Shown: positions 1-64,000 of the stretch, one piece after another
Layout: each line of letters opens with the position of its first letter
Position numbering within the stretch: position 1 is the stretch's first letter
Assembly: GCA_029204225.1 (NCBI GenBank)
Contig: CM055095.1
Coordinates: forward strand, 10,609,172 to 10,673,171
Direction: 5' to 3'
DNA: 64,000 nucleotides
Source of the DNA: Diphasiastrum complanatum
Taxonomy: Eukaryota > Streptophyta > Lycopodiopsida > Lycopodiales > Lycopodiaceae
Program-made: the position numbers and the translations under genes
The notes under the pieces: model-generated
Told to the model about the DNA's origin: nothing
Databases searched by the model: none
The model's input: only the letters and a program-made list of their open reading frames with translations

Positions 1-244
1 ACCACATAGAGCGAGCATGAGTTAAGAGCTATCTCTAAGATCTATTTTCATAGACTTCAGTAGGTTTGTTACATAGACTATACTAGGGTAACCTTAGGGT
101 AGGACAAAGCCTATCATTGAATGTCATCCCAAAAGTACAACACATAGGACCTAGGCATGACACAATACTCCATGTCTAGCTCATTTCAAATGCATACTCA
201 ACCTAACATTAAGCCAAATTTGTTTTTGAAGATCTTCTTGGACC

Positions 245-2570
245 TTGGACTTTTTCAAGATGGGAACAAAATGTCACTTGCATGTGAACTTAGAGAAGGA
301 GTATTCCACAACCAAAGCTGCATGGGGTGTTAATCTGAACTCATACGAAATGCATTGTTGGAGGTTAAAAGGAATTAAAAATATCGATCTATGGGTAAAA
401 AGTGATTTGTATCCACCTAATCCATTGACCGATATTTCTCCTCAATTTTGTGATGTACATAGTTTGTTAAAGTTCGTTGGCGATGGTGCCAACAGACTTC
501 TTGGCTACCGTCAAGTTATGGATTCTCGAAGAATCCAAGTTGAAATGCCAACGAATAGTGCAAACATTCATATTACATACATGAATGAGCAATTAAAATC
601 ATTGCAACAAACAAGTCAGACATTGGCTAAAGAGATAACAAATCTAAAATTAGAGCTCACTAGATCTGTCACAAAGTTTGAAGAATTGCAATCTTCAAAC
701 ATTAGTCTTCAAAAGATATTATATGGATTTCAGTGAAAGCGTCGAGTCTCAATGGATGACCAATCAAAAGATAATGCTAAAAGGTGCAAATTAGATGTTT
801 TGACACCAGGTGGTGGTGCTAGTAAAAGACGCAAGAGATTGACGAAAGAATTTTTGAATAACATGGTCAGAGATCATTTCCAAAGCACCAAACGTATGAA
901 GCAATTCATGAAGGGTAAAGATTTGATGCAGATTGTGAAAAATGAAACGAGCGATTCATTTCGTTTAAAGATTGCAAGAAGACTTGCTACCAGGTTTCAA
1001 CTGAATCCAAATGTTAGAGAAATAGTTTATGTGTGTGATCAAGGCGGTGTGAGTCGAAAAGGATATAGAGCATTGAAAAAAATTATGAAAAAATTTGACC
1101 AAAACGGGTTGAAAGGACATAAAATATTACCTGCTTACAAATTGCTTCAAACTACAATGCAAGAATGCAATTCATTTATAGAAAATGAATTAGGTGAATT
1201 CTTCCATATTCAGGATACTTTTAAGACAACAAGCAAAAGGGATCTATTGTTCATTTTCATTATGATTAATACAACAATATATTTTGGATCTGGAAAAGGT
1301 CCAAGCAATGATGATACGACATTACAATGTCAAAAGAGATGGTGAGTTCGTTTCACAACAATTTCAATTATTATTTCTCTTTTTCGTAAGCAACAATTAT
1401 TGTATGTTATTTACAAGAATTTGGTATTGCAGATATTGGAGGCAAAGCTATATTTGTCATTAAGTTGGATGAAGCGGAGATCGTAAAAGGTCGCAAAATG
1501 TGTCACAATCACGTTGATGAACCAAGCATTGCAGGAGTCAACTAGAAGTGAGTCCAATAAATTCAGTGTGCAATCCGAAAATCATATATGGTGGATAGCT
1601 ACATTCGAAGTTCATAAAGAGACCAACGATGTGTTGAAGTGGGTATTTGAACGATGCAATATATCCAAGGTAGTACAAGCACAAAATGGAGGACAATTGC
1701 TAAGTGTTGATGGCCAAAATTTTACTGTGGAATGGCACTTAGCTGCCGATTTGAACACCCTAAAATGCATGTTTGTATGTCTGAAAGTGGCCGAAATAAA
1801 GGTGTGTTGCATTGCAACCAACGAGTTACACCAAGCAGGCAAAATCTAGACAAAGCATGGAGTCCCGTATTAGAGATTCCTCTCGAAAGAGTCCATTTTT
1901 GCACGATGCATGGTGTATTGTGGATATTGGTTGTGGAAAAACTCAAGACTTGCTGGCAAAAGTTTCCATGGGGGGCGCAAAAGCAAGGCATTTCTTGTCA
2001 AATCATACTGGATGAGAAAGTAGTCTTCAATGGGATTATTGGGAGAGAGTGTGTGAATGCACAACAAATATTGGCTCGGATCCGCGTATGGCTGCCACAC
2101 GTGCAAAAGTGTGGCAAGCATTTGATGCTTTGTCACTGACTATCAATAAAAAAGACTTGAGGGAGGAAGATTATGATAGATATCAGATGGAAGTAAAGGC
2201 ATTCACTCGATTGATGATTGATGCATGGGGAGAAACACACATCACTCATTATATGGTCAGTGTTTTGTCTTTATTTTTTTCTTTGTAAGTTCTATCCAAT
2301 TGAAATGTACTAATTAGATTCTTTTGCAAACAACACATTTTGTACGCTCATGGACCTTGGTTTTTAAAGACATATGATCATTGGCTATTTGGAATACCCA
2401 AGGGACGGAGAAGAGTCATTATAAGGCCAAGGCTACGTATTTTAAAAATTCAAGACATGGTGGAGGTAAAGGTCTTAGCAATGCCTTGGTAGAGATATTT
2501 CAGAGGTTTTATAGAGGAGTTTTGAGCAGACAAAACATCGAAGAAACACAGGCTTGAGGGTTGACTTCAA
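245..2570 (+). pseudogene. Transposase-like gene of element A (left copy), decayed
   Basis: Pieces in order: 245-736 (163 codons; holds LWVKSDLYPP and a coiled-coil-like end), then in the same frame after a stop 752-1345 (197 codons; basic patch KRRKRLTKE, then GVSRKGYRALKKIMKK). A likely intron follows at about 1345-1432 (gtgagt...ttgcag), then 1433-1850 with FVIKLDEAE, HIWWIATFEV and VEWHLAADLNTLKCMF. Downstream pieces in shifted frames carry VHFCTMHGV (about 1890-1917), HGPWFLKTY (about 2347-2375) and HGGGKGLSNALVEIFQRF (about 2456-2510). The E-W-H-x3-D-L-x2-LKCM core, a following Cys pair and the later His-Cys-His block recur in element B, so this is one family. It looks like an RNase H-type transposase, which is inference from layout and repetition. 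Frameshifts lie near 1775 and 2400. Confidence 0.68.
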
Positions 2571-2991
2571 TGATCTCTTCATCAAATTTAGCCAGAAGAG
2601 CCGCTTGGAAGTCATCCACAACTAATGCAAGGCATAGGGAATGGAGGATGTCTTGGGTTCGTGTAGGGAAGCGGTGGGTTCCTCGGCAAAGAACATCCAA
2701 TGAAGAGGATGGCATTTCATGAATAGTGCACAATGAACAAATAGAATCTATTGAGAATACTACATTGTTTTGAAGTATAGTGGTATAATTAATTTAATTA
2801 CTATAAATAGACTTTATTTGATACAATATTAAAATCATGTCTATTTTTGAAAAACTTTTCCTGATATAAGACCACTTTATCTCATTTTCAAGCACACATT
2901 TTTCTTGCTCTCTTGGCTTTCTTAGTTTCGATAAATGCTTTGCACTTAGGCTCGTACTAAAAGTCTTTCGTACTGTCTCATTACGTTCACG

Positions 2992-4463
2992 ATGCAGCCT
3001 TCGAAGACAAAGTTGGCAAATCTATTGGCCGACACAACATTTGCTGATGAAATAGATCGCATCTATGCTATGTTCACTACCAGAATAGATACCCTAGCAA
3101 CTCTACGTGCGAATAGTGATGATTTCAGATATGTAATTGAGTATATAGAAGAGAACTTGATGCCTTACTTGGTAAGAATGCCTGGCTATGATATTTCTTG
3201 GATTTTGTATAATCTGCTTACATATATATAGAAAGGAGATAGAGCTTTTGCTGCCCGACTCAACATGTTTGTTAGCCACCAGGGGAACGAGCACTTTTTG
3301 GAGTTAACGCGCGATCAACAAGTAAATTTTAATCTCAAAAGTGTAGGAAACAAGTTCTTGTCAGGTGAAATTACTGTGATTTTTTGTTGAATGAATTTCC
3401 TACAAATACCGTTGAAGAAAAACAGGATCCTAGCGTGAACGTTAGCAAAATGGAAGAGCAAGAAGCAGAAGAGGAATTAACACCCGTGAAGGAAGCAGAG
3501 CTTGCACGGCAGATGGCTTCAGTTGCATCAACATCTGCCCAACCTGAAGGACGTAGACGACTCCAATCACATGCTACGAATACGTGACCTTGCCCTAGTG
3601 ATAATTAATGGGCAAGAGTATTTGTTTTTGCATGACTTGCAGCATATCCTCAGCCTACGAGAGGATGAGATGTTGGCAGGATTAGTGAAATTGCAAAATG
3701 GCACGAACACCTTTGACCACTCAGTGCCAGACGATACATTTCGACAACTAATTGGAGATGACACAGATACTATTGAGCAAGCTCTGGCAAAATTTTTGTG
3801 TGAACTAAAGACTCTGCAACCACCGGAGTTTGAGCATAAACAATTTGGGAAATTACCGATTTCCACAACTGAGATGCCATACAAAGGCCATGGAATTGTG
3901 CTTGCAAAAAGTGAGAATGAGGATGAAGGATCTCATGCAAGTTCTTTGTCAACAAATACTCTTGTCCATGCTTATTCCCATTTCTGAATTTGTTCATTAT
4001 AATTATAACATTCTTATATAATGTATTGCAGTATGTGGTGGAGATTGACAGTTCTACAATGAGGAGCGGAGGTTCTTGTGAGGACCGAACAGAGCGAAGG
4101 CCAGATGCATCCCTGGCATACTACATTGGACAATTCCCTGACAACTACATCTTCTGTTTCAGCAATGAGTATAGTCCTAATGGGCCCACTGAGCTGGTCA
4201 AGTGCAAAGCATTATCAAAGCATCTTGCAGATGCTCCACTTCCACAAACTACACCAAAGGCCTACTGTGTACGAAGGAGTGCTATCTTGCAGGACTTTTG
4301 CCCGGGGTTTGAGTCCAGATTACTTCTGGCCTCAGCGGTTGGACCTTATGAGGAGCATGCTGATGCTGCTAAGTTAGCATCGGAGTTAATGAAGCCAACA
4401 ATAGGACTAGAAAATAGATCAGAGTCACTGCTCAAAGCACTGGCTAATGTAAGAGAATTTTAA
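2992..4463 (+). CDS. Unidentified multi-exon gene 2 of element A
   Basis: Not recognised. Probable exon 1 is 2992-3171 (starts MQPSKTKLANLLADTT; donor gtaaga). Exon 2 is about 3232-3362 (acceptor after tatatatag; KGDRAFAARLNMFVSHQ). Then come an acidic stretch (EEQEAEEELTPVKEAE, 3384-3587), an exon at about 3560-3950 (RIRDLALVIINGQEYLFLHD), and an exon from about 4032 (acceptor ttgcag) to 4450 containing SLAYYIGQFPD and PYEEHADAAKLASELMKP. The later exons are conserved in the right copy at 33400-34215, but its first half is deleted there. It lies downstream of the transposase on the same strand, so it may be a second transposon protein. Exon borders are by eye. Confidence 0.45.
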
Positions 4464-4589
4464 ATGAAAATGTGTATCTTTTGCAAAAAAATGTCTGTTG
4501 AAACTGCATGCGTTCAAAAATTTCATTCATTATTGTAGGTCATGAGGATTTCTACCAATCATCTAAATTAAGGGCATTAAAGTGCCATT

Positions 4590-4860
4590 TTGAACTTCAA
4601 ACGGCCCCCCTCCGCGCCCTTGCGTAATTTGCACGCAAGGGCGCGGATTGGGGCCATTTGACCTGGTCAAACTCCCTCTCTCCGCGCCCTTGCGTGATTT
4701 TTACGCAAGGGCGTGGAGAGGGGCCGTTTGACTTGGTCAAACAACATCTATCTGTGCCCTTGCATGCAGATTATGCAAGGGCGTGGAGTGGGGCTATTTG
4801 ACCAAGTCAAACGCCCTCCCTCCGTGCCCTTGCGTGCAAATCATCATTTGACCTACACTC
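4590..4860. repeat. Four 70-bp units, each with two palindromes, between convergent genes (left copy)
   Basis: A GC-rich palindrome (ccgcgcccttgcgt...acgcaagggcgcgg) begins at 4612, 4682 and 4752, with a half copy at 4822, an exact 70-bp period. A second palindrome of the form TTTGACYNRGTCAAA lies between them at about 4657, 4727 and 4797 (half at 4847). The array separates the 3' ends of gene 2 (+) and the H3 gene (-). As RNA the GC-rich units would form about 14-bp stems on either strand. A role as a two-way terminator or RNA-processing block is inference. TTGAC is also the core of WRKY-factor sites. Confidence 0.85.
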
Positions 4861-4998
4861 CGATAAAAAATTTAGAAAACCAAAAACATTCACAGAAAAC
4901 TGTATTTCATCATAAAATAAATTCACACAATAATTCAACAGAGTTTGATGACAAAAATGATTTGATATTATTATCTCCAAATTTGGAGTACATCGTTT

Positions 4999-6269
4999 TT
5001 AATTCCTCTCGCGTCTCAGCCTCTTTGCCAACAACATGTCCTTTGGAAGTATAGTAGCTCTCTTACAATGGACAACGCACAAAAATGAGTCTTCAAACAA
5101 ATTTGTTAGATACATTTCTGCCGCCTCTTGGATAGCCAATGCAGCCTCGTCCATAATTTTGAGCCCAAGGGCGAATTCGTCCATGATCTCCTTGATTGTC
5201 TGGACAAATGGAGCTCTCGGAATGAGAAATTCAGTGCATTTTTGGTATTTTCGAATCTCCTTATACCAATTTGGAATTCTGCTTTTCCTTCGGCGGCGTG
5301 GTTGCGGAGGCTACATCCTTTTGAGGACCTTGCCTTGCCAGGGTGGTGGTAGTGTGGCTACCCTTCTCCGTGTTGCCGGCTGGCTAGGTTCTACCTCATA
5401 TTGCATGGGAGGGTCCTGCGGGGGGTCCTGCGGCACCTCTGGTGCTGACTGATCTTGAGGCACCTGGGGAGCTTCCGGATGCGGCTGTGCTTGAGGGATG
5501 GTCTGCGGAAGGCGTCGAGGCTTCGAGCGACCTCTCTTTTGATGAACAGCTTTAGTTTTCGGCCGTGATGTGGGTGTGACATGCTGAGAATCCTCCCCAA
5601 TGGCTTCTGCATTTGGTGTCTGGTCTGAGCCGACGAGCAAGGACATAATGGGCCCCATTAGAGGCCCTTGCACATGTCCGAGTGATTGTGTCGAAGTGGA
5701 GTCCCCTGAAGCTGCTTCGACTTCTAACGAACGAACCGCAAAGCCATCAAGAGGCACCTATTCCTGAGGACCCTGATCGTCGAAGATCCCAAGGAAATCA
5801 TTGGGAATCAGCCTAGAAGCAGCTACCTCACTGTCCAGAAAAGCCTGAGTGGCGTCGCGCTGGCTCTGTGTTGGAGAGGGGCTTCCCAGCACTGACCTCA
5901 CACCAAAATCATGCTACTCATCCAGAGGTGTTTGTTGCTGCCCCTGCTCCTGCCCCAGCTCATCCATTGCCTCTTGCTGTTGCCCAAGCTCCTCCATTGC
6001 CTCTTGCTGTTGCCCAAGCTCCTCCATTGCCACCTGCTGCTGGCCCTTCACCTGCTCACAATCCATCGAAACTTGCCCAGGATCATCCATTGCTACTTGC
6101 TCAGCTCATCCTGAGTTTTGTCCATTTCCTCCGCCGCAGGTTCAATGCTGTTACTTCTGTTCCTACTCCTACTTCTACCTTTCCCATGCTTCTATTACTT
6201 CTAAAGCTACTTGGTGCAATAACGTTGTTCCCTTGGATTCCGCCTTGCTGTTTGTTTCGTACGTGCCAT
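4999..6269 (-). pseudogene. Histone H3 variant gene of element A (left copy), inactivated
   Basis: The start codon at 6269-6267 opens MARTKQTARRNPR, the canonical H3 tail ARTKQTAR with K4 kept, K9 changed to R and S10 to N. After an Arg/Ser stretch and a Gln-rich region with three near-identical 30-bp units (about 5961-6035, AMEELGQQQE), a Pro-rich linker leads to a full H3 fold ending at 4999: RKYQKCTEFLI (alphaN), PFVQTIKEIMDEFA (alpha1), EAAEMYLTNLFED (alpha2) and ATILPKDMLLAKRLRRERN (alpha3). Relative to the right copy it has a 1-bp deletion just after the tail and CAG-to-TAG stops before HDFGVRS, before VPLDGF and before PPQPRRRRK. It converges on gene 2. TATA-like CTATATAA (minus strand) lies at 6442-6435, about 170 bp upstream. 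Confidence 0.9.
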
Positions 6270-6434
6270 AAACTAGGTCGCCATGCGGATATAATAGAGT
6301 ACTAAAGTATAGGAATTGCAATAATGACACTATTTGAACTTGTGTGAGCATAGCAAGATGATAGCAACCTATGAAAAACAAAGGAAACTCTCTGACACTA
6401 AGAATGAAATGGCGAAATGGGGACCCACACACCC

Positions 6435-6442
6435 TTATATAG
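6435..6442 (-). promoter_or_regulatory. TATA box upstream of the H3 variant gene (left copy)
   Basis: CTATATAA on the minus strand, about 166 bp before the H3 start codon. The same box and surroundings are kept in the right copy at 31453-31460. Conservation of box and spacing supports a core promoter. Confidence 0.55.
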
Positions 6443-6899
6443 TGTGCCATTCCAATTAGTAGCAAGCATTCCAAAAAGATCTCTCGATTGTTCAAAAATA
6501 ATAAAGTACGAAATATATACACAATGAAATAATTCTACACATTCCCAAAACATGTTATCAACAATTTCCTATAGAAAATGTCTAGTCAAAACATTTACAT
6601 TGCAATTGCATACCAAATTAAGCCATAGCTAATGCCCTAACAAACATGGAAACGATAGAACCAAATCTTTGATGAAATCCCATCGGATAGATCAATGTTA
6701 TTAGTCAAAGCTAGCACATAAGAGCAACTCATAGTTCATGTATTTTTACGGTGACCGAATCTAAAAAAGATGCGCACTTTTGGTGGTTTTCCGCGCGTCT
6801 CCTGATCTGCAAAACCAGACACTACCATTTCAATATTAAAACTCATTTTATATATGTGTTCAACAACCATTTACAAAATTTAGAAGCACGTTTATTGTT

Positions 6900-7860
6900 T
6901 ACACTTACGGTTTGTCAGTTGATAGTGAACACAAAATTTGTGGGCACGTCAGCATATATTAAACCAACCATAGCCCGTACATCTTCCAGACTCCATTCAC
7001 CATTGACACAGACTTTCCGCACTTCATCATTTGGCATGTGGATGGGTAGTTCAAATTCTTGATGTCCCGTCTCTACATCCAAGCTATCCCATTGACCGTG
7101 AGCAAACTTGAACCGCCTATAAACGAAACTGAAGGAGCACGTTTGCGTGCATTGTGATATCTTATTGTCATCGTCTCATGACAAATATCACACCTTATTA
7201 AATCACCTTTGTGATCTACATTCCGTGAGTCCCAAGAAGTAGATACATTGTCCAACAATGAGGATTCCGTCGCTTTCCATACACATAATGTATTTGTTTT
7301 TCTAAATTGTATTGTTTTAAATATGGCAACAAATACAGCGACAGGCACACTGACACTAATGTAAACATGTTTGGATCCAAATGTTGGCTTCATATTCATT
7401 GTAATCTCTTTGACGAGTTGGAATTTTGTCAATTCGATGGCCAATTGTGAGAATCAATTGTAGGCTCAGAAAGAGGCAATAATTTGCCAGTCCCAAAGTT
7501 CTTCTTTGGAACTTCATACATGTGATCGTAAAAGTAAACACCCAGTCCTATGATCGTAGAAGACTTGAGCCCATCATATATTAGCACTCCATATTTTGCA
7601 TGTATTGCAAAGAACTTTCCTGTAAACGATTTTACATGCTGCCAGTCATAGCTATCTGAAGGAAAAACATCTGCACAAGAGGTAATAGAATGAAGCAACA
7701 ATAATTTACAAGTAAAATATCTTTGACATTCAAAGATGTAAGACTTACAATGCGAAAGTATTGTTGGACTATATGCACTTGGATAGGTCGATATGAAGGA
7801 CAAGCATCAACATGATGCGTAGCTCGACAGTGTGGGTAAAAACATATGGAAGTCTTCATA
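6900..7860 (-). pseudogene. Unidentified gene 4 of element A (left copy), multi-exon
   Basis: The minus strand has exon-like pieces: 7860-7750 (MKTSICFYPHCRATHHVDAC, Cys/His-rich), a likely intron at about 7750-7672 (gtaagt...tgtgcag), then about 7671-7430 (SYDWQHVKSFTGKFFAIHAK, GVYFYDHMYEVPKKNF), and 7444-7073 in another frame (KGDLIRCDICHETMTIRYHN). Only the ETMTIRYHNAR part and what follows (to about 6920) aligns with the right copy (30715-30980). The part before it differs, so the two copies have unlike 5' halves. Family not recognised. In the left copy the 3' portion is frameshifted relative to the right copy (open frame there: EFELPIHMPNDEVPKVCVNG). Confidence 0.4.
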
Positions 7861-8345
7861 AATAATTTAATGATTTTTTGTCCTTATATGTGGAGCTTGT
7901 TGTAAAATGGTAGGCAGAAAACGTTACATGACATCCACCATTGTATCTTTCTAGCATCGATGTATTTATATTGCATTGCAACATTTTCGAACACTTTCAA
8001 GTCTTTGACAAGCTGAATTTGTAGGAGCGACTGCTTTAAAACTTTCTGCATTACCTATTAGTGATACTATTCTTCAAATGACTTACATCAAGTAGTAAGC
8101 GTATTTATTTTATTGTGTTCTTTTTTATTATGCTAATAATGTTCTTGCTTTTCTTCTTGATATGACACATTGATGGAGGTCAAATATGCTCCATACACTC
8201 CTTTAACTCATTTGGTTGCCATTTTCATCAAATTGAGAATGTGTATTGTGCGTTATATTTTGCATGAATTCTTTTCCATATGAGCAACCTTATAGATGTT
8301 TAGTTACATATAGAGTCACTTTCTATAAAACTGAATTTATTTTGA
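7842..8345 (+). repeat. Non-coding dispersed repeat R1, copy 1
   Basis: About 500 bp matching 54713-55195 in the same orientation (catatggaagtcttcataaa ... agagtcacttt). There is no reading frame. In both places it lies just before LTR sequence of the same copia family (LTR start at about 8363 here; truncated LTR from about 55248 there), so either copia pieces sit in a common host repeat or both flanks were copied together. Confidence 0.75.
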
Positions 8346-8362
8346 ACAAATACATTGTATGT

Positions 8363-8640
8363 TAGAGTATTCTCCTAATTCTCATACTGACCAAATAACC
8401 GATCTTTAATCTTCATCCATTCTATTATCCAGTTCTGCAGTTTTATGCATGTTTCTACACAGTCTGCAGAAATACTTAGGAATCGTTCACAGGTGGCTCT
8501 GACATATCGACGTCCCCAACGAAAGTCGAAGACTTCGGCCACTTCGGTCATGTCGAATGAAAAACAGTTATTGTCGATAAGTCATCACAGTCTTCGACTT
8601 GGCATTATTTTTGTTGGAAAGAGATGTGTGAAAAGATAGG
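8363..8640 (+). mobile_element. Copia LTR fragment, family of the 55-59 kb element
   Basis: The sequence from tgttagagtattctcc onward matches the 3' LTR starting at 58080 for about 200 bp. The end of the piece, with gataagtcatcacagtc, matches the LTR 3' end near 59330. The middle of the LTR is absent. A fossil; clearly diverged from the other copy. Confidence 0.7.
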
Positions 8641-8754
8641 CCAAATCGAATAAAAAGAATTCGAACAACAAGAATTAAAACTTATCATGCGCATTGGAAT
8701 AAACTATCTTTCTCTTTCTCTATGCATAACTGCGCCTATCAATTTTGAACAAAA

Positions 8755-9410
8755 CAATTGAGATAGAAATCATGTTTGATTTTATATTAACTAACTTTGA
8801 AATCATTAGTACTACAGTGATTACGTAGCCAAATATTTAAGCGTTGAATTATCGGACAAATAGTCAATTGCGCAGAATCACAGAAACTCAAATATTTTGA
8901 AACAAACCTGAACACAATAAAAAGATAGCATTGATTTAGTATGAAAACGAAACATATGTAATGAGTACAACAAGTTTGCGGATTGAAGCCTCGTACTCTA
9001 AGTTGTCTATGAGTGACTAAATAAATTTGAATTAAGCACAACTACTGATAAGCAGTAAGCGCAATAAAAATCTCTAATCAAATCTAAAGATGTGAGCTAG
9101 AATGCTCAGGAGTGTCCAAGCTCACAAGCTTGAGAGAGAGAACGCTTGATCTTCATGCTTCAATACTTGAGATGTAGGAATATAGACAACTATTTATACT
9201 AAGCAATTAGGTCATCAAATGCATCATCTAGTTGGCTGTGATGTGCTGGCATCCATCTAGTTAGGACTTCTTAGAAATTACTTGCTGATGAATTAATGCA
9301 AGTCGGTGGCTTTGGTCGTAAATAGTCTATCTGTGTATTTGAATGTAAACTGTCACTCTGTGGAAATGGATGTAAACTGTCATGCAAAAAATATGAAGGT
9401 CTTTGCCAAT
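8755..9410 (-). mobile_element. Copia LTR fragment in inverse orientation
   Basis: The reverse complement matches parts of the LTR at 58330-59250, including the stretch with cctaactagatggatgccag and the one with gataattcaa...tttcaaagtt. Together with the 8363-8640 piece it gives two LTR parts facing opposite ways, the result of an old rearrangement. No coding sequence seen. Confidence 0.6.
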
Positions 9411-9429
9411 GTCATTTCCTTAACATTTG

Positions 9430-10170
9430 AGGCATCTATGCAGTTTGGGAAAAAAGCTGAACTGAGAGAAAATCTCGAAAGATGAATATCCTGAAAATGC
9501 CGACACTGTGAGCCGTTTCCGAGTAGACCATGGAGGCCATGTTGTCATATTTTTCTATTACACATCGCCAAACCACTCTATATAATCCAAAAGCAAATGG
9601 GCTTACAGAGCAGGCAAACAAAATTCTGTGTAAAATTTTGAATAAAGTAACGGAAACACATTCTTCGGATTGGGATTAGAAGTTACCATCTGTCTTATGG
9701 GCATACAGAACTACTGAAAAGATTACAACTAGGTAGACTCCATACTATCTTGTGTATGGAATGCATCCCATACTACCAATAGAATTCAAAGTTTTGACGT
9801 TTTGTATTAGTAATGAAGAGCAAATGGATGAACACAATAGTCTTCGGGAGCGGATGATATCTTTGACGCAACTGGAAGAGGATCATCGTCTTTCATTAAT
9901 TGAGACTAAACGAGTTCAGAATAAAAGAAAAGAAATTTTTGACCAATTCATTAAGAAAATTAAAATTAAACGAGGGGACTACGTGCATCTGTATGATAAC
10001 AGACACATGTTGTTTCTTGGGAAATTACATACCAGATGGATGGGACCGTATAAAGTCACAGAAGTTTTTAAATGTCCTTGGAGATTGGCTAACACTTCAG
10101 TTAGCCGATCTCCAAGGACATTTACTTGATACTCGAGTAGATGGCTCAAGGGTGAAGCGCTACTATGACT
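9430..10170 (+). mobile_element. Ty3/gypsy integrase fragment (fossil)
   Basis: Motifs of a gypsy integrase core and C-terminal part are readable: YNPKANGLTEQ, WAYRTTEK, YGMHPILPIEF and, in the 9752-10129 frame, KIKRGDYVHLYDNR and WMGPYKVTEVF. No LTR or other gypsy domain lies next to it. Broken, with several breaks; old. It abuts copia sequence at about 10220. Confidence 0.8.
10070..10123. repeat. 24-bp near-perfect hairpin at the end of the gypsy integrase fragment
   Basis: The arms, beginning aaatgtccttggagat and ending gatctccaaggacattt, pair over 24 bp with one mismatch around a 6-base loop (acttca). This looks like a local inverted duplication rather than part of the integrase family. 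Confidence 0.85.
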
Positions 10171-10224
10171 AATTTTCGACGCTTCATACATTTTATTTAG
10201 TTTCTAAAGGCTGTCATAGTATTG

Positions 10225-10624
10225 ACTAAACCTTCTTGTGCTGAGACTGATAATGAAGTACTCGACTTAGCGAAGTACCCTTATCATTCACTAATTGGAT
10301 CTTTAATGTATGCAATGCTGTGTACTAGAACAGATTTAGCATACACTGTCAGCACGTTCAGTCAATTCATGTCTAATCCTAGGATCTCTCATTGGAAAGC
10401 ATTAAAGAGAGTGATGAGATATATTCAGAGAAGTTTAGACCACATTTTAAGTTATGATGGAAATGCTATCTACCCACTCGTCCTGCGAGGCTACTCCGAC
10501 TCAGATTGGGGAGAAATAGTCTCTACCAGAAAATCTACCTCCGGGTTCTGTTTCTATCTGGCAGGGGGACCAATTTTGTGGAACTCAAGGAAGCAGAAAT
10601 CAGTTGCGCTTTCTTCGACAGAGG
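10225..10624 (+). mobile_element. Ty1/copia RT-RNase H fragment (fossil)
   Basis: The open frame shows typical copia motifs: YHSLIGSLMYAMLCTRTDLA, SQFMSNPRISHWKALKRVMR and ILWNSRKQKSVALSSTEA. It stops abruptly at about 10624, where sequence of the inverted-repeat arm begins. Only this end of the pol region is present. Confidence 0.85.
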
Positions 10625-13302
10625 CGATATGCATGTTTATTCCCTCTCTAGTGAGCACATCTCTCTCGCTCTCTACATTTCTTCGTCTTCAGCAACTACG
10701 CTATAATGATGCTTAATCATGTTTCAGAGTTTTGGCTTATTGGTTAAAAGTGGAATTGGGTATTATCGAAAATATGGTGATGCGTCAGACTTCACTATGT
10801 TAGTCATCAAAGAGCAGTTTCTTTGCTTCTCTTTTGCTAACGCGTGTTCAATTTTCACATACAAACAATCAAAGAGGTATAATTGGGTTGATGTTCTTTC
10901 ATGTAGCAAAATGCTAGAAGCATAGTCGTCTAGCGAAGATTACGCTCATGTGATGGAGAGTCTGGCCACTTCATCATTTATTCTTTACTTCTGCAAAATT
11001 ATTTCAAATATTGTCATGGTATTAATCGTATTAAAGTTTCTAAAGCATTAGCTATGATATTCCAAGCACTCTTAGAAAAAATCATCAGATCAAAACTTTG
11101 AAATAAATGGGAGAATTATTATTAGTTTGAACTCTAAGTTGCATCACAGTAGCCGGTTGACGGTAGGTTGACTATCCTCTGAATCAACTCTCACAAGGAA
11201 CTATTGATCCAATTCCTATATAGGAAAAATGTGGAATTTCTTGGTTTCACACTATTTTTCCTAGTTAAAAAATGCATGTGCATCAATTGCAACTAGGGAA
11301 AAACCTTATTTCCTAGATATATTTTAAATTACAAAATAGTTTCCTTAGATATTATAACCCCACTCATATTTCCTATCCTCATTAACATTAATTGGTGATA
11401 GGCTAGTATTTTTGTTCACCATCTTTATAACATGGACATCGACACTTTGTTTTCATTAGCCCCGGCCCCTATAGCAATTAACATGTTCATTGAATGCATG
11501 TTCACAATTTCTAGAACTTAAAAATGAAATCAAGGTGTCCAACGATTTGTAGCCCCTGCCTTCATCCAAAGGTTACAAATCCCTGGTCCTTTTATTTTTT
11601 TAACAGAAACAAAAACAACTGGTTGATTTCTTTTCAAAAGGCACCATTGACTCCATTAAGAGTAGAGGGTTAATGAGGATACTCCCTTAGATATGACGTC
11701 AACAATGTTGACATTTGGAGTGCATCATGGACATCAGAGATCATTTTGAAGGTATTTTAAGGGCTAGATTTTGTCGAACATTAAGATGAAAGGTAAAATC
11801 ATTTTCATATGCATCAGTTTCACCCTCAAGTTAAAAAGTAGAAGTTCAAGATATCTCAAATATAGTTTTTACTATTGGGCATTGTAGCAAGGTTGAAATG
11901 TTATACTAAAGCAACTCAAAAAATGGATAACAATCATGGTGCCTCATCTCCATGTGGCCTCAATAAAAATTACATAATGATTTTGCAAATTCTTTAACAA
12001 GTAGAATTTGTTTAGTACACAAGGAGTTTATGACCACTTCATATATGACTAGAGATTGCCAAATGACTGATCAACTTAGAGTAAGCTTGTGCTTACGACA
12101 TTTAAGTAGATTCGATTTTATGTCTACACATAAGATAGCTTGATTTTGGTCCCTATGACTTGACATAGAATATTTAAGCTCGTCGAACTCAATTTTAGGA
12201 CCTTCAGATTGCTCAAATTTGATGTCAATCAACCAAGATATATTCTGGCATGGATTATATGAGGTTGTTCATAAAGTGATGAAATCTGAGGAATGTCAAA
12301 TTTATGAGCTTCAAATAGCTCAAATTTCATGCCTATCACTGAAAATATCTCAAACATGATGCCTAACATGCGATTTGGTCTTTATAATTTAACATAATTC
12401 ATGAAGCAATCAAACTTGACCAATCTCAATATTACGACACTCGGATTGTTCAAGTTCAACTCGTTATTGATGGAATTGGTCCGTATCTGTTGAGAGCTCA
12501 AATTGATGTCTATCTGTTGAGATAACTTGATTTTGATGCCTACAAGCAAGAAAGCTATGTTTTGGTCCTCATCTCTAAAAAAAGGCTCATTGAGCAATGA
12601 AAATTGACCAATATCATGTTTAGTACATCTAGATTGTTCGAGTTTCAACCTCTTATCGATAGAATCAATCCCTACCACACAAGATGTTCCAACTTTGATG
12701 CCACTTGAGATCACTAAATTCTGGCCTTTAGCACTCGAGATGGTTGGTTGAGTAAGAAAATCAAGGGATTGTGAGATTAAGACAATTAGCTAGCTCAAAT
12801 TTCATACATATAACTAACGTAACTCAAATTTAATGCACAACTTGTGATTTTGGTCCTTATCACTCAACAATTGAGTGATCAAATTCAACCAATATCAAGT
12901 CTATCACATTTAGATTGCTTGAGTATAGTCTCTTATTGATGGAATTGACCCCTTCCTATGAAATGGCTCTGATTTTATATGTCACTCGAGGTAGCCCAAT
13001 GTTAGATATTATCACTCAAAATTGCTCATGGAGTTCTAAAATTAGAGGAATATTGAGTGTAGGGCATTCAAATGATTCAAATTGATGTTTATCACTTATG
13101 ATAGCTCATGTTCAATGCATATGTTGCAATTTTGGTCCTTGTCACTTGACATGGCCCATCAAGTGATCGAACTTGATCAAGAAATTTAAGGACAGTGTTA
13201 GCTTTTTAAGGGAACTTTTCCACAAAATCCCAAAGAGAGAAAAGAAAAACTCAAGAGTCGTCTATTTTCAACGAGGAACGTTCCATGCACTTCCCAGAAT
13301 TT
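10625..13302 (-). repeat. Giant inverted repeat, left arm
   Basis: The reverse complement matches 19936-22695 with few differences. From outside in: a captured gene piece (10625-10960), a transition with cctatataggaa motifs (about 11200-11400), and 11.9-13.2 kb of degenerate tandem units (recurring patterns such as ggtccttatcactcaa and gctcaaatttgatgcc) with no plausible coding frame. The arm breaks copia RNase H at its outer edge and ends inside at gcacttcc. The ORFs in this stretch are chance frames. Confidence 0.85.
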
Positions 13303-14660
13303 GCGAAGTGAGAGAAAACCACTTTACGTAAAATGCGAAGCAAGAGAATTTGCGACGTCCTCATCCGTGTCAACATTCTCTGATTCGTTGACCGTATATA
13401 CTATGTACAGTTGTCACAAAAGCCAAATACTTCCAAGTACAACAACTTACCTGATTGGGTGACAAAGCTTTATTTTAATTGATACATGGATGAATTCTAT
13501 AAATGGATCTTCTAGGCACACTCTATGTGATGCTCCGTCCATGAGATGAATGATTTTGAGCCTCCCAATTATGCCATCATTTTGGTTGTAATTGCTATTT
13601 TATTGTGCTTCAGTGTAATATAGCAGCAACATGCTTTTCTATCTGTGTATAATGTAGATGAATGCTTGTTGTGATTGAATGCACTTAATCGTTGTTTGAT
13701 CGTGTTTGTTCACTCACTCAGATTAGAACACGGATGTCTACAACTCCTTTGCATCTGATCAGACGACGGCTGTCTTTGACGCCTGAGGAACTCGCGATAT
13801 CATATTGCTCTTTCCATCTATTTAAGAACTAAACTTCTGACTAAATCCATTTTTCAGTAATACCACACACAAACCATTTCTAATCCATTCAGTGGACTGT
13901 GATTATTTTTTGTTTTTGTGAGTATGAATGAACTAATTTATAAGATCTTGTTCGGCAATAGAACACTTAACTCGTGATTATACTTAGCATAAACAATCTA
14001 TTAGATTGGTTTTGCATCTAGTAGCCCATTGTAGTGGGAGAGTTGTTCCGCAAATATTTTTGCTCTCTTCTTCGTTCGCTTTCTCCATACTCCCATGCCC
14101 CATCATTTTTTATACTTGTAAATTTCGATATTGTCGATCTAAAATCTGACCCAATGACTTCGCGTTGACAATCCGCCCACTTTGTACATGCATTAACTGT
14201 AATGAGGCGGTTGTAATAACTGCAACAAAAGGTAGTTGTAGATATTTTGTTTGATATTATCCTAGAATCTTCATTAGAAATCTTCTTCTAATAATTTGAG
14301 TTTCTGTAACCAACGTTATCACACTAAACGACTGTAATCTAAAGTTATCACTTCAAACATTGTACTTAACTGTTTTGGTATTGATCAGAGTACAAATTTT
14401 AGTCCCACTACTGTATCATTTCATTGTGCATTTGTCCCACCTAAATCTGTTTTAGAGTTGAACATTGAAGATCTCACTTTGGCCCTTATCAAGAGTCATT
14501 AAAACTTGTTTGTTATACTATATAAGTTTGGCTGACTTGACACTAATCGCAAGTTGCCAATTTGTCAAGCGTTGAGTTAGGTTACAATGGACGGTCCCTA
14601 TATCGCCATTCTACTTCTTGCTATTATATGGTGTGTATTTTTTTATTTGTTGATAAGGCA
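13303..14660. other. No gene seen; AT-rich spacer of the inverted repeat
   Basis: No long frame, RNA gene or repeat was recognised on either strand. Short intron-like and UTR-like stretches are possible given the PHD exon just downstream. Confidence 0.5.
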
Positions 14661-14661
14661 G

Positions 14662-14747
14662 GTCAAGGTATGTGATGTATGTGGGGATACTGGCTTTGAG
14701 GAAATGTTTGTTGTTTGCAGTGGATGCAACAAAGGAGCTGAGCACAT
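14662..14747 (+). pseudogene. PHD-finger exon fragment from a plant chromatin-reader gene
   Basis: An 86-bp exon is bounded by an acceptor (gataaggcag) and a donor (gtaagt). It encodes VKVCDVCGDTGFEEMFVVCS followed by GCNKGAEH. The C-x2-C-x11-C-x2-C-x4-H spacing is the first part of a PHD zinc finger. The C-D-x-C-G-D-x-G ... GAEH pattern resembles plant PHD proteins of the AIPP2/EDM2-partner type (family knowledge, not a search). The second half of the finger is not found downstream, so this is an isolated exon, probably captured by a mobile element. Confidence 0.7.
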
Positions 14748-15379
14748 GTAAGTATTGTTTATTTGTTTTCTAGTGCAAGTAACACAACTAGGATTAGTGA
14801 AAATGCTTTTTTCAAGTTTTTCATGACTCCAAATATTTTGAGCAATATAGATTGGTTGCCCTCACGGTTTATCTTTAGTATCACACATAATCAAGATAGC
14901 ATTGGTTGTATTTCCTCTATTTGTTCCTTGTCAAACAACTACTACATGCAGACCCTGATGGAAGCAGTCGCTGAGAACAGTGATTAACTGGTTCTATGAG
15001 TGCTGCAAATGAGCTACCAATTGCAATATTGGCTTGAGAATCCAACTTATCTTACATTAGCTATATAGTTAGCTAATCCACATTCGTTAAATATAAGAAA
15101 GATGAGCTATGGTAATCAAATAGTCATAAAGCACTATCTAGTCTTAGATATGTTGGACTTGTTGGCACTTTATTGCTTGCAAGTGAAAGAATTGATAGAT
15201 GAAAGTAGCTGGAGAACTGACCTGCGTGTACGCTTGCTTCTAAGGAGAATGGTATTACAATTTTTGCTAAAGTTTATGAGATTAGATTGCTATTTGGGTT
15301 ATTAAAAGCCTAATGTGAATTTGGCAGGATTTAAATAATACCTAGCAAGAATCCTAACATCCATTTGAATTGTGTTTTT

Positions 15380-15660
15380 GTGCCAGGTATCTCAAGGTTG
15401 CTGAAGGTAGTGATGGAGATGAAGAAAGTACTAGGGTAGAGATCGAGGTTGGGGATGGGGCAGAGGTAGGGGGCAGCTTAATGCAGACAACTAGAGCAGT
15501 GGTGGAACACCTCCACAATATTGCCGCAAATCTGTAGGTGGTAAAGTTTTGGGAAAGCGACCTCTTGGTCCTCGCATGACAGACGGAACCAAGGGTTTTA
15601 ATTTGGGTAGTGGGAGATTGGTGGTTGATTGTGCATCTTAAGATGAGGATCAAACATTGT
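15380..15660 (+). pseudogene. Possible captured exon near the PHD exon
   Basis: After a plausible acceptor (tttgtgccag, near 15386) the plus strand reads YLKVAEGSDGDEESTRVE and an acidic/Gly-rich stretch, then in another frame GGKVLGKRPLGPRMTDG. The composition is unlike its AT-rich surroundings. It may belong to the same source gene as the PHD exon. The family is not recognised. Confidence 0.35.
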
Positions 15661-16920
15661 GTTCAATTTCAATACAGAGCTGTAAATTATTTTTTGCTCT
15701 TCTGCAAGCATTTTGCAACAAGATAAATTGTACATGTGGTGCAATATTTACAGAATTGTAAGCCTTGATGAAGGTGTTCAAAGATAAGATTTCTCCTAAA
15801 ACCTAGGATATAGCCTCTTTGCACAGAAGATTATGGATCATTCTTTGGGCTTTGCTAAATAATTTTCTAAATCAGGTTCATACTAAATCAGGAGGACATG
15901 ATTCATATCTTTGGAATGATGTTGCCAGTTCAATTTCAGGATTCCAGTACTCTCAGAATCAGCATATAGGAACAAAGACTATGAGAAGCCACACAAGCTC
16001 TGATAGTCCTTGCTTGCTTACATAGCTAAGAGTTTAATCATACTATGCTGCAAATATTAAGCAATCAGATGAGTGCTATTGCATAGTTTTTAGCTCCTTT
16101 TCAGTAAAATATGAAAATTCACAACTATTGTCTGTACTTTTATATTTGAATTTTTTTCAGAATTCATTTAAAATTTAATCACAGCTTATGGAATCATGTA
16201 CTATGCTCAAAACATTTGACATAAGACACTAGGATAACTTGCAACTAGTCATGAAAAGTCTCTAGCATTGACTTGATTGCAAAAACAATGCTTTGTTCAT
16301 CATTCTCCAATTATGCAATTGAGAGAGAATTAATATTTCCAAGTGCAATCTTACATAAATTGAAACACGGATATGTATTTTATCGCTTATTCGTGACAAT
16401 TGATTAAAGCATCCGCTGCAGTTCAACATCTAAGTGGAAAAACCAAATTTGATTACAATACTCCAACACTGACAACTACCTCGAGACCTCCTCCCGGAGT
16501 GGACCTTTCAAGGCAGCATCTTGAAAGGCTGAATCCATGTCCAACTTGAGCTGCTAATGTACTATACCATTCATAGGTTCTAAAATTGACAAGCCTCATT
16601 TCTTTATTTAAAAAAATAATAAGATTTTTCTAGATTAAGGTCAACATAACTAGGTGAACAATTCCTAGATAGAGAATCTATGAAATTTGGGAATTACCTA
16701 TATAGGCAAAACATTTCCTATATAGGTTATTTAGAACAAAACACTTTTATATAGGAAAAAATTCCTATATAGAAAATACAGACCACCAAATTTACTATAT
16801 TAGCTGTCTAGGAAGTGTTCCATCCGGAATCCCCTAGTTATGTTCATTTTAATCTAGGAAAATCTTGTTTTATTCCTATATAGGAACTGATCAAAAGTTC
16901 CTTGTGTCTAGAGTCAGTGT
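15660..16920. other. Non-coding stretch, no gene seen
   Basis: AT-rich, no credible frame. 16640-16900 contains several cctatatagg motifs also found at about 11210 and 22095 in the inverted-repeat arms, linking this stretch to the same mobile unit. Confidence 0.4.
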
Positions 16921-18370
16921 TCCAGTCTCATCCTGATGCTAGGGTAAAGGGCAAAAATGAGTTACATGCGATACCACATGAATGTAGCACTCGATATTGA
17001 TAAAGGCACATTCACGGAGAGCGAGGCCCGAGAAACTCGTGAGGAGGAAGAATTCAGCTTAGAGGTGTTTTGGGTTGGGAGAAGAGAGGCTACTTAGAGC
17101 TTTATCTACCACAATGGATGAGTGTCTATAGCAAAGTTGAACGTGTAAATGCATGCCACATCATATTTAAGCTGCCATTTATGAGGTAGTTTTGCTACGC
17201 CATGTATAATAAATGATGGGAGTTCATGGTTCGGTTTGCTTGCTTTTAAGAAGAATTATCCATCCTTGGCTTTTATAACATTGGCCTTATAATGGATGTA
17301 CAATGTATAAAAAATAATGCTTGTATATAATAGCAACTAATGAAACAATACAAAAGGTGATCAAATAAGATCACAAGAGGCCCTGCACCACACTGCAAAA
17401 CAAAACTAAGAAAGACAATCAAATAAGAGAGTCTCTACATTAGACAAGATTTTAGTGGCATGTTGTGTTGAAGCTACAAATCAGATGATATAAAACTTAA
17501 AAAAGGAGGAGAGGCTACTTAGTGCTTTATCTACTCCAATCGATGAGTGTCTATAGCAAAGTTGTAGTGTAAATGCCTGCCATATCATATTTAAGTTGCC
17601 ATTTATGAGATAGTTTTGTTGCGCCCATGTATATTAAATGATGGGAGTTCATGGTTCAGTTTTCTTGCTTTTAAGAAGAATTATCCATCCTTGGTTGTTA
17701 TAACATTGGCCTTATAATGGATTTACAATGTATAAAAAGTAATGCTTGAATATAGTAGTAGCTAATGAAACAATACAAAAGGTGATCAAATAAGATCACA
17801 AAAGGCCCTGCACCAGACTACAAAACAAAAATAAGAAAGGCAATCAAAGGAGATCACGAGAGTCTCTACATAGGACAAGATTTTAGTGGCATGTTGTGTT
17901 GAAACTACAAATCAGATGATATAAAACTTTAAAAAAAAAATAGTATCTGTAAGAATGCATTGATAGTTGTTGGTTTTGTGCATGTTATTTTTAAATTATA
18001 AGAAGCCTGAACATGTTGTAGGGGTTGTGAGCCTACGAGAAAGTCTCCATGCATGTGCTTAGTGGTGTATATAGCTCCTACATAGCAATTGTGTTTGGAA
18101 CTATTATATGAGGATGTGATATATCAGTGTATTAGTAGCGTGACTTTTGTGCTTGTTGTTTTGTAATAAGGGTTGTTAGAATGGGCATTGGCAATGTTTG
18201 GTAAGGTTGGTTTTGTGAAAATTTAAGATTCAAAGAATAGTTGCATCAAAAATCCCTTCCTTTTTTGTTGGACACGGTCCAAATGCAGGATACCATCAGT
18301 TTCTCCGGTCGCGCGTCCTCTACACAGGGTTTTTGATGGTGCGCAAATAAAAGACACAATTGGGGATGAG
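16920..18370 (+). repeat. Upstream region of element B (copy B1), with a 425-bp tandem duplication
   Basis: It matches the reverse complement of about 50230-52770 in pieces. Inside it, 17083-17508 and 17510-17930 are a direct duplication (both run from ggctactta through atataaaactt). The copy at 52.3-52.6 kb has a single unit. It leads straight into the element B transposase frame, so it is likely the leader or terminal region of that element. Confidence 0.7.
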
Positions 18371-18397
18371 TCAACTATTTGTAATGTATAGAAAATA

Positions 18398-19923
18398 GTG
18401 TCTATTTTCTTTTTGGTATGTCAGCTGATGTTTGCGGAGATGTCTCAATTTCATCTACACATTGTTCTCCCTATCGAGAATGCTCCAATAGCTAAAAGAG
18501 GAGTAGTGAAAGAATCCACAGTTTCTCCACTTGATATGATCGCTCACATAATCAACCAAAGAAAGAATTACAATTTGTGGATTAAAGGAAGTCTGTATCC
18601 ATTGGATCTGAGCTCGATGCAAGCTCCACAATTCCAATCCATCACACAATTAATAAAGTTTATGTGTGACGGAGAAAACGGTTTACTGGGTTATTGTGAA
18701 AGATTGACGACTTATGGTGTTGCAAACTCTATTCATAAAATACAGAGTTTAGAATGTATGTTAAATGGTTTGCTTGTTGACTATAGAGAAAAAGAGACCA
18801 CATTATCACAAACAAAAAAAGATAATGCACATTTACATAATATTATATTAAGTTTGAATGCAAGTAATGATCAATTCCGACAAGTTGTTCAGACATTACG
18901 TATATCTGCAGATTAGCATTGGTTGCAAATCAACATCTGAAGGACAATGACCTGATCGGAAAATCATTGAGTTCGGTATTGACAACCAAGTCCACAAAGT
19001 CTTTATTGGACAATAGTCGATATTCTCAAATCAAGTCCAAGGTCACTGAGGCTTTGATGAATGAGGTCGGTAAAGTGATCGACCGAACATTAATTCAGGG
19101 AGCATGTGATTTCTCAGGTATTAGCAGGGAGGCATATGCGAGTATATTTAAAATTATTAAAGAGGCTTTTGGACAATTGCACGTAAAAAACTTTCTCATT
19201 CCTCGCCCTATTCAGATAAGATTGGAGAGAGATGCATTGAATAAGGGTATGCAAATTGTATAATGGAATACAATTCAAAGTCTAGCAATTTGTCATACAA
19301 TTTTACCAACAACTTATTTGTGGATTTGAATCATTTATTAAGATTTATAGTGAAATTCTATAGTATTACAAGTGTTAGTATGAGCAAACTTATTTTGGTG
19401 GTCAAGCTAGATGAATCGGAAGATATAAAAGGACAAAAATTGGAAAGAGTAAGTATTACTCTCATGAATGGAGCATTGAGCAATGCAACAAACTCAAGGG
19501 ATCTCAACTTCAGAGTGCAATTAGAAAACAACATATGGTGGCTAGCATGTTTTCAGGTAAAAAACGGATGTTATTCATGTGCAATTTCTTTTAGTAATTG
19601 TTTTGAATATATAAAAACTTGTGATTCCATATGTTGAACAAGTTATCAAGGAGGATCACGATGTTCTTTCCTGGCTTTTTAGCAAAACAAGTTATCCAGA
19701 TATCACAAAGGATCATATGAATGACAAAGTACTTAGTGTTCCTGAAAGAGGTGAATTTTTTGTCGAATGGCATTTAGTTGGAGACTTGAAGTCATTGAAA
19801 TGTATGTTCAATGTATCTCATGGAGCAAATTCGAAACATCCATGTCTATATTGTATGAAATCATCAAATGACATTTCAAGAAACACAAGAGTTTCAAGAG
19901 ATATTGAAGATCCCGGCACATAA
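18398..19923 (+). pseudogene. Element B transposase-like gene (copy B1), truncated
   Basis: It is homologous in order to the element A transposase: 18398-18916 (172 codons; LWIKGSLYPLDLSS, IKFMCDGENGLLGYC), 18919-19263 (GISREAYASIFKIIKEAF; LIPRPIQIRLERDALNKG), then LILVVKLDESEDIKGQKLER and NNIWWLACFQ (about 19385-19557). An intron at about 19558-19630 is probable, followed by VIKEDHDVLSWLFSK, VEWHLVGDLKSLKCMF and NSKHPCLYCMKSSND (19621-19923). The C-x2-C motif is intact. The gene ends where the right arm of the inverted repeat begins. A frame change separates the first two pieces. Confidence 0.7.
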
Positions 19924-19935
19924 ATAAGCTTAGGA

Positions 19936-22695
19936 AGTGCATGGAACGTTCCTCGTTGAAAATAGACGACTCTTGAGTTTTTTTTTTTTCTCTCTTTGGT
20001 ATTTTGCGAAAAAGTCAACTTAAAAAGCTGACACTGTCCTTAAATTTCTTGATCAAGTTCGATCACTTGATGGGCCATGTCAAGTGACAAGGACCAAAAT
20101 TGCAACATATGCATTGAACATGAGCTATCATAAGTGATAAACATCAATTTGAATCATTTGAATGCCCTAGACTCAAGATTCCTCTAATTTTAGAACTCCA
20201 TGAGCAATTTTGAGTGATAATATCTAACATCGAGCTACCTCGAGTGACATATAAAATCATAGCTATTTCATAGGAAGGGGTCAATTCCATCAATAAGAGA
20301 CTATACTCAAGCAATCTAAATGTGATAGACTTGATATTGGTTGAATTTGATCACTCAATTGTCGAGTGATAAGGACCAAAATCACATGTTGTGCATTAAA
20401 TTTGAGCTATGTTAGTTATATGTATGAAATTTGAGCTAGCTAATTGTCTTAATCTCATGATCCCTTGATTTCCTTACTCAACGAACCATCTTGAGTGCTA
20501 AAGGCCAGAATTTAGTGATCTCAAGTGGCATCAAAGTTGGGACATCTTGTGTGGTAGGGATTGATTCTATCGATAAGAGGCTGAAACTCGAACAATCTAG
20601 ATTTGTTGAACACGATATTGGTCAATTTTCATTGCTCAATGAGCCTTTTTTAGAGATGAGGACCAAAACATTGCTTTCTTGCTTGTAGGCATCAAAATCA
20701 AGTTATCTCAACAGATAGACATCAATTTGAGCTCTCAACAAATATGGACCAATTCCATCAATAACGAGTTGAACTTGAACAATCCGAGTGTCGTAATATT
20801 GAGATTGGTCAAGTTTGATTGCTTCATGAATTATGTTAAATTATAAAGACCAAATCGCATGCTAGGCATCATGTTTGAGATATTTTCAGTGATAGGCATG
20901 AAATTTGAGCTATTTGAAGCTCATAAATTTGACATTCCTCAGATTTCATCACTTTATGAACAACCTCATATAATCCATGCCAAATTATATCTTGGTTGAT
21001 TGACATCAAATTTGAGCAATCTGAATGTCCTAAAATTGAGATCGATGAGCTTAAATATTCTATGTCAAGTCATAGGGACGAAAATCAAGCTATCTTATGT
21101 GTAGACATAAAATTGAATCTACTTAAATGTCGTAAGCACAAGCTTACTCTAAGTTGATCAGTGAATTGGCAATCTCTAGTCATATATGAAGTGGTCATAA
21201 GCTCCTTGTGTATTAAACAAATTCTACTTGTTAAAGAATTTGCAAAATCATTACGTAATTTTTATTGAGGCCACATGGAGATGAGGCACCATGATTGTTA
21301 TCCATTTTTTGAGTTGCTTTAGTATAACACTTCAACCTTGCTACAATGCCCAATAGTACAAACTATATTTGTGATATCTTGATCTTCTACTTTTTAACTT
21401 GAGGGTGCAATTGATGCATATGAAAATGATTTTACCTTTCATCTTAATGTTCGACAAAATCTAGCCCTTAAAATACCTTCAAAATGATCTCTGATGTCCA
21501 GGACGCACTCCAAATGTCAACATTGTTGACGTCATATCTAAGGGAGTGTCCTCATTAACCCTCTACTCTTAATGGAGTCAATGGTGCCTTTTGAAAAGAA
21601 ACCAACCAGTTCTTTTTGTTTCTGTTAAAAAAATAAAAGGACCAGGGATTTGTAACCTTTTGGATCAAGGCAGGGGCTACAAATCGTTGGAAACCTTGAT
21701 TTCATTGTTTAGTTCTAGAAATTGTGAACATGCATTCAATGAACATGTTAATTGCTATAGGGACCGGGGCTAATGAAAACAAAGTGTCGATGTCCATGTT
21801 ATAAAGATGGTGAACAAAAATACTAGCCTATCACCAATTAATGTTAATGAGGATAGGAAATATGAGTGGGGTTATAATATCTAAGGAAACTATTTTGTAA
21901 TTTAAAATGTAAATTGAAAATTAAATAATTTCCTATATAAACTTGAGACACATTCATTTTGTAACTCTAAAAAAAAAAATTAATTTAGAAATGGTAGAAA
22001 TGTATCTAGGAAATAAGGTTTTTCCCTAGTTGCAATTGATGCACATGCATTTTTTAACTAGGAAAACTAGTGTGAAACCAAGAAATTCCACATTTTTCCT
22101 ATATAGGAACTGATCAATAGTTCCTTGTGAGAGTTGATTCAGAGGTTAGTCAACCTACCGTCAACCGGCTACTGAGATGCAACTTAGAGTTCAAACTAAT
22201 AATAATTCTCCCGTTTATTTCAAAGTTCTGATCTGATGATTTTTGCTAAGAGTGCTTGGAATATCATAGCTAATGGTTTAGAAACGTTAATACGATCAAT
22301 ACCATGCCAATATTTGAAGTAATTTTGAAGAAGTAAAGAATAAATGATGAAGCGGCCAGACTCTCCATCACATGAGCGTAATCTGCACTAGACGGCTATG
22401 CTTCTGGCATTTTGCTACATGAAAGAACATCAACCCAATTATCCCTCTTTGATTGTTTGTATGTGAAAATTGAATGCACGTTGGCAAAAGAGAAGCAAAG
22501 AAACTGCCCTTTGATGACTAACATAGTGAAGTCTGACGCATCACCATATTTTCGATAATATCCAATTCCGCTTTTAACAAATAAGCCAAAACTCTGAAAC
22601 ATGATTAAGCATCATTATAGCGCAGTTGCTGAAGACGAAGAAATGCAGAGAGCGAGAGAGATGTGCTCACTAGAGAGGGAATAAACATGCATATC
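19936..22695 (+). repeat. Giant inverted repeat, right arm
   Basis: Inverse match to 10625-13302 around a 6.6-kb spacer. It starts right after the element B transposase remnant (ttaggaagtgcatggaacg) and ends within captured-gene sequence, which continues to 23162 only on this side. It has the same degenerate tandem units as the other arm; no coding frame is supported. Confidence 0.85.
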
Positions 22696-23162
22696 GATTC
22701 CAGAACCATGCATAACCGAGTGATAAATTCCAGAAGTTAAGACGTTATTGTTCCAAAATGAAAAATTTACAAGCTTCAGCACGAACGAAGAAAATAAAAA
22801 GCGGAAGAACAAAAACTAAGATATTGGAAGACAAAATAATTATACATTTTTGAAGGGCAATGAAATTTTGAACTGGTTCTACCAACATTGTAGATCTATT
22901 ATCTATCGGAGCTCCATTTTCCATCTTTGTTCAGCAGCCAAACACGTATTCCATTGACACCTACACACGATTGTATTTTCAAGAAATAGTGCTCCATACA
23001 ACCTGCGTTTTATAATTATACAGCTCAAAAATAGCACTAGAAACGTTAAAAGCAAAAGAAGAACTTTATATCTGAATCAGCTTTGAAGTTTCTCACCAGC
23101 AAAGTCAATTGTTGCATCTCAGGCAAAAAGGTTTTCAATCGTACGGGATACTTGACCTTTAT
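22380..23162 (-). pseudogene. Captured fragment of unidentified plant gene X, copy 1
   Basis: Aligned with 53060-53860. The minus strand reads VIKVKYPVRLKTFLPEMQQL and LLVRNFKADS before a donor (ggtataaag). A following exon-like piece (about 22965-22905, acceptor gtgtgtag) reads VNGIRVWLLNKDGKWSSDR then stop. It is cut at 23162 by a copia LTR. Protein family not recognised. Confidence 0.55.
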
Positions 23163-25440
23163 TGCGGAAACGAGAGAGAGAGTGACAAGAGAATGAATGT
23201 TTTTGTATATTATAACGAATGGGATGGAGAGCAACTGCTCTTACAATGATATACTAGAGAGGAGAGACGACGCTCGCAGAGACGTGTCTTAAGTGTGACG
23301 GTTGGGGACCCAACTTGGTCCACGTGGAATATAACAGTTCGTTAAACATTTAGACAATACTTATATATATGTGTGCATATTTCTAATACTCCCACTTAGT
23401 CAAAATGTCTATGACATCTCGTCATGTACTATTCTTAATTGTCTTCTACAGAATTCAAATTTATCCTTAGTGAGTAGTTTGGTGAATATATCAGCAGCCA
23501 TATCCTCTGTAGCGTAGTACTCTAATTGTACTTTGTCATCTGCAACTTGATGGCGAACAAAGTGGTACTGAATCTCAATGTGTTTTGTCCGAGCATGAAA
23601 TCGAGGATTCTTCGTCATAGCAATACAACTCTTGCTATCACATTTAAGAATTATTCGTTGATGTTCTCGGAAAGTTAAGAGATCATTGAGTAATCTCCTT
23701 AACCAAATGATTTCTTTGGTTGCCTAACATGCTGCCTGACTTGCAATAGTTCATAGAAGTGAGATCATTGCTCACTAGTATAGCATCGTCAACATATAAT
23801 GCTATAATTACCAGTGAACTTTGCTTCTGTCGGATATAGATATTTGAATCTGAATGTCCATCACTAAAGCCTTCTGACTTTAGATATGCATCTATATGTT
23901 GATACCAAGCTCTAGGTGACTGTTTAAGTCCATAATAGTTTTGTGTAGTTTACACACTAGACTCTCATTCCCAGACTTAATGTATCCTTCCGGTTGTTGC
24001 ATATCAATCTCTTCTTCTAATCTTCCATTCAGAGAAGCTCTTTTTACATCCATCTGATGTATAAACATGTCTTTAGCTGTAGCAATTGCAAGTAAGGTTC
24101 TGATGGAAGTCATCTTGACAACCTGTGAGAATGCATCATTATAATTGATGCCTTCGACTTGTGAATACCCTTTTAATCTTTAAAGAATTTAAATGCTTCT
24201 AATTTTAATTTCAGAAAATATACAACAATATATCGGGAAAAATCATCAATAAAGTTGATGAAGTATTTTGCTCCATCAAAGGAAAGTGTCTGAATCAGAC
24301 CACAAATGTCCAAGTGCACTAACTCTAATGTGTTAGTTGCACGTGAGTGGGATTTCTTAGGAAAGGGATTTCTATGTTGCTTCCCGAATATACAGGGTTC
24401 ACATAAAGATAGTTTGGAGGGCAACTTAATATGAAAATCTTGAACCAGATTTTGTGCCTTCAAAACTTCCAGGGAACTTAATCCAACATGGCCAAATCCT
24501 TGATGCCAGATTGGTGGATTAGTGCATTTGTTTCCATACGCTAGCATAGCAGTTGGAGGCATTTGAGAGCACAATTCAAACAAATTGCCTTCCCTTACTC
24601 CTCCTACTACAATGTTCCCTTTCTGATCAACAACTATGCATGAAGAATCACTGAACTGGACCATTAACCCATGATCAATCATCTTACCAACTAAAAGGAG
24701 ATTTGTAGTCAAAGAAGGAACGTACAATACATCATGTATTGATCGAAAAGTTCCATCAGACAACATCACAGGACAACTCCTTGTCCTTTTATGTCAAGGT
24801 TGCTGTCATCTCCAAGTAAGATCTTCCCATTTTGGGAAACTTTATTCAAAGAAGAAAACCACTCCATCTTCAAAGTCATGTGTTGGGTAGCTCCAAAATC
24901 AATGTACCAATGAGAAGCATCTCCAGTAAAGAGACAGGTGTTTGAGGACTCAGTGGCCGAAAACAATTTTTCGGGCTCACTATTTAAAGCCACATTGGCC
25001 GCTTCAGCCTTCTTCTTCTCATTGGCAATGCATTTTCAGCATTCCTTGATGTAATGCCCCTCTTTCTTGCAATAGTTATACTTACCCTTCTTTTTAGAAG
25101 GTGGAGCATAACCCTTTCCTGAGTGTTGTTGTCGATCCTTGGTGCCATCAAATTTTTTCTTAAATTTATTTTTCTTGGCATCACCATAAAGTGCTATGGG
25201 TGTCTCAGTGGTTTTAGCATGGCTTACATGGATAATTACATTATCCTATAAATTCAGAATAATGGAGGCTAATGCCCACCCATCACGCATCTCCCACTTG
25301 CTAAGATTCTCTTCACTTCCCATGTTAGGTTTTAGTTCAGTCCCTTCTACTATTTTAAGTAAATCTTTCTCTAACAATAGCATTCACATTTTTTTAGCTT
25401 CCATAAATGAAAACCTGAACCATCGAACCTTTCGATGAGG
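23163..25440 (-). mobile_element. Ty1/copia fossil inserted in gene X fragment
   Basis: Minus strand. An LTR of about 226 bp lies at 23163-23388 with a purine tract (gtgggag) next to it. RNase H end (ADIFTKLLTKDKFEFCR), RT pieces (DVKRASLNGRLEEEI), integrase with GAG-pre-integrase (IWHQGFGHVGLSS, CEPCIFGKQHRNPFPK), protease (WYIDFGATQHMT) and a zinc-knuckle region follow up to about 25190; faint gag-like sequence reaches about 25440. The second LTR is missing. Broken, with many breaks; old. Confidence 0.85.
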
Positions 25441-25830
25441 CGATGGGTTTCAGTTAAGGATGCCACTATCACTCAGTGTGGCTTATGACCCTTACCAAAC
25501 TTAAAGAGGTGCTAATGTTTTGGAAGGTGTATTCTCAAGCTAAAGGCAACTAGCAAGTGAGTGTGAAATACAAGGCATTTTGCATTGCTTCTAAAAAAAA
25601 AAGTTCTATTTCAGTTTGAAGTTCGTGAATTCCAATTTACAACTTCACATAATTTTAGTGTTGGACATTGATTTTCAAAATCATCAAAGACAAAATCTTT
25701 TAAGGCTTTTTAAGTTTGGCTCACCATACTTTCAATTTCACTATCATGACAGAAAGCTTTATGCAATTTCACTATCTGCCACATTTGTAACCGTTGTGGC
25801 ACGACACTCCACTTTTTTCAAATTTTGCGC
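25440..25830. other. No gene seen
   Basis: AT-rich sequence between the copia fossil and a GCGA/TCGC motif cluster. No frame, RNA gene or clear repeat recognised. Confidence 0.4.
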
Positions 25831-25839
25831 TCGAATACG

Positions 25840-26110
25840 ATTCGACATTATAGCGATGATTCAACGTCACTAAATCGTCATCTCGCAATGATCAAAACTA
25901 TATTTTCAATTGCATGTCTCGTTGCGACGATTAAACAATCATCGCCTGGCGATGTATGTAAAGATGCGCAACAACAGATATTGTGTCGCCGAAAGAAGTT
26001 TAATCGTCACAAGAATGTCGCTACTTTTGGCATTTTTGTCATTGATATGTCGCTATAAATGTTGCTCGGCGACAGGCCAGTAGCGACACTTAAAAAACAA
26101 GATAGCGACA
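25840..26110. repeat. Cluster of tcgc/gcgac motifs, possible subterminal repeats of a DNA transposon
   Basis: About ten short motifs on both strands (tcgctat, gcgacatt, gcgacgatt, tcgccgaaag) within 270 bp, far more than in the neighbouring AT-rich sequence. Dense short direct and inverted motifs near an end are typical of CACTA-type elements, but no CACTA terminus was found, so the assignment is weak. Confidence 0.35.
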
Positions 26111-26237
26111 TTTGTACAAATCATATGCATCACTAATATTTGCATAAACATCACTATAAATGTTGGTATATGTCATTGGCGTGGTAGTGTCACCTCTCAA
26201 CTCTATAAGACAGAGCCATTTCCTTTGTATTTGATCA

Positions 26238-26239
<2 letters not shown>

Positions 26240-26279
<40 letters not shown>

Positions 26280-26300
26280 TCTCTCTCTCTCTCTCCCACT
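26240..26300. repeat. (CT)n-(CA)n-(CT)n microsatellite
   Basis: An uninterrupted ct run, then cacacacacacac, then another ct run. The minus-strand Arg-Glu ORF over it is a repeat artefact. Confidence 0.95.
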
Positions 26301-27239
26301 CTTCTCCCTTTCATCAACAATATCATGGAGTGATCATTAAGATCCATCAGTAGGCTTTCTTTCATCGTTCACCTCCCTTGAGAAGATCCACCTCTTGAGG
26401 AGAAGATCTAGAGCCAGGGATGCCTAGACAAGAACAAACAAATGAAACCAAGAAACGACCGAAAAGAGAAAAAACATCAAAGATGAACAATCACAAACCT
26501 AGGCTATACCACGATCAGATCGAAGCTAAGATTGGCAACCGTAGCAAGCCTAGATTCCCACTCCTATTTCGTCGTTTACCCTCTGCCCATTGGATCGAAG
26601 CCCGATACTACTCATGACTAGATCCAAAACCCTTTGCCCTCTTGATCCCATTGGTTAGGGAGGCACACAAGGGGTCCAACATGTTTTTGGTTCCGTTGAC
26701 GGAGGGGAGACGGTGCTAAAAAGTCGTATCAGTGGATTTTCTCTTTTCATTTTTTTGCTATTTTTCACTTTTTTGACAATTATTTAACTCGCCAACAGTG
26801 TTTTTTCCACTTTTCTGCCATTTTTATTACTCACCGCTTTTCCTTAGTTGCATTGCCTCTAACAAAACTTCTTAAGGGAGTGAAGACAGACAAACGGAAA
26901 ATTAAAAAGGATAATAAGAAGAAGGCCGAAAAGCGTTCAAAAAGAATTCCACTTGTTGTCTGGATTATGTAAATTAAGTAAATTAAGTGGTAAATTAAGT
27001 GGTAAAAGAAGTCATGGTAAATTAAGTGGATTGAAATCACATGATTGACATAAGATGTTGCAAATCATACTTCAACTTTCTATTTGAGGTCTCTTCAATG
27101 ATGACGTACGAAATACGCTTTACAATTTGTCATCGATGATTAGGTTTGTATATTTTTTTAAGCACTTGTATAAATATGTGATATTTTAATTTTTTTATGT
27201 GTTAAACAACCTAATGTACTATCAATCTTGCAGGCGGAT

Positions 27240-27640
27240 TTCCTCAAAAGGAATATAAAATAGTCAGTGATCCTTTTAACTTGGTATCATAGCAGTACAG
27301 GGAGTGTGATTATACCTAGACCTAGATTCAGATGAGTGTCAAGACTTGTGTGATGACGAAAATGATGTAAATGATGAGAATGATCTATGATTATCTATCA
27401 TTCTTTTTTTTATATTCATCGCAATATTTTTTATGTATATTTTTATAGATAGAGTTGAATGTGATAATTATAATATCTGAACCTTGCGGTTATGTCCTAT
27501 TTCAGAATGTCACCACATTTTCCCTCCCTGCGGCGTGTAGGTTTTGCCTTGCAAGTTGGAAAGATTAGAACCTCGCCTTTAACGGGAGAAAAGTAAGAGC
27601 TACACACCTTCCTAGTATTGGGGATTTTAATTATCTACAT
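27240..27640. repeat. Dispersed repeat R2, copy 1 (inverse of 49750-50110)
   Basis: It shares the inverse of blocks with ctagattcagatgagtgtc, gaaccttgcggttatgtc and agctacacaccttcctag. Non-coding. The other copy lies just after a gypsy gag fossil, so this may be LTR sequence of that family. Confidence 0.6.
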
Positions 27641-27769
27641 TTCACCTTTGCATATTAATTAGTTGCTAGTGTATGCGATAAAATATGATATTGCTTTGAA
27701 CAAAATGAAAATTATGAATTACATTTAATTCCTTACTATGTTAGATAACATATTCTAATAATAAAACAA

Positions 27770-28884
<1,115 letters not shown>

Positions 28885-28885
<1 letters not shown>

Positions 28886-30022
28886 ATTTGCTTGTCTTTC
28901 TAACCAAAAATCAGACGGATATTTTGGATTATAATGATTTAATATTCTACAAATGGTATCAGAGCTTGTGTTTCAGGTTATGAAGGAAGTATTCACAATC
29001 TATAATGATTTGGAGACGATATCAATGCTAGAGCATGCTAGATTGGATTCTACACCAAAATCCACTTTCTTGCATATGTTGATTGGATCTTTTGTAGATC
29101 AAACCTCAAAATTGGTTTACATTCTTGATCAATTCCGATTGCACACATTACTTGTTGGATTTGGCCAATTTTAGAGCATTGGAATTGCCTAAGTGGTGGC
29201 TACAAGATCACATATCAAGTTTTAGGCAATTGCTTATAGATTTTGAAATAATCAATTTTTTGTGATTTTGTCAAAACCGTAATTCTGACTGGATATCTAG
29301 ATTGTCAGGTTACTGAACTTTATTTGGGCGTGTTTCAATCTTAGGAAGTCGCAAGATTCATTAGATTGAGGATACATCATAGGTTGATCAAGATTTCACT
29401 ATTCTATGTGTTGATTTGGGAGTGTGAGTAAATTGCTAAGTAAAGGCCTCAAAGTTGAGATTGATGGAGATGCTTGTATGATCAAAAGGAAGGATATCTT
29501 GATTGCAAAAGGTAAAAGACAAGGGAAGTTGTTAAAACTAGATGCTTTTGTTATTTTAACCAAGTTGGATGTGTTGCAAGAGAGCAAATACCTATTCAAG
29601 AGGTTTGGCATAAAAGGATGGGACACCTCAACTTCAAGAGGTTGAAGGTAATGACTAGGAATCAAGTTCTGATTGGAGGTAATCGATAGGAATCAACTTG
29701 TGATTGGTCTTGCGCTTTGTCAAAATCACATAGACTACCTTATATAGATCTACATCTAGATCTACAAAGCCTTTTCAAGTTGTACATTCGGATATTCATG
29801 GAAATACTACAATAAGCAATAGTGGAGCTAAGATCTATGTCACTTTCATGGATGCATTTAGTATATTTTTTTAAATCTATCTACTAAAGAGCAAGGATGA
29901 AGTGTATGAAGTATTTGTTAAGTTCAAGAATGCAAGGGAGAACCAATTTTCTACAAGGATCAAGTGCTTAAGGAATGACAATGGTGGTGAGTACGTATCT
30001 ACCAAGTTCAAGGCTTTTTGTG
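28885..30022 (+). mobile_element. Copia fossil A, 5' part (LTR end, PBS, integrase region)
   Basis: The last 68 bp of an LTR (28885-28952) is followed by the primer-binding site tggtatcagagc at 28953. Then come degenerate gag/pol remnants, integrase motifs (VVHSDIHGNTT, CLRNDNGGEYVSTKFKAFC) at 29770-30022, and the left end of element A. The rest of this element resumes at 36180. The LTR end matches 37670-37737. Broken, with many breaks; old, and older than the element A insertion. Confidence 0.8.
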
Positions 30023-30076
30023 CATTAAGGCCCTTTTTGGACTCAAAAAGGGCCTCTTCACTAATCATGATTAGTG
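30023..30076 (+). repeat. Left terminal inverted repeat of element A, itself a hairpin, plus 18-bp palindrome
   Basis: AGGCCCTTTTTG-gactC-AAAAAGGGCCT at 30028-30055 folds on itself. It is followed by the perfect 18-bp palindrome CACTAATCATGATTAGTG at 30059-30076. It pairs with the right terminus at 36146-36179. Confidence 0.85.
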
Positions 30077-30430
30077 TTAATGACAACACATGTGCCAATA
30101 AAAGAATGACAATTGAGCAGCAATGGCCCATATGATATGGAAAATTGCATGGTGTAGACTAAATCAAGTGTGGGACCACTAAGCACACCTTCACCATTAA
30201 CCCTACATTTACTCTACATGGGAGGCTAACTACACCTATCACATAGCTATTAACTAGACCCAACATACCTGCACCTAATGGCTAGTTTATCTACTCATTC
30301 GAAATATTCAACCTCTCTCTCTCTCTAAACGACCTCCCACTCTTCTCATTCTCCATATTGACATAGCAATCTTTCCACTATATTATATACTCTCTAACTC
30401 AAGACTAGACACATTGTCTTTTCATAGATC

Positions 30431-30980
30431 ATGACTTCTAGTCAACCAAGAAGAACAAAGATTCAATTAAACTCCGTTGTTGCACCAATCAAATACTCCA
30501 ATGACCATTGGGTGCCTACGACATTTTTGACTCTTGATTGGGTATATATGCAACCCTCTGGTAAAGGAATTTATAGGGTTGCAAAGAGAAAATGTGACAA
30601 CAAAGAGCACCATTGGAGAGGAAGAATTCACGAATTCAAAGTCGATTGCAACGGAGATTACCTAGCCAGAGTGCAACACGTCTACATGCGTAGAGATGTT
30701 TTTTTTTATTTGCCGTGAGACAATGACAATAAGATATCACAATGCACGCCAAACGTGCTCCTTCAGTTTTGTTTATAGGCGGTTCAAGTTTGCTCACGGT
30801 CAATGGGATAGCTTTGATATAGAGACAGGACATCAAGAATTTGAACTACCCATCCACATGCCAAATGATGAAGTGCCAAAAGTCTGCGTTAATGGTGAAT
30901 GGAGTCTGGAAGATGTACAAGCTAGGGTTGGTTTAATATATGTTGATGTGCCCACAAATTTTGTGTTCACTATCAACTGA
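30431..30980 (+). pseudogene. Unidentified gene 4 of element A (right copy)
   Basis: The first frame, 30431-30718, begins MTSSQPRRTKIQLNS and holds LDWVYMQPSGKG, WRGRIHEFKVDCNGDYLARV and HVYMRRDVFF. This W-x-GRI-x-E-F ... V-x-H-x-Y-x-R-x-DV layout faintly recalls a BAH chromatin-reader domain (weak inference). A run of nine T (30699-30707) lies where the frame changes; the next frame continues ETMTIRYHNARQTCSFSF and FAHGQWDSFDIETGHQEFEL to a stop at 30980. The second half is shared with the left copy (6920-7150), the first half is not. Same strand as the H3 gene, 650 bp upstream of it. Confidence 0.45.
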
Positions 30981-31452
30981 CAAACCGTAAGTGTAAACAA
31001 TAAACGTGCTTCTAAATTTTGTAAATGGTTGTTGAACACATATATAAAATGAGTTTTAATATTGAAATGGTAGTGTCTGGTTTTGCAGATCAGGAGACGC
31101 GCGGAAAACCACCAAAAGTGCGCATCTTTTTTAGATTCGGTCATCGTAAAAATACATGAACTATGAGTTGCTCTTATGTACTACCTTTAACTAATAACAT
31201 TGATCTATCCGATGAGATTTCATCAAAGATTTGGTTCTATCATTTCCATGTTTGTTAGGGCATTAGCTATGGTTTAATTTGGTATGCAATTGCAATGTAA
31301 ATGTTTTGACTAGACATTTTCTATAGGAAATTGTTGATAACATGTTTTGGAAATGTGTAGAATTATTTCATTGTGTATATATTTCTTACTTTACTATTTT
31401 TGAACAATCGAGAGATCTTTTTGGAATGCTTGCTACTAATTGGAATGGCACA

Positions 31453-31460
31453 CTATATAA
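31453..31460 (+). promoter_or_regulatory. TATA box upstream of the H3 variant gene (right copy)
   Basis: CTATATAA, about 166 bp before the H3 start codon at 31626, with the same spacing and flanks as in the left copy. Confidence 0.55.
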
Positions 31461-31625
31461 GGGTGTGTGGGTCCCCATTTCGCCATTTCATTCTTAGTGT
31501 CAGAGAGTTTCCTTTGTTTTTAATAGGTTGCTATGATCTTGCTATGCTCACACAAGTTCAAATAGTGTCGTTATTGCAATTCCTATACTTTAGTACTCTA
31601 TTATATCCACATGGCGTCCTAGTTT

Positions 31626-32863
31626 ATGGCACATACGAAACAAACAGCAAGGCGGAATCCAAGGCAAACAACGTTATTGCACCAAGCAGCTTTAGAAGTA
31701 ATAGAAGCACGGGAAAGGTGCTCGAGGAGTAGGAGTAGGAGCAGAAGTAGCAACATTGAACCTGCGGGATGAGATGAGCAGGCAACAATGGATGATCCTG
31801 GGCAAGTTCCGATGGATTGTGAGCAGGTGCAGGGGCAGCAACAGGTGGCAATGGAGAGGCTTCGGGCAGGATGAGTTGGGGCAATGGAGAGGCAATGGAT
31901 GAGTTGGGGCAGGAGCAGGGGCAACAACAAACACCTCTGGATGAGCAGCATTATTTTGGTGTGAGGTCGGTGCTGGGAAGCCCCTCTCCAACACAGAGCC
32001 AGTGTGACGCCACTCAGGCTTTTCTAGACAACGAGGTAGCTGCTTTTGGGCTGATTCCCAATGATTTCCTTGGGATCTTCAACGATCAGTGTCCTCAGGA
32101 ACAGGTGCCTCTTGATGGCTTTGCGGTTCGTCCGTTAGAAGTCGAAGCAGCTTCACGGGACTCCACTCCGACACAATCACTCAGACATGTGCAAGGGCCT
32201 GTAATGGGGCCCATGATGTCCTTGCTCGTCGGCTTGGACCAGACACCAAATGCAGAAGCCATTGGGGAGGCTTCTCAACATGTCACACCCGCATCACGGC
32301 CGAAAACTAAAGTTGTTCATCGAAAGAGAGGTCGCTCGAAGCCTCGACGCCTTCCGCAGACCATCCCTCAAGCACAGTTGCATCCGGAAGCTCCCCAGGT
32401 GCCTCAAGATCAGTCAGCACCAGAGGTGCCGCGGGACCCCCCGCAGGACCCTCCCATGCAAGATGAGGTAGAACCTAACCAGCCGGCAGCACAAAGAAGG
32501 GTAGCCACACCGCCACCACCTTGGCAAGGCAAGGTCCTCAGAAGGATGCAGCCTCCGCAACCACGCCGCCGAAGGAAGAGCATAATTCCAAACTGGTATA
32601 AGGAGGTTCGAAAATACCAAAAATCCACAGAATTTCTCATTCTGAGAGCTCCATTTGTCCAAACTATCAAGGAGATCATGGATGAATTCGCCCTTGGGCT
32701 CAGAATTACGGGCGAGGTTGCATTGGCTATCCAAGAGGCGGTAGAAATGTATCTGACAAATTTGTTTGAAGACTCATTTTTGTGCGTTGTCCATTGTAAG
32801 AGAGTTACTATACTTCCAAAGGACATGTTGTTGGCAAAGAGGCTAAGACGCGAGAGGAATTAA
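31626..32863 (+). CDS. Histone H3 variant with long inserted linker, cargo of element A (right copy)
   Basis: The tail frame 31626-31772 reads MAHTKQTARRNPRQ..., i.e. the H3 tail ARTKQTAR with R2 changed to H, then an RSRSRSRS stretch and a stop. The main frame, 31871-32863 (330 codons), is open. It has a Gln-rich start, a Pro-rich linker with basic patches (HRKRGRSKPRR; QPRRRRKS), then a whole H3 fold at about residues 233-330: NWYKEVRKYQKSTEFLI, PFVQTIKEIMDEFALGLRI, EAVEMYLTNLFEDSFLC, VVHCKRVTILPKDMLLAKRL. Residues at the H3-H3 four-helix interface (Cys, His, Arg and Asp of LC-x2-H-x2-R...PKD) are kept. Loop 1 has canonical length, so it is not CENH3-like. Tail and fold lie in different frames, from a frameshift or a missed intron. 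Full product about 410 residues against 136 for H3. Confidence 0.92.
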
Positions 32864-33004
32864 AAACGATGTACTCCAAATTTTGAGATAATAATATCAA
32901 ATCATTTTTGTCATCAGACTCTGTTGAATTATTGTGTGAATTCATTTTATGATGAAATATAATTTTCTGTGAATGTTTTTGGTTTTCTAAATTTTTTATC
33001 GGAG

Positions 33005-33262
33005 TGTAGGTCAAATGATGATTTGCACGCAAGGGCACAGAGGGAGGGCGTTTGACTTGGTCAAACAGCCCCACTCCACGCCCTTGCATAATCTGCATGC
33101 AAGGGTAGAGATAGAGGTTGTTTGACCAAGTCAAACGGCCCCTCTCCGTGCCCTTGCGTAAAAATCATGCAAGGGCACGGAGAGAGGGAGTTTGACTGGG
33201 TCAAATGGCCCCAATCCACGCCCTTGCGTGCAAATTATGCAAGGGCGTGGAGGGGGGCCATT
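33005..33262. repeat. Palindrome array between convergent genes (right copy)
   Basis: Inverse counterpart of 4590-4860 with the same 70-bp units. Some stem positions differ from the left copy on both sides of the pair: unit 2 has T-A where the left copy has C-G, and unit 1 has A-T where the left has G-C. The stems thus remain paired despite divergence. All these changes sit at CpG, so paired deamination is an alternative to selection. Confidence 0.85.
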
Positions 33263-33399
33263 TGAAGCTCAAAATGGCACTTTAATGCCCTTAAATTTAG
33301 ATGATTGGTAGAAATTCTCATGACCTACCATAATGAATGAAATTTTTGAATGCATGCAGTTTAAGTAGACATATTTTTGCAAAAAAATCACATTTTCAT

Positions 33400-34230
33400 T
33401 TAAAATTCTTTTACATTAGCCAGTGCTTCGAGCAGTGACTCTGATCTATTTTCTAGTCCTACTGTTGGCTTCATTAACTCCGATGCTAACTTAGCAGCGT
33501 CAGCATGCTCCTCATAAGGTCCAACTGCTAAGGCCAGAAGTAATCTGGACTCAAACCCCAGGCAGAAGTCCTGCAAGATAGCACTCCTTCGTACATAGTA
33601 GGCCTTTGGTGTAGTTTGTGGAAGTGGAGCATCTGCAAGATGCTTTGATAATGCTTTGCACTTGACCAGCTCAGTGGGCCCATCAGGACTATACTCATTG
33701 CTGAAACAGAAGATGTACTTGTCAGGGAATTGTCCAATGTAGTATGCCAGAGATGCATCTGGCCTTCGCTCTATTCGGTCCTCACAAGAACCTCCGCTCC
33801 TCATTGCAAAACTGTCAATCTCCACCACATACTGCAATACATTATATAAGAATGTTATAATTACAATGAACAAATTCAGAAATGGGAATAAGCATGGATG
33901 AGAGTATTTGTTGACAAAGAACTTGCATGAGATCCTTCATCCTCATTCTGACTTTTTGCAAGCACAATTCCATGGCCTCTGTATGGCATCTCAGTTGTGG
34001 AAATCGGTAATTTCCCAAATTGTTTATGCTCAAACTCCGGTGGTTGCAGAGTCTTCAGTTCACACAAAATTTTTGCCAGAGCTTGCTCAGTAGTATCTGC
34101 GTCATCTCCAATTAGTTATCGAAATGTATCGTCTGGCACTGAGTGGTCAAAGGTGTTGGTGCCATTTTGCAATTTCACTAATCCTGCCAACATCTCATCC
34201 TCTCGTAAGCCGAGGATATGTTGCAAGTCA
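33400..34230 (-). pseudogene. Unidentified gene 2 of element A (right copy), 5' half deleted
   Basis: The last two exons are well kept: 33873-33400 (SLAYYIGQFPDKYIFCFSNE ... LASELMKPTVGLENR) and about 34215-33890 (ELKTLQPPEFEHKQFGKLPI). Upstream of about 34230 the sequence jumps to the transposase gene. The part matching 1830-3630 of the left copy is gone. Function unknown. Confidence 0.5.
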
Positions 34231-35824
34231 TGTGGAACTCATTGGTTGCAATGCAACACACCTTTATTTCGGCCACTTTCAGACATACAAACATGCATTT
34301 TAGGGTGTTCAAATCGGCAGCTAAGTGCCATTCCATAGTAAAATTTTGGCCATCAACACTTAGCAATTGTCCTCCATTTTGTGCTTGTATTACCTTGGAT
34401 ATATTGCATCGTTCAAATACCCACTTCAACACATCGTTGGTCTCTTTATGAACTTCGAATGCAGCTATCCACCACATATGATTTTCGGATTGCACACTAA
34501 ATTTATTGGACTCACTTCTAGTTGACTCCTGCAATGCTTGGTTCATCAACGTGATTGTGACACATTTTGCGACCTTTTACGATCTCCGCTTCATCCAACT
34601 TAATGACAAATATAGCTTTGCCTCCAATATCTGCGATACCAAATTCTTGTAAATAACATACAAAAATTGTTGCTTACGAAAAAGAGAAAAATAATAATTG
34701 AAATTGTTGTGAAACGAACTCACCATCTCTTTTGACATTGTAATGTCGTATCATCATTGCTTGGGCCTTTTCCAGATCCAAAAATATATTGTTGTATTAA
34801 TTATAATGAAAACGAACAATAGAACCCTTTTACTTGCTGGATATCTTAAAAGTATCCTGAATATGGAAGAATTCACCTAATTCATTTTCTATAAATGAAT
34901 TGCATTCTTGCTTTGTAGTTTGAAGCAATTTGTAAGTAGGTAATATTTTATGTCGTTTCAACTCGTTTTGGTCAGATTTTTTCATAAATTTTTTCAATGC
35001 TCTATATCCTTTTCGACTCACACGGCCTTGATCACACGATAAACTATTTCTCTAACATTTGGATTTGGTTGAAACCTGGTAGCAAGTCTTCTTGCAATCT
35101 TGAAACAAAATGAATCACTCATTTCATTTTTCACAATCTGCATCAAATCTTTACCCTTCATGAATTGCTTCATATGTTTGGTGCTTTGGAAATGATCTTT
35201 GACCATGTTATTCAAAAATTCTTTCGTCAATCTCTTGCGTCTTTTACTAGCACCACCACCTGGTGTCAAAACATCTAGTTTGCACCTTTTAGCATTATCT
35301 TTTGATTGGTCATCCGTTGAGACTCGACGCTTTCACTAAAATCCATATAATATCTTTTGAAGACTAATGTTTGAAGATTGCAATTCTTCAAACTTTGTGA
35401 CAGATCTAGTGAGCTCTAATTTTAGATTTGTTATCTCTTTAGCCAATGTCTGATTTGTTTGTTGCAATGATTTTAATTGCTCATTCATGTATGTAATATG
35501 AATGTTTGCACTATTCGTTGGCATTTCAGCTTGGATTCTTCGAGAATCCATAACTTGACGGTAGCCAAGAAGTCCGTTGGCACCATTGCCAACGAACTTT
35601 AACAAACTATGTACATCACAAAATTGAGGAGAAATATTGGTCAATGGATTAGGTGGATACAAATCACTTTTTACCCATAGATCGATATTTTTAATTCCTT
35701 TTAACCTCCAACAATGCATTTCGTATGAGTTCAGATTAACACCCCATGCAGCTTTGGTTGTGGAATACTCCTTCTCTAAGTTCACATGCAAGTGACATTT
35801 TGTTCCCATCTTGAAAAAGTCCAA
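34230..35824 (-). pseudogene. Transposase-like gene of element A (right copy), 3' part deleted
   Basis: The same pieces as 245-1830: 35824-35336 (162 codons), 35269-34830 (TPGGGASKRRKRLTKEFLNN; SRKGYRALKKFMKK) and 34549-34230 (HMWWIAAFEVHKETNDVLKW; MEWHLAADLNTLKCMF). It ends at the 1.8-kb deletion, so the His-Cys-His and HGPWFLKTY blocks seen in the left copy are lost. The stop between the first two pieces is also present here, so it may be an ancestral gene border or unrecognised intron rather than random damage. Confidence 0.65.
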
Positions 35825-36145
35825 GGTCCAAGAAGATCTTCAAAAACGAATTTGGCTTAATGTTAGGTTGAAGTGTGCATTTGAAATGAGCTAGACATGG
35901 AGTATTATGTCATGCCTAGGTCGTATCTGTTGTACTTTTGGGATGACATTCAATGATAGGCTTTGTCCTACTCTAAGGTTACCCTAGTATAGTTTATGTA
36001 ACAAACCTACTAAAGTCTATGAAAATAGATCTTAGAGATAGCTCTTAACTCATGCTCGCTCTATGTGGTAACCCATGGTAAAGGTGCCACGTAGGATGGA
36101 TTAGCATTACACTAATTATGATTAAGAAACTTGTTAAGGCAAGGA

Positions 36146-36179
36146 AGAGGCCCTTTTGAGTTCAAAAAGGGCCCTAATG
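36146..36179 (-). repeat. Right terminal inverted repeat of element A
   Basis: GAGGCCCTTTTGAG followed by TTCAAAAAGGGCCCTAATG; hairpin GGCCCTTTT...AAAAAGGGCC at 36149-36173. It matches the left terminus with one substitution and one indel over the first 30 bp. Confidence 0.85.
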
Positions 36180-37737
36180 ATGAGCATGGGATGAAGAGGG
36201 AGATACAACACCAAGGACCCCATAACAAAATAGTGTGGTAGAGAGGAAGAGTGTGACTTTATCTGAAAGTGCCAAAGCCATGAGGTTAAGTGCTAACCTT
36301 GATAAGCCATTTTGTGATCAAGCTTTGTCGTGTGCTGCTTTCTTGTGCAATAGGTGGCGAGTGTTTTCAAAGTCTATGCTTAGACTAGTTGAAGAGGGAG
36401 TGTGAAAGATTTCAACTAGTTTTGCCATTTTGGTCATATTTGTATATTTAGCAATTGAGGCCAATTTTCATATTAGACTTAGAATTTGACTTTTCAAAGT
36501 TATATTTGTCCAAAAGCATTTGAATAGACACTTTTGGAAAGTGTGGGAAACTATAGAACATGATTTTTAGGGAGATTCAATTTGAGAGTAGTACATTGAA
36601 TCTAGTCACAAAAATAGTAGGGTTTCCATTATGAAGGAAAACCAAAGTTTGAATTTAGGCTTGGACCTACTATAAAAGGATGTAACTCATGGGAAGAGAA
36701 GACATTCTCTCTCTATTATCTCATACATGCTTATACATGGTTCTCTATGGGTTCTACTATCCATTGGTGCACTATACTTGTGATATCTTGCAATTTTGTG
36801 TGTAGAATGTTTATTAAATGTTATTTTCAGGTCCACACGTGTGAATGAGCAAGATTCACATTGATCCACAAAGCAACAAACCATCAAGACAGTGTTAAAT
36901 CCGGGTATATCCATTCTTAAAAGGCCAAATCCAAAAAATTCAAGCCCAAAAAGGCCAAATGTACACAAGAACTAGCTCCTAGAATCTCTATGCCTTGTCC
37001 TCGATAGGTAAGATTGACTATGGAAGCAAGTCTTTAGGTTAAAGCATACCCTGAATACCTAGATAGACCAAGCAATTGAATGAGCACGTCCAATCCACAT
37101 TATGAATTGAGAGAGACCACGACAATACCACTGGGAGAAGTAGCGCTGATCTATCAAGATCAATATCAATCAGCCTTATCATGGGATCCTCTGATGGATG
37201 GTGTTGACTATCCAATTGTTAATAAACAAGGTTATCAGGAATGGCCACCAAACTTAGATGGTTATTGTTGAAAATCTGGCAAGTCCATGTTCTTGCATGT
37301 CATCATCAAATAAAGCCTCAACTTTTACGTAAGCAAATTCATATCTACGCTTTTCCTGGTGCACAAAAATAGAAAAGAAAAAAGATCTATATATATACCT
37401 ATGCTCTCTACAAACTTTGACAATGCTAGTGACTCGTCATCTTCCCAAGGACCAGTCAGAGGCAATTCCATGGGACTGGCACCTGTTTGGCAGTAGGAGC
37501 ATTATTTTGTGTGTAAAATGTTCATTAAAAGCTATTTTCATATTCACACATGTGAAATTTAGTAGCTTACTGTTTTTGTACAGACAACAATATTATTTTA
37601 TGTTTTTATTGATGTTTTATCAACATCTATTAGAGTTTGCATCTGGTTTTTCTACATTGGCAAAATTGGTGATTTGCTTGTCTTTCCAAACAAAGATCAA
37701 AGGGATATTTTGGATCTTAATGATCTGAAATTCTTCA
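36180..37737 (+). mobile_element. Copia fossil A, 3' part and LTR shared with copia fossil B
   Basis: Integrase and later pol remnants of copia fossil A resume right after element A and lead to a purine tract (gaagagggag) and an LTR start at 36401 (tgtgaaagatttc). An LTR end lies at 37737, followed by a primer-site-like tggtacaagagc. Both fossils thus seem to share one LTR (36401-37737). About 37.0-37.5 kb inside it is foreign: a 63-codon frame at 37080-37271 (IYQDQYQSALSWDPLMDG) is unlike LTR sequence and may be a captured exon. Broken; old. Confidence 0.6.
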
Positions 37738-39296
37738 CATGGTACAAGAGCTTGTGTTTGAGGTTATGAAGGAAGCATTCACAATCTATCAATAAACTGT
37801 AGAAGATATCAATGCTAGAGCATGCTAGATTGGATTCTACACCAAAAACGAGTCTCTTGCATATGTAGATTGGATCTTTTGTAGATCAAAACTCAAAATT
37901 GGTTTATAATCTTGATCAATTCGTATTTCACACATTACTTGTTGGACTTGGCCAATTTTTAGAGCATTGGAAAAGCCTAAGTGGTGGCTACAAGATTGCA
38001 TATCAAGTTTTAGAAATTGCATGTAAATTTTGAAATAATCAATTTTTTTGTGATTTTGTCAAAATCCTAATTTTGATTGGATCTCTAGATTGTGAGGTTA
38101 CTGAACTTCATTTGAGTGTGTTTCAATCTTAGGAAGTGCCAAGATTCATTAAATTGAGGATAGATCATAGGTTGATCAAAATTTCACTATTCTATGTGTT
38201 GATTTGCTTGGTATAAGTGCTAGAAGAGAATTGAGAAGTTTCATACCTTTGTGATTTTCTTTTGAAAACAGTTGTTGTTGTTCAAAGGAGTGCCTTGTGC
38301 ATTGAAACAGATTGAAAGGGAGGATCAGGTCATTGCTACATGGCTACATCAAGTGGAGTCATGTTGGAAGCCAATGACAGGCTTACCTCAAGTAACTATT
38401 CATTGTGGAAAGTGAGGATGGAATTTCTTCTTTAGATGAATGATGTTTTGGATATTGTTGTAGGTTTGGAGGAGAGACCAGCAACACAACAATATCAAAT
38501 GAGGCATGAAGCTTCATGAGTCCAAGTCTACTAGAGTGTTGACTCTAAAAAGACAAATGTTTTCTTGTTTGCAAAAGACTGAAGAAGGCGAAATACTTCT
38601 ATTTTGAGAGTGAAACCTTTAAAGGATGACTTATCTTGCATTGATGAGAGCATTATAGAAGGAGAACTTGTTCAAGTTATTCTTAATGGATTGTTGGATT
38701 CTCATGCTAACATTGTTCAAAGTCTTGCCATTCAAAAGACTTTGCCAATTTTGATTGATCTTCAAGAGATCTTGATCAATGAAGAATATAGGCTTCAAGC
38801 AAGAGGTGATTCTTCATCAACATCTCAAGTTGGAGAGGAGGCTATGTTCATCATCAAGCACAAATTCAAGTGCAAAATGAAAAGTAAGTGGTCTAAAGGG
38901 CAAGATCAAGGGGAGGCTTCTTCAAATGGCAAAAAGAAAGATAGATCAAAGCTCAAGTGCTTCTATTGTGGCATCAATTGACACTTTTCAAGTGAGTGCT
39001 ACAAGAAGAAAAGAGATCAAGGTAATTTTACTCTTGATGAGGATGGTTTGGATGTTCAAAATGCAAATTATGATGCTTTTGTGATGTCTTCATGTATGCT
39101 TGCTAATGATGGAGATCTAGATCCATGGTGGAGTGATAATGGCTCTAGCAAGTTCACACGTGACTTTTCACAAAGAGTACTTCACTACTTTGTTGGCATA
39201 TGGAGATGACAAGAGGGTGATCTACACGGCCAATGATGGAAATGTGCAATCAAAGGGATTGGCACAATTCCTATTTATTTATCTACAAATAAGAAT
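37738..39296 (+). mobile_element. Copia fossil B (gag and protease region)
   Basis: Primer site, leader, gag remnants (VKPLKDDLSCIDESIIEGEL, LPILIDLQEILINEEYRLQA), a zinc-knuckle region (KCFYCG) and a protease-like stretch (DPWWSDNGSSKFTRDF). It is cut at about 39296 by the LTR of another copia. Its gag is the closest relative in the window of the young element's gag at 44.0-44.9 kb. Broken, with many breaks; old. Confidence 0.8.
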
Positions 39297-41208
39297 GACT
39301 CAGAATTTGCTTTGCACAGGAACACAGATCATGCTACACAGTAACATAGATAGAAAATCACTCTCCTCAGCAAGCTCACATAGCAACTATATTTCTCAAA
39401 ATGAAATTACACTGTACATATAGTTGTTCACTCAGGTAAACCATGCATGACCCAGGTTGCCGTTGGCGGGACGCGTGTCCTGTTGACTTGCCTCGTGGCG
39501 AGGCCAACTAATCCTTATCCACTGATAGGACCCACTTACAGTCACACAGTGATTCTAACTTTAATTCTAACTCTCTCCTTTAAAGTAGAGTCACTTTTTA
39601 TACAGTCATATACATAGATTTAAAGTCAACAAACTTTAAATACATAAAGTTTTGATCTAAACTTATCAAACTTTTCTCCAGTAAGTGGCTTAGTGAAAAT
39701 ATCAGCTAGTTGTTCTTTTGTGCTACAATGAACAACATGAATTTCACGACTTAGCAGTCTTTCACGTATGAAGTGATATTGAATCTCAATGTGTTTAGTT
39801 CTCGCATGGAACACTGGATTCTTTGCTAGCTGAATGTCATCCTGACTGTCGCTATGTAAAGTTGTGGGATTTTTATGCTCCATGTCAATCTCTTCCAAGA
39901 TTTGTCTCAACCATATAGCTTCTTGTGCAGCACTACACATTGCCTTATACTCTGCTTCTATGGTGGAAAGAGAAATTGTACTTTGCTTCTTACTAGACCT
40001 AGAAAAGCAATTACCACAAAACTGGAATATATATCCTGTGGTGGATCTATGATCATCATAGTCACCTCCCCAGTCTACATCCACATAGCCACACAACTCA
40101 GGTAAACCATCATGCTTCCTATAAATCAAGCCATATTCTGATGTGCCTTTCACATAATGCAAAATGCGTTTAGCTGCTTTCCAATGCGTTTCCATAGGTG
40201 TTGCCATAAACTGACTTACAATGCCAACAACATAGCATATATCTGGTCTAGTTGTGGTAAGGTAAATCAAGCTCCCTACTAACTATCTATATAGCATAGC
40301 ATCAAATGACTGTGATTCATCAAGCTTAGAAAGCTTTTTACCTGGTTCAATAGGAGTGTTTACTGGTTTGCAATTCTGCAACCTAAACCTGTGTGATAAC
40401 TCTTTGACATATTTCACCTGGTTTAAACCCACTTCATGTCCTTTTTGTCACACTTCTACTCCAAGGCAGTAATGCATCAGGCTGAGATCAGTCATCTCGA
40501 ATTGTTCCATGAGGTCTTTTTTTATTATGTCTATCATCTCTTGATTATTTCCCGTAATAATCAAGTCATCAACATAAAGAGAAATCAAAGCAACCATACC
40601 ATAAAAGCATAAGACATATAGATTTGGATCAAAATGTGTCCTCACCATCCTCTTTGAACGAAAGTAGGCATCAATCCTGCTATACCACGCACGTGGTGCT
40701 TGTTTAAGACCATAAAGCGCTTTCTTCAAGCGACATACTTTATTTTTCTGTCCTTTTGTTACAAAGCCTTCAGGTTAATCCATGAACACTTCTTCTTCTA
40801 ACTCACCATTTAGAAAAGCAGATTTCACATCCATTTGATGCAAAGGCCAACCAAAATGTGAAGCTAAAGGAATAAGTAGACATAGAGTATTCCATTTACA
40901 CACCAGGTCTCCTCATAGTCAATGCCTTTATTTTGTGCGTACCCTTTGATTACCAATCTTGCTTTGTGCTTTGCTATGCTTCCATATACCCATTTGCAAC
41001 CAATGGGTTTCTTGCCAACTGGTGGTTCTACTAAGTCCCATGTGCTATGCTTAGCAATTGACTCCATATCCTCTCCCATGGCTTTGATCCAAATGTCATC
41101 ATCCTTCGCTTCACCATAAGTCGAAGGTTCTTTGCTTTGAATAATGCTGAATAACAGAGCATAATTTGCTTCATACCTTTCAGGTAGTATCTTCTCTCTT
41201 GTTGATCT
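39297..41208 (-). mobile_element. Copia fossil C, minus strand (3' LTR, RNase H, RT)
   Basis: LTR 39297-39631 (minus-strand start tgttgacttt). RNase H/RT: 40270-39626 (214 codons: YLTTTRPDICYVVGIVSQFM, SRSSKKQSTISLSTIEAEYK, ADIFTKPLTGEKFDKFRSKL), 40729-40448 (ALYGLKQAPRAWYSRID, SLYVDDLIITGNNQEM) and 41079-40864 (KPIGCKWVYGSIAKHKARLV). The young element sits in it at 41208. A second LTR-like copy is at 47731-48060. A few breaks; moderately old. Confidence 0.85.
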
Positions 41209-44200
41209 TGTGAAAAATACAGATCCTAAGTGGATCTAAACTCCAAGATCATTGGCTTGAATGCTTGCACTCCAAACTACATAAGCTAGGAATTGGCAAC
41301 ACATTCTATGCTACCTAGAATGCAAAGAACTTGATCAAAAAGCATTTATCACAAATGGAAACTTCCATAAACATCAAGTGCGGCCCAAAATAGCATTATA
41401 CAGTCCATAATACATCAGCCTACCACTTTTGGAAAGCACCTAAGATCATACACACAAAGCTTGAACTCAATCACTACACAATGCCAACAATGGAAGGAGA
41501 ACCCAATAGAAAAATCTCTCATTAAGCAAATGAATACAATGGATCTGCTCCAACCTGTTTCTCCACGGCCTACCTGCTATATATAGCTGAGAGAGATGAC
41601 TCTCTCTCCTCTCTCTAGACCCTCCTTACCTAAAATATGCCCTATATAGGTAAAATTGGCATATATGTCCAAAATACATGAAAATGGACTCATTTCGAAG
41701 GTCTTGAAGTTTGACACTTCTTCATACTGAAAAAATACACTTACTAAAAATATCTAGACCTGTTTCACATGTGTGAAAAGTCAGATCCTAAACTATGTGC
41801 CATTTTTAGCAATTTTGGCCTAAAACTAGACAAGGAAATGTTGACAATTTTCACACTCCCTCTTCAACTTAACTTGCTAGTTTTACAACACTACTTTGTT
41901 CCAACTTAAGAATGATCTCCATCATCAGAATAGATCTCTTCTCAAGGATCCTAATATGTACAAAATAGGACACAACATAATTGATATAGATAATAGTGTC
42001 CATATAGGATGCTTCACTATTTCTTACATCAATTTTACATAGAATCATAAAAATGGTACATGTAAAAGAACATAGAATCTCAATTAATGAATTCCTCCAT
42101 GTATCCATCTCTGGTTTCTCTGTAAAATAGCAGCAAACAAGTTGTAAATGAAAGTGATCAACAAGTGTTTGCATGCCTCCTCCACATTTCACTATACATA
42201 TAGTGAATGCAACATGTATCTCCATGAATGAACTTCCATCACCACCTTGCCTTTGTAGATCTTCAATCCATGAAAGCCTTTGAGTGAATGAATGCCAAAA
42301 AGATGTGTTCCCTACTCCATTTGAATGACCAAAACCTGAACTTGAAATACTTGAAGTACCTCCACAAGATTTGCACACAACGCTTGATCCTACAATGTCA
42401 ACAAGTTGCCAATTTGCCAACACTAGAATACTAGATCTTGAACTTTGTTCAAAAGAAAACATATTGACCACTTCAATACCTTTCAAGGTCTGAATGAATT
42501 CATGTACTTGATCATACAAACCAGCAATGATAACTATTCCATCTCCAAGATCCAAAGGATGCAAAACTATGGAACTAGTTTTATTGAAATTTGACAATTT
42601 CAACACATTGACATAACAATGTTCATACATGAGATTAGGCAAGTGAGGTAGAGTAAGAAGACACTTCCTTGCAGCTCCAAAGACCTTACTTGAACCTTCA
42701 AGAACCTGTAAAAACAGATCCAAAATGCCTTGACCATTTGTCTCTTCTTTGATGCTTTTCACTAGCTTCGAATTGCCACTTGTCTCTTGGTGTTGATGAA
42801 GCAATCCAAGATCAACCTCTTGATCTTCCAATAAGACATCAAAGATCTTGCATATGTGAACATCTTCAGATCTGAAACTCTGAAGATACTCCCTCTCAAA
42901 CACATGATTAAGATCCCACAAGATCTCATCAATGCTCAAATTTGACCCTTCACTATAGTTAGTGAAAACAATGCCACCATCATAAACCAAAAGATAGATT
43001 TCTACACTTCTATCCAACATGAAGTAGAGTAGATGAAGTTGAGTATCAAACCTAATAAAACCAGCCCATTTGAGCTCAAACCAAACCTCAACGAGATCTT
43101 CCTTGCCTTGAAGAAATTTCCACTTGAGTTGCTCCATGTAGTCTTCTTCAACCAACCTTTTGCCATCTTGACCATGAATGAACAATCCACCACAATCATA
43201 GAATGCTTTGAGTTGATGAAGAGATGTTAGATCCATGCTTTGGATCTTCCCAAGAACCACTCTTCCATTGCCCTTTCCTTCACAAGACTCCCTCTTAATG
43301 CTAGCACCACAAAAGTTAGAAACCTCCCTCTTGATAGTTGCACCATAAGAAGTAGAAGACTCTTGAATATTAGAAGCCAAGAAAAGAATCCTTAGTACCT
43401 TCAACATAAGAGTGATTGAAGTACTCTCTCTTTTCAAACATGAACTTCTACTCAATGATTTAGGTAATGAGTCATATGATAATGATTCTTCCTCACTATC
43501 GTTCATAAAAACATCATTCAAAGTACATCCTACTTTGAACACTTCACATACTTCTCTTCCTTTTGACTTGTGATCTCCCTCACCAAGTCTCATGATAGAA
43601 ACCTTTGATCTACTCTTTTTATGAAGAAATGTGACACCACTTGTTGCACAAATGACTTTATCACAAAAAGATGTAAAAGAACCATTTCCTTCAAGCATGC
43701 TCAAAGCACCATCATCTTTTCCCACATGATTACATACATCAATATGAAAAGAATTAGAAGAACAACCATCTTCTTGCAAAGAATGACACTTAGCATCTCC
43801 ATCTTTTTCCATATGAACAAACAAGTCATTAGCAACAATCACTTCCAAAGAAGAATCTTCATCAACTCCATTGATGAAGTTAGCTCCTTCCTTACCTTTT
43901 CCATTTTTGCACTTGCCATCTAGCACCATTGAAGAACCACCAAGCCTTGGAAGTCCATGAGTAGAAGAGTACAAACATGATGCTAATTTAGCTCCACATG
44001 ACTCCATATGACTAGTAGGTAACACTAGTGCATCTTCAAGATCCAATGGATCCAAAAAATTGACCATAGATTCACCAAAGCTTTCCAAGTTAGCACAACA
44101 ATTATCATCTCCAAGAAGTACATTAGATCTCAACCTAGATCTAGCATTTTGTTTCTTATGGCATTCATTTGCAAAATGTCCTTTTATCCCACAATAAAAG

Positions 44201-46768
44201 CACTTGAACTTTGACTTATTGTTCTTAGTATAAGAGGAAGAGGAAGAGTGATCATCATGATCAAAGTTACCACCTTTGGACCATTTCCCTTTGCCTTTAC
44301 CTTTGCCCTTGAATTTGCCTTTTGTGAAGAAAGCCTCTTCACCTCCACCTTGCAAGGATGCACCATCAAGCTTTGATTGCAACCTATGTTCTTCAGCCAA
44401 TAAGATTTCTTGCAAGTCAACCACACTTGGCAAGACTCTTTGAATGGCAAAACTTTGCACAAGGTTAGCATGTTCATTTAGCAAACCATTCAACATAACT
44501 TGGACTATTTCACCATCTTTTATGTTCTCATCAATGCATGCTAAATCATCACTTAGGGACTTAACTCTCAAGATAAATGCATGAGCACTTTCACCCTCTC
44601 TTTGCCTACTAGAAAATATTTGTCTCCTTAGGGTCAATACCCTAGATGTGGACTTTGATTCAAAGAGCTTCTTTAAGGCATTCCATGCCTCACTTGCACT
44701 TTGACACTTTCCAACTTCCTTGAGAAGTTCATTTGTAACATTCATTTTAATGATATGAAGAGCCCTTTTTGCCTTCTTATCAAACCTTTGTTGCTCTTGA
44801 AGTGTGAGAGGTCTCTCTTCAATTTCTGCAACTATGTCCATGAGTTCATTCAACTCAAGTAAGGACTCCATCCTCACTTTCCAAGTAGAGTAGTTTGATG
44901 AACTCAACCTTTCACTAGACTCTAGCATGATCCCACCATTGGAAGCCATGATTCTAATGTTTCTTCAACTTTTAGGTTCTGTCCTAAAGCACTTAGCACT
45001 CACTTTTCTCTCAACAAATGATAGATAAAGAGATCTATGAAGATTTAGGACCCTAAAACACTTCTATCTTGAACCTAGATGGTTTCCAAGCATAGAAAGG
45101 AAGATTGAAACACATGCAACACTTTGCACACACTAAGAATGGATTACAAAATCAAACCAACCTGAACACACTCTTGCTTAAGCTCTCAAACTTTCCAGCA
45201 AGTGACCAAATCAAGTTATGGTGTGAAGAGTTACTTGCATTCTTAGAAAATACCCAAAACTAGGATGCCAAGATTACCTAGTAATGAACAAACTTGATCA
45301 ACATATGATCAACACACTAAGATATTGATTCAACCTGTAAAACCACATGTAAACCACACTTCTAAAAGTTTATAAACTCCAGCAAGTGATAAATACAAGA
45401 TTTAGAGGTGAATGAATGAGCACACTTAGTGAATCACAAGACTAGCTTCACTATCTTGTCAAATCTTGGTGTTTAGATGTAGATCTAAGATCACTTCACA
45501 TGAGAATGTTCCTCAACCTGTTAAGAACCTGAAAACACACTTGCATAATGGTTAACACCTTCCAGCAAATGCTCCAATCAAATTACATAAGGAGAGTTAC
45601 TTACATGCTCAACAAAGTACACCAAAATTTATGCCAAAATTGATGACAATCTTTACAATATGCTCTTCACAATGGAGCTTACAATATGTTCACCCAAAAA
45701 AGGGGATCTTTCATCCAAATGGGAGCTTTGCTCAGCCTTTAGGAGAATTACAACTCACTCAAAAGAGCATTTGTCATCCACTTAAGGAGAAGTTTCATCT
45801 ACTTAAGGAGAGTGTTCATCCAAGAATGGAGATTGTCAACAATAGGATTGAAAAGAACATTGTTAGTATTGAATATGCACAAGCCTCACAATCACAAATG
45901 ATTAGGTGTTATGATCTGATCCAAAATAGTTTCTTTTCAGCCTCTGATCTTCAATAGACCTGAAATATGCTTTTGATCCACAAGTTCAACTCACAAAACA
46001 AAGGTTAGTAAGATTTGATCAACAAAGCAATGCAAAATCATGCTAGAACTTGATCAAACATCCAAATATCACCAAAAATGGAATACTTACTGTAAATAGA
46101 AGCCAACCAGCTCTGATACCATGTGAAAAATACAGATCCTAAGTGGATCTAAACTCCAAGATCATTGGCTTGAATGCTTGCACTCCAAACTACATAAGCT
46201 AGGAATTGGCAACACATTCTATGCTACCTAGAATGCAAAGAACTTGATCAAAAAGCATTTATCACTAATGGAAACTTCCATAAACATCAAGTGCGGCCCA
46301 AAATAGCATTATACAGTCCATAATACATCAGCCTACCACTTTTGGAAAGCACCTAAGATCATACACACAAAGCTTGAACTCAATCACTACACAATGCCAA
46401 CAATGGAAGGAGAACCCAATAGAAAAATCTCTCATTAAGCAAATGAATACAATGGATCTGCTCCAACCTGTTTCTCCACGGCCTACCTACTATATATAGC
46501 TGAGAGAGATGACTCTCTCTCCTCTCTCTAGACCCTCCTTACCTAAAATATGCCCTATATAGGTAAAATTGGCATATATGTCCAAAATACATGAAAATGG
46601 ACTCATTTCGAAGGTCTTGAAGTTTGACACTTCTTCATACTGAAAAAATACACTTACTAAAAATATCTAGACCTGTTTCACACGTGTGAAAAGTCAGATC
46701 CTAAACTATGTGCCATTTTTAGCAATTTTGGCCTAAAACTAGACAAGGAAATGTTGACAATTTTCACA
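41209..46768 (-). mobile_element. Young, whole-looking gag-only copia-type LTR element
   Basis: LTRs at 41209-41855 and 46122-46768 are both 647 bp, with about 3 differences seen by eye, so insertion was recent. Target duplication GATCT at 41204-41208 and 46769-46773. Primer site TGGTATCAGAGC on the minus strand next to 46121; purine tract gaagagggag next to 41855. A single minus-strand frame (44949-41869, 1026 codons) starts with copia gag and a zinc knuckle (CFYCGIKGHFANEC, about residue 250). There are no protease, integrase or RT motifs, so it must depend on a relative. TATA-like tatatata lies in each LTR. Confidence 0.93.
41869..44949 (-). CDS. Gag-type polyprotein with long unassigned C-terminal region (young LTR element)
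   Basis: Residues 1 to about 240 are copia gag (SSNYSTWKVRMESLLELNEL; SASEAWNALKKLFESKSTSR; LPSVVDLQEILLAEEHRLQS), then a Lys/Gly-rich patch (KGKFKGKGKGKGKWSKGG) and a CCHC zinc knuckle at about 247-260. The remaining 760 or so residues show no pol motif. They include Ser-rich and acidic stretches and a block with YDCGGLFIHGQDGKRLVEED and EVWFELKWAGFIRFDTQLHL. Whether this part is translated and useful or a frame open by youth alone is unknown. Gag binds RNA and forms particles in related elements. Confidence 0.75.
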   Translation of the reverse strand: MASNGGIMLESSERLSSSNYSTWKVRMESLLELNELMDIVAEIEERPLTLQEQQRFDKKAKRALHIIKMNVTNELLKEVGKCQSASEAWNALKKLFESKSTSRVLTLRRQIFSSRQREGESAHAFILRVKSLSDDLACIDENIKDGEIVQVMLNGLLNEHANLVQSFAIQRVLPSVVDLQEILLAEEHRLQSKLDGASLQGGGEEAFFTKGKFKGKGKGKGKWSKGGNFDHDDHSSSSSYTKNNKSKFKCFYCGIKGHFANECHKKQNARSRLRSNVLLGDDNCCANLESFGESMVNFLDPLDLEDALVLPTSHMESCGAKLASCLYSSTHGLPRLGGSSMVLDGKCKNGKGKEGANFINGVDEDSSLEVIVANDLFVHMEKDGDAKCHSLQEDGCSSNSFHIDVCNHVGKDDGALSMLEGNGSFTSFCDKVICATSGVTFLHKKSRSKVSIMRLGEGDHKSKGREVCEVFKVGCTLNDVFMNDSEEESLSYDSLPKSLSRSSCLKRESTSITLMLKVLRILFLASNIQESSTSYGATIKREVSNFCGASIKRESCEGKGNGRVVLGKIQSMDLTSLHQLKAFYDCGGLFIHGQDGKRLVEEDYMEQLKWKFLQGKEDLVEVWFELKWAGFIRFDTQLHLLYFMLDRSVEIYLLVYDGGIVFTNYSEGSNLSIDEILWDLNHVFEREYLQSFRSEDVHICKIFDVLLEDQEVDLGLLHQHQETSGNSKLVKSIKEETNGQGILDLFLQVLEGSSKVFGAARKCLLTLPHLPNLMYEHCYVNVLKLSNFNKTSSIVLHPLDLGDGIVIIAGLYDQVHEFIQTLKGIEVVNMFSFEQSSRSSILVLANWQLVDIVGSSVVCKSCGGTSSISSSGFGHSNGVGNTSFWHSFTQRLSWIEDLQRQGGDGSSFMEIHVAFTICIVKCGGGMQTLVDHFHLQLVCCYFTEKPEMDTWRNSLIEILCSFTCTIFMILCKIDVRNSEASYMDTIIYINYVVSYFVHIRILEKRSILMMEIILKLEQSSVVKLAS

Positions 46769-46773
46769 GATCT

Positions 46774-46890
46774 TCATAGCTCTCCCTGGTTAGATGATCC
46801 TGGAAAGCTACAAAGGAAGTAGTTTGGGTGAGCAACTTACTTCCAGATACCAGTCTGAATCAATATGCACCAACAACAACGTTTCAATGA
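46774..46890 (+). mobile_element. Small copia RNase H scrap
   Basis: The plus strand reads ATKEVVW and LNQYAPTTTF, close to 57750-57835 of the copia fossil at 55-58 kb. Only about 100 bp remain. Confidence 0.6.
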
Positions 46891-46929
46891 GCGATGGCCA
46901 TTGAAAGTCATATAGAATATCATAGTCTA

Positions 46930-47300
46930 CCACGTGAAGCCGACTCTTTACTTGGCAAGCATTGATGATCGTTTGGATGGAGAAGGAAGTGACATATTTT
47001 GATGAAGGGGTTATTCTCTATGCGAAAAAGGTAGGCTTTAAGCATCTCTAGTACCGATGGGAGATTGTTGTCAAGAGCAGCGTCGAGGTATGCACATGTT
47101 CCAGAGATACGAGCTACAAGAGCCTCCATGAAATAGAACACCAAACGTTGTTTACCCTCGCCAAGGAGTGTTGCTTCTTCTTTGATTTCTCATAGGATCT
47201 GCGTTGTGTTTCTCATGTCACCACATGCCATCTGTTGTGCGCATTGTTCGAGCAAATTGATCAAGTTTTATTTTCTCTCCTTTGACCATTCGCTCAAAAG
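46930..47300 (-). pseudogene. GRAS transcription-factor fragment
   Basis: The minus strand reads NLINLLEQCAQQMACGD and, after one in-frame stop, EIKEEATLLGEGKQRLVFYF, MEALVARISGTCAYLDAALD, LEMLKAYLFRIENNPFIKIC. This follows the N-terminal part of a GRAS domain (family pattern LLxxCAxAV ... G.QRLAxYFxEALxARLxGTG ... LKAYxxxxxxCPFxKIxHF). The rest of the domain (VHIID, PFYRE, SAW) is missing, and the sequence runs into copia scraps at about 46920. An isolated host-gene piece, not a working gene. Confidence 0.8.
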
Positions 47301-47730
47301 GAGCTCCTCTCCATCGTTGTGGACTCCTTCTTCATCCTCTAGATGTGAATCCGTTTTCCACACATTAAGCCCCATTTCATGGCCTATTTGTGATTGGCTT
47401 GCTTGCTACTTGAGCCACTTCATGTTGTTGCTCAATGAGAATCTATTAGTTTTAGGCTCAGGCGATTTACCTCCATCGACAAAGCTGGTACCAAGCTGTA
47501 CCTATCTTCCTGAACTTGTTCTCTGCAAGTTGACATTCTCTAGCGATCTTCCCATCTTCTAGAGATAGTTTCTACTGTCATTCATGCTTTGATTTCCATT
47601 GTATGTGTCATTTCCAATGTGAGAGGCCACACTCTTTAAACCAAGTCAATTTCATCCATTTCCTTGTTAGCTTTAGTTTTTATGAAATGACTTGACCCTA
47701 TGGATAAATGCCTGGTTCAAGCATATTTTA

Positions 47731-48060
47731 CAAGACTTAGAATTTGCTTTCCACAGGAACATGGATCATGCTAACACAGACAAAAAACACTCTCCACAAC
47801 AAGCTCACATAGCAACTATATTTTCAAAATGAGATTACACTGTACATATAGTTGTTCACTCAGGCAACCCATGCATAACCCTGGTTGCCATTGGCGGGAC
47901 ACGTGTCGTGTCGACTTGCCTCGTGGCGAGGCCAACTGATCCTTATCCACTGATAGGACCCACAGTACAGTAACACAGTGAATCTACTTTAATTCTAACT
48001 CTCTCTCTTAAAGTAGAGTCTACTTTTTATACAGTCATATACATAGCTTTAAAGTCAACA
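47731..48060 (-). mobile_element. Copia LTR copy, family of fossil C
   Basis: It aligns with 39297-39631 over its whole length (shared gcaactatatt..., cactgtacatatagttgttc, ccttatccactgataggac) with roughly one difference per 12 bases. It could be the other LTR of fossil C or a solo LTR; no primer site is seen next to it. Confidence 0.75.
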
Positions 48061-48397
48061 AACATTAAGTACAGGAAGCTATGGCTAGAATGTGATTAGC
48101 ATCGCATGATGAGCGCTGATCCCACAACTTCACAAAACATAACAAAACGACAAGTAAACATAGGTCCCAGGCAACAACCCCATGGGTAGATAGGATCATC
48201 CTCTACAAAATATCCCCTAAGATCTAGAATACCAAACTTGATAGTGGAAGTTGTATTGGAAGAGTAAGTGACATCTGAATCAGACCAACTTCTAGAACAT
48301 AGTATAGCCAGCAACGAAGAACTAGCAGTTATAAGTGAGATTACCCTCCCAACAATTATGGCAGCAAGGGTAACAGAACCCATACTTATACCAGTCA

Positions 48398-49490
48398 ATT
48401 GCCTAAATGCAGAGGTATGACCCCTGAATACCACGGGGCACCATATGAAGGGGTTGAAGATCATATAAATGCCTTTTGGACAGCTTGTCATATAAATAGG
48501 ATCTCAAATTTGTGCCACCTAATGATGTATTTCGCGATCACCTTGACTAGAATAGCTAGGAAGTGGTATTATAGACTTCTCAAAGAATCCATTGCAGATA
48601 TCAATACCTTTCATAGGATGTTTTTAGCAGAGTTTGTCCCTCATCGAATAATTGATGGCATGTTATTCACATTAACCTCCATCCAACAAGGGGAGGGTGA
48701 GCGCATGAGATAGTATTTGCGACGGTTAACCAAATTATCTCCCCATGTAGGAGTCGAGGTAGCTCTTCCCCCAGATCTCCTATTGACTTTTTTTCTATGA
48801 GGATTGAAAAGTGACATATAGCTGATAGTGAGACATACTAACCCCCAGACTTTAGAAGAAACTGTGGAAAAAGTAGTGATAACTGAAGAAACACAGATAA
48901 CGATGGCTCAAGCAGTAAACAACCTCAACCTTGGAAGTGATATATGGGAAACACCCCCGAATACGGGACATGGTCACTATGGACCACACATACCACCCGC
49001 ATCACAAAACACACATCAAAATAGAGCCATCCCAATGATGTACGAGAGTGACACATTAAACCAAAGGCAAGTTGCACCATTCACCAGGAACATGGACATA
49101 GAACAAGGATATGAAAGCACGGGATCTAATACAGGAATTAACGATGTGAAAGCTATGCTAAAAGGATATATGGATGTGATGCATGAAAACATCTCGACTT
49201 TGGCTATAGACGTAAAGTTCCTGAAGCGACAACAAAACATGATAGGACAAAGACACCCCTTAGACGCTCCACCAAGCTTGGCGTGTCGATACTGCCAAGG
49301 CAACCATCTGAACTGAAACTGCCCCAACACAATATGTCAATACTATCAAAAACCAGGCCATTTGGAAAATAGATGTTGGAATAGAAGAGAAGCCTTAAAC
49401 AATGGCGATCGAATGCCAGGACCAATTTACTATAGAATTCTCGAGCCTAGTAATGAGGATCGAGAGATGGCCTAGGTGGGGTGTTCTAGA
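48398..49490 (+). mobile_element. Ty3/gypsy gag fossil
   Basis: The 48399-48713 frame has the retrotransposon gag core (AFWTACHINRISNLCHLMMY ... RKWYYRLLKES ... FLAEFVPHR). The 48828-49316 frame continues with a linker, and two zinc knuckles follow (CRYCQGNH; CQYYQKPGH). No protease or RT after it. Its end, 49468-49590, is repeated at 63661-63850. A few breaks; old. Confidence 0.8.
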
Positions 49491-49749
49491 CAATGTTCTT
49501 CAAGAGGGTCAATGATAACTTATATCATACTGTAGTATCATGAAAACCATCTCCGATACCCAGCAGTTTGTGCTATTTCATTTTTTGGATTAGTTGAATA
49601 TAGTCTAAGTTCATGAAAATTTGTTTACCTAACATAGTCAAATTAGTTGATCACCGTCATTTTGTGCATAGCAATGTAGTATTTTGTAATTTATTGTTTA
49701 ATGGATAGATTAAAATTTAGTCAACATGAAAAAGTTTAATAGTAACTAA

Positions 49750-50110
49750 AATTCCAATCCTAAGAAGGTGTGTAGCCCTTACTTTTGTCTCATTAAAGAC
49801 AAGCTTCTAATTTTTAGGGAGGGAATATGAGGTGACATTATGAAATCAGACATAATCGCAAGGTTTAGGTGATTTAAGTAATGCATTCAATTGTAACGAG
49901 ATTGAAGTAGAATGATATTAGGTATGCTCTATGTTACATGGAAACAAATTTGACATGGATTCATTGTAAGGGTTGTGATTCTGAAATATGACATAATCGC
50001 AAGGTTTGGGTATTTTAATTAACATATTTAACTCTAAATCGTTTGATATGCATCATCTCGACACTCATTTGAATCTAGATCTAAATATAATCGTAGATTT
50101 CCTACCATGT
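49750..50110. repeat. Dispersed repeat R2, copy 2
   Basis: Inverse of 27240-27640. It contains an internal repeat of gacataatcgcaaggttt (49850 and 49990). It follows a purine-rich tract (agggaggga), so it may be LTR sequence of the neighbouring gypsy fossil. Confidence 0.55.
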
Positions 50111-50229
50111 TTAATTTCATTGAGAATGTGAGGCAGCTTCTAAGAAAAACATGTATAAACTATTTATTCCAATCAAGGAGAGCCCACATTGGGCATCAAC
50201 AAATTTGTAAAAGTGTCTATTTTTAATAT

Positions 50230-51440
50230 GTATGCTATGTGTCTATCTATTATTTTCTATACATTAGAGATAGTTGACTCATCCCCAATTGTCTCTTTTA
50301 TTTGCACACCATCAAAAACTCAGTTCAGAGGATGTGCGACCTGAGGAATTGATGGTATCCTGATGGTGGATCTACATGGGTCTTTCAATGAGTCATTGGG
50401 GAACTGGATGACGTGGCCCAGATAGGTTGCAAAGGTGTCTAGTGAGAAATCACAATGCACTACTAGTGGTGCATGGGTCTTGGAGGGTATAAGTATACCT
50501 ATTGGGCTCTCACTAGTGTATGCTTGATTGCATGACTGGTAGCCGTATGCTGCTGGTGAGATACCTCATTCCTTTTTGTGATTGATCCATAGCTTGGGGC
50601 CTAGATCCATTCGATCTATGTCTGGTTGGGTTGGTCTGTAGTCCTGCATTTGACATAATTATTTCCAACCTCCTAATTCCTGCTTTAGCCACTGACTCTG
50701 GTTTATGATTCCATGCTAGTAGAATATGCAGGTAAATTAGTTTTTCAATAATATGAACCTCAGCATGCAATGTGCATATGTGAATATATTTTAATGGAAA
50801 TAGCAGAACATTTTTCATATTTGGATCTTCAGCTTCTCATGTTGGGCCAATGTTTATTGATCGTCCCAAATTCATATTGTAACAATCCTTCATGCAATAA
50901 AGACATGAATGCTTTGATGTTGTCCCATGAGAGACATTATACATACATTTTAATGTTTTCAAATCCCCTGCAAGGTGCCATTGAATTTGAAAACTTCCAT
51001 GGTTTTCGACTGTAAATTTCTCACCCTCCAAATGTCTCTTTATAATCTCGCCATAATTTGTTCTTGAAAATATCCATGATAGTATTTTATGGTCCTCTTT
51101 CAAGACCTGTAGAGAAACAAGTAATGCATGACATGTCAATAAAAATTGGCAAGGTATGAATTGTTAATATAGATATTCTAAATGAAAATTGAAATGTATA
51201 CCTGGAATGCCGCCAACCACCATATGTGATTTTTCGATTGAACACTGAACGTTCGATCATTTGTATCTGAAATTTTGTTCATCAAATTGACACTCACACA
51301 TTCCAACTTCTGATCCTTGATGATTTCAGATTCATCCAATTTTATTACAATAATGATCTTTCCATTTACTAGATGTTCGTCTAGTTTATAGAATCAAATA
51401 ATGTATTTTAGAACATTTTCAATATCAAGGAAAATATTAT
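50230..51440 (-). pseudogene. Element B transposase-like gene (copy B2), truncated
   Basis: Minus-strand pieces: about 51375-51202 (IIVIKLDESEIIKDQKLE ... NHIWWLAAFQ), a clear intron 51201-51110 (gtatac...ctctacag), 51139-50837 (VLKEDHKILSWIFSRTNYGE; IQWHLAGDLKTLKCMYNVSH; KHSCLYCMKD) and 50818-50640 (FPLKYIHICTLHAEVHIIEK). It supplies the His-Cys-x-Leu-His block downstream of the Cys pair that copy B1 has lost. 50230-50370 repeats, in inverse, the leader of B1 at 18260-18400. Stops and frame changes separate the pieces. Confidence 0.68.
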
Positions 51441-52770
51441 TACAAACGTTGTAATTGAGCTCACCATATTCTGATTTGTATAATTCAGTTATATGAAGTG
51501 GTTGGCCAACTACTTTGAACATTCCATCATTATAAAAATTTCTAGCCCCCCAACAAATTTGAGTCAAGTTATTTTTAAAGCAACATTGGAAAAAGAGGAA
51601 GATGTAAAAATAAAAACACTACGAACATTAAAGGAAAAAAAAGGGGAGGGGAGGGATGAGGCTAGCACTCTCTTGTGGAAGCCAACTTTCTCTAGGGGAA
51701 CGCCATCTCCTACCATGATGCTAGGTTTCAATTTGTGAAAGATTCTGGAGTAATACTATCTTCATGTTTTTGGTTATCTTTGGTACATGTCTATATTGCT
51801 GATGCATTAAATGGTTTTCACTACCATATGACATGTTTATAGAGGTTTGGGATCAAATCTAAACATGTGTTCATTATTGAGAGACTCAAGTAGGTGTTGA
51901 TTAGGTTTTGGTTCTATTTCATTTTGAAAAAGTGTACAAATTGCCTAACATAATAGGAAGTGATTTTTTATGCAAGTATTCTTTGAATCTTAAATTTTTA
52001 CAAAAACAACCATACCCAACATTGCCAATGCCCAATTTAACAACCCTGATTACAAAACAACCAGCACAAAGGTCATGCTACTAATACACTGATATATCAC
52101 ATCCTCAAATAAGAGTTTCAAACACAGTTGCTATGTAGTAGCTATGTACACCACTAAGCACATCCATGAATACTTTCTCGTGTTCATGTTCTAGCTTCTC
52201 ATAATTAAAAAATAACATGCACAAAACCAACAACTATGAATGAATTCTTAGAGATACTATATTTTTTTTCAAAGTTTTATATCATCTGATTTGTAGCTTC
52301 AGCACAACATGCCACTAAAATCTTGTCTAATGTAGAGACTCGTGATCTTATTTGATTGCCTTTCTTATTTTTGTTTTGCAGTCTGGTGCAGGGCCTCTTG
52401 TGATCTTATTTGATCACCTTTTGTATTGTTTCATTAGTTGCTACTTATACAAGCATTACGTTTTATACATTGAACATCCATTATAAGGCCAATGTTATGA
52501 AAGCCAAGGATGGATAATTCTTCTTAAAAGCAAGCAAACTTATTATACATGGGCGCTAAAGCTCTAAGTAGCCTCTCTTCTCCCAACCCCGAACACCTCT
52601 AAGCTGAATTCTTCCTCCTAACGAGTTTCTCGGGCCTCGCTCTCTGTCAATGTGCCTTTATCAATATCGAGGGTTACGTTCACAGGTGGTATCGCGTGTA
52701 ACTCATCTTTGCCCTTTACCCTAGTGTCAAGAGACTCGAACACTGACTCTAGAGTTGATTCAGAGGCTAC
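51440..52770. repeat. Element B flanking region (copy B2)
   Basis: From about 51950 it matches the inverse of 16920-18250 (shared gccctgcaccagact, ggataattcttcttaaaagc, gggcctcgctctctg) with only one unit of the duplication seen at 17.1-17.9 kb. 51440-51950 has no recognised content. Confidence 0.65.
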
Positions 52771-53059
52771 GTGGGGGCAATTATGGGTGACACCAAATCA
52801 AGTTTGGGGCACTTAACATTCCATACTCTACAGAAGCCGAGAGTCAACTTACCGTCAACAAGCATCCTTGATGCAACTTAGAGTTCAAACTAATACTAAT
52901 TCTGCCTTTTATTTCAAAGTTCTGATGGGATGATATTTTCTAAGAAGGCTTGGAATATCATAGCTAATGCATTAAAAACGTTAGTACGATCAATACCCTG
53001 CCAATATTTGAAATAATTTTCAAGAAGTAGACAATATATGATGAAGCGGCCAAAGACTC

Positions 53060-53290
53060 TCCATCACATGATCGTAATCTGCCCTAGACGGCTATGCTTC
53101 TGGCATTTTGCTACATGAAAGAACACCAACCCAGTTATCCCTCTTTGATTGTTTGTATGTGAAACGCGCGTTAGCAAAAGAGAATAAATAAACTATCTTT
53201 GGCTAATACCTAATTCCGCTTTTAACCAATAAGACAAAACTTTGCAACATGATTAAGCATCATTATAGCGCAGTTGCTGAAGACGAAGAA

Positions 53291-53330
<40 letters not shown>

Positions 53331-54290
53331 GCTCACTAGAGAGGGAATAAACATGCATATCGACTCCAGATCCATGCATAATTGAGTGAGAAATTCCAGA
53401 AGTTAAGCGGTTACTGTTCCAAAATGAAAAATTTACAAGCTTCATCACGAACGAAGAAAATAAAAAGTGCAAGAACACAGACTAAGATATTGGAGGACAA
53501 ACGAAATCTATATTTTTGAAGGGAAATAAAATTTTTAACTGGTTCTACGTAGCATTGTAGATCTATTATCTATCCGAGCTCTGGATCCATTTTCAATCTT
53601 TGTTCAGCTGCCAAATACGTATTCCATTGACACCTGCACACGATTATATTTTCAAGAAATAGTGGTCCATACAGCCTGCGTTTTATAATTACAAAGCCCA
53701 GAAATAGCATTAGAAACATTAAAAGCGAAAGAAGAACTTTATACCTGAATCAGCTTTCAAGTTTCTCACCATCAAAGTCAATCGTTGCATCTCAGGCAAA
53801 AAGATTTTCATCTTGTCTGGATTTTCGAATCGTACGGGATACTTGACCTTTACAATATTTACATTGCTCATATTTCCAGAAGAGGGAAACATTACATACT
53901 CCCTATAACCCTGGTATGTATCGCAGGGCATCCATCCTAAAGAGCGCATAATTGAATCAACTTCATGGTCACCTAAATTGGGTGCTTGTCCTGGAAACTT
54001 TTCATGACTTATCTGGCGTGATCCATCACCCTTAGCAGGCGTGGAGTTTGATATTTCCTGGATATTCGAGCGATAATTTTCCATTTCGTGGGGAAACAGA
54101 TGAATTTTGTGCTGCACAAAATTGCTACACAATGGGTATCTTTTATCACGTGACAAAGAACGCTCAGAAAAGTCTGCGTCAGTTGGACTCTCTCTCTCTC
54201 TCTCTCTCTGCACACACATAGTGCGGGTGGTTGTTGAATTCAGTCCCCGCAACCCTAAAAGTAAACGCAAAGTACCGGGAACTTTTGAAT
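53060..54290 (-). pseudogene. Captured fragment of unidentified plant gene X, copy 2 (longest)
   Basis: The minus-strand exon 54270-53755 includes NYRSNIQEISNSTPAKGDGS, DHEVDSIMRSLGWMPCDTYQ, VKVKYPVRFENPDKMKIFLP and LTLMVRNLKADSG, ending at a donor (ggtataaag). The next piece, about 53630-53570, reads VNGIRIWQLNKD. It carries a (GA)n tract at 53298-53330 and a CT tract near 54187-54210. Copies at 10625-10960 and 22380-23162 are shorter. Family not recognised; probably a host gene piece carried by the inverted-repeat unit. Confidence 0.55.
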
Positions 54291-54299
54291 TTTAAAGAT

Positions 54300-54712
54300 T
54301 TTGTCGATTAAAAGGTTTGCCCCGTTGATATTGCTTCGTGGGTTCAATGTGGTGCGAAATTCAGTTCAACAATAACAATTATATTACCTATTTGCAACAC
54401 ATATTCGAATCCTTTCTTGTTCATTATTCTGTGGCTCATGTGGAAATCTACAGTTTAGCTTTTCAACATGATCTTCCTGCTCTTAGATGTCTACTTCTAT
54501 TTTTATGATTCCCTTTGAATCTTTGGTGAAAAATCAACAATTCCTTTTTCAAAATACTCTCACATAGCAAACTTATTCCTTCACTCAGCTTGTCGTTGGT
54601 TCAAATGTCCAATTCTTTCACTCATGCAAAACTCAAGAGAAGGAGCAAGATTACAATGACCATGAGTTTGGTAAAAAAATTAATCCCCTCTGCTTTACAA
54701 ACATATGGATGT
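54300..54712. other. No gene seen
   Basis: AT-rich, no credible frame, RNA gene or repeat noticed. Confidence 0.4.
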
Positions 54713-55195
54713 CTTCATAAATAATTTAATAATTTTTGTCCTTATCTGCAGAGCTTGTTGTAAAATGGTAGGGACAAAATGTTACATCACATCCACCATT
54801 GTATCTTTCTAGCATCGATGTATTTATATTGCATTGCAACATTTTCAAACACTTTCAAATCTTTGGCAAGCTCAATTTGCAGGACCGACTGCTGTACCTA
54901 TTAGTGACACTATTCTTGTTAATGACTTATGTCAAGTAGTAGGCTTCTAGTAAAAATATTATTGTCTTATTTTGTATTAAGCTAGTAATTTTTTTGCTTT
55001 TCTTCTTGATGTGACATATTCATGGAGGTCAAATATGCAACATACACTCCTTTAATTCGGTTGGTTGCCATTTTGATCAAATCGAGAGTGTGTATAGTGC
55101 TATATATTTTGCAATGCTTTTCCATATGAGCAACCTTATAGATGTTTAGTTACATAGAGTCACTTTATATAAAAATGAATTTATTTTGATGCTTA
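54713..55195 (+). repeat. Non-coding dispersed repeat R1, copy 2
   Basis: Direct match of 7842-8345; see that entry. Confidence 0.75.
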
Positions 55196-55247
55196 TCAGC
55201 GAATATTTCCTGATACTCGAGCGATAATTTTCCATTTACTCATAGTT

Positions 55248-58200
55248 TTTCAATTACTCAGAGATAGATTAGAGTATGTGGTTTCTATCCGCAATTATCT
55301 TGTGCTCATCATCATCTGATTTTGTACATGCTATCTGAATCAAATATCTACTCCTTTTATTGCGTTCAGTATTATGTCAGAATGTATGCATGTCTGTGAC
55401 TGTTTTGTAACTAAAAATCTCTTATTTTTTCGTCTGATAATACAATACTTCATTGTTTGGCTATGAAATCACTATAGTGCTAACGATTTCAAAGTTGTTC
55501 ACTATAAGATTGAGCGTGACTTCTGTCATTATTTTTTGTTCAATATTGATAGGCGCAGTCATGCATTAGGAAAGAAGGCTCCATTCCGCTGCGCTCGATA
55601 TGTCGTTCTTGAATTTCTTCTTTCTAACATGGTATCAGAGCTCTAATATGTGGTATTAGAGCATACCTTCATGATATCAGAATGTATGCTAGATGCTCTA
55701 ATACTTGTTATCTTTCGCGAAGTCAAATCGATATCATCAGATACTTTTCACAATATCATGTCGTTCAAGTTGTGGTATCAAATTTCAGTATCAGACAATT
55801 GATTTCCACTTGTAACAGAGAGCAGGGCATCATTCTTAGTGTCATCAATTTATCGACAGACTAAAGTTCCAGAGGGATTCTCAAAGTAAAGCCGGTATCG
55901 CAGACAAGCTTAATGGATCCAATTACTAGTGGAAACTTAAGATGAAGACCTTGCTAATCACCAACGAGTTGTGGGATGTTGTCACAGGTATAGAAGTGAA
56001 GCTTGAGGACGACACAACCGACTCAAAATGGAAGTTGAAGGATGGTAAATCTTTCGTCCTTATTATTCTCAATATATCAGACACTCAGATTGGCCACATA
56101 TCTAACGCTCAAACTTTAAAAGAAGTACGAGACATCCTGAGCTTAATATCTGGTGTGAGAGACGTAACTTCTAAGTTACATCTACAAAAAAAATTGTTCA
56201 CTCTCAAGATGTTAAATGGTGATTCACTGCAGAATCACGTTAACCAGTTTAAGAATCTCTTGCAACAGATGGCCGCTGTCAGATCAATCATTGATGATCA
56301 AGACGCAGTGATGACATTGCTTTCAAGCTTCACCTCTACATATGAGAACTACGTGATTATCATATCGACACACTCACTTTTAACTCTCACTAGATTTATC
56401 ACTATGTTGCTACAAGAAGACAATCAAAGAAGTAAAGATGCTTCATTGACTTCATCATCTCATGCTCTATATGTTCTTCAAGAGTCAACGATTGTCAAAG
56501 AGGCACTCAGTCAGCCCGATTACGATCTCTGAAAAGAAGCTATGGATAAAGAGTATTCATCTCTTATCAAGAATCACACCTAGACTATTGTCAAATTACC
56601 TGCCAGTAGAAATGTAGTTGATTGCAAATGGTTGTTCAAAATTAAGTACAAGGCAGATGAAAGTATTGATCGAAGAAAGGCTTGACTTGTTGCCATAGGA
56701 TTTTCTCAGGTACATTACATCAGCTACACTGAGATCTTCAGTCTAGTAGTTAAACATTCTTCTATCAGACTTCTATTGTAATTTGCTTTTGCAGCAGGTT
56801 TGGAAATACATCAAATGGATGTACAGACATCGTTTCTTAATGGAATTTTCAAACAATACATTTACATGGTGCAACCTGAAGGTTATAATATTGAAGGTAA
56901 GCACAATCATGTGTGTAAACTCCATAAAACACTTTATGACTTGAAGCAATCTGCTCGAGCATAGTTTCAAAAGAACAATACTTTCCTTATCGATCACAAC
57001 TATAAAGCAAGCACTTCAGATTTGAATGTCTACTTCAAGTTAGTGCAACATTCTTTTATTATCATCACTTTGTATGTGCAGGACACATTGCTTTTCAGCA
57101 ACAATATCGATCTGATAAATGAAGCTAAGATAATGCTATCTTCCGAATTTGACATGATTGATTTGGGTGAAGCTTATTAATATCTAGGTATTCAAATACA
57201 CAGTGATAGAAAGCAGAACTTGATCTACATTACTCAGCAAAAATACTTTCACAACGTCTTAATTAGATATAATTTAATGAATTGCAAATTAGCTCTCTCA
57301 CCGATGGAGCTAGGACACAAGGTGTCGAAGGACCAATGTCCCCGAATAATCAAAAAGAAGAAGTAGATGCGTTAGAGTCCTTTTATTCGATAATAGGATC
57401 TCTTATGTATGGAATGATCTGTACCAGACTAGACATAGCTTTTGTAGTGAGTTCCTTAAGTCAATTTATGCCCAATCCTAGTATAACACATTGGAAGGCT
57501 CTTATCAGAGTCATGCGATATCTTTGAGCTACTATGGACTTTTGCATTTGTTATGGAGCAGTCGACAACGACAAACTCAATCTTCTCAGTGGTTATTCAG
57601 ATGCAAAGTTGGGCACGAGATGTAGACACTAGTAAATCCACTTTCGGATTTACATTCTTTCTCAACAATGGTCCTATTTCATGGAACAGTCGCAAGCAAA
57701 CTTTGATAGCTCTATCTTCCACTGAAGTAGAGTGTATCGTAGGCTTTCAAGCTACAAAGGAAGTAGTCTGGTTGATAAACTTACTTTCAGATATCAGTCT
57801 GAATCAATATGCTCCAACAACACTATTTTGTGATAACCAAAGTGGCATTGTTTTATCATCCAACCCTAGATTTCATTCTAAAAGTAAGCACATTGAAATT
57901 AAGTATCAGTGTAGTAGAAGCAAAGTTCTCCACAAAGAGGTTGACTTGTAGTGCTGTCGAACGCAAGATATGACAGCATATATTTTTACTTGAACATTAA
58001 GCTTGGATGCACACACAAAATTTTGTGTGGGAACTAAGTTTGAAGGTCAAAGCATTCATGGATTCAGATTAAGAGGGAGTGTTAGATTATTCTCCTAATT
58101 CTTTTACTGACCGAATAATCGATCATTAATCTTCATCCATTCTATTATCCAATTCTATAGCTTTATGCATGTTTTTACACAGTCTGTAGAAATACTTGGG

Positions 58201-59395
58201 AACTGCTCACAGGTGGCTTCGACAATTTTTATCGGACATCATCGACATATCGACATCCTCGACGAAAGTCGAAGACTTTGGCCACTTTGGCCATGTGGAA
58301 TGAAACACAATTACTGTTCCACTTGAACTGAATCTATAGACCTGCCCTAACTGATTTGCAAGTAAATTTTTGAGAAGTCCTAACTAGATGGATGCCAGCT
58401 CATTATGGCCAACTGACTATTGCGATTTGTGACCTAATAATTGTCCTACTAAGCGTGCCTCAATTGCTTAGCATAAATAGCTGCTCATCAAACATTTTCA
58501 TAAGTTATCTATTATGCTTTTTTTCTAGCTTCATTTCTATCTTACCTTAGAGCTTAGTATTGTTACTCCTGCTTACTGCTTATTAGCGGAAGTGCAATCA
58601 GACAAAGTTTTTCAGTTACTTAGAGATAGCTTAGGGTACGCGGTTTCTATCTGCAATTATCTTGTGCTCATCATCATCTGATTTTGTACATGCTACATGT
58701 TGAATCTACTCCATTTATTGCGTTTAGTATTATGTCAGAATGTATGCATCTCTGTGATTTTTTTGTAACTACATTAGAGGAGTTTTGATTTCCAAAAAGA
58801 CCCTTTAAGAATTCATGCAAGATGCCTTTTTTATTATTAAAATATTATAACACTAATACTTTTGACTTGCCATAACTTTTTAATCGCACCATGAAGTATG
58901 TCATATAACATATCATTGGAAAGCCCTTGTTGAGCGCTTTTCAATGCACCAAACTCCGCTGAATTCGGACTTACCACTAAAAAGTTATGGCATTTTTAGT
59001 TTGGAATCAAAATGTGGACTCAAAAAGTTACGTTACGTAGATTTTAAATTTGAGTGTTTTGATTGGTCCATGTGTAAGAAACATTTGAGAAAAATTATAA
59101 AAAGAATCTTTACAAAGGGTCTTCTTTGGATTTAGAACTCCTCTAATGATAATCTCTTATTGTTTTGTCTGATAATTCAATACTTCATTGTTTGGCTATA
59201 AATTCACTAGTGGTAACGATTTCAAAGTTGGCCACTATAAGGTTGAACATGACTTCTGTCATTATGTTTTGTTCAGTACTGATAGGCGAAGTCAGGCATT
59301 AGGAAAGAGGCTCCATTCCGTTGCACTCGATAAGTCGTCACAGTCTTTGACTTGTCGTTATTGCATTCTCTCTTTCCAATATAGTCCATCATAAA
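55248..59395 (+). mobile_element. Copia fossil D with both LTRs (5' one truncated)
   Basis: 5' LTR remnant 55248-55629, primer site tggtatcagagc 55630-55641, gag (55942-56532; LRIT-type start, LQKKLFTLKMLNGDSLQNHV), RT and RNase H remnants (VDCKWLFKIKYKADE, YHMDVQTSFLNG-like, 57282-57951: SIIGSLMYGMICTRLDIAFV, SWNSRKQTLIALSSTEVE), purine tract aagagggag and 3' LTR from 58080 (tgttagattattctcc) to about 59395, which holds a MITE. Integrase is largely absent. The LTRs differ at many sites, so it is old. Many breaks. Confidence 0.85.
58772..59148. mobile_element. MITE of 377 bp inside the copia D 3' LTR
   Basis: The ends CATTAGAGGAGTT and inverse (AACTCCTCTAATG) extend as about 38-bp imperfect terminal inverted repeats. 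The matching place in the 5' LTR (near 55437) lacks it, which proves insertion after the retroelement. Target duplication unclear (at most about 3 bp). Non-coding. The first six bases CATTAG equal those of element A's right terminus. Confidence 0.85.
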
Positions 59396-59399
59396 TACC

Positions 59400-60430
59400 T
59401 TGCTACATAGAGTCACATATAATGTATGAATAAACTCACTGTAAAAGAGGACTTTGTGGTACATCACAACAAATCCCTGGCTGTAATTGTAATTTGTACT
59501 AGCTTTAAAATAAAAAATGTAAATTGGTTAGATGCAAATGGATGTCTTTCAAAAACATTTGTGAAGTCAACATGAAATTGAAACATATTAACATGATTGC
59601 AATATGCTAAAGAATGGCTCATACATGACTCTCCATTCTTTGTCCCTATGTTTCTACTTTGATTTGCACATCCAACTCCTCCATGACTATCATGTAAACT
59701 TGAAGGTCCTCATGATGCAATTGCTATAGAGAAAATCCTATCAAATTGAAGAAAAAAATTATCCACAAACAATGCTACAATACAGTTCAAGAGTAATGGA
59801 TAAATAATTGAATTTGTATAAGAGGGATAAGAATGAAAGGGCTTTGGCTATAAAACGTCAAATCACCAACAAGGGTAGAAAACTTGTTTCATGTGAAAAA
59901 CTTGAGACTTTGCCATATCAACGCACGATGGAATAGATACATGAGACACATCAAAAACTATAGGAAGAACACCATATAACAAATACAAAATGAGATTTCA
60001 CAAGTGCATGCATGAAGGTAACATTCTACGATGAATGAGTGATGCTCTCTAGCTCCAAGATAGGATGCCTCCACCTGCAAGTAAGGATCTTCAAGCCTCC
60101 ATGGATCTCTCCTCCACCTATGTGCCTAATCTTAATCACAAAGGTAGATAACAATTGGCCTCAAGTATTCACCACCAACCATAGCTAGCTAGCACATGTA
60201 ATCCTGCAACTTGGCTAATCTAGCACCCCCTTGCTAACCAATAACTAATCATAAGCATACCACCACAACCATAGCATACTCAAGATCCAAACCCTACTTA
60301 TGTCCCACACCATAAGCAAGATCCAAACCCTAAGCATACTACCACAAACCATAACATACTCAAGATCCAAACCCTACTTATGTCCCATACCATAAGCAAG
60401 ATCCAAACCCTAAGCATACTGTAGTGGGTT
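59400..60430. repeat. Non-coding stretch with an ~80-bp tandem duplication
   Basis: No gene seen. 60275-60430 contains two copies of a unit with gatccaaaccctacttatgtc and ccataagcaagatccaaacc. Confidence 0.6.
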
Positions 60431-61134
60431 TCTTTCCTTGCCTATCCTCAACCCAAGATCTAATCAATCTGGCATCAAGGAGATGAAGTTAGTTATCACG
60501 CGTAGCTTCGTTCCCATGAGAGCGATAGCATATTTCATATTTCAGCATGAATGGAAGATCCACATCTAACTCTAACATCCATTAACCCTAAACATTAACA
60601 CTATAATCATTAACACTGAGATCCACAATAAAGATAGCTTACTCTTTCTCTCTCTCCCTTTCTCTCTCATAAAAAGTATAAAAACATGCAATCCCAATAA
60701 TAATCAGATCCAACAATTAACAAACACAATAAAAGCATGAGAGATGGAGGAAAGTGATATAGAGCAAGGACATTCATAAATCCATTTCACGAGAGAACCA
60801 ATCTACTTTATGGAAATAAAGATATGTACATGTGTAAGAAGCTCAAGTTGGTACCATTTTATAGTAGAGAGGAGGACCCTGGCCTCTGAATCCTATTGGT
60901 CCATTTCTACCTCCCTAACTATTCAAATTTAAAAAATGGTTAGGAACCATCCATAGTTGGAGAGAAACCCAACTTTATTCACTAACTTGACATTTAGGCC
61001 CTGCGACCTTAAAAGTCATGCAAAAAGGCCAAAAGTCCTTTTATTGACTTTCGAATTACACACGTAGGGTGACAAATCCCTCTCACTTATTAACTAGGGT
61101 TAGGGTTGCCGTGGGATTCGCAAACCCTCCAACA
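60430..61134 (-). mobile_element. Possible LTR (minus strand)
   Basis: The minus strand begins tgttggagggtttgcgaatc, a form common at plant copia LTR starts, after a purine-rich ggtggggaatat. It has a TATA-like tataaaatgg near 60865. The other end and a partner LTR were not found. Confidence 0.35.
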
Positions 61135-61399
61135 ATATTCCCCACCAAAACTGGTGGCGGTCCCACGACACCTGCAAGATGCAGTTACTATAGACTTTTA
61201 TTTGCATCACGTCGAATCTTTATTAAATGATACTTCTCTATGAAATCTAGTCGGGCAGTGCTGAAATCTAAGTTGTGCGGCAAAAAACAACGATGGGCTC
61301 TGGCGATCCACTTTGAAGTTCCAAGCTGTGAATCCAGATTCCCAGGAGCCTCCCATCATTGTTGCATGGAAATACAATCTGGCCACCGGTAGCTGATCC

Positions 61400-61800
61400 T
61401 TAATACTATCTGACGCCATTGGGATATTCAGATCGAATGCCAAACAAAATAACATATCGTGCAAATTCCGACGTCCACGTCTGACATATAATTGAAAATT
61501 TCATAATCCGTCGCAATCCGACACGTCGAGTCTGACGTCCTAGTAAAAATCCGAAATTCACAGTCCGGCAATTGGGAAATATGGACGGCAACCAATTTTT
61601 CAAAGGCACGTCGGAGTCTGACATGTCGGATTCCAATTTGCAGACATGGATATGACCTGTCACACATTTTTTGAAAACAAAATTATGTGTAATCCGATGT
61701 GGACGGCCTGTCCACGGAATCTGTCTGGGCTCGAATGGGCACAGACGACGGATTCCGACGTTTTTGGAGGCCGTCGAATTCTGACGTCTGTTTCAATCTT
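61400..61800. repeat. CpG-rich cluster of gtcgga/tccgac motifs
   Basis: At least ten variants of cgacgt, gtcggagtctgac, gtcggattcc and aatccgac on both strands in 400 bp, in sharp contrast with the AT-rich flanks. Overlapping short frames on both strands are not convincing genes. Confidence 0.6.
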
Positions 61801-61939
61801 CCAATTTCTGCGATTCAGCGCCTTCTCTTTCACTTTGTCTTTTGCAGATTTGAGCGTCTTTGGAGCGATTGAGGCCGATTGAGGATGATCAGTGTTTGAG
61901 GGCTTGAAGGTGGTTGAAGATCATTGTTTGAGGTTGGTG

Positions 61940-62252
61940 CTTGACTTTGTTTGTTTTGCTTTTTGTTTGTTTGTTTGAGGCTGATGTTTGTTTGTTTGTT
62001 TGAAGAGGAGATAGAGAGTGTGAAAGAACAAAAGAGATGGAGAGAGAGAGTGTGTGTGTGTGTGTGTTTTTATATTTTGCATTGATTTAAAATGGTTTTG
62101 AGGTCTTGTAATAGATTATTAGTATTATTTAGGATAGTAGATTTATGATTATTAGATTTGTAATTTGTGAGAGAGAAAGAGAGAGAGGAGGTGAAGTGTA
62201 AATGTATGGTTAAAGATATTGAAAGATTTTGGAGTCCTTTTTTAAAAATAAA

Positions 62253-62342
<90 letters not shown>

Positions 62343-62570
62343 TTTTTGTTTTCTTCAATAGATTGTAATAGTGTTTATAATAGATTAATTTTTTATAGTG
62401 TTTATAATAGATTGTTAGAATTATTTGAGATAATGTTTAACATTTTAATTGATGTAGAATTTAAGATTATGGATAAATACATAATCTATGGTAGTAATAG
62501 ATTGTTAGATTTTTATTTATTTAGGACTAAGAATGATAGATGAGAGAGAGAGAGAGAGAGAGTGTTTTTT
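61940..62570. repeat. (GA)n microsatellites, longest at 62259-62340
   Basis: gtttgtttgttt and gtgtgtgtgt runs, a perfect ag run of about 82 bp, and a shorter run near 62541-62563, separated by variants of ttataatagattgttag. The Arg-Glu ORF here is an artefact. Confidence 0.95.
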
Positions 62571-62619
62571 TTTGTAAACATGTTAATCATATTGATTAAA
62601 CATCAATCAAAACATAAAC

Positions 62620-62770
62620 TAATGTTGTTGTCTGTACAAAAATAGTAAGCTACTATATTTCACACGTGTGGATCTAAATATAGCAATTAATGAACATTCT
62701 ACACACAAAATTGCAAGATATCACAAGTATAGTGCATCGATTGCCCATGAGTTACGACCTTTTATAGTAA
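62620..62770 (-). mobile_element. LTR scrap related to 36690-36850 and 37495-37590
   Basis: The inverse matches attttgtgtgtagaatgtt and the stretch around cacacgtgtga and gtagcttact in the copia A/B LTR. Short and old. Confidence 0.6.
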
Positions 62771-62897
62771 GTCTAGTCTAAAAGATTGTACATGAGGATA
62801 CTCAATAGATAGTTCCTTTCTAGCTTGCGAGCTACGAATTCCGCTCAAAACAAAAAATTTGTAAGTATCTATACATTGAATATCAAAATTTGCCACT

Positions 62898-63482
62898 CTA
62901 GTCAGTAAGGTCAACAAGGACAATAAAGGGAGTAAAAATGGCTTGTGTGTGGTCCTTAGATTTTATTTTGAAATTATGTACATGGGAAAAATTGGGCTCC
63001 CTAACCTCCATGGGCCTGTCACCAGTGGCTGGGTCAATGGCAGGCCTCTCACATTGTTCAATATCATGAATTAAAGTGATGGCTTGAATTATTTTGGCTT
63101 CATGAATAAGAGCACGCATTCTTGCAGCATCCCTACTGGATGGCTCAAGATTGATTCTTTTCCCAAGTAGTTTTAAGTTAGAAGCCTAGGACAGGGGCTG
63201 GGGTTTCTTCATGTTGATGCGGTGTAAGCCCTTGGGAGTCATAAATTTAAAGCCTCTTGATTTTGGAGGGGAGGAGACATCTTGAGTTTTCTCCAAATCA
63301 GTTCTTTTTATCTTTGGAGTGGACATTAGGCATATTCCAGTAGTGGAATCAGGTGTTTGGGTGTCTTTTGTACTGGAGAAAGCCAAGCTCGTGCGAGAAG
63401 ATAATGATCTCACTGATTTATTAAGGGAATGGTCCTCTTTCTTCTCAAGGGCTTCAGCGGCCATTTGGATTGCAGCTTTCAA
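62898..63482 (-). CDS. Unidentified small reading frames, perhaps one gene
   Basis: 63482-63186 (98 codons: KAAIQMAAEALEKKEDHSLN, Ser/Thr-rich middle, TPKSRG-like basic end) and 63119-62898 (73 codons: EAKIIQAITLIHDIEQCERP, IDPATGDRPMEVREPNF). They read in one direction and are close together. The first ends at a stop; the second has LLGKRINLEPSSRDAARM upstream of its Met. No family recognised. They could be part of a gypsy-like element whose repeated segment begins at 63661. Confidence 0.3.
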
Positions 63483-63660
63483 TGCTTGAAAACAACAATA
63501 ACAGTTATTTTAAAAATGATACCCATGCTCAGCATAAAAGAGCAAACCAATATTCAATTTGTAATGCATTGCAAAAATAAATTAGACTTTCAATCTTCTT
63601 CAAAGCATCGTCGAAGAAATTTCACTATATGGCATGCTCACAAAGACGGATTTTCTCATA

Positions 63661-63850
63661 TGGCCTAGGCAGGGTGTTCAAGACAATGTTGTGCCAAATT
63701 GATTCATTCCTAGCTCAGGGAGGTGTGTTTCACCCTTGTCGAGTATAAAGTCATCTATGTATTTCAAGAGGTACGACGATAACTTATATCATTCAATAGT
63801 ATTATGAAAAGCATCCCCGATACCCAGCAGATTTTATCTAGCAAGGATAT
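63661..63850. repeat. Repeat shared with the end of the gypsy gag fossil (49468-49590)
   Basis: Shared atggcctagg, gataacttatatcat and atacccagcag blocks; about 90 bp present here are missing from the other copy. 63850-64000 shows nothing further. Confidence 0.6.
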
Positions 63851-64000
63851 TGTCTTTTTCGCGGATCAATTCATTGACTTCAAAGGCAAGGGTAAAGTTC
63901 CATGTCAACATTTGACACCAAATGCCACCAACATGACAATTTGAGACTCTAGCTCAAACGTGCCGACAGTCAAACAACTATTCAACATTGAATCAAAAGA

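Follow-up and report, generated by a model that had tools for sequence, protein, structure and literature searches.

Histone H3-like genes inside DNA transposons have been described from fungi. In Pyrenophora tritici-repentis, hAT elements carry H3-like (H3L) genes with insertions in the tail, with transcripts and with nearly identical copies, and the available part of that report gives no complete match of H3L to H3 or CenH3 (PMC3538342). In Pseudocercospora and its relatives, according to the accessible portion of the paper, the hAT H3 copies derive from a captured host transcript, extra copies are inactivated by RIP, and the elements make 8-base target duplications (PMC6710886). Other transposons are described, in the section at hand, as encoding chromatin enzymes, that is, TET/JBP in fungi and SET methyltransferases in oomycetes (PMC12730594), and VANC proteins are reported in the excerpt available to bind tandem repeats in noncoding parts of VANDAL transposons (PMC10398659). 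For plants, no published transposon with an H3 gene was seen among the open-access papers listed, and the main text of a review of plant transposon gene capture, in the version at hand, does not contain the word "histone" (PMC13317346). The initial annotation of the DNA described here knew of no plant transposon with H3 cargo; no plant case was seen by us either, but the statement has to be supplemented for fungi, where the available text of two papers describes hAT cases (PMC3538342, PMC6710886).

In the plant genome studied here, a gene derived from H3 is a lasting component of a family of DNA transposons, with a constant position and orientation in the element. The family has split into two subfamilies, A and B, and purifying selection has acted on the gene throughout this split. 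Two copies of element A lie in the window, that is, the whole stretch of 64,000 nucleotides analysed, and are 94-97% identical and inverted relative to each other (Table 1). The bounds of copy 2 are marked by homology with other copies, which starts and stops at, or a few bases from, CATTA and TAATG. Relative to longer copies, copy 2 has a deletion in the left gene and another of 1.2-1.9 kb at about 34232, and the segment 1832-3630 of copy 1 is missing from it; such internal deletions are common and affect many element copies. An H3-type gene lies at the same place and in the same orientation in both copies, as had been annotated initially. The tail and the fold then recognised are likewise present in both, but the gene is broken in both, so that it is not intact in the window: in copy 2 the tail frame meets a stop after 31769 and the linker and fold continue in another frame, and in copy 1 there are a frameshift and stops in the tail and stops in the linker. 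Other repeats were also seen in the window. A Copia-type retrotransposon, which looks young, occupies 41209-46768, with 647-base direct repeats (41209-41855 and 46122-46768, 99.5% identical) flanking a 1026-residue frame with gag domains, and a further repeat family is found at 10621-13294, 19933-22696 and 52839-53852, the first two inverted and about 95% identical and the third about 79-83%.

Table 1. Element A copies in the window and their parts (positions are those of the window)
Feature	Position	Strand	Remarks
Element A copy 1, inverted	1..7187	-	right end outside the window; left end not recognised
Copy 1 H3 fold	5002..5298	-	open
Copy 1 H3-like tail	6138..6269	-	broken by frameshift
Element A copy 2, internally deleted	30022..36179	+ (strand of the H3 gene)	bounded by CATTA...TAATG terminal inverted repeats
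Copy 2 terminal inverted repeat, left	30022..30058	+	
Copy 2 left gene remnant (MTSSQPRRTK...)	30431..30977	+	0.6 kb deletion at ~30706
Copy 2 H3-like tail MAHTKQTARRNPR and RS-rich stretch	31626..31763	+	
Copy 2 Gln/Pro-rich linker and histone fold	31823..32860	+	open; frame differs from that of the tail
Copy 2 H3 fold, 99 codons	32564..32860	+	residues 214-326 of ORF 31871-32860 match Pfam PF00125 (Histone) with E 3.9e-25
Copy 2 tandem repeat (70-base unit, 3.2 copies) containing GTTTGACYWGGTCAAAC palindromes, which subfamily B has too	33024..33246	+	
Copy 2 gene 3 remnant	33400..34232	-	
Copy 2 putative transposase gene remnant, first part	34232..35824	-	later exons deleted
Copy 2 terminal inverted repeat, right	36144..36179	-	

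Intact genes are found elsewhere in the genome. Four copies (L020, L029, L030 and L032) are open from tail to fold in a single exon of 394-420 codons, and a spliced tail-to-fold gene is ruled out since these copies are open without an intron. Their product begins with MARTKQTAR (MAWTKQTAR in L029). A short variable segment comes next, then an RS-rich region, a linker rich in Gln and Pro, and finally the fold, which is about 240 residues away from the tail. Pfam PF00125 matches with E 6.7e-29 in L030 and 6.1e-24 in L020. The best 60 PDB matches shown for the B fold are H3 entries or histone-named, and the B tail and linker gave nothing in PDB at E <= 0.01. The fold retains LFEDSFLC..H.KRVTILPKD..LA.RLR.ERN, and in its last part most H3 residues are kept (LFED..LC..H.KRVTI.PKD..LA.R.R.ER); short conserved blocks, GPMMSLLVG and GK.LRRMQPP, stand in the linker. 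Confidence in the predicted structures was low, with a mean pLDDT of 34.5 in the transposase piece and 47.0 in the H3 protein, and they were left unused.

The tails were surveyed in 38 places (window copies 1 and 2, L009-L032, L054-L062, L064, L065 and L070), which were picked by a fold match and so have folds in 38/38 by construction; L001-L008 are repeats of counted places. Six of the 38 folds have an internal stop. Tails were found in 31 places and no tail in L014, L018, L019, L021, L023, L025 and L056, and 28 of the 31 tails (14 A, 14 B) could be aligned from the start. K4 and R8 are each retained in 14/14 A and 13/14 B of these, R2 in 10/14 A and 7/14 B (17/28 in all) and A7 in 20/28; the loss of R2 resembles, as far as the codons suggest, CpG decay (for example CGG to TGG). 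Directly behind R8 stands R, Q, D or G and never K. The kept K4 and the replaced K9 already noticed in the window copies are thus general among start-aligned tails (27/28 and 28/28, respectively). These genes do not have the canonical tail ARTKQTARKS with both K4 and K9: ARTKQTAR with K4 is mostly kept, K9 is gone and a long linker then follows. Subfamily B has in addition an in-frame ATG four codons upstream of the tail (MSEEMARTKQ). In one of the places where no tail was found, L056 (C17:8897226-8898546, reverse-strand 162-1319), a rearrangement has joined the H3 fold, in frame, to the beginning of the transposase gene; the copy is open for 386 codons of the stretch examined.

The spread of the gene was followed by searches of the window's own assembly (1.74 Gb). 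With the 84-residue fold of copy 2 as query, the best 150 of 5321 candidates were scored and all had E <= 5.4e-29, so that they are not chance matches; they fall into two groups, A (about 79-100% identical) and B (about 65-73%). With a B fold, the best 150 of 6179 candidates were scored, 111 of them without an internal stop by an eye count. The genome contains at least 205 fold places (55 A-type places picked from the copy 2 query and 150 from the B query), some of which may be duplicate contigs of the assembly. The end pattern of the element (34 letters, up to 3 mismatches) has 979 + 964 matches in the genome and its reversed control 0 + 0. Among about 100 end-pattern places displayed, about 12 facing pairs are 0.4-1.2 kb apart, which we take as probable short non-autonomous derivatives, and two pairs are 8.1 and 8.7 kb apart. 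A complete B element with both ends (L054, C2:61995383-62004219) consists of the left gene (+), the H3 gene (+, one TAG), 71-base repeats, gene 3 (-) and a putative transposase gene (-, frameshift), and this gene order is common to the A elements and L054.

The H3 gene is linked to the transposase. Among the best 145 scored of 10433 candidates for the transposase core of L054, 72 have a listed H3 fold within 6 kb, on the opposite strand in 71/72 and at a distance of 2.8-3.7 kb in 65/72; four shifted controls gave 1, 0, 0 and 0. Conversely, a transposase from the list lies within 6 kb of 69/150 H3 places of the B query and of 3/55 A-type places; most of the transposase matches listed are B copies. 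In the other 73/145 scored transposase matches no H3 is nearby among the matches listed, and two of these were inspected: L079 is a deletion derivative with about 0.7 kb missing inside the H3 gene, the tail and the fold end remaining, and L080 (1.6 kb examined) has just the 3' flank of the H3 gene, preceded by a small insertion and by sequence unrelated to it. The small insertion has CATTA ends of its own (CATTAGAGGAGTTTTGAGCTCC), occurs also in L016 (6372-6409) and L021 (4929-4966) and is perhaps another short element family. Beside the B elements L030 and L031, downstream of gene 3, stands a near-identical Ty3-type retrotransposon stretch, so these two copies share a duplication or moved with it.

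Between the subfamilies, amino-acid changes in the H3 gene are far rarer than silent ones. When majority codons of the fold were compared (22 A and 4 B copies), pN was 0.186 and pS, which is saturated, 0.916, with 25/15/66 differences at the three codon positions of 99 codons; for the tail (majority of 16 A and 4 B copies) pN was 0.251 and pS 0.921, with 12/8/35 differences in 45 codons. All 9 residues of the first nine codons (MARTKQTAR) are the same in the A and B majorities, with five codons silently changed. Copies compared with their own majority gave ratios of 0.27 (A) and 0.39 (B) for the fold and 0.55 (A) and 0.86 (B) for the tail, which is looser; single copies therefore decay too, as expected of a transposon. 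The other genes were compared between L054 and A copies, using up to six of the longest comparisons per piece: pN and pS were 0.09-0.28 and 0.50-0.68 for the left gene, 0.12-0.26 and 0.45-0.60 for the transposase core (a relative in L026 excluded), 0.10-0.24 and 0.48-0.58 for the first and third transposase pieces, and 0.21-0.31 and 0.58-0.81 for gene 3. In the same comparison the H3 fold gave 0.19-0.22 and 0.85-0.92, and the H3 tail and linker 0.37-0.42 and 0.78-0.88, so the linker is much looser than the fold. It was also observed that the H3 gene has diverged more at silent sites between A and B than the remaining genes of these elements have. Fourfold sites differ in 16/21 cases in the fold and in 31/68 in the transposase core (Fisher p 0.023), fold fourfold sites outside a CpG context in 9/12, and third-position GC of the folds is similar (0.51 in A, 0.53 in B); a faster mutation rate of the module, or its exchange between lineages, may be the reason. 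The selection between A and B, together with the fixed linkage, makes the H3 gene an old, selected component and not a recent host capture, and since selection kept it through a long divergence, the element probably uses it. The initial annotation had looked to many elements sharing the gene beside the same transposase and CATTA-GGGCCC ends, and to an excess of silent changes, as support for a component, and to its absence from other copies as a sign of chance capture: in this one genome the linkage and the excess are found, and many other copies carry the gene.

As to the kind of transposon, the putative transposase pieces can be read as D-95-D-20-CIYC, then CTMH, then H(4)H-20-E, the catalytic acidic residues being our own assignment. 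C(2)C and H(3-4)H motifs accordingly stand between the second D and the last E, with CIYC 20 residues past the second D and HIFYAH 20 residues before the E, in the next exon across a putative exon junction. In RAG1 the corresponding spacings are about 108, 19 and 20, close to those of the element, which makes a likeness in layout. The ends, CATTA...TAATG, have the CA...TG trait of the CMCT clade. This clade (EnSpm/CACTA, Mirage, Chapaev, Transib, Plavaka, ESTA and Lanisha, with RAG1) makes target-site duplications of 2-5 bases according to the accessible part of a recent account (PMC12730594). Nine of ten end pairs inspected here lack a target-site duplication and the tenth has AAT/AAT, which is taken as chance; two of the ten lie within the same larger repeat. 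Flank inspection showed no duplication at the complete L054 or at copy 2 either.

Empty sites point the same way; the elements used were short derivatives with the same ends. For the first, the best 40 of 502 candidates for the joined flanks were scored, and 8/8 examined cross the junction without a gap; for the second, the best 40 of 102 candidates were scored, and 33 cover the full 60 bases with no change in length, one is a base short, and the six remaining matches, although shorter, also extend across the junction. The TTA/TAA duplication of PIF/Harbinger and the 3-base duplication of CACTA elements are not seen, and both assignments were ruled out. Neither a hAT domain (Pfam scans) nor an 8-base or other target duplication was found. 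The left gene, gene 3 and the transposase gave nothing relevant in Pfam (E <= 10; E <= 1 in another scan), and the transposase no match in PDB at E <= 10. The element thus resembles CMCT transposons in its CA...TG ends and its D/D/C(2)C/H(4)H/E layout and differs from them in lacking a target-site duplication and any Pfam or PDB match; because of the missing duplication it is not filed as a member, although it looks built like one. Spy of the PHIS superfamily also moves by cut-and-paste without target duplication, but, in the text available, prefers AAATTT sites (PMC4482050), whereas the flanks of the ten elements here are varied and an AAA|TTT insertion point is seen in 0/10. A related transposase piece (GVGDFNVEWHLTGDLKTLKCMYNVSHGATSKHPCLYCM) was noticed in L026 (oriented minus strand, 1444-959); it is about 40% identical to that of the element (pN 0.39, pS 0.68 against the L054 core) and perhaps represents a second family of the same kind.

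What the H3 gene does for the element may be connected with the repeats beside it. The palindrome of the repeats is matched 11 times in the window, where 0.06 matches would be expected, and each of these lies in one of the two element copies; L054 has 4 matches. The repeats stand between the genes in both A and B. Inverted TTGAC[CT] motifs are also present in the repeats (33024-33246, and 3772-3925 of L054); we take these to read like plant W-boxes, and host WRKY factors might therefore bind the repeats. The best explanation, which we hold tentatively and with somewhat less than even confidence, is that an H3 variant made by the element, without K9, is placed on the element's own DNA and counters silencing. 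The role suggested in the initial annotation, in which the element may mark or loosen chromatin at its copies or escape silencing through its own H3, is accordingly plausible. The variant would pair with host H4; most H3 residues of the last part of the fold are kept, so H4 pairing and entry into nucleosomes are plausible. It would be placed on, or work at, the DNA of the element, and its candidate address there is the array of palindromic 70-base repeats next to the gene. The variant would present ARTKQTAR with K4 but without K9, and lacking that lysine it could not carry the methyl mark which K9 bears in silent chromatin, so that element copies might be kept transcribable. Such a role would be analogous to that of the VANC proteins of Arabidopsis VANDAL transposons, but exerted by a histone; to our knowledge, VANC is not known as one.

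Several observations count against this anti-silencing reading. R2 and A7 vary among copies, the tail is looser than the fold within the subfamilies, many copies are internally deleted, and the upstream ATG of B might bury the tail. CpG-type changes make up 82/440 changes in A folds, which suggests methylated copies, and escape would then be incomplete at best. In addition, the 73/145 transposase matches without a listed H3, with the deletion in L079 and the unrelated sequence in L080, mean that the gene may not be needed in cis. Further still, and doubtful as a whole, goes the picture of a selfish DNA lineage which builds its own chromatin: a K9-less H3 variant, possibly derived from CENH3, would be deposited at palindromic 70-base repeats so that the copies evade heterochromatin, in an undescribed CACTA/Transib-like branch that inserts without target-site duplication.

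The repeats also fit a different and rather unlikely function, that of an accessory part of transposition, in which the fold would pair with H4 or with itself and hold or bend the ends or the repeats, the tail would recruit host factors, and the chromatin state would be no target. The fixed place beside the transposase gene, the conservation of the palindromic repeats in A and B and the kept linker blocks would all suit such a part. The exact ARTKQTAR start is, however, hard to explain if only the fold matters, and short elements with terminal inverted repeats but no room for the gene have moved, though supply in trans would allow this too. If instead the start of the protein is what counts, the exposed ARTKQTAR end could bind readers, writers or erasers of host H3K4 and draw them to the element or titrate them, the fold being an anchor; the nine first residues are the same in the majorities of A and of B although five of the codons have changed silently, which speaks for such a mimic, but this role is nevertheless unlikely, as the fold is more strongly conserved than the tail among copies and B has the in-frame ATG upstream.

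The descent of the gene bears on the remaining alternatives. Host canonical H3 was found in 13 places (99-100% identity), and the element folds are 44-57% identical to canonical H3, by which a recent host capture is ruled out; the near-identity with a host H3 gene which the initial annotation had named as a sign of chance capture is therefore not seen. In two trees the element folds form one clade (support 100/98 and 100/99) on a long branch. Their tie to plant CENH3 is weak (54/90), with five sequences as references and long branches present. Joining the element folds with three canonical H3 rows gave a p-AU of 0.054, and joining them with host H3 alone 0.025. CENH3 proteins have extra residues in loop 1. 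In the alignment with the CENH3 reference sequences the element folds lack this insertion and have the canonical length, but share LIPxAPF-like residues with them. Descent from a CENH3-type gene, by which the element or its chromatin would be steered to centromeric or kinetochore-like chromatin, would agree with the single clade, its weak tie to plant CENH3 and the shared LIPxAPF-like residues, and is decidedly improbable in view of the missing loop-1 insertion, the weak support and long branches and the p-AU for canonical H3. When viral contigs were scanned once for the B fold, 26 pattern matches appeared, none of which was confirmed. Two other divergent H3 sequences were met with in the genome: L066 (C7:61150800-61151300), whose tail reads MARTKQIARPKS and whose fold has a TAG at its start, with a second place of the same score at C7:61421937, which is perhaps a CENH3-like pseudogene, and L063 (C8:18045900-18047200), an H3-like frame. 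That the gene is a passenger, a captured host H3 carried without function, has a precedent in the fungal hAT elements, whose H3 was captured and amplified without retained function according to the available text (PMC6710886), and about half of the scored transposase matches (73/145) have no listed H3 nearby, but it is very improbable and disfavoured by how strongly silent changes exceed amino-acid changes between A and B and by the same gene order in both subfamilies.

A core histone selected as a transposon gene would mean that a parasite can supply the very protein that silencing marks. Taken with the cases from fungi, the finding suggests that DNA transposons have acquired H3 repeatedly. 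Transposase specialists may also want to look at the seamless insertion, given the RAG1/CACTA-type layout of the transposase. H3-carrying transposons are already known from fungi; what this case adds is a plant host, another transposon lineage, a long linker and selection that has lasted. As in the fungal hAT elements, an H3-like gene resides in a DNA transposon, but the Pyrenophora copies are recent in the description available (PMC3538342), whereas here two diverged subfamilies have been under purifying selection, the transposase layout is CACTA/Transib-like and a linker of about 240 residues separates tail and fold. With the VANDAL/VANC system, the proposed anti-silencing variant would share an anti-silencing factor from the element itself and noncoding tandem repeats (PMC10398659, PMC5735166, as far as the accessible parts go); VANDALs are MuDR-type (PMC12730594, in part), unlike this element, and the anti-silencing function has been shown for VANC and is proposed for this element by inference. 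The transposons with TET/JBP and SET genes likewise carry a chromatin factor, probably against silencing, as proposed here; in the account at hand, however, their proteins change marks, while the histone of this element would replace the marked protein, which raises the question of whether a replaced histone, and not a changed mark, can protect mobile DNA.
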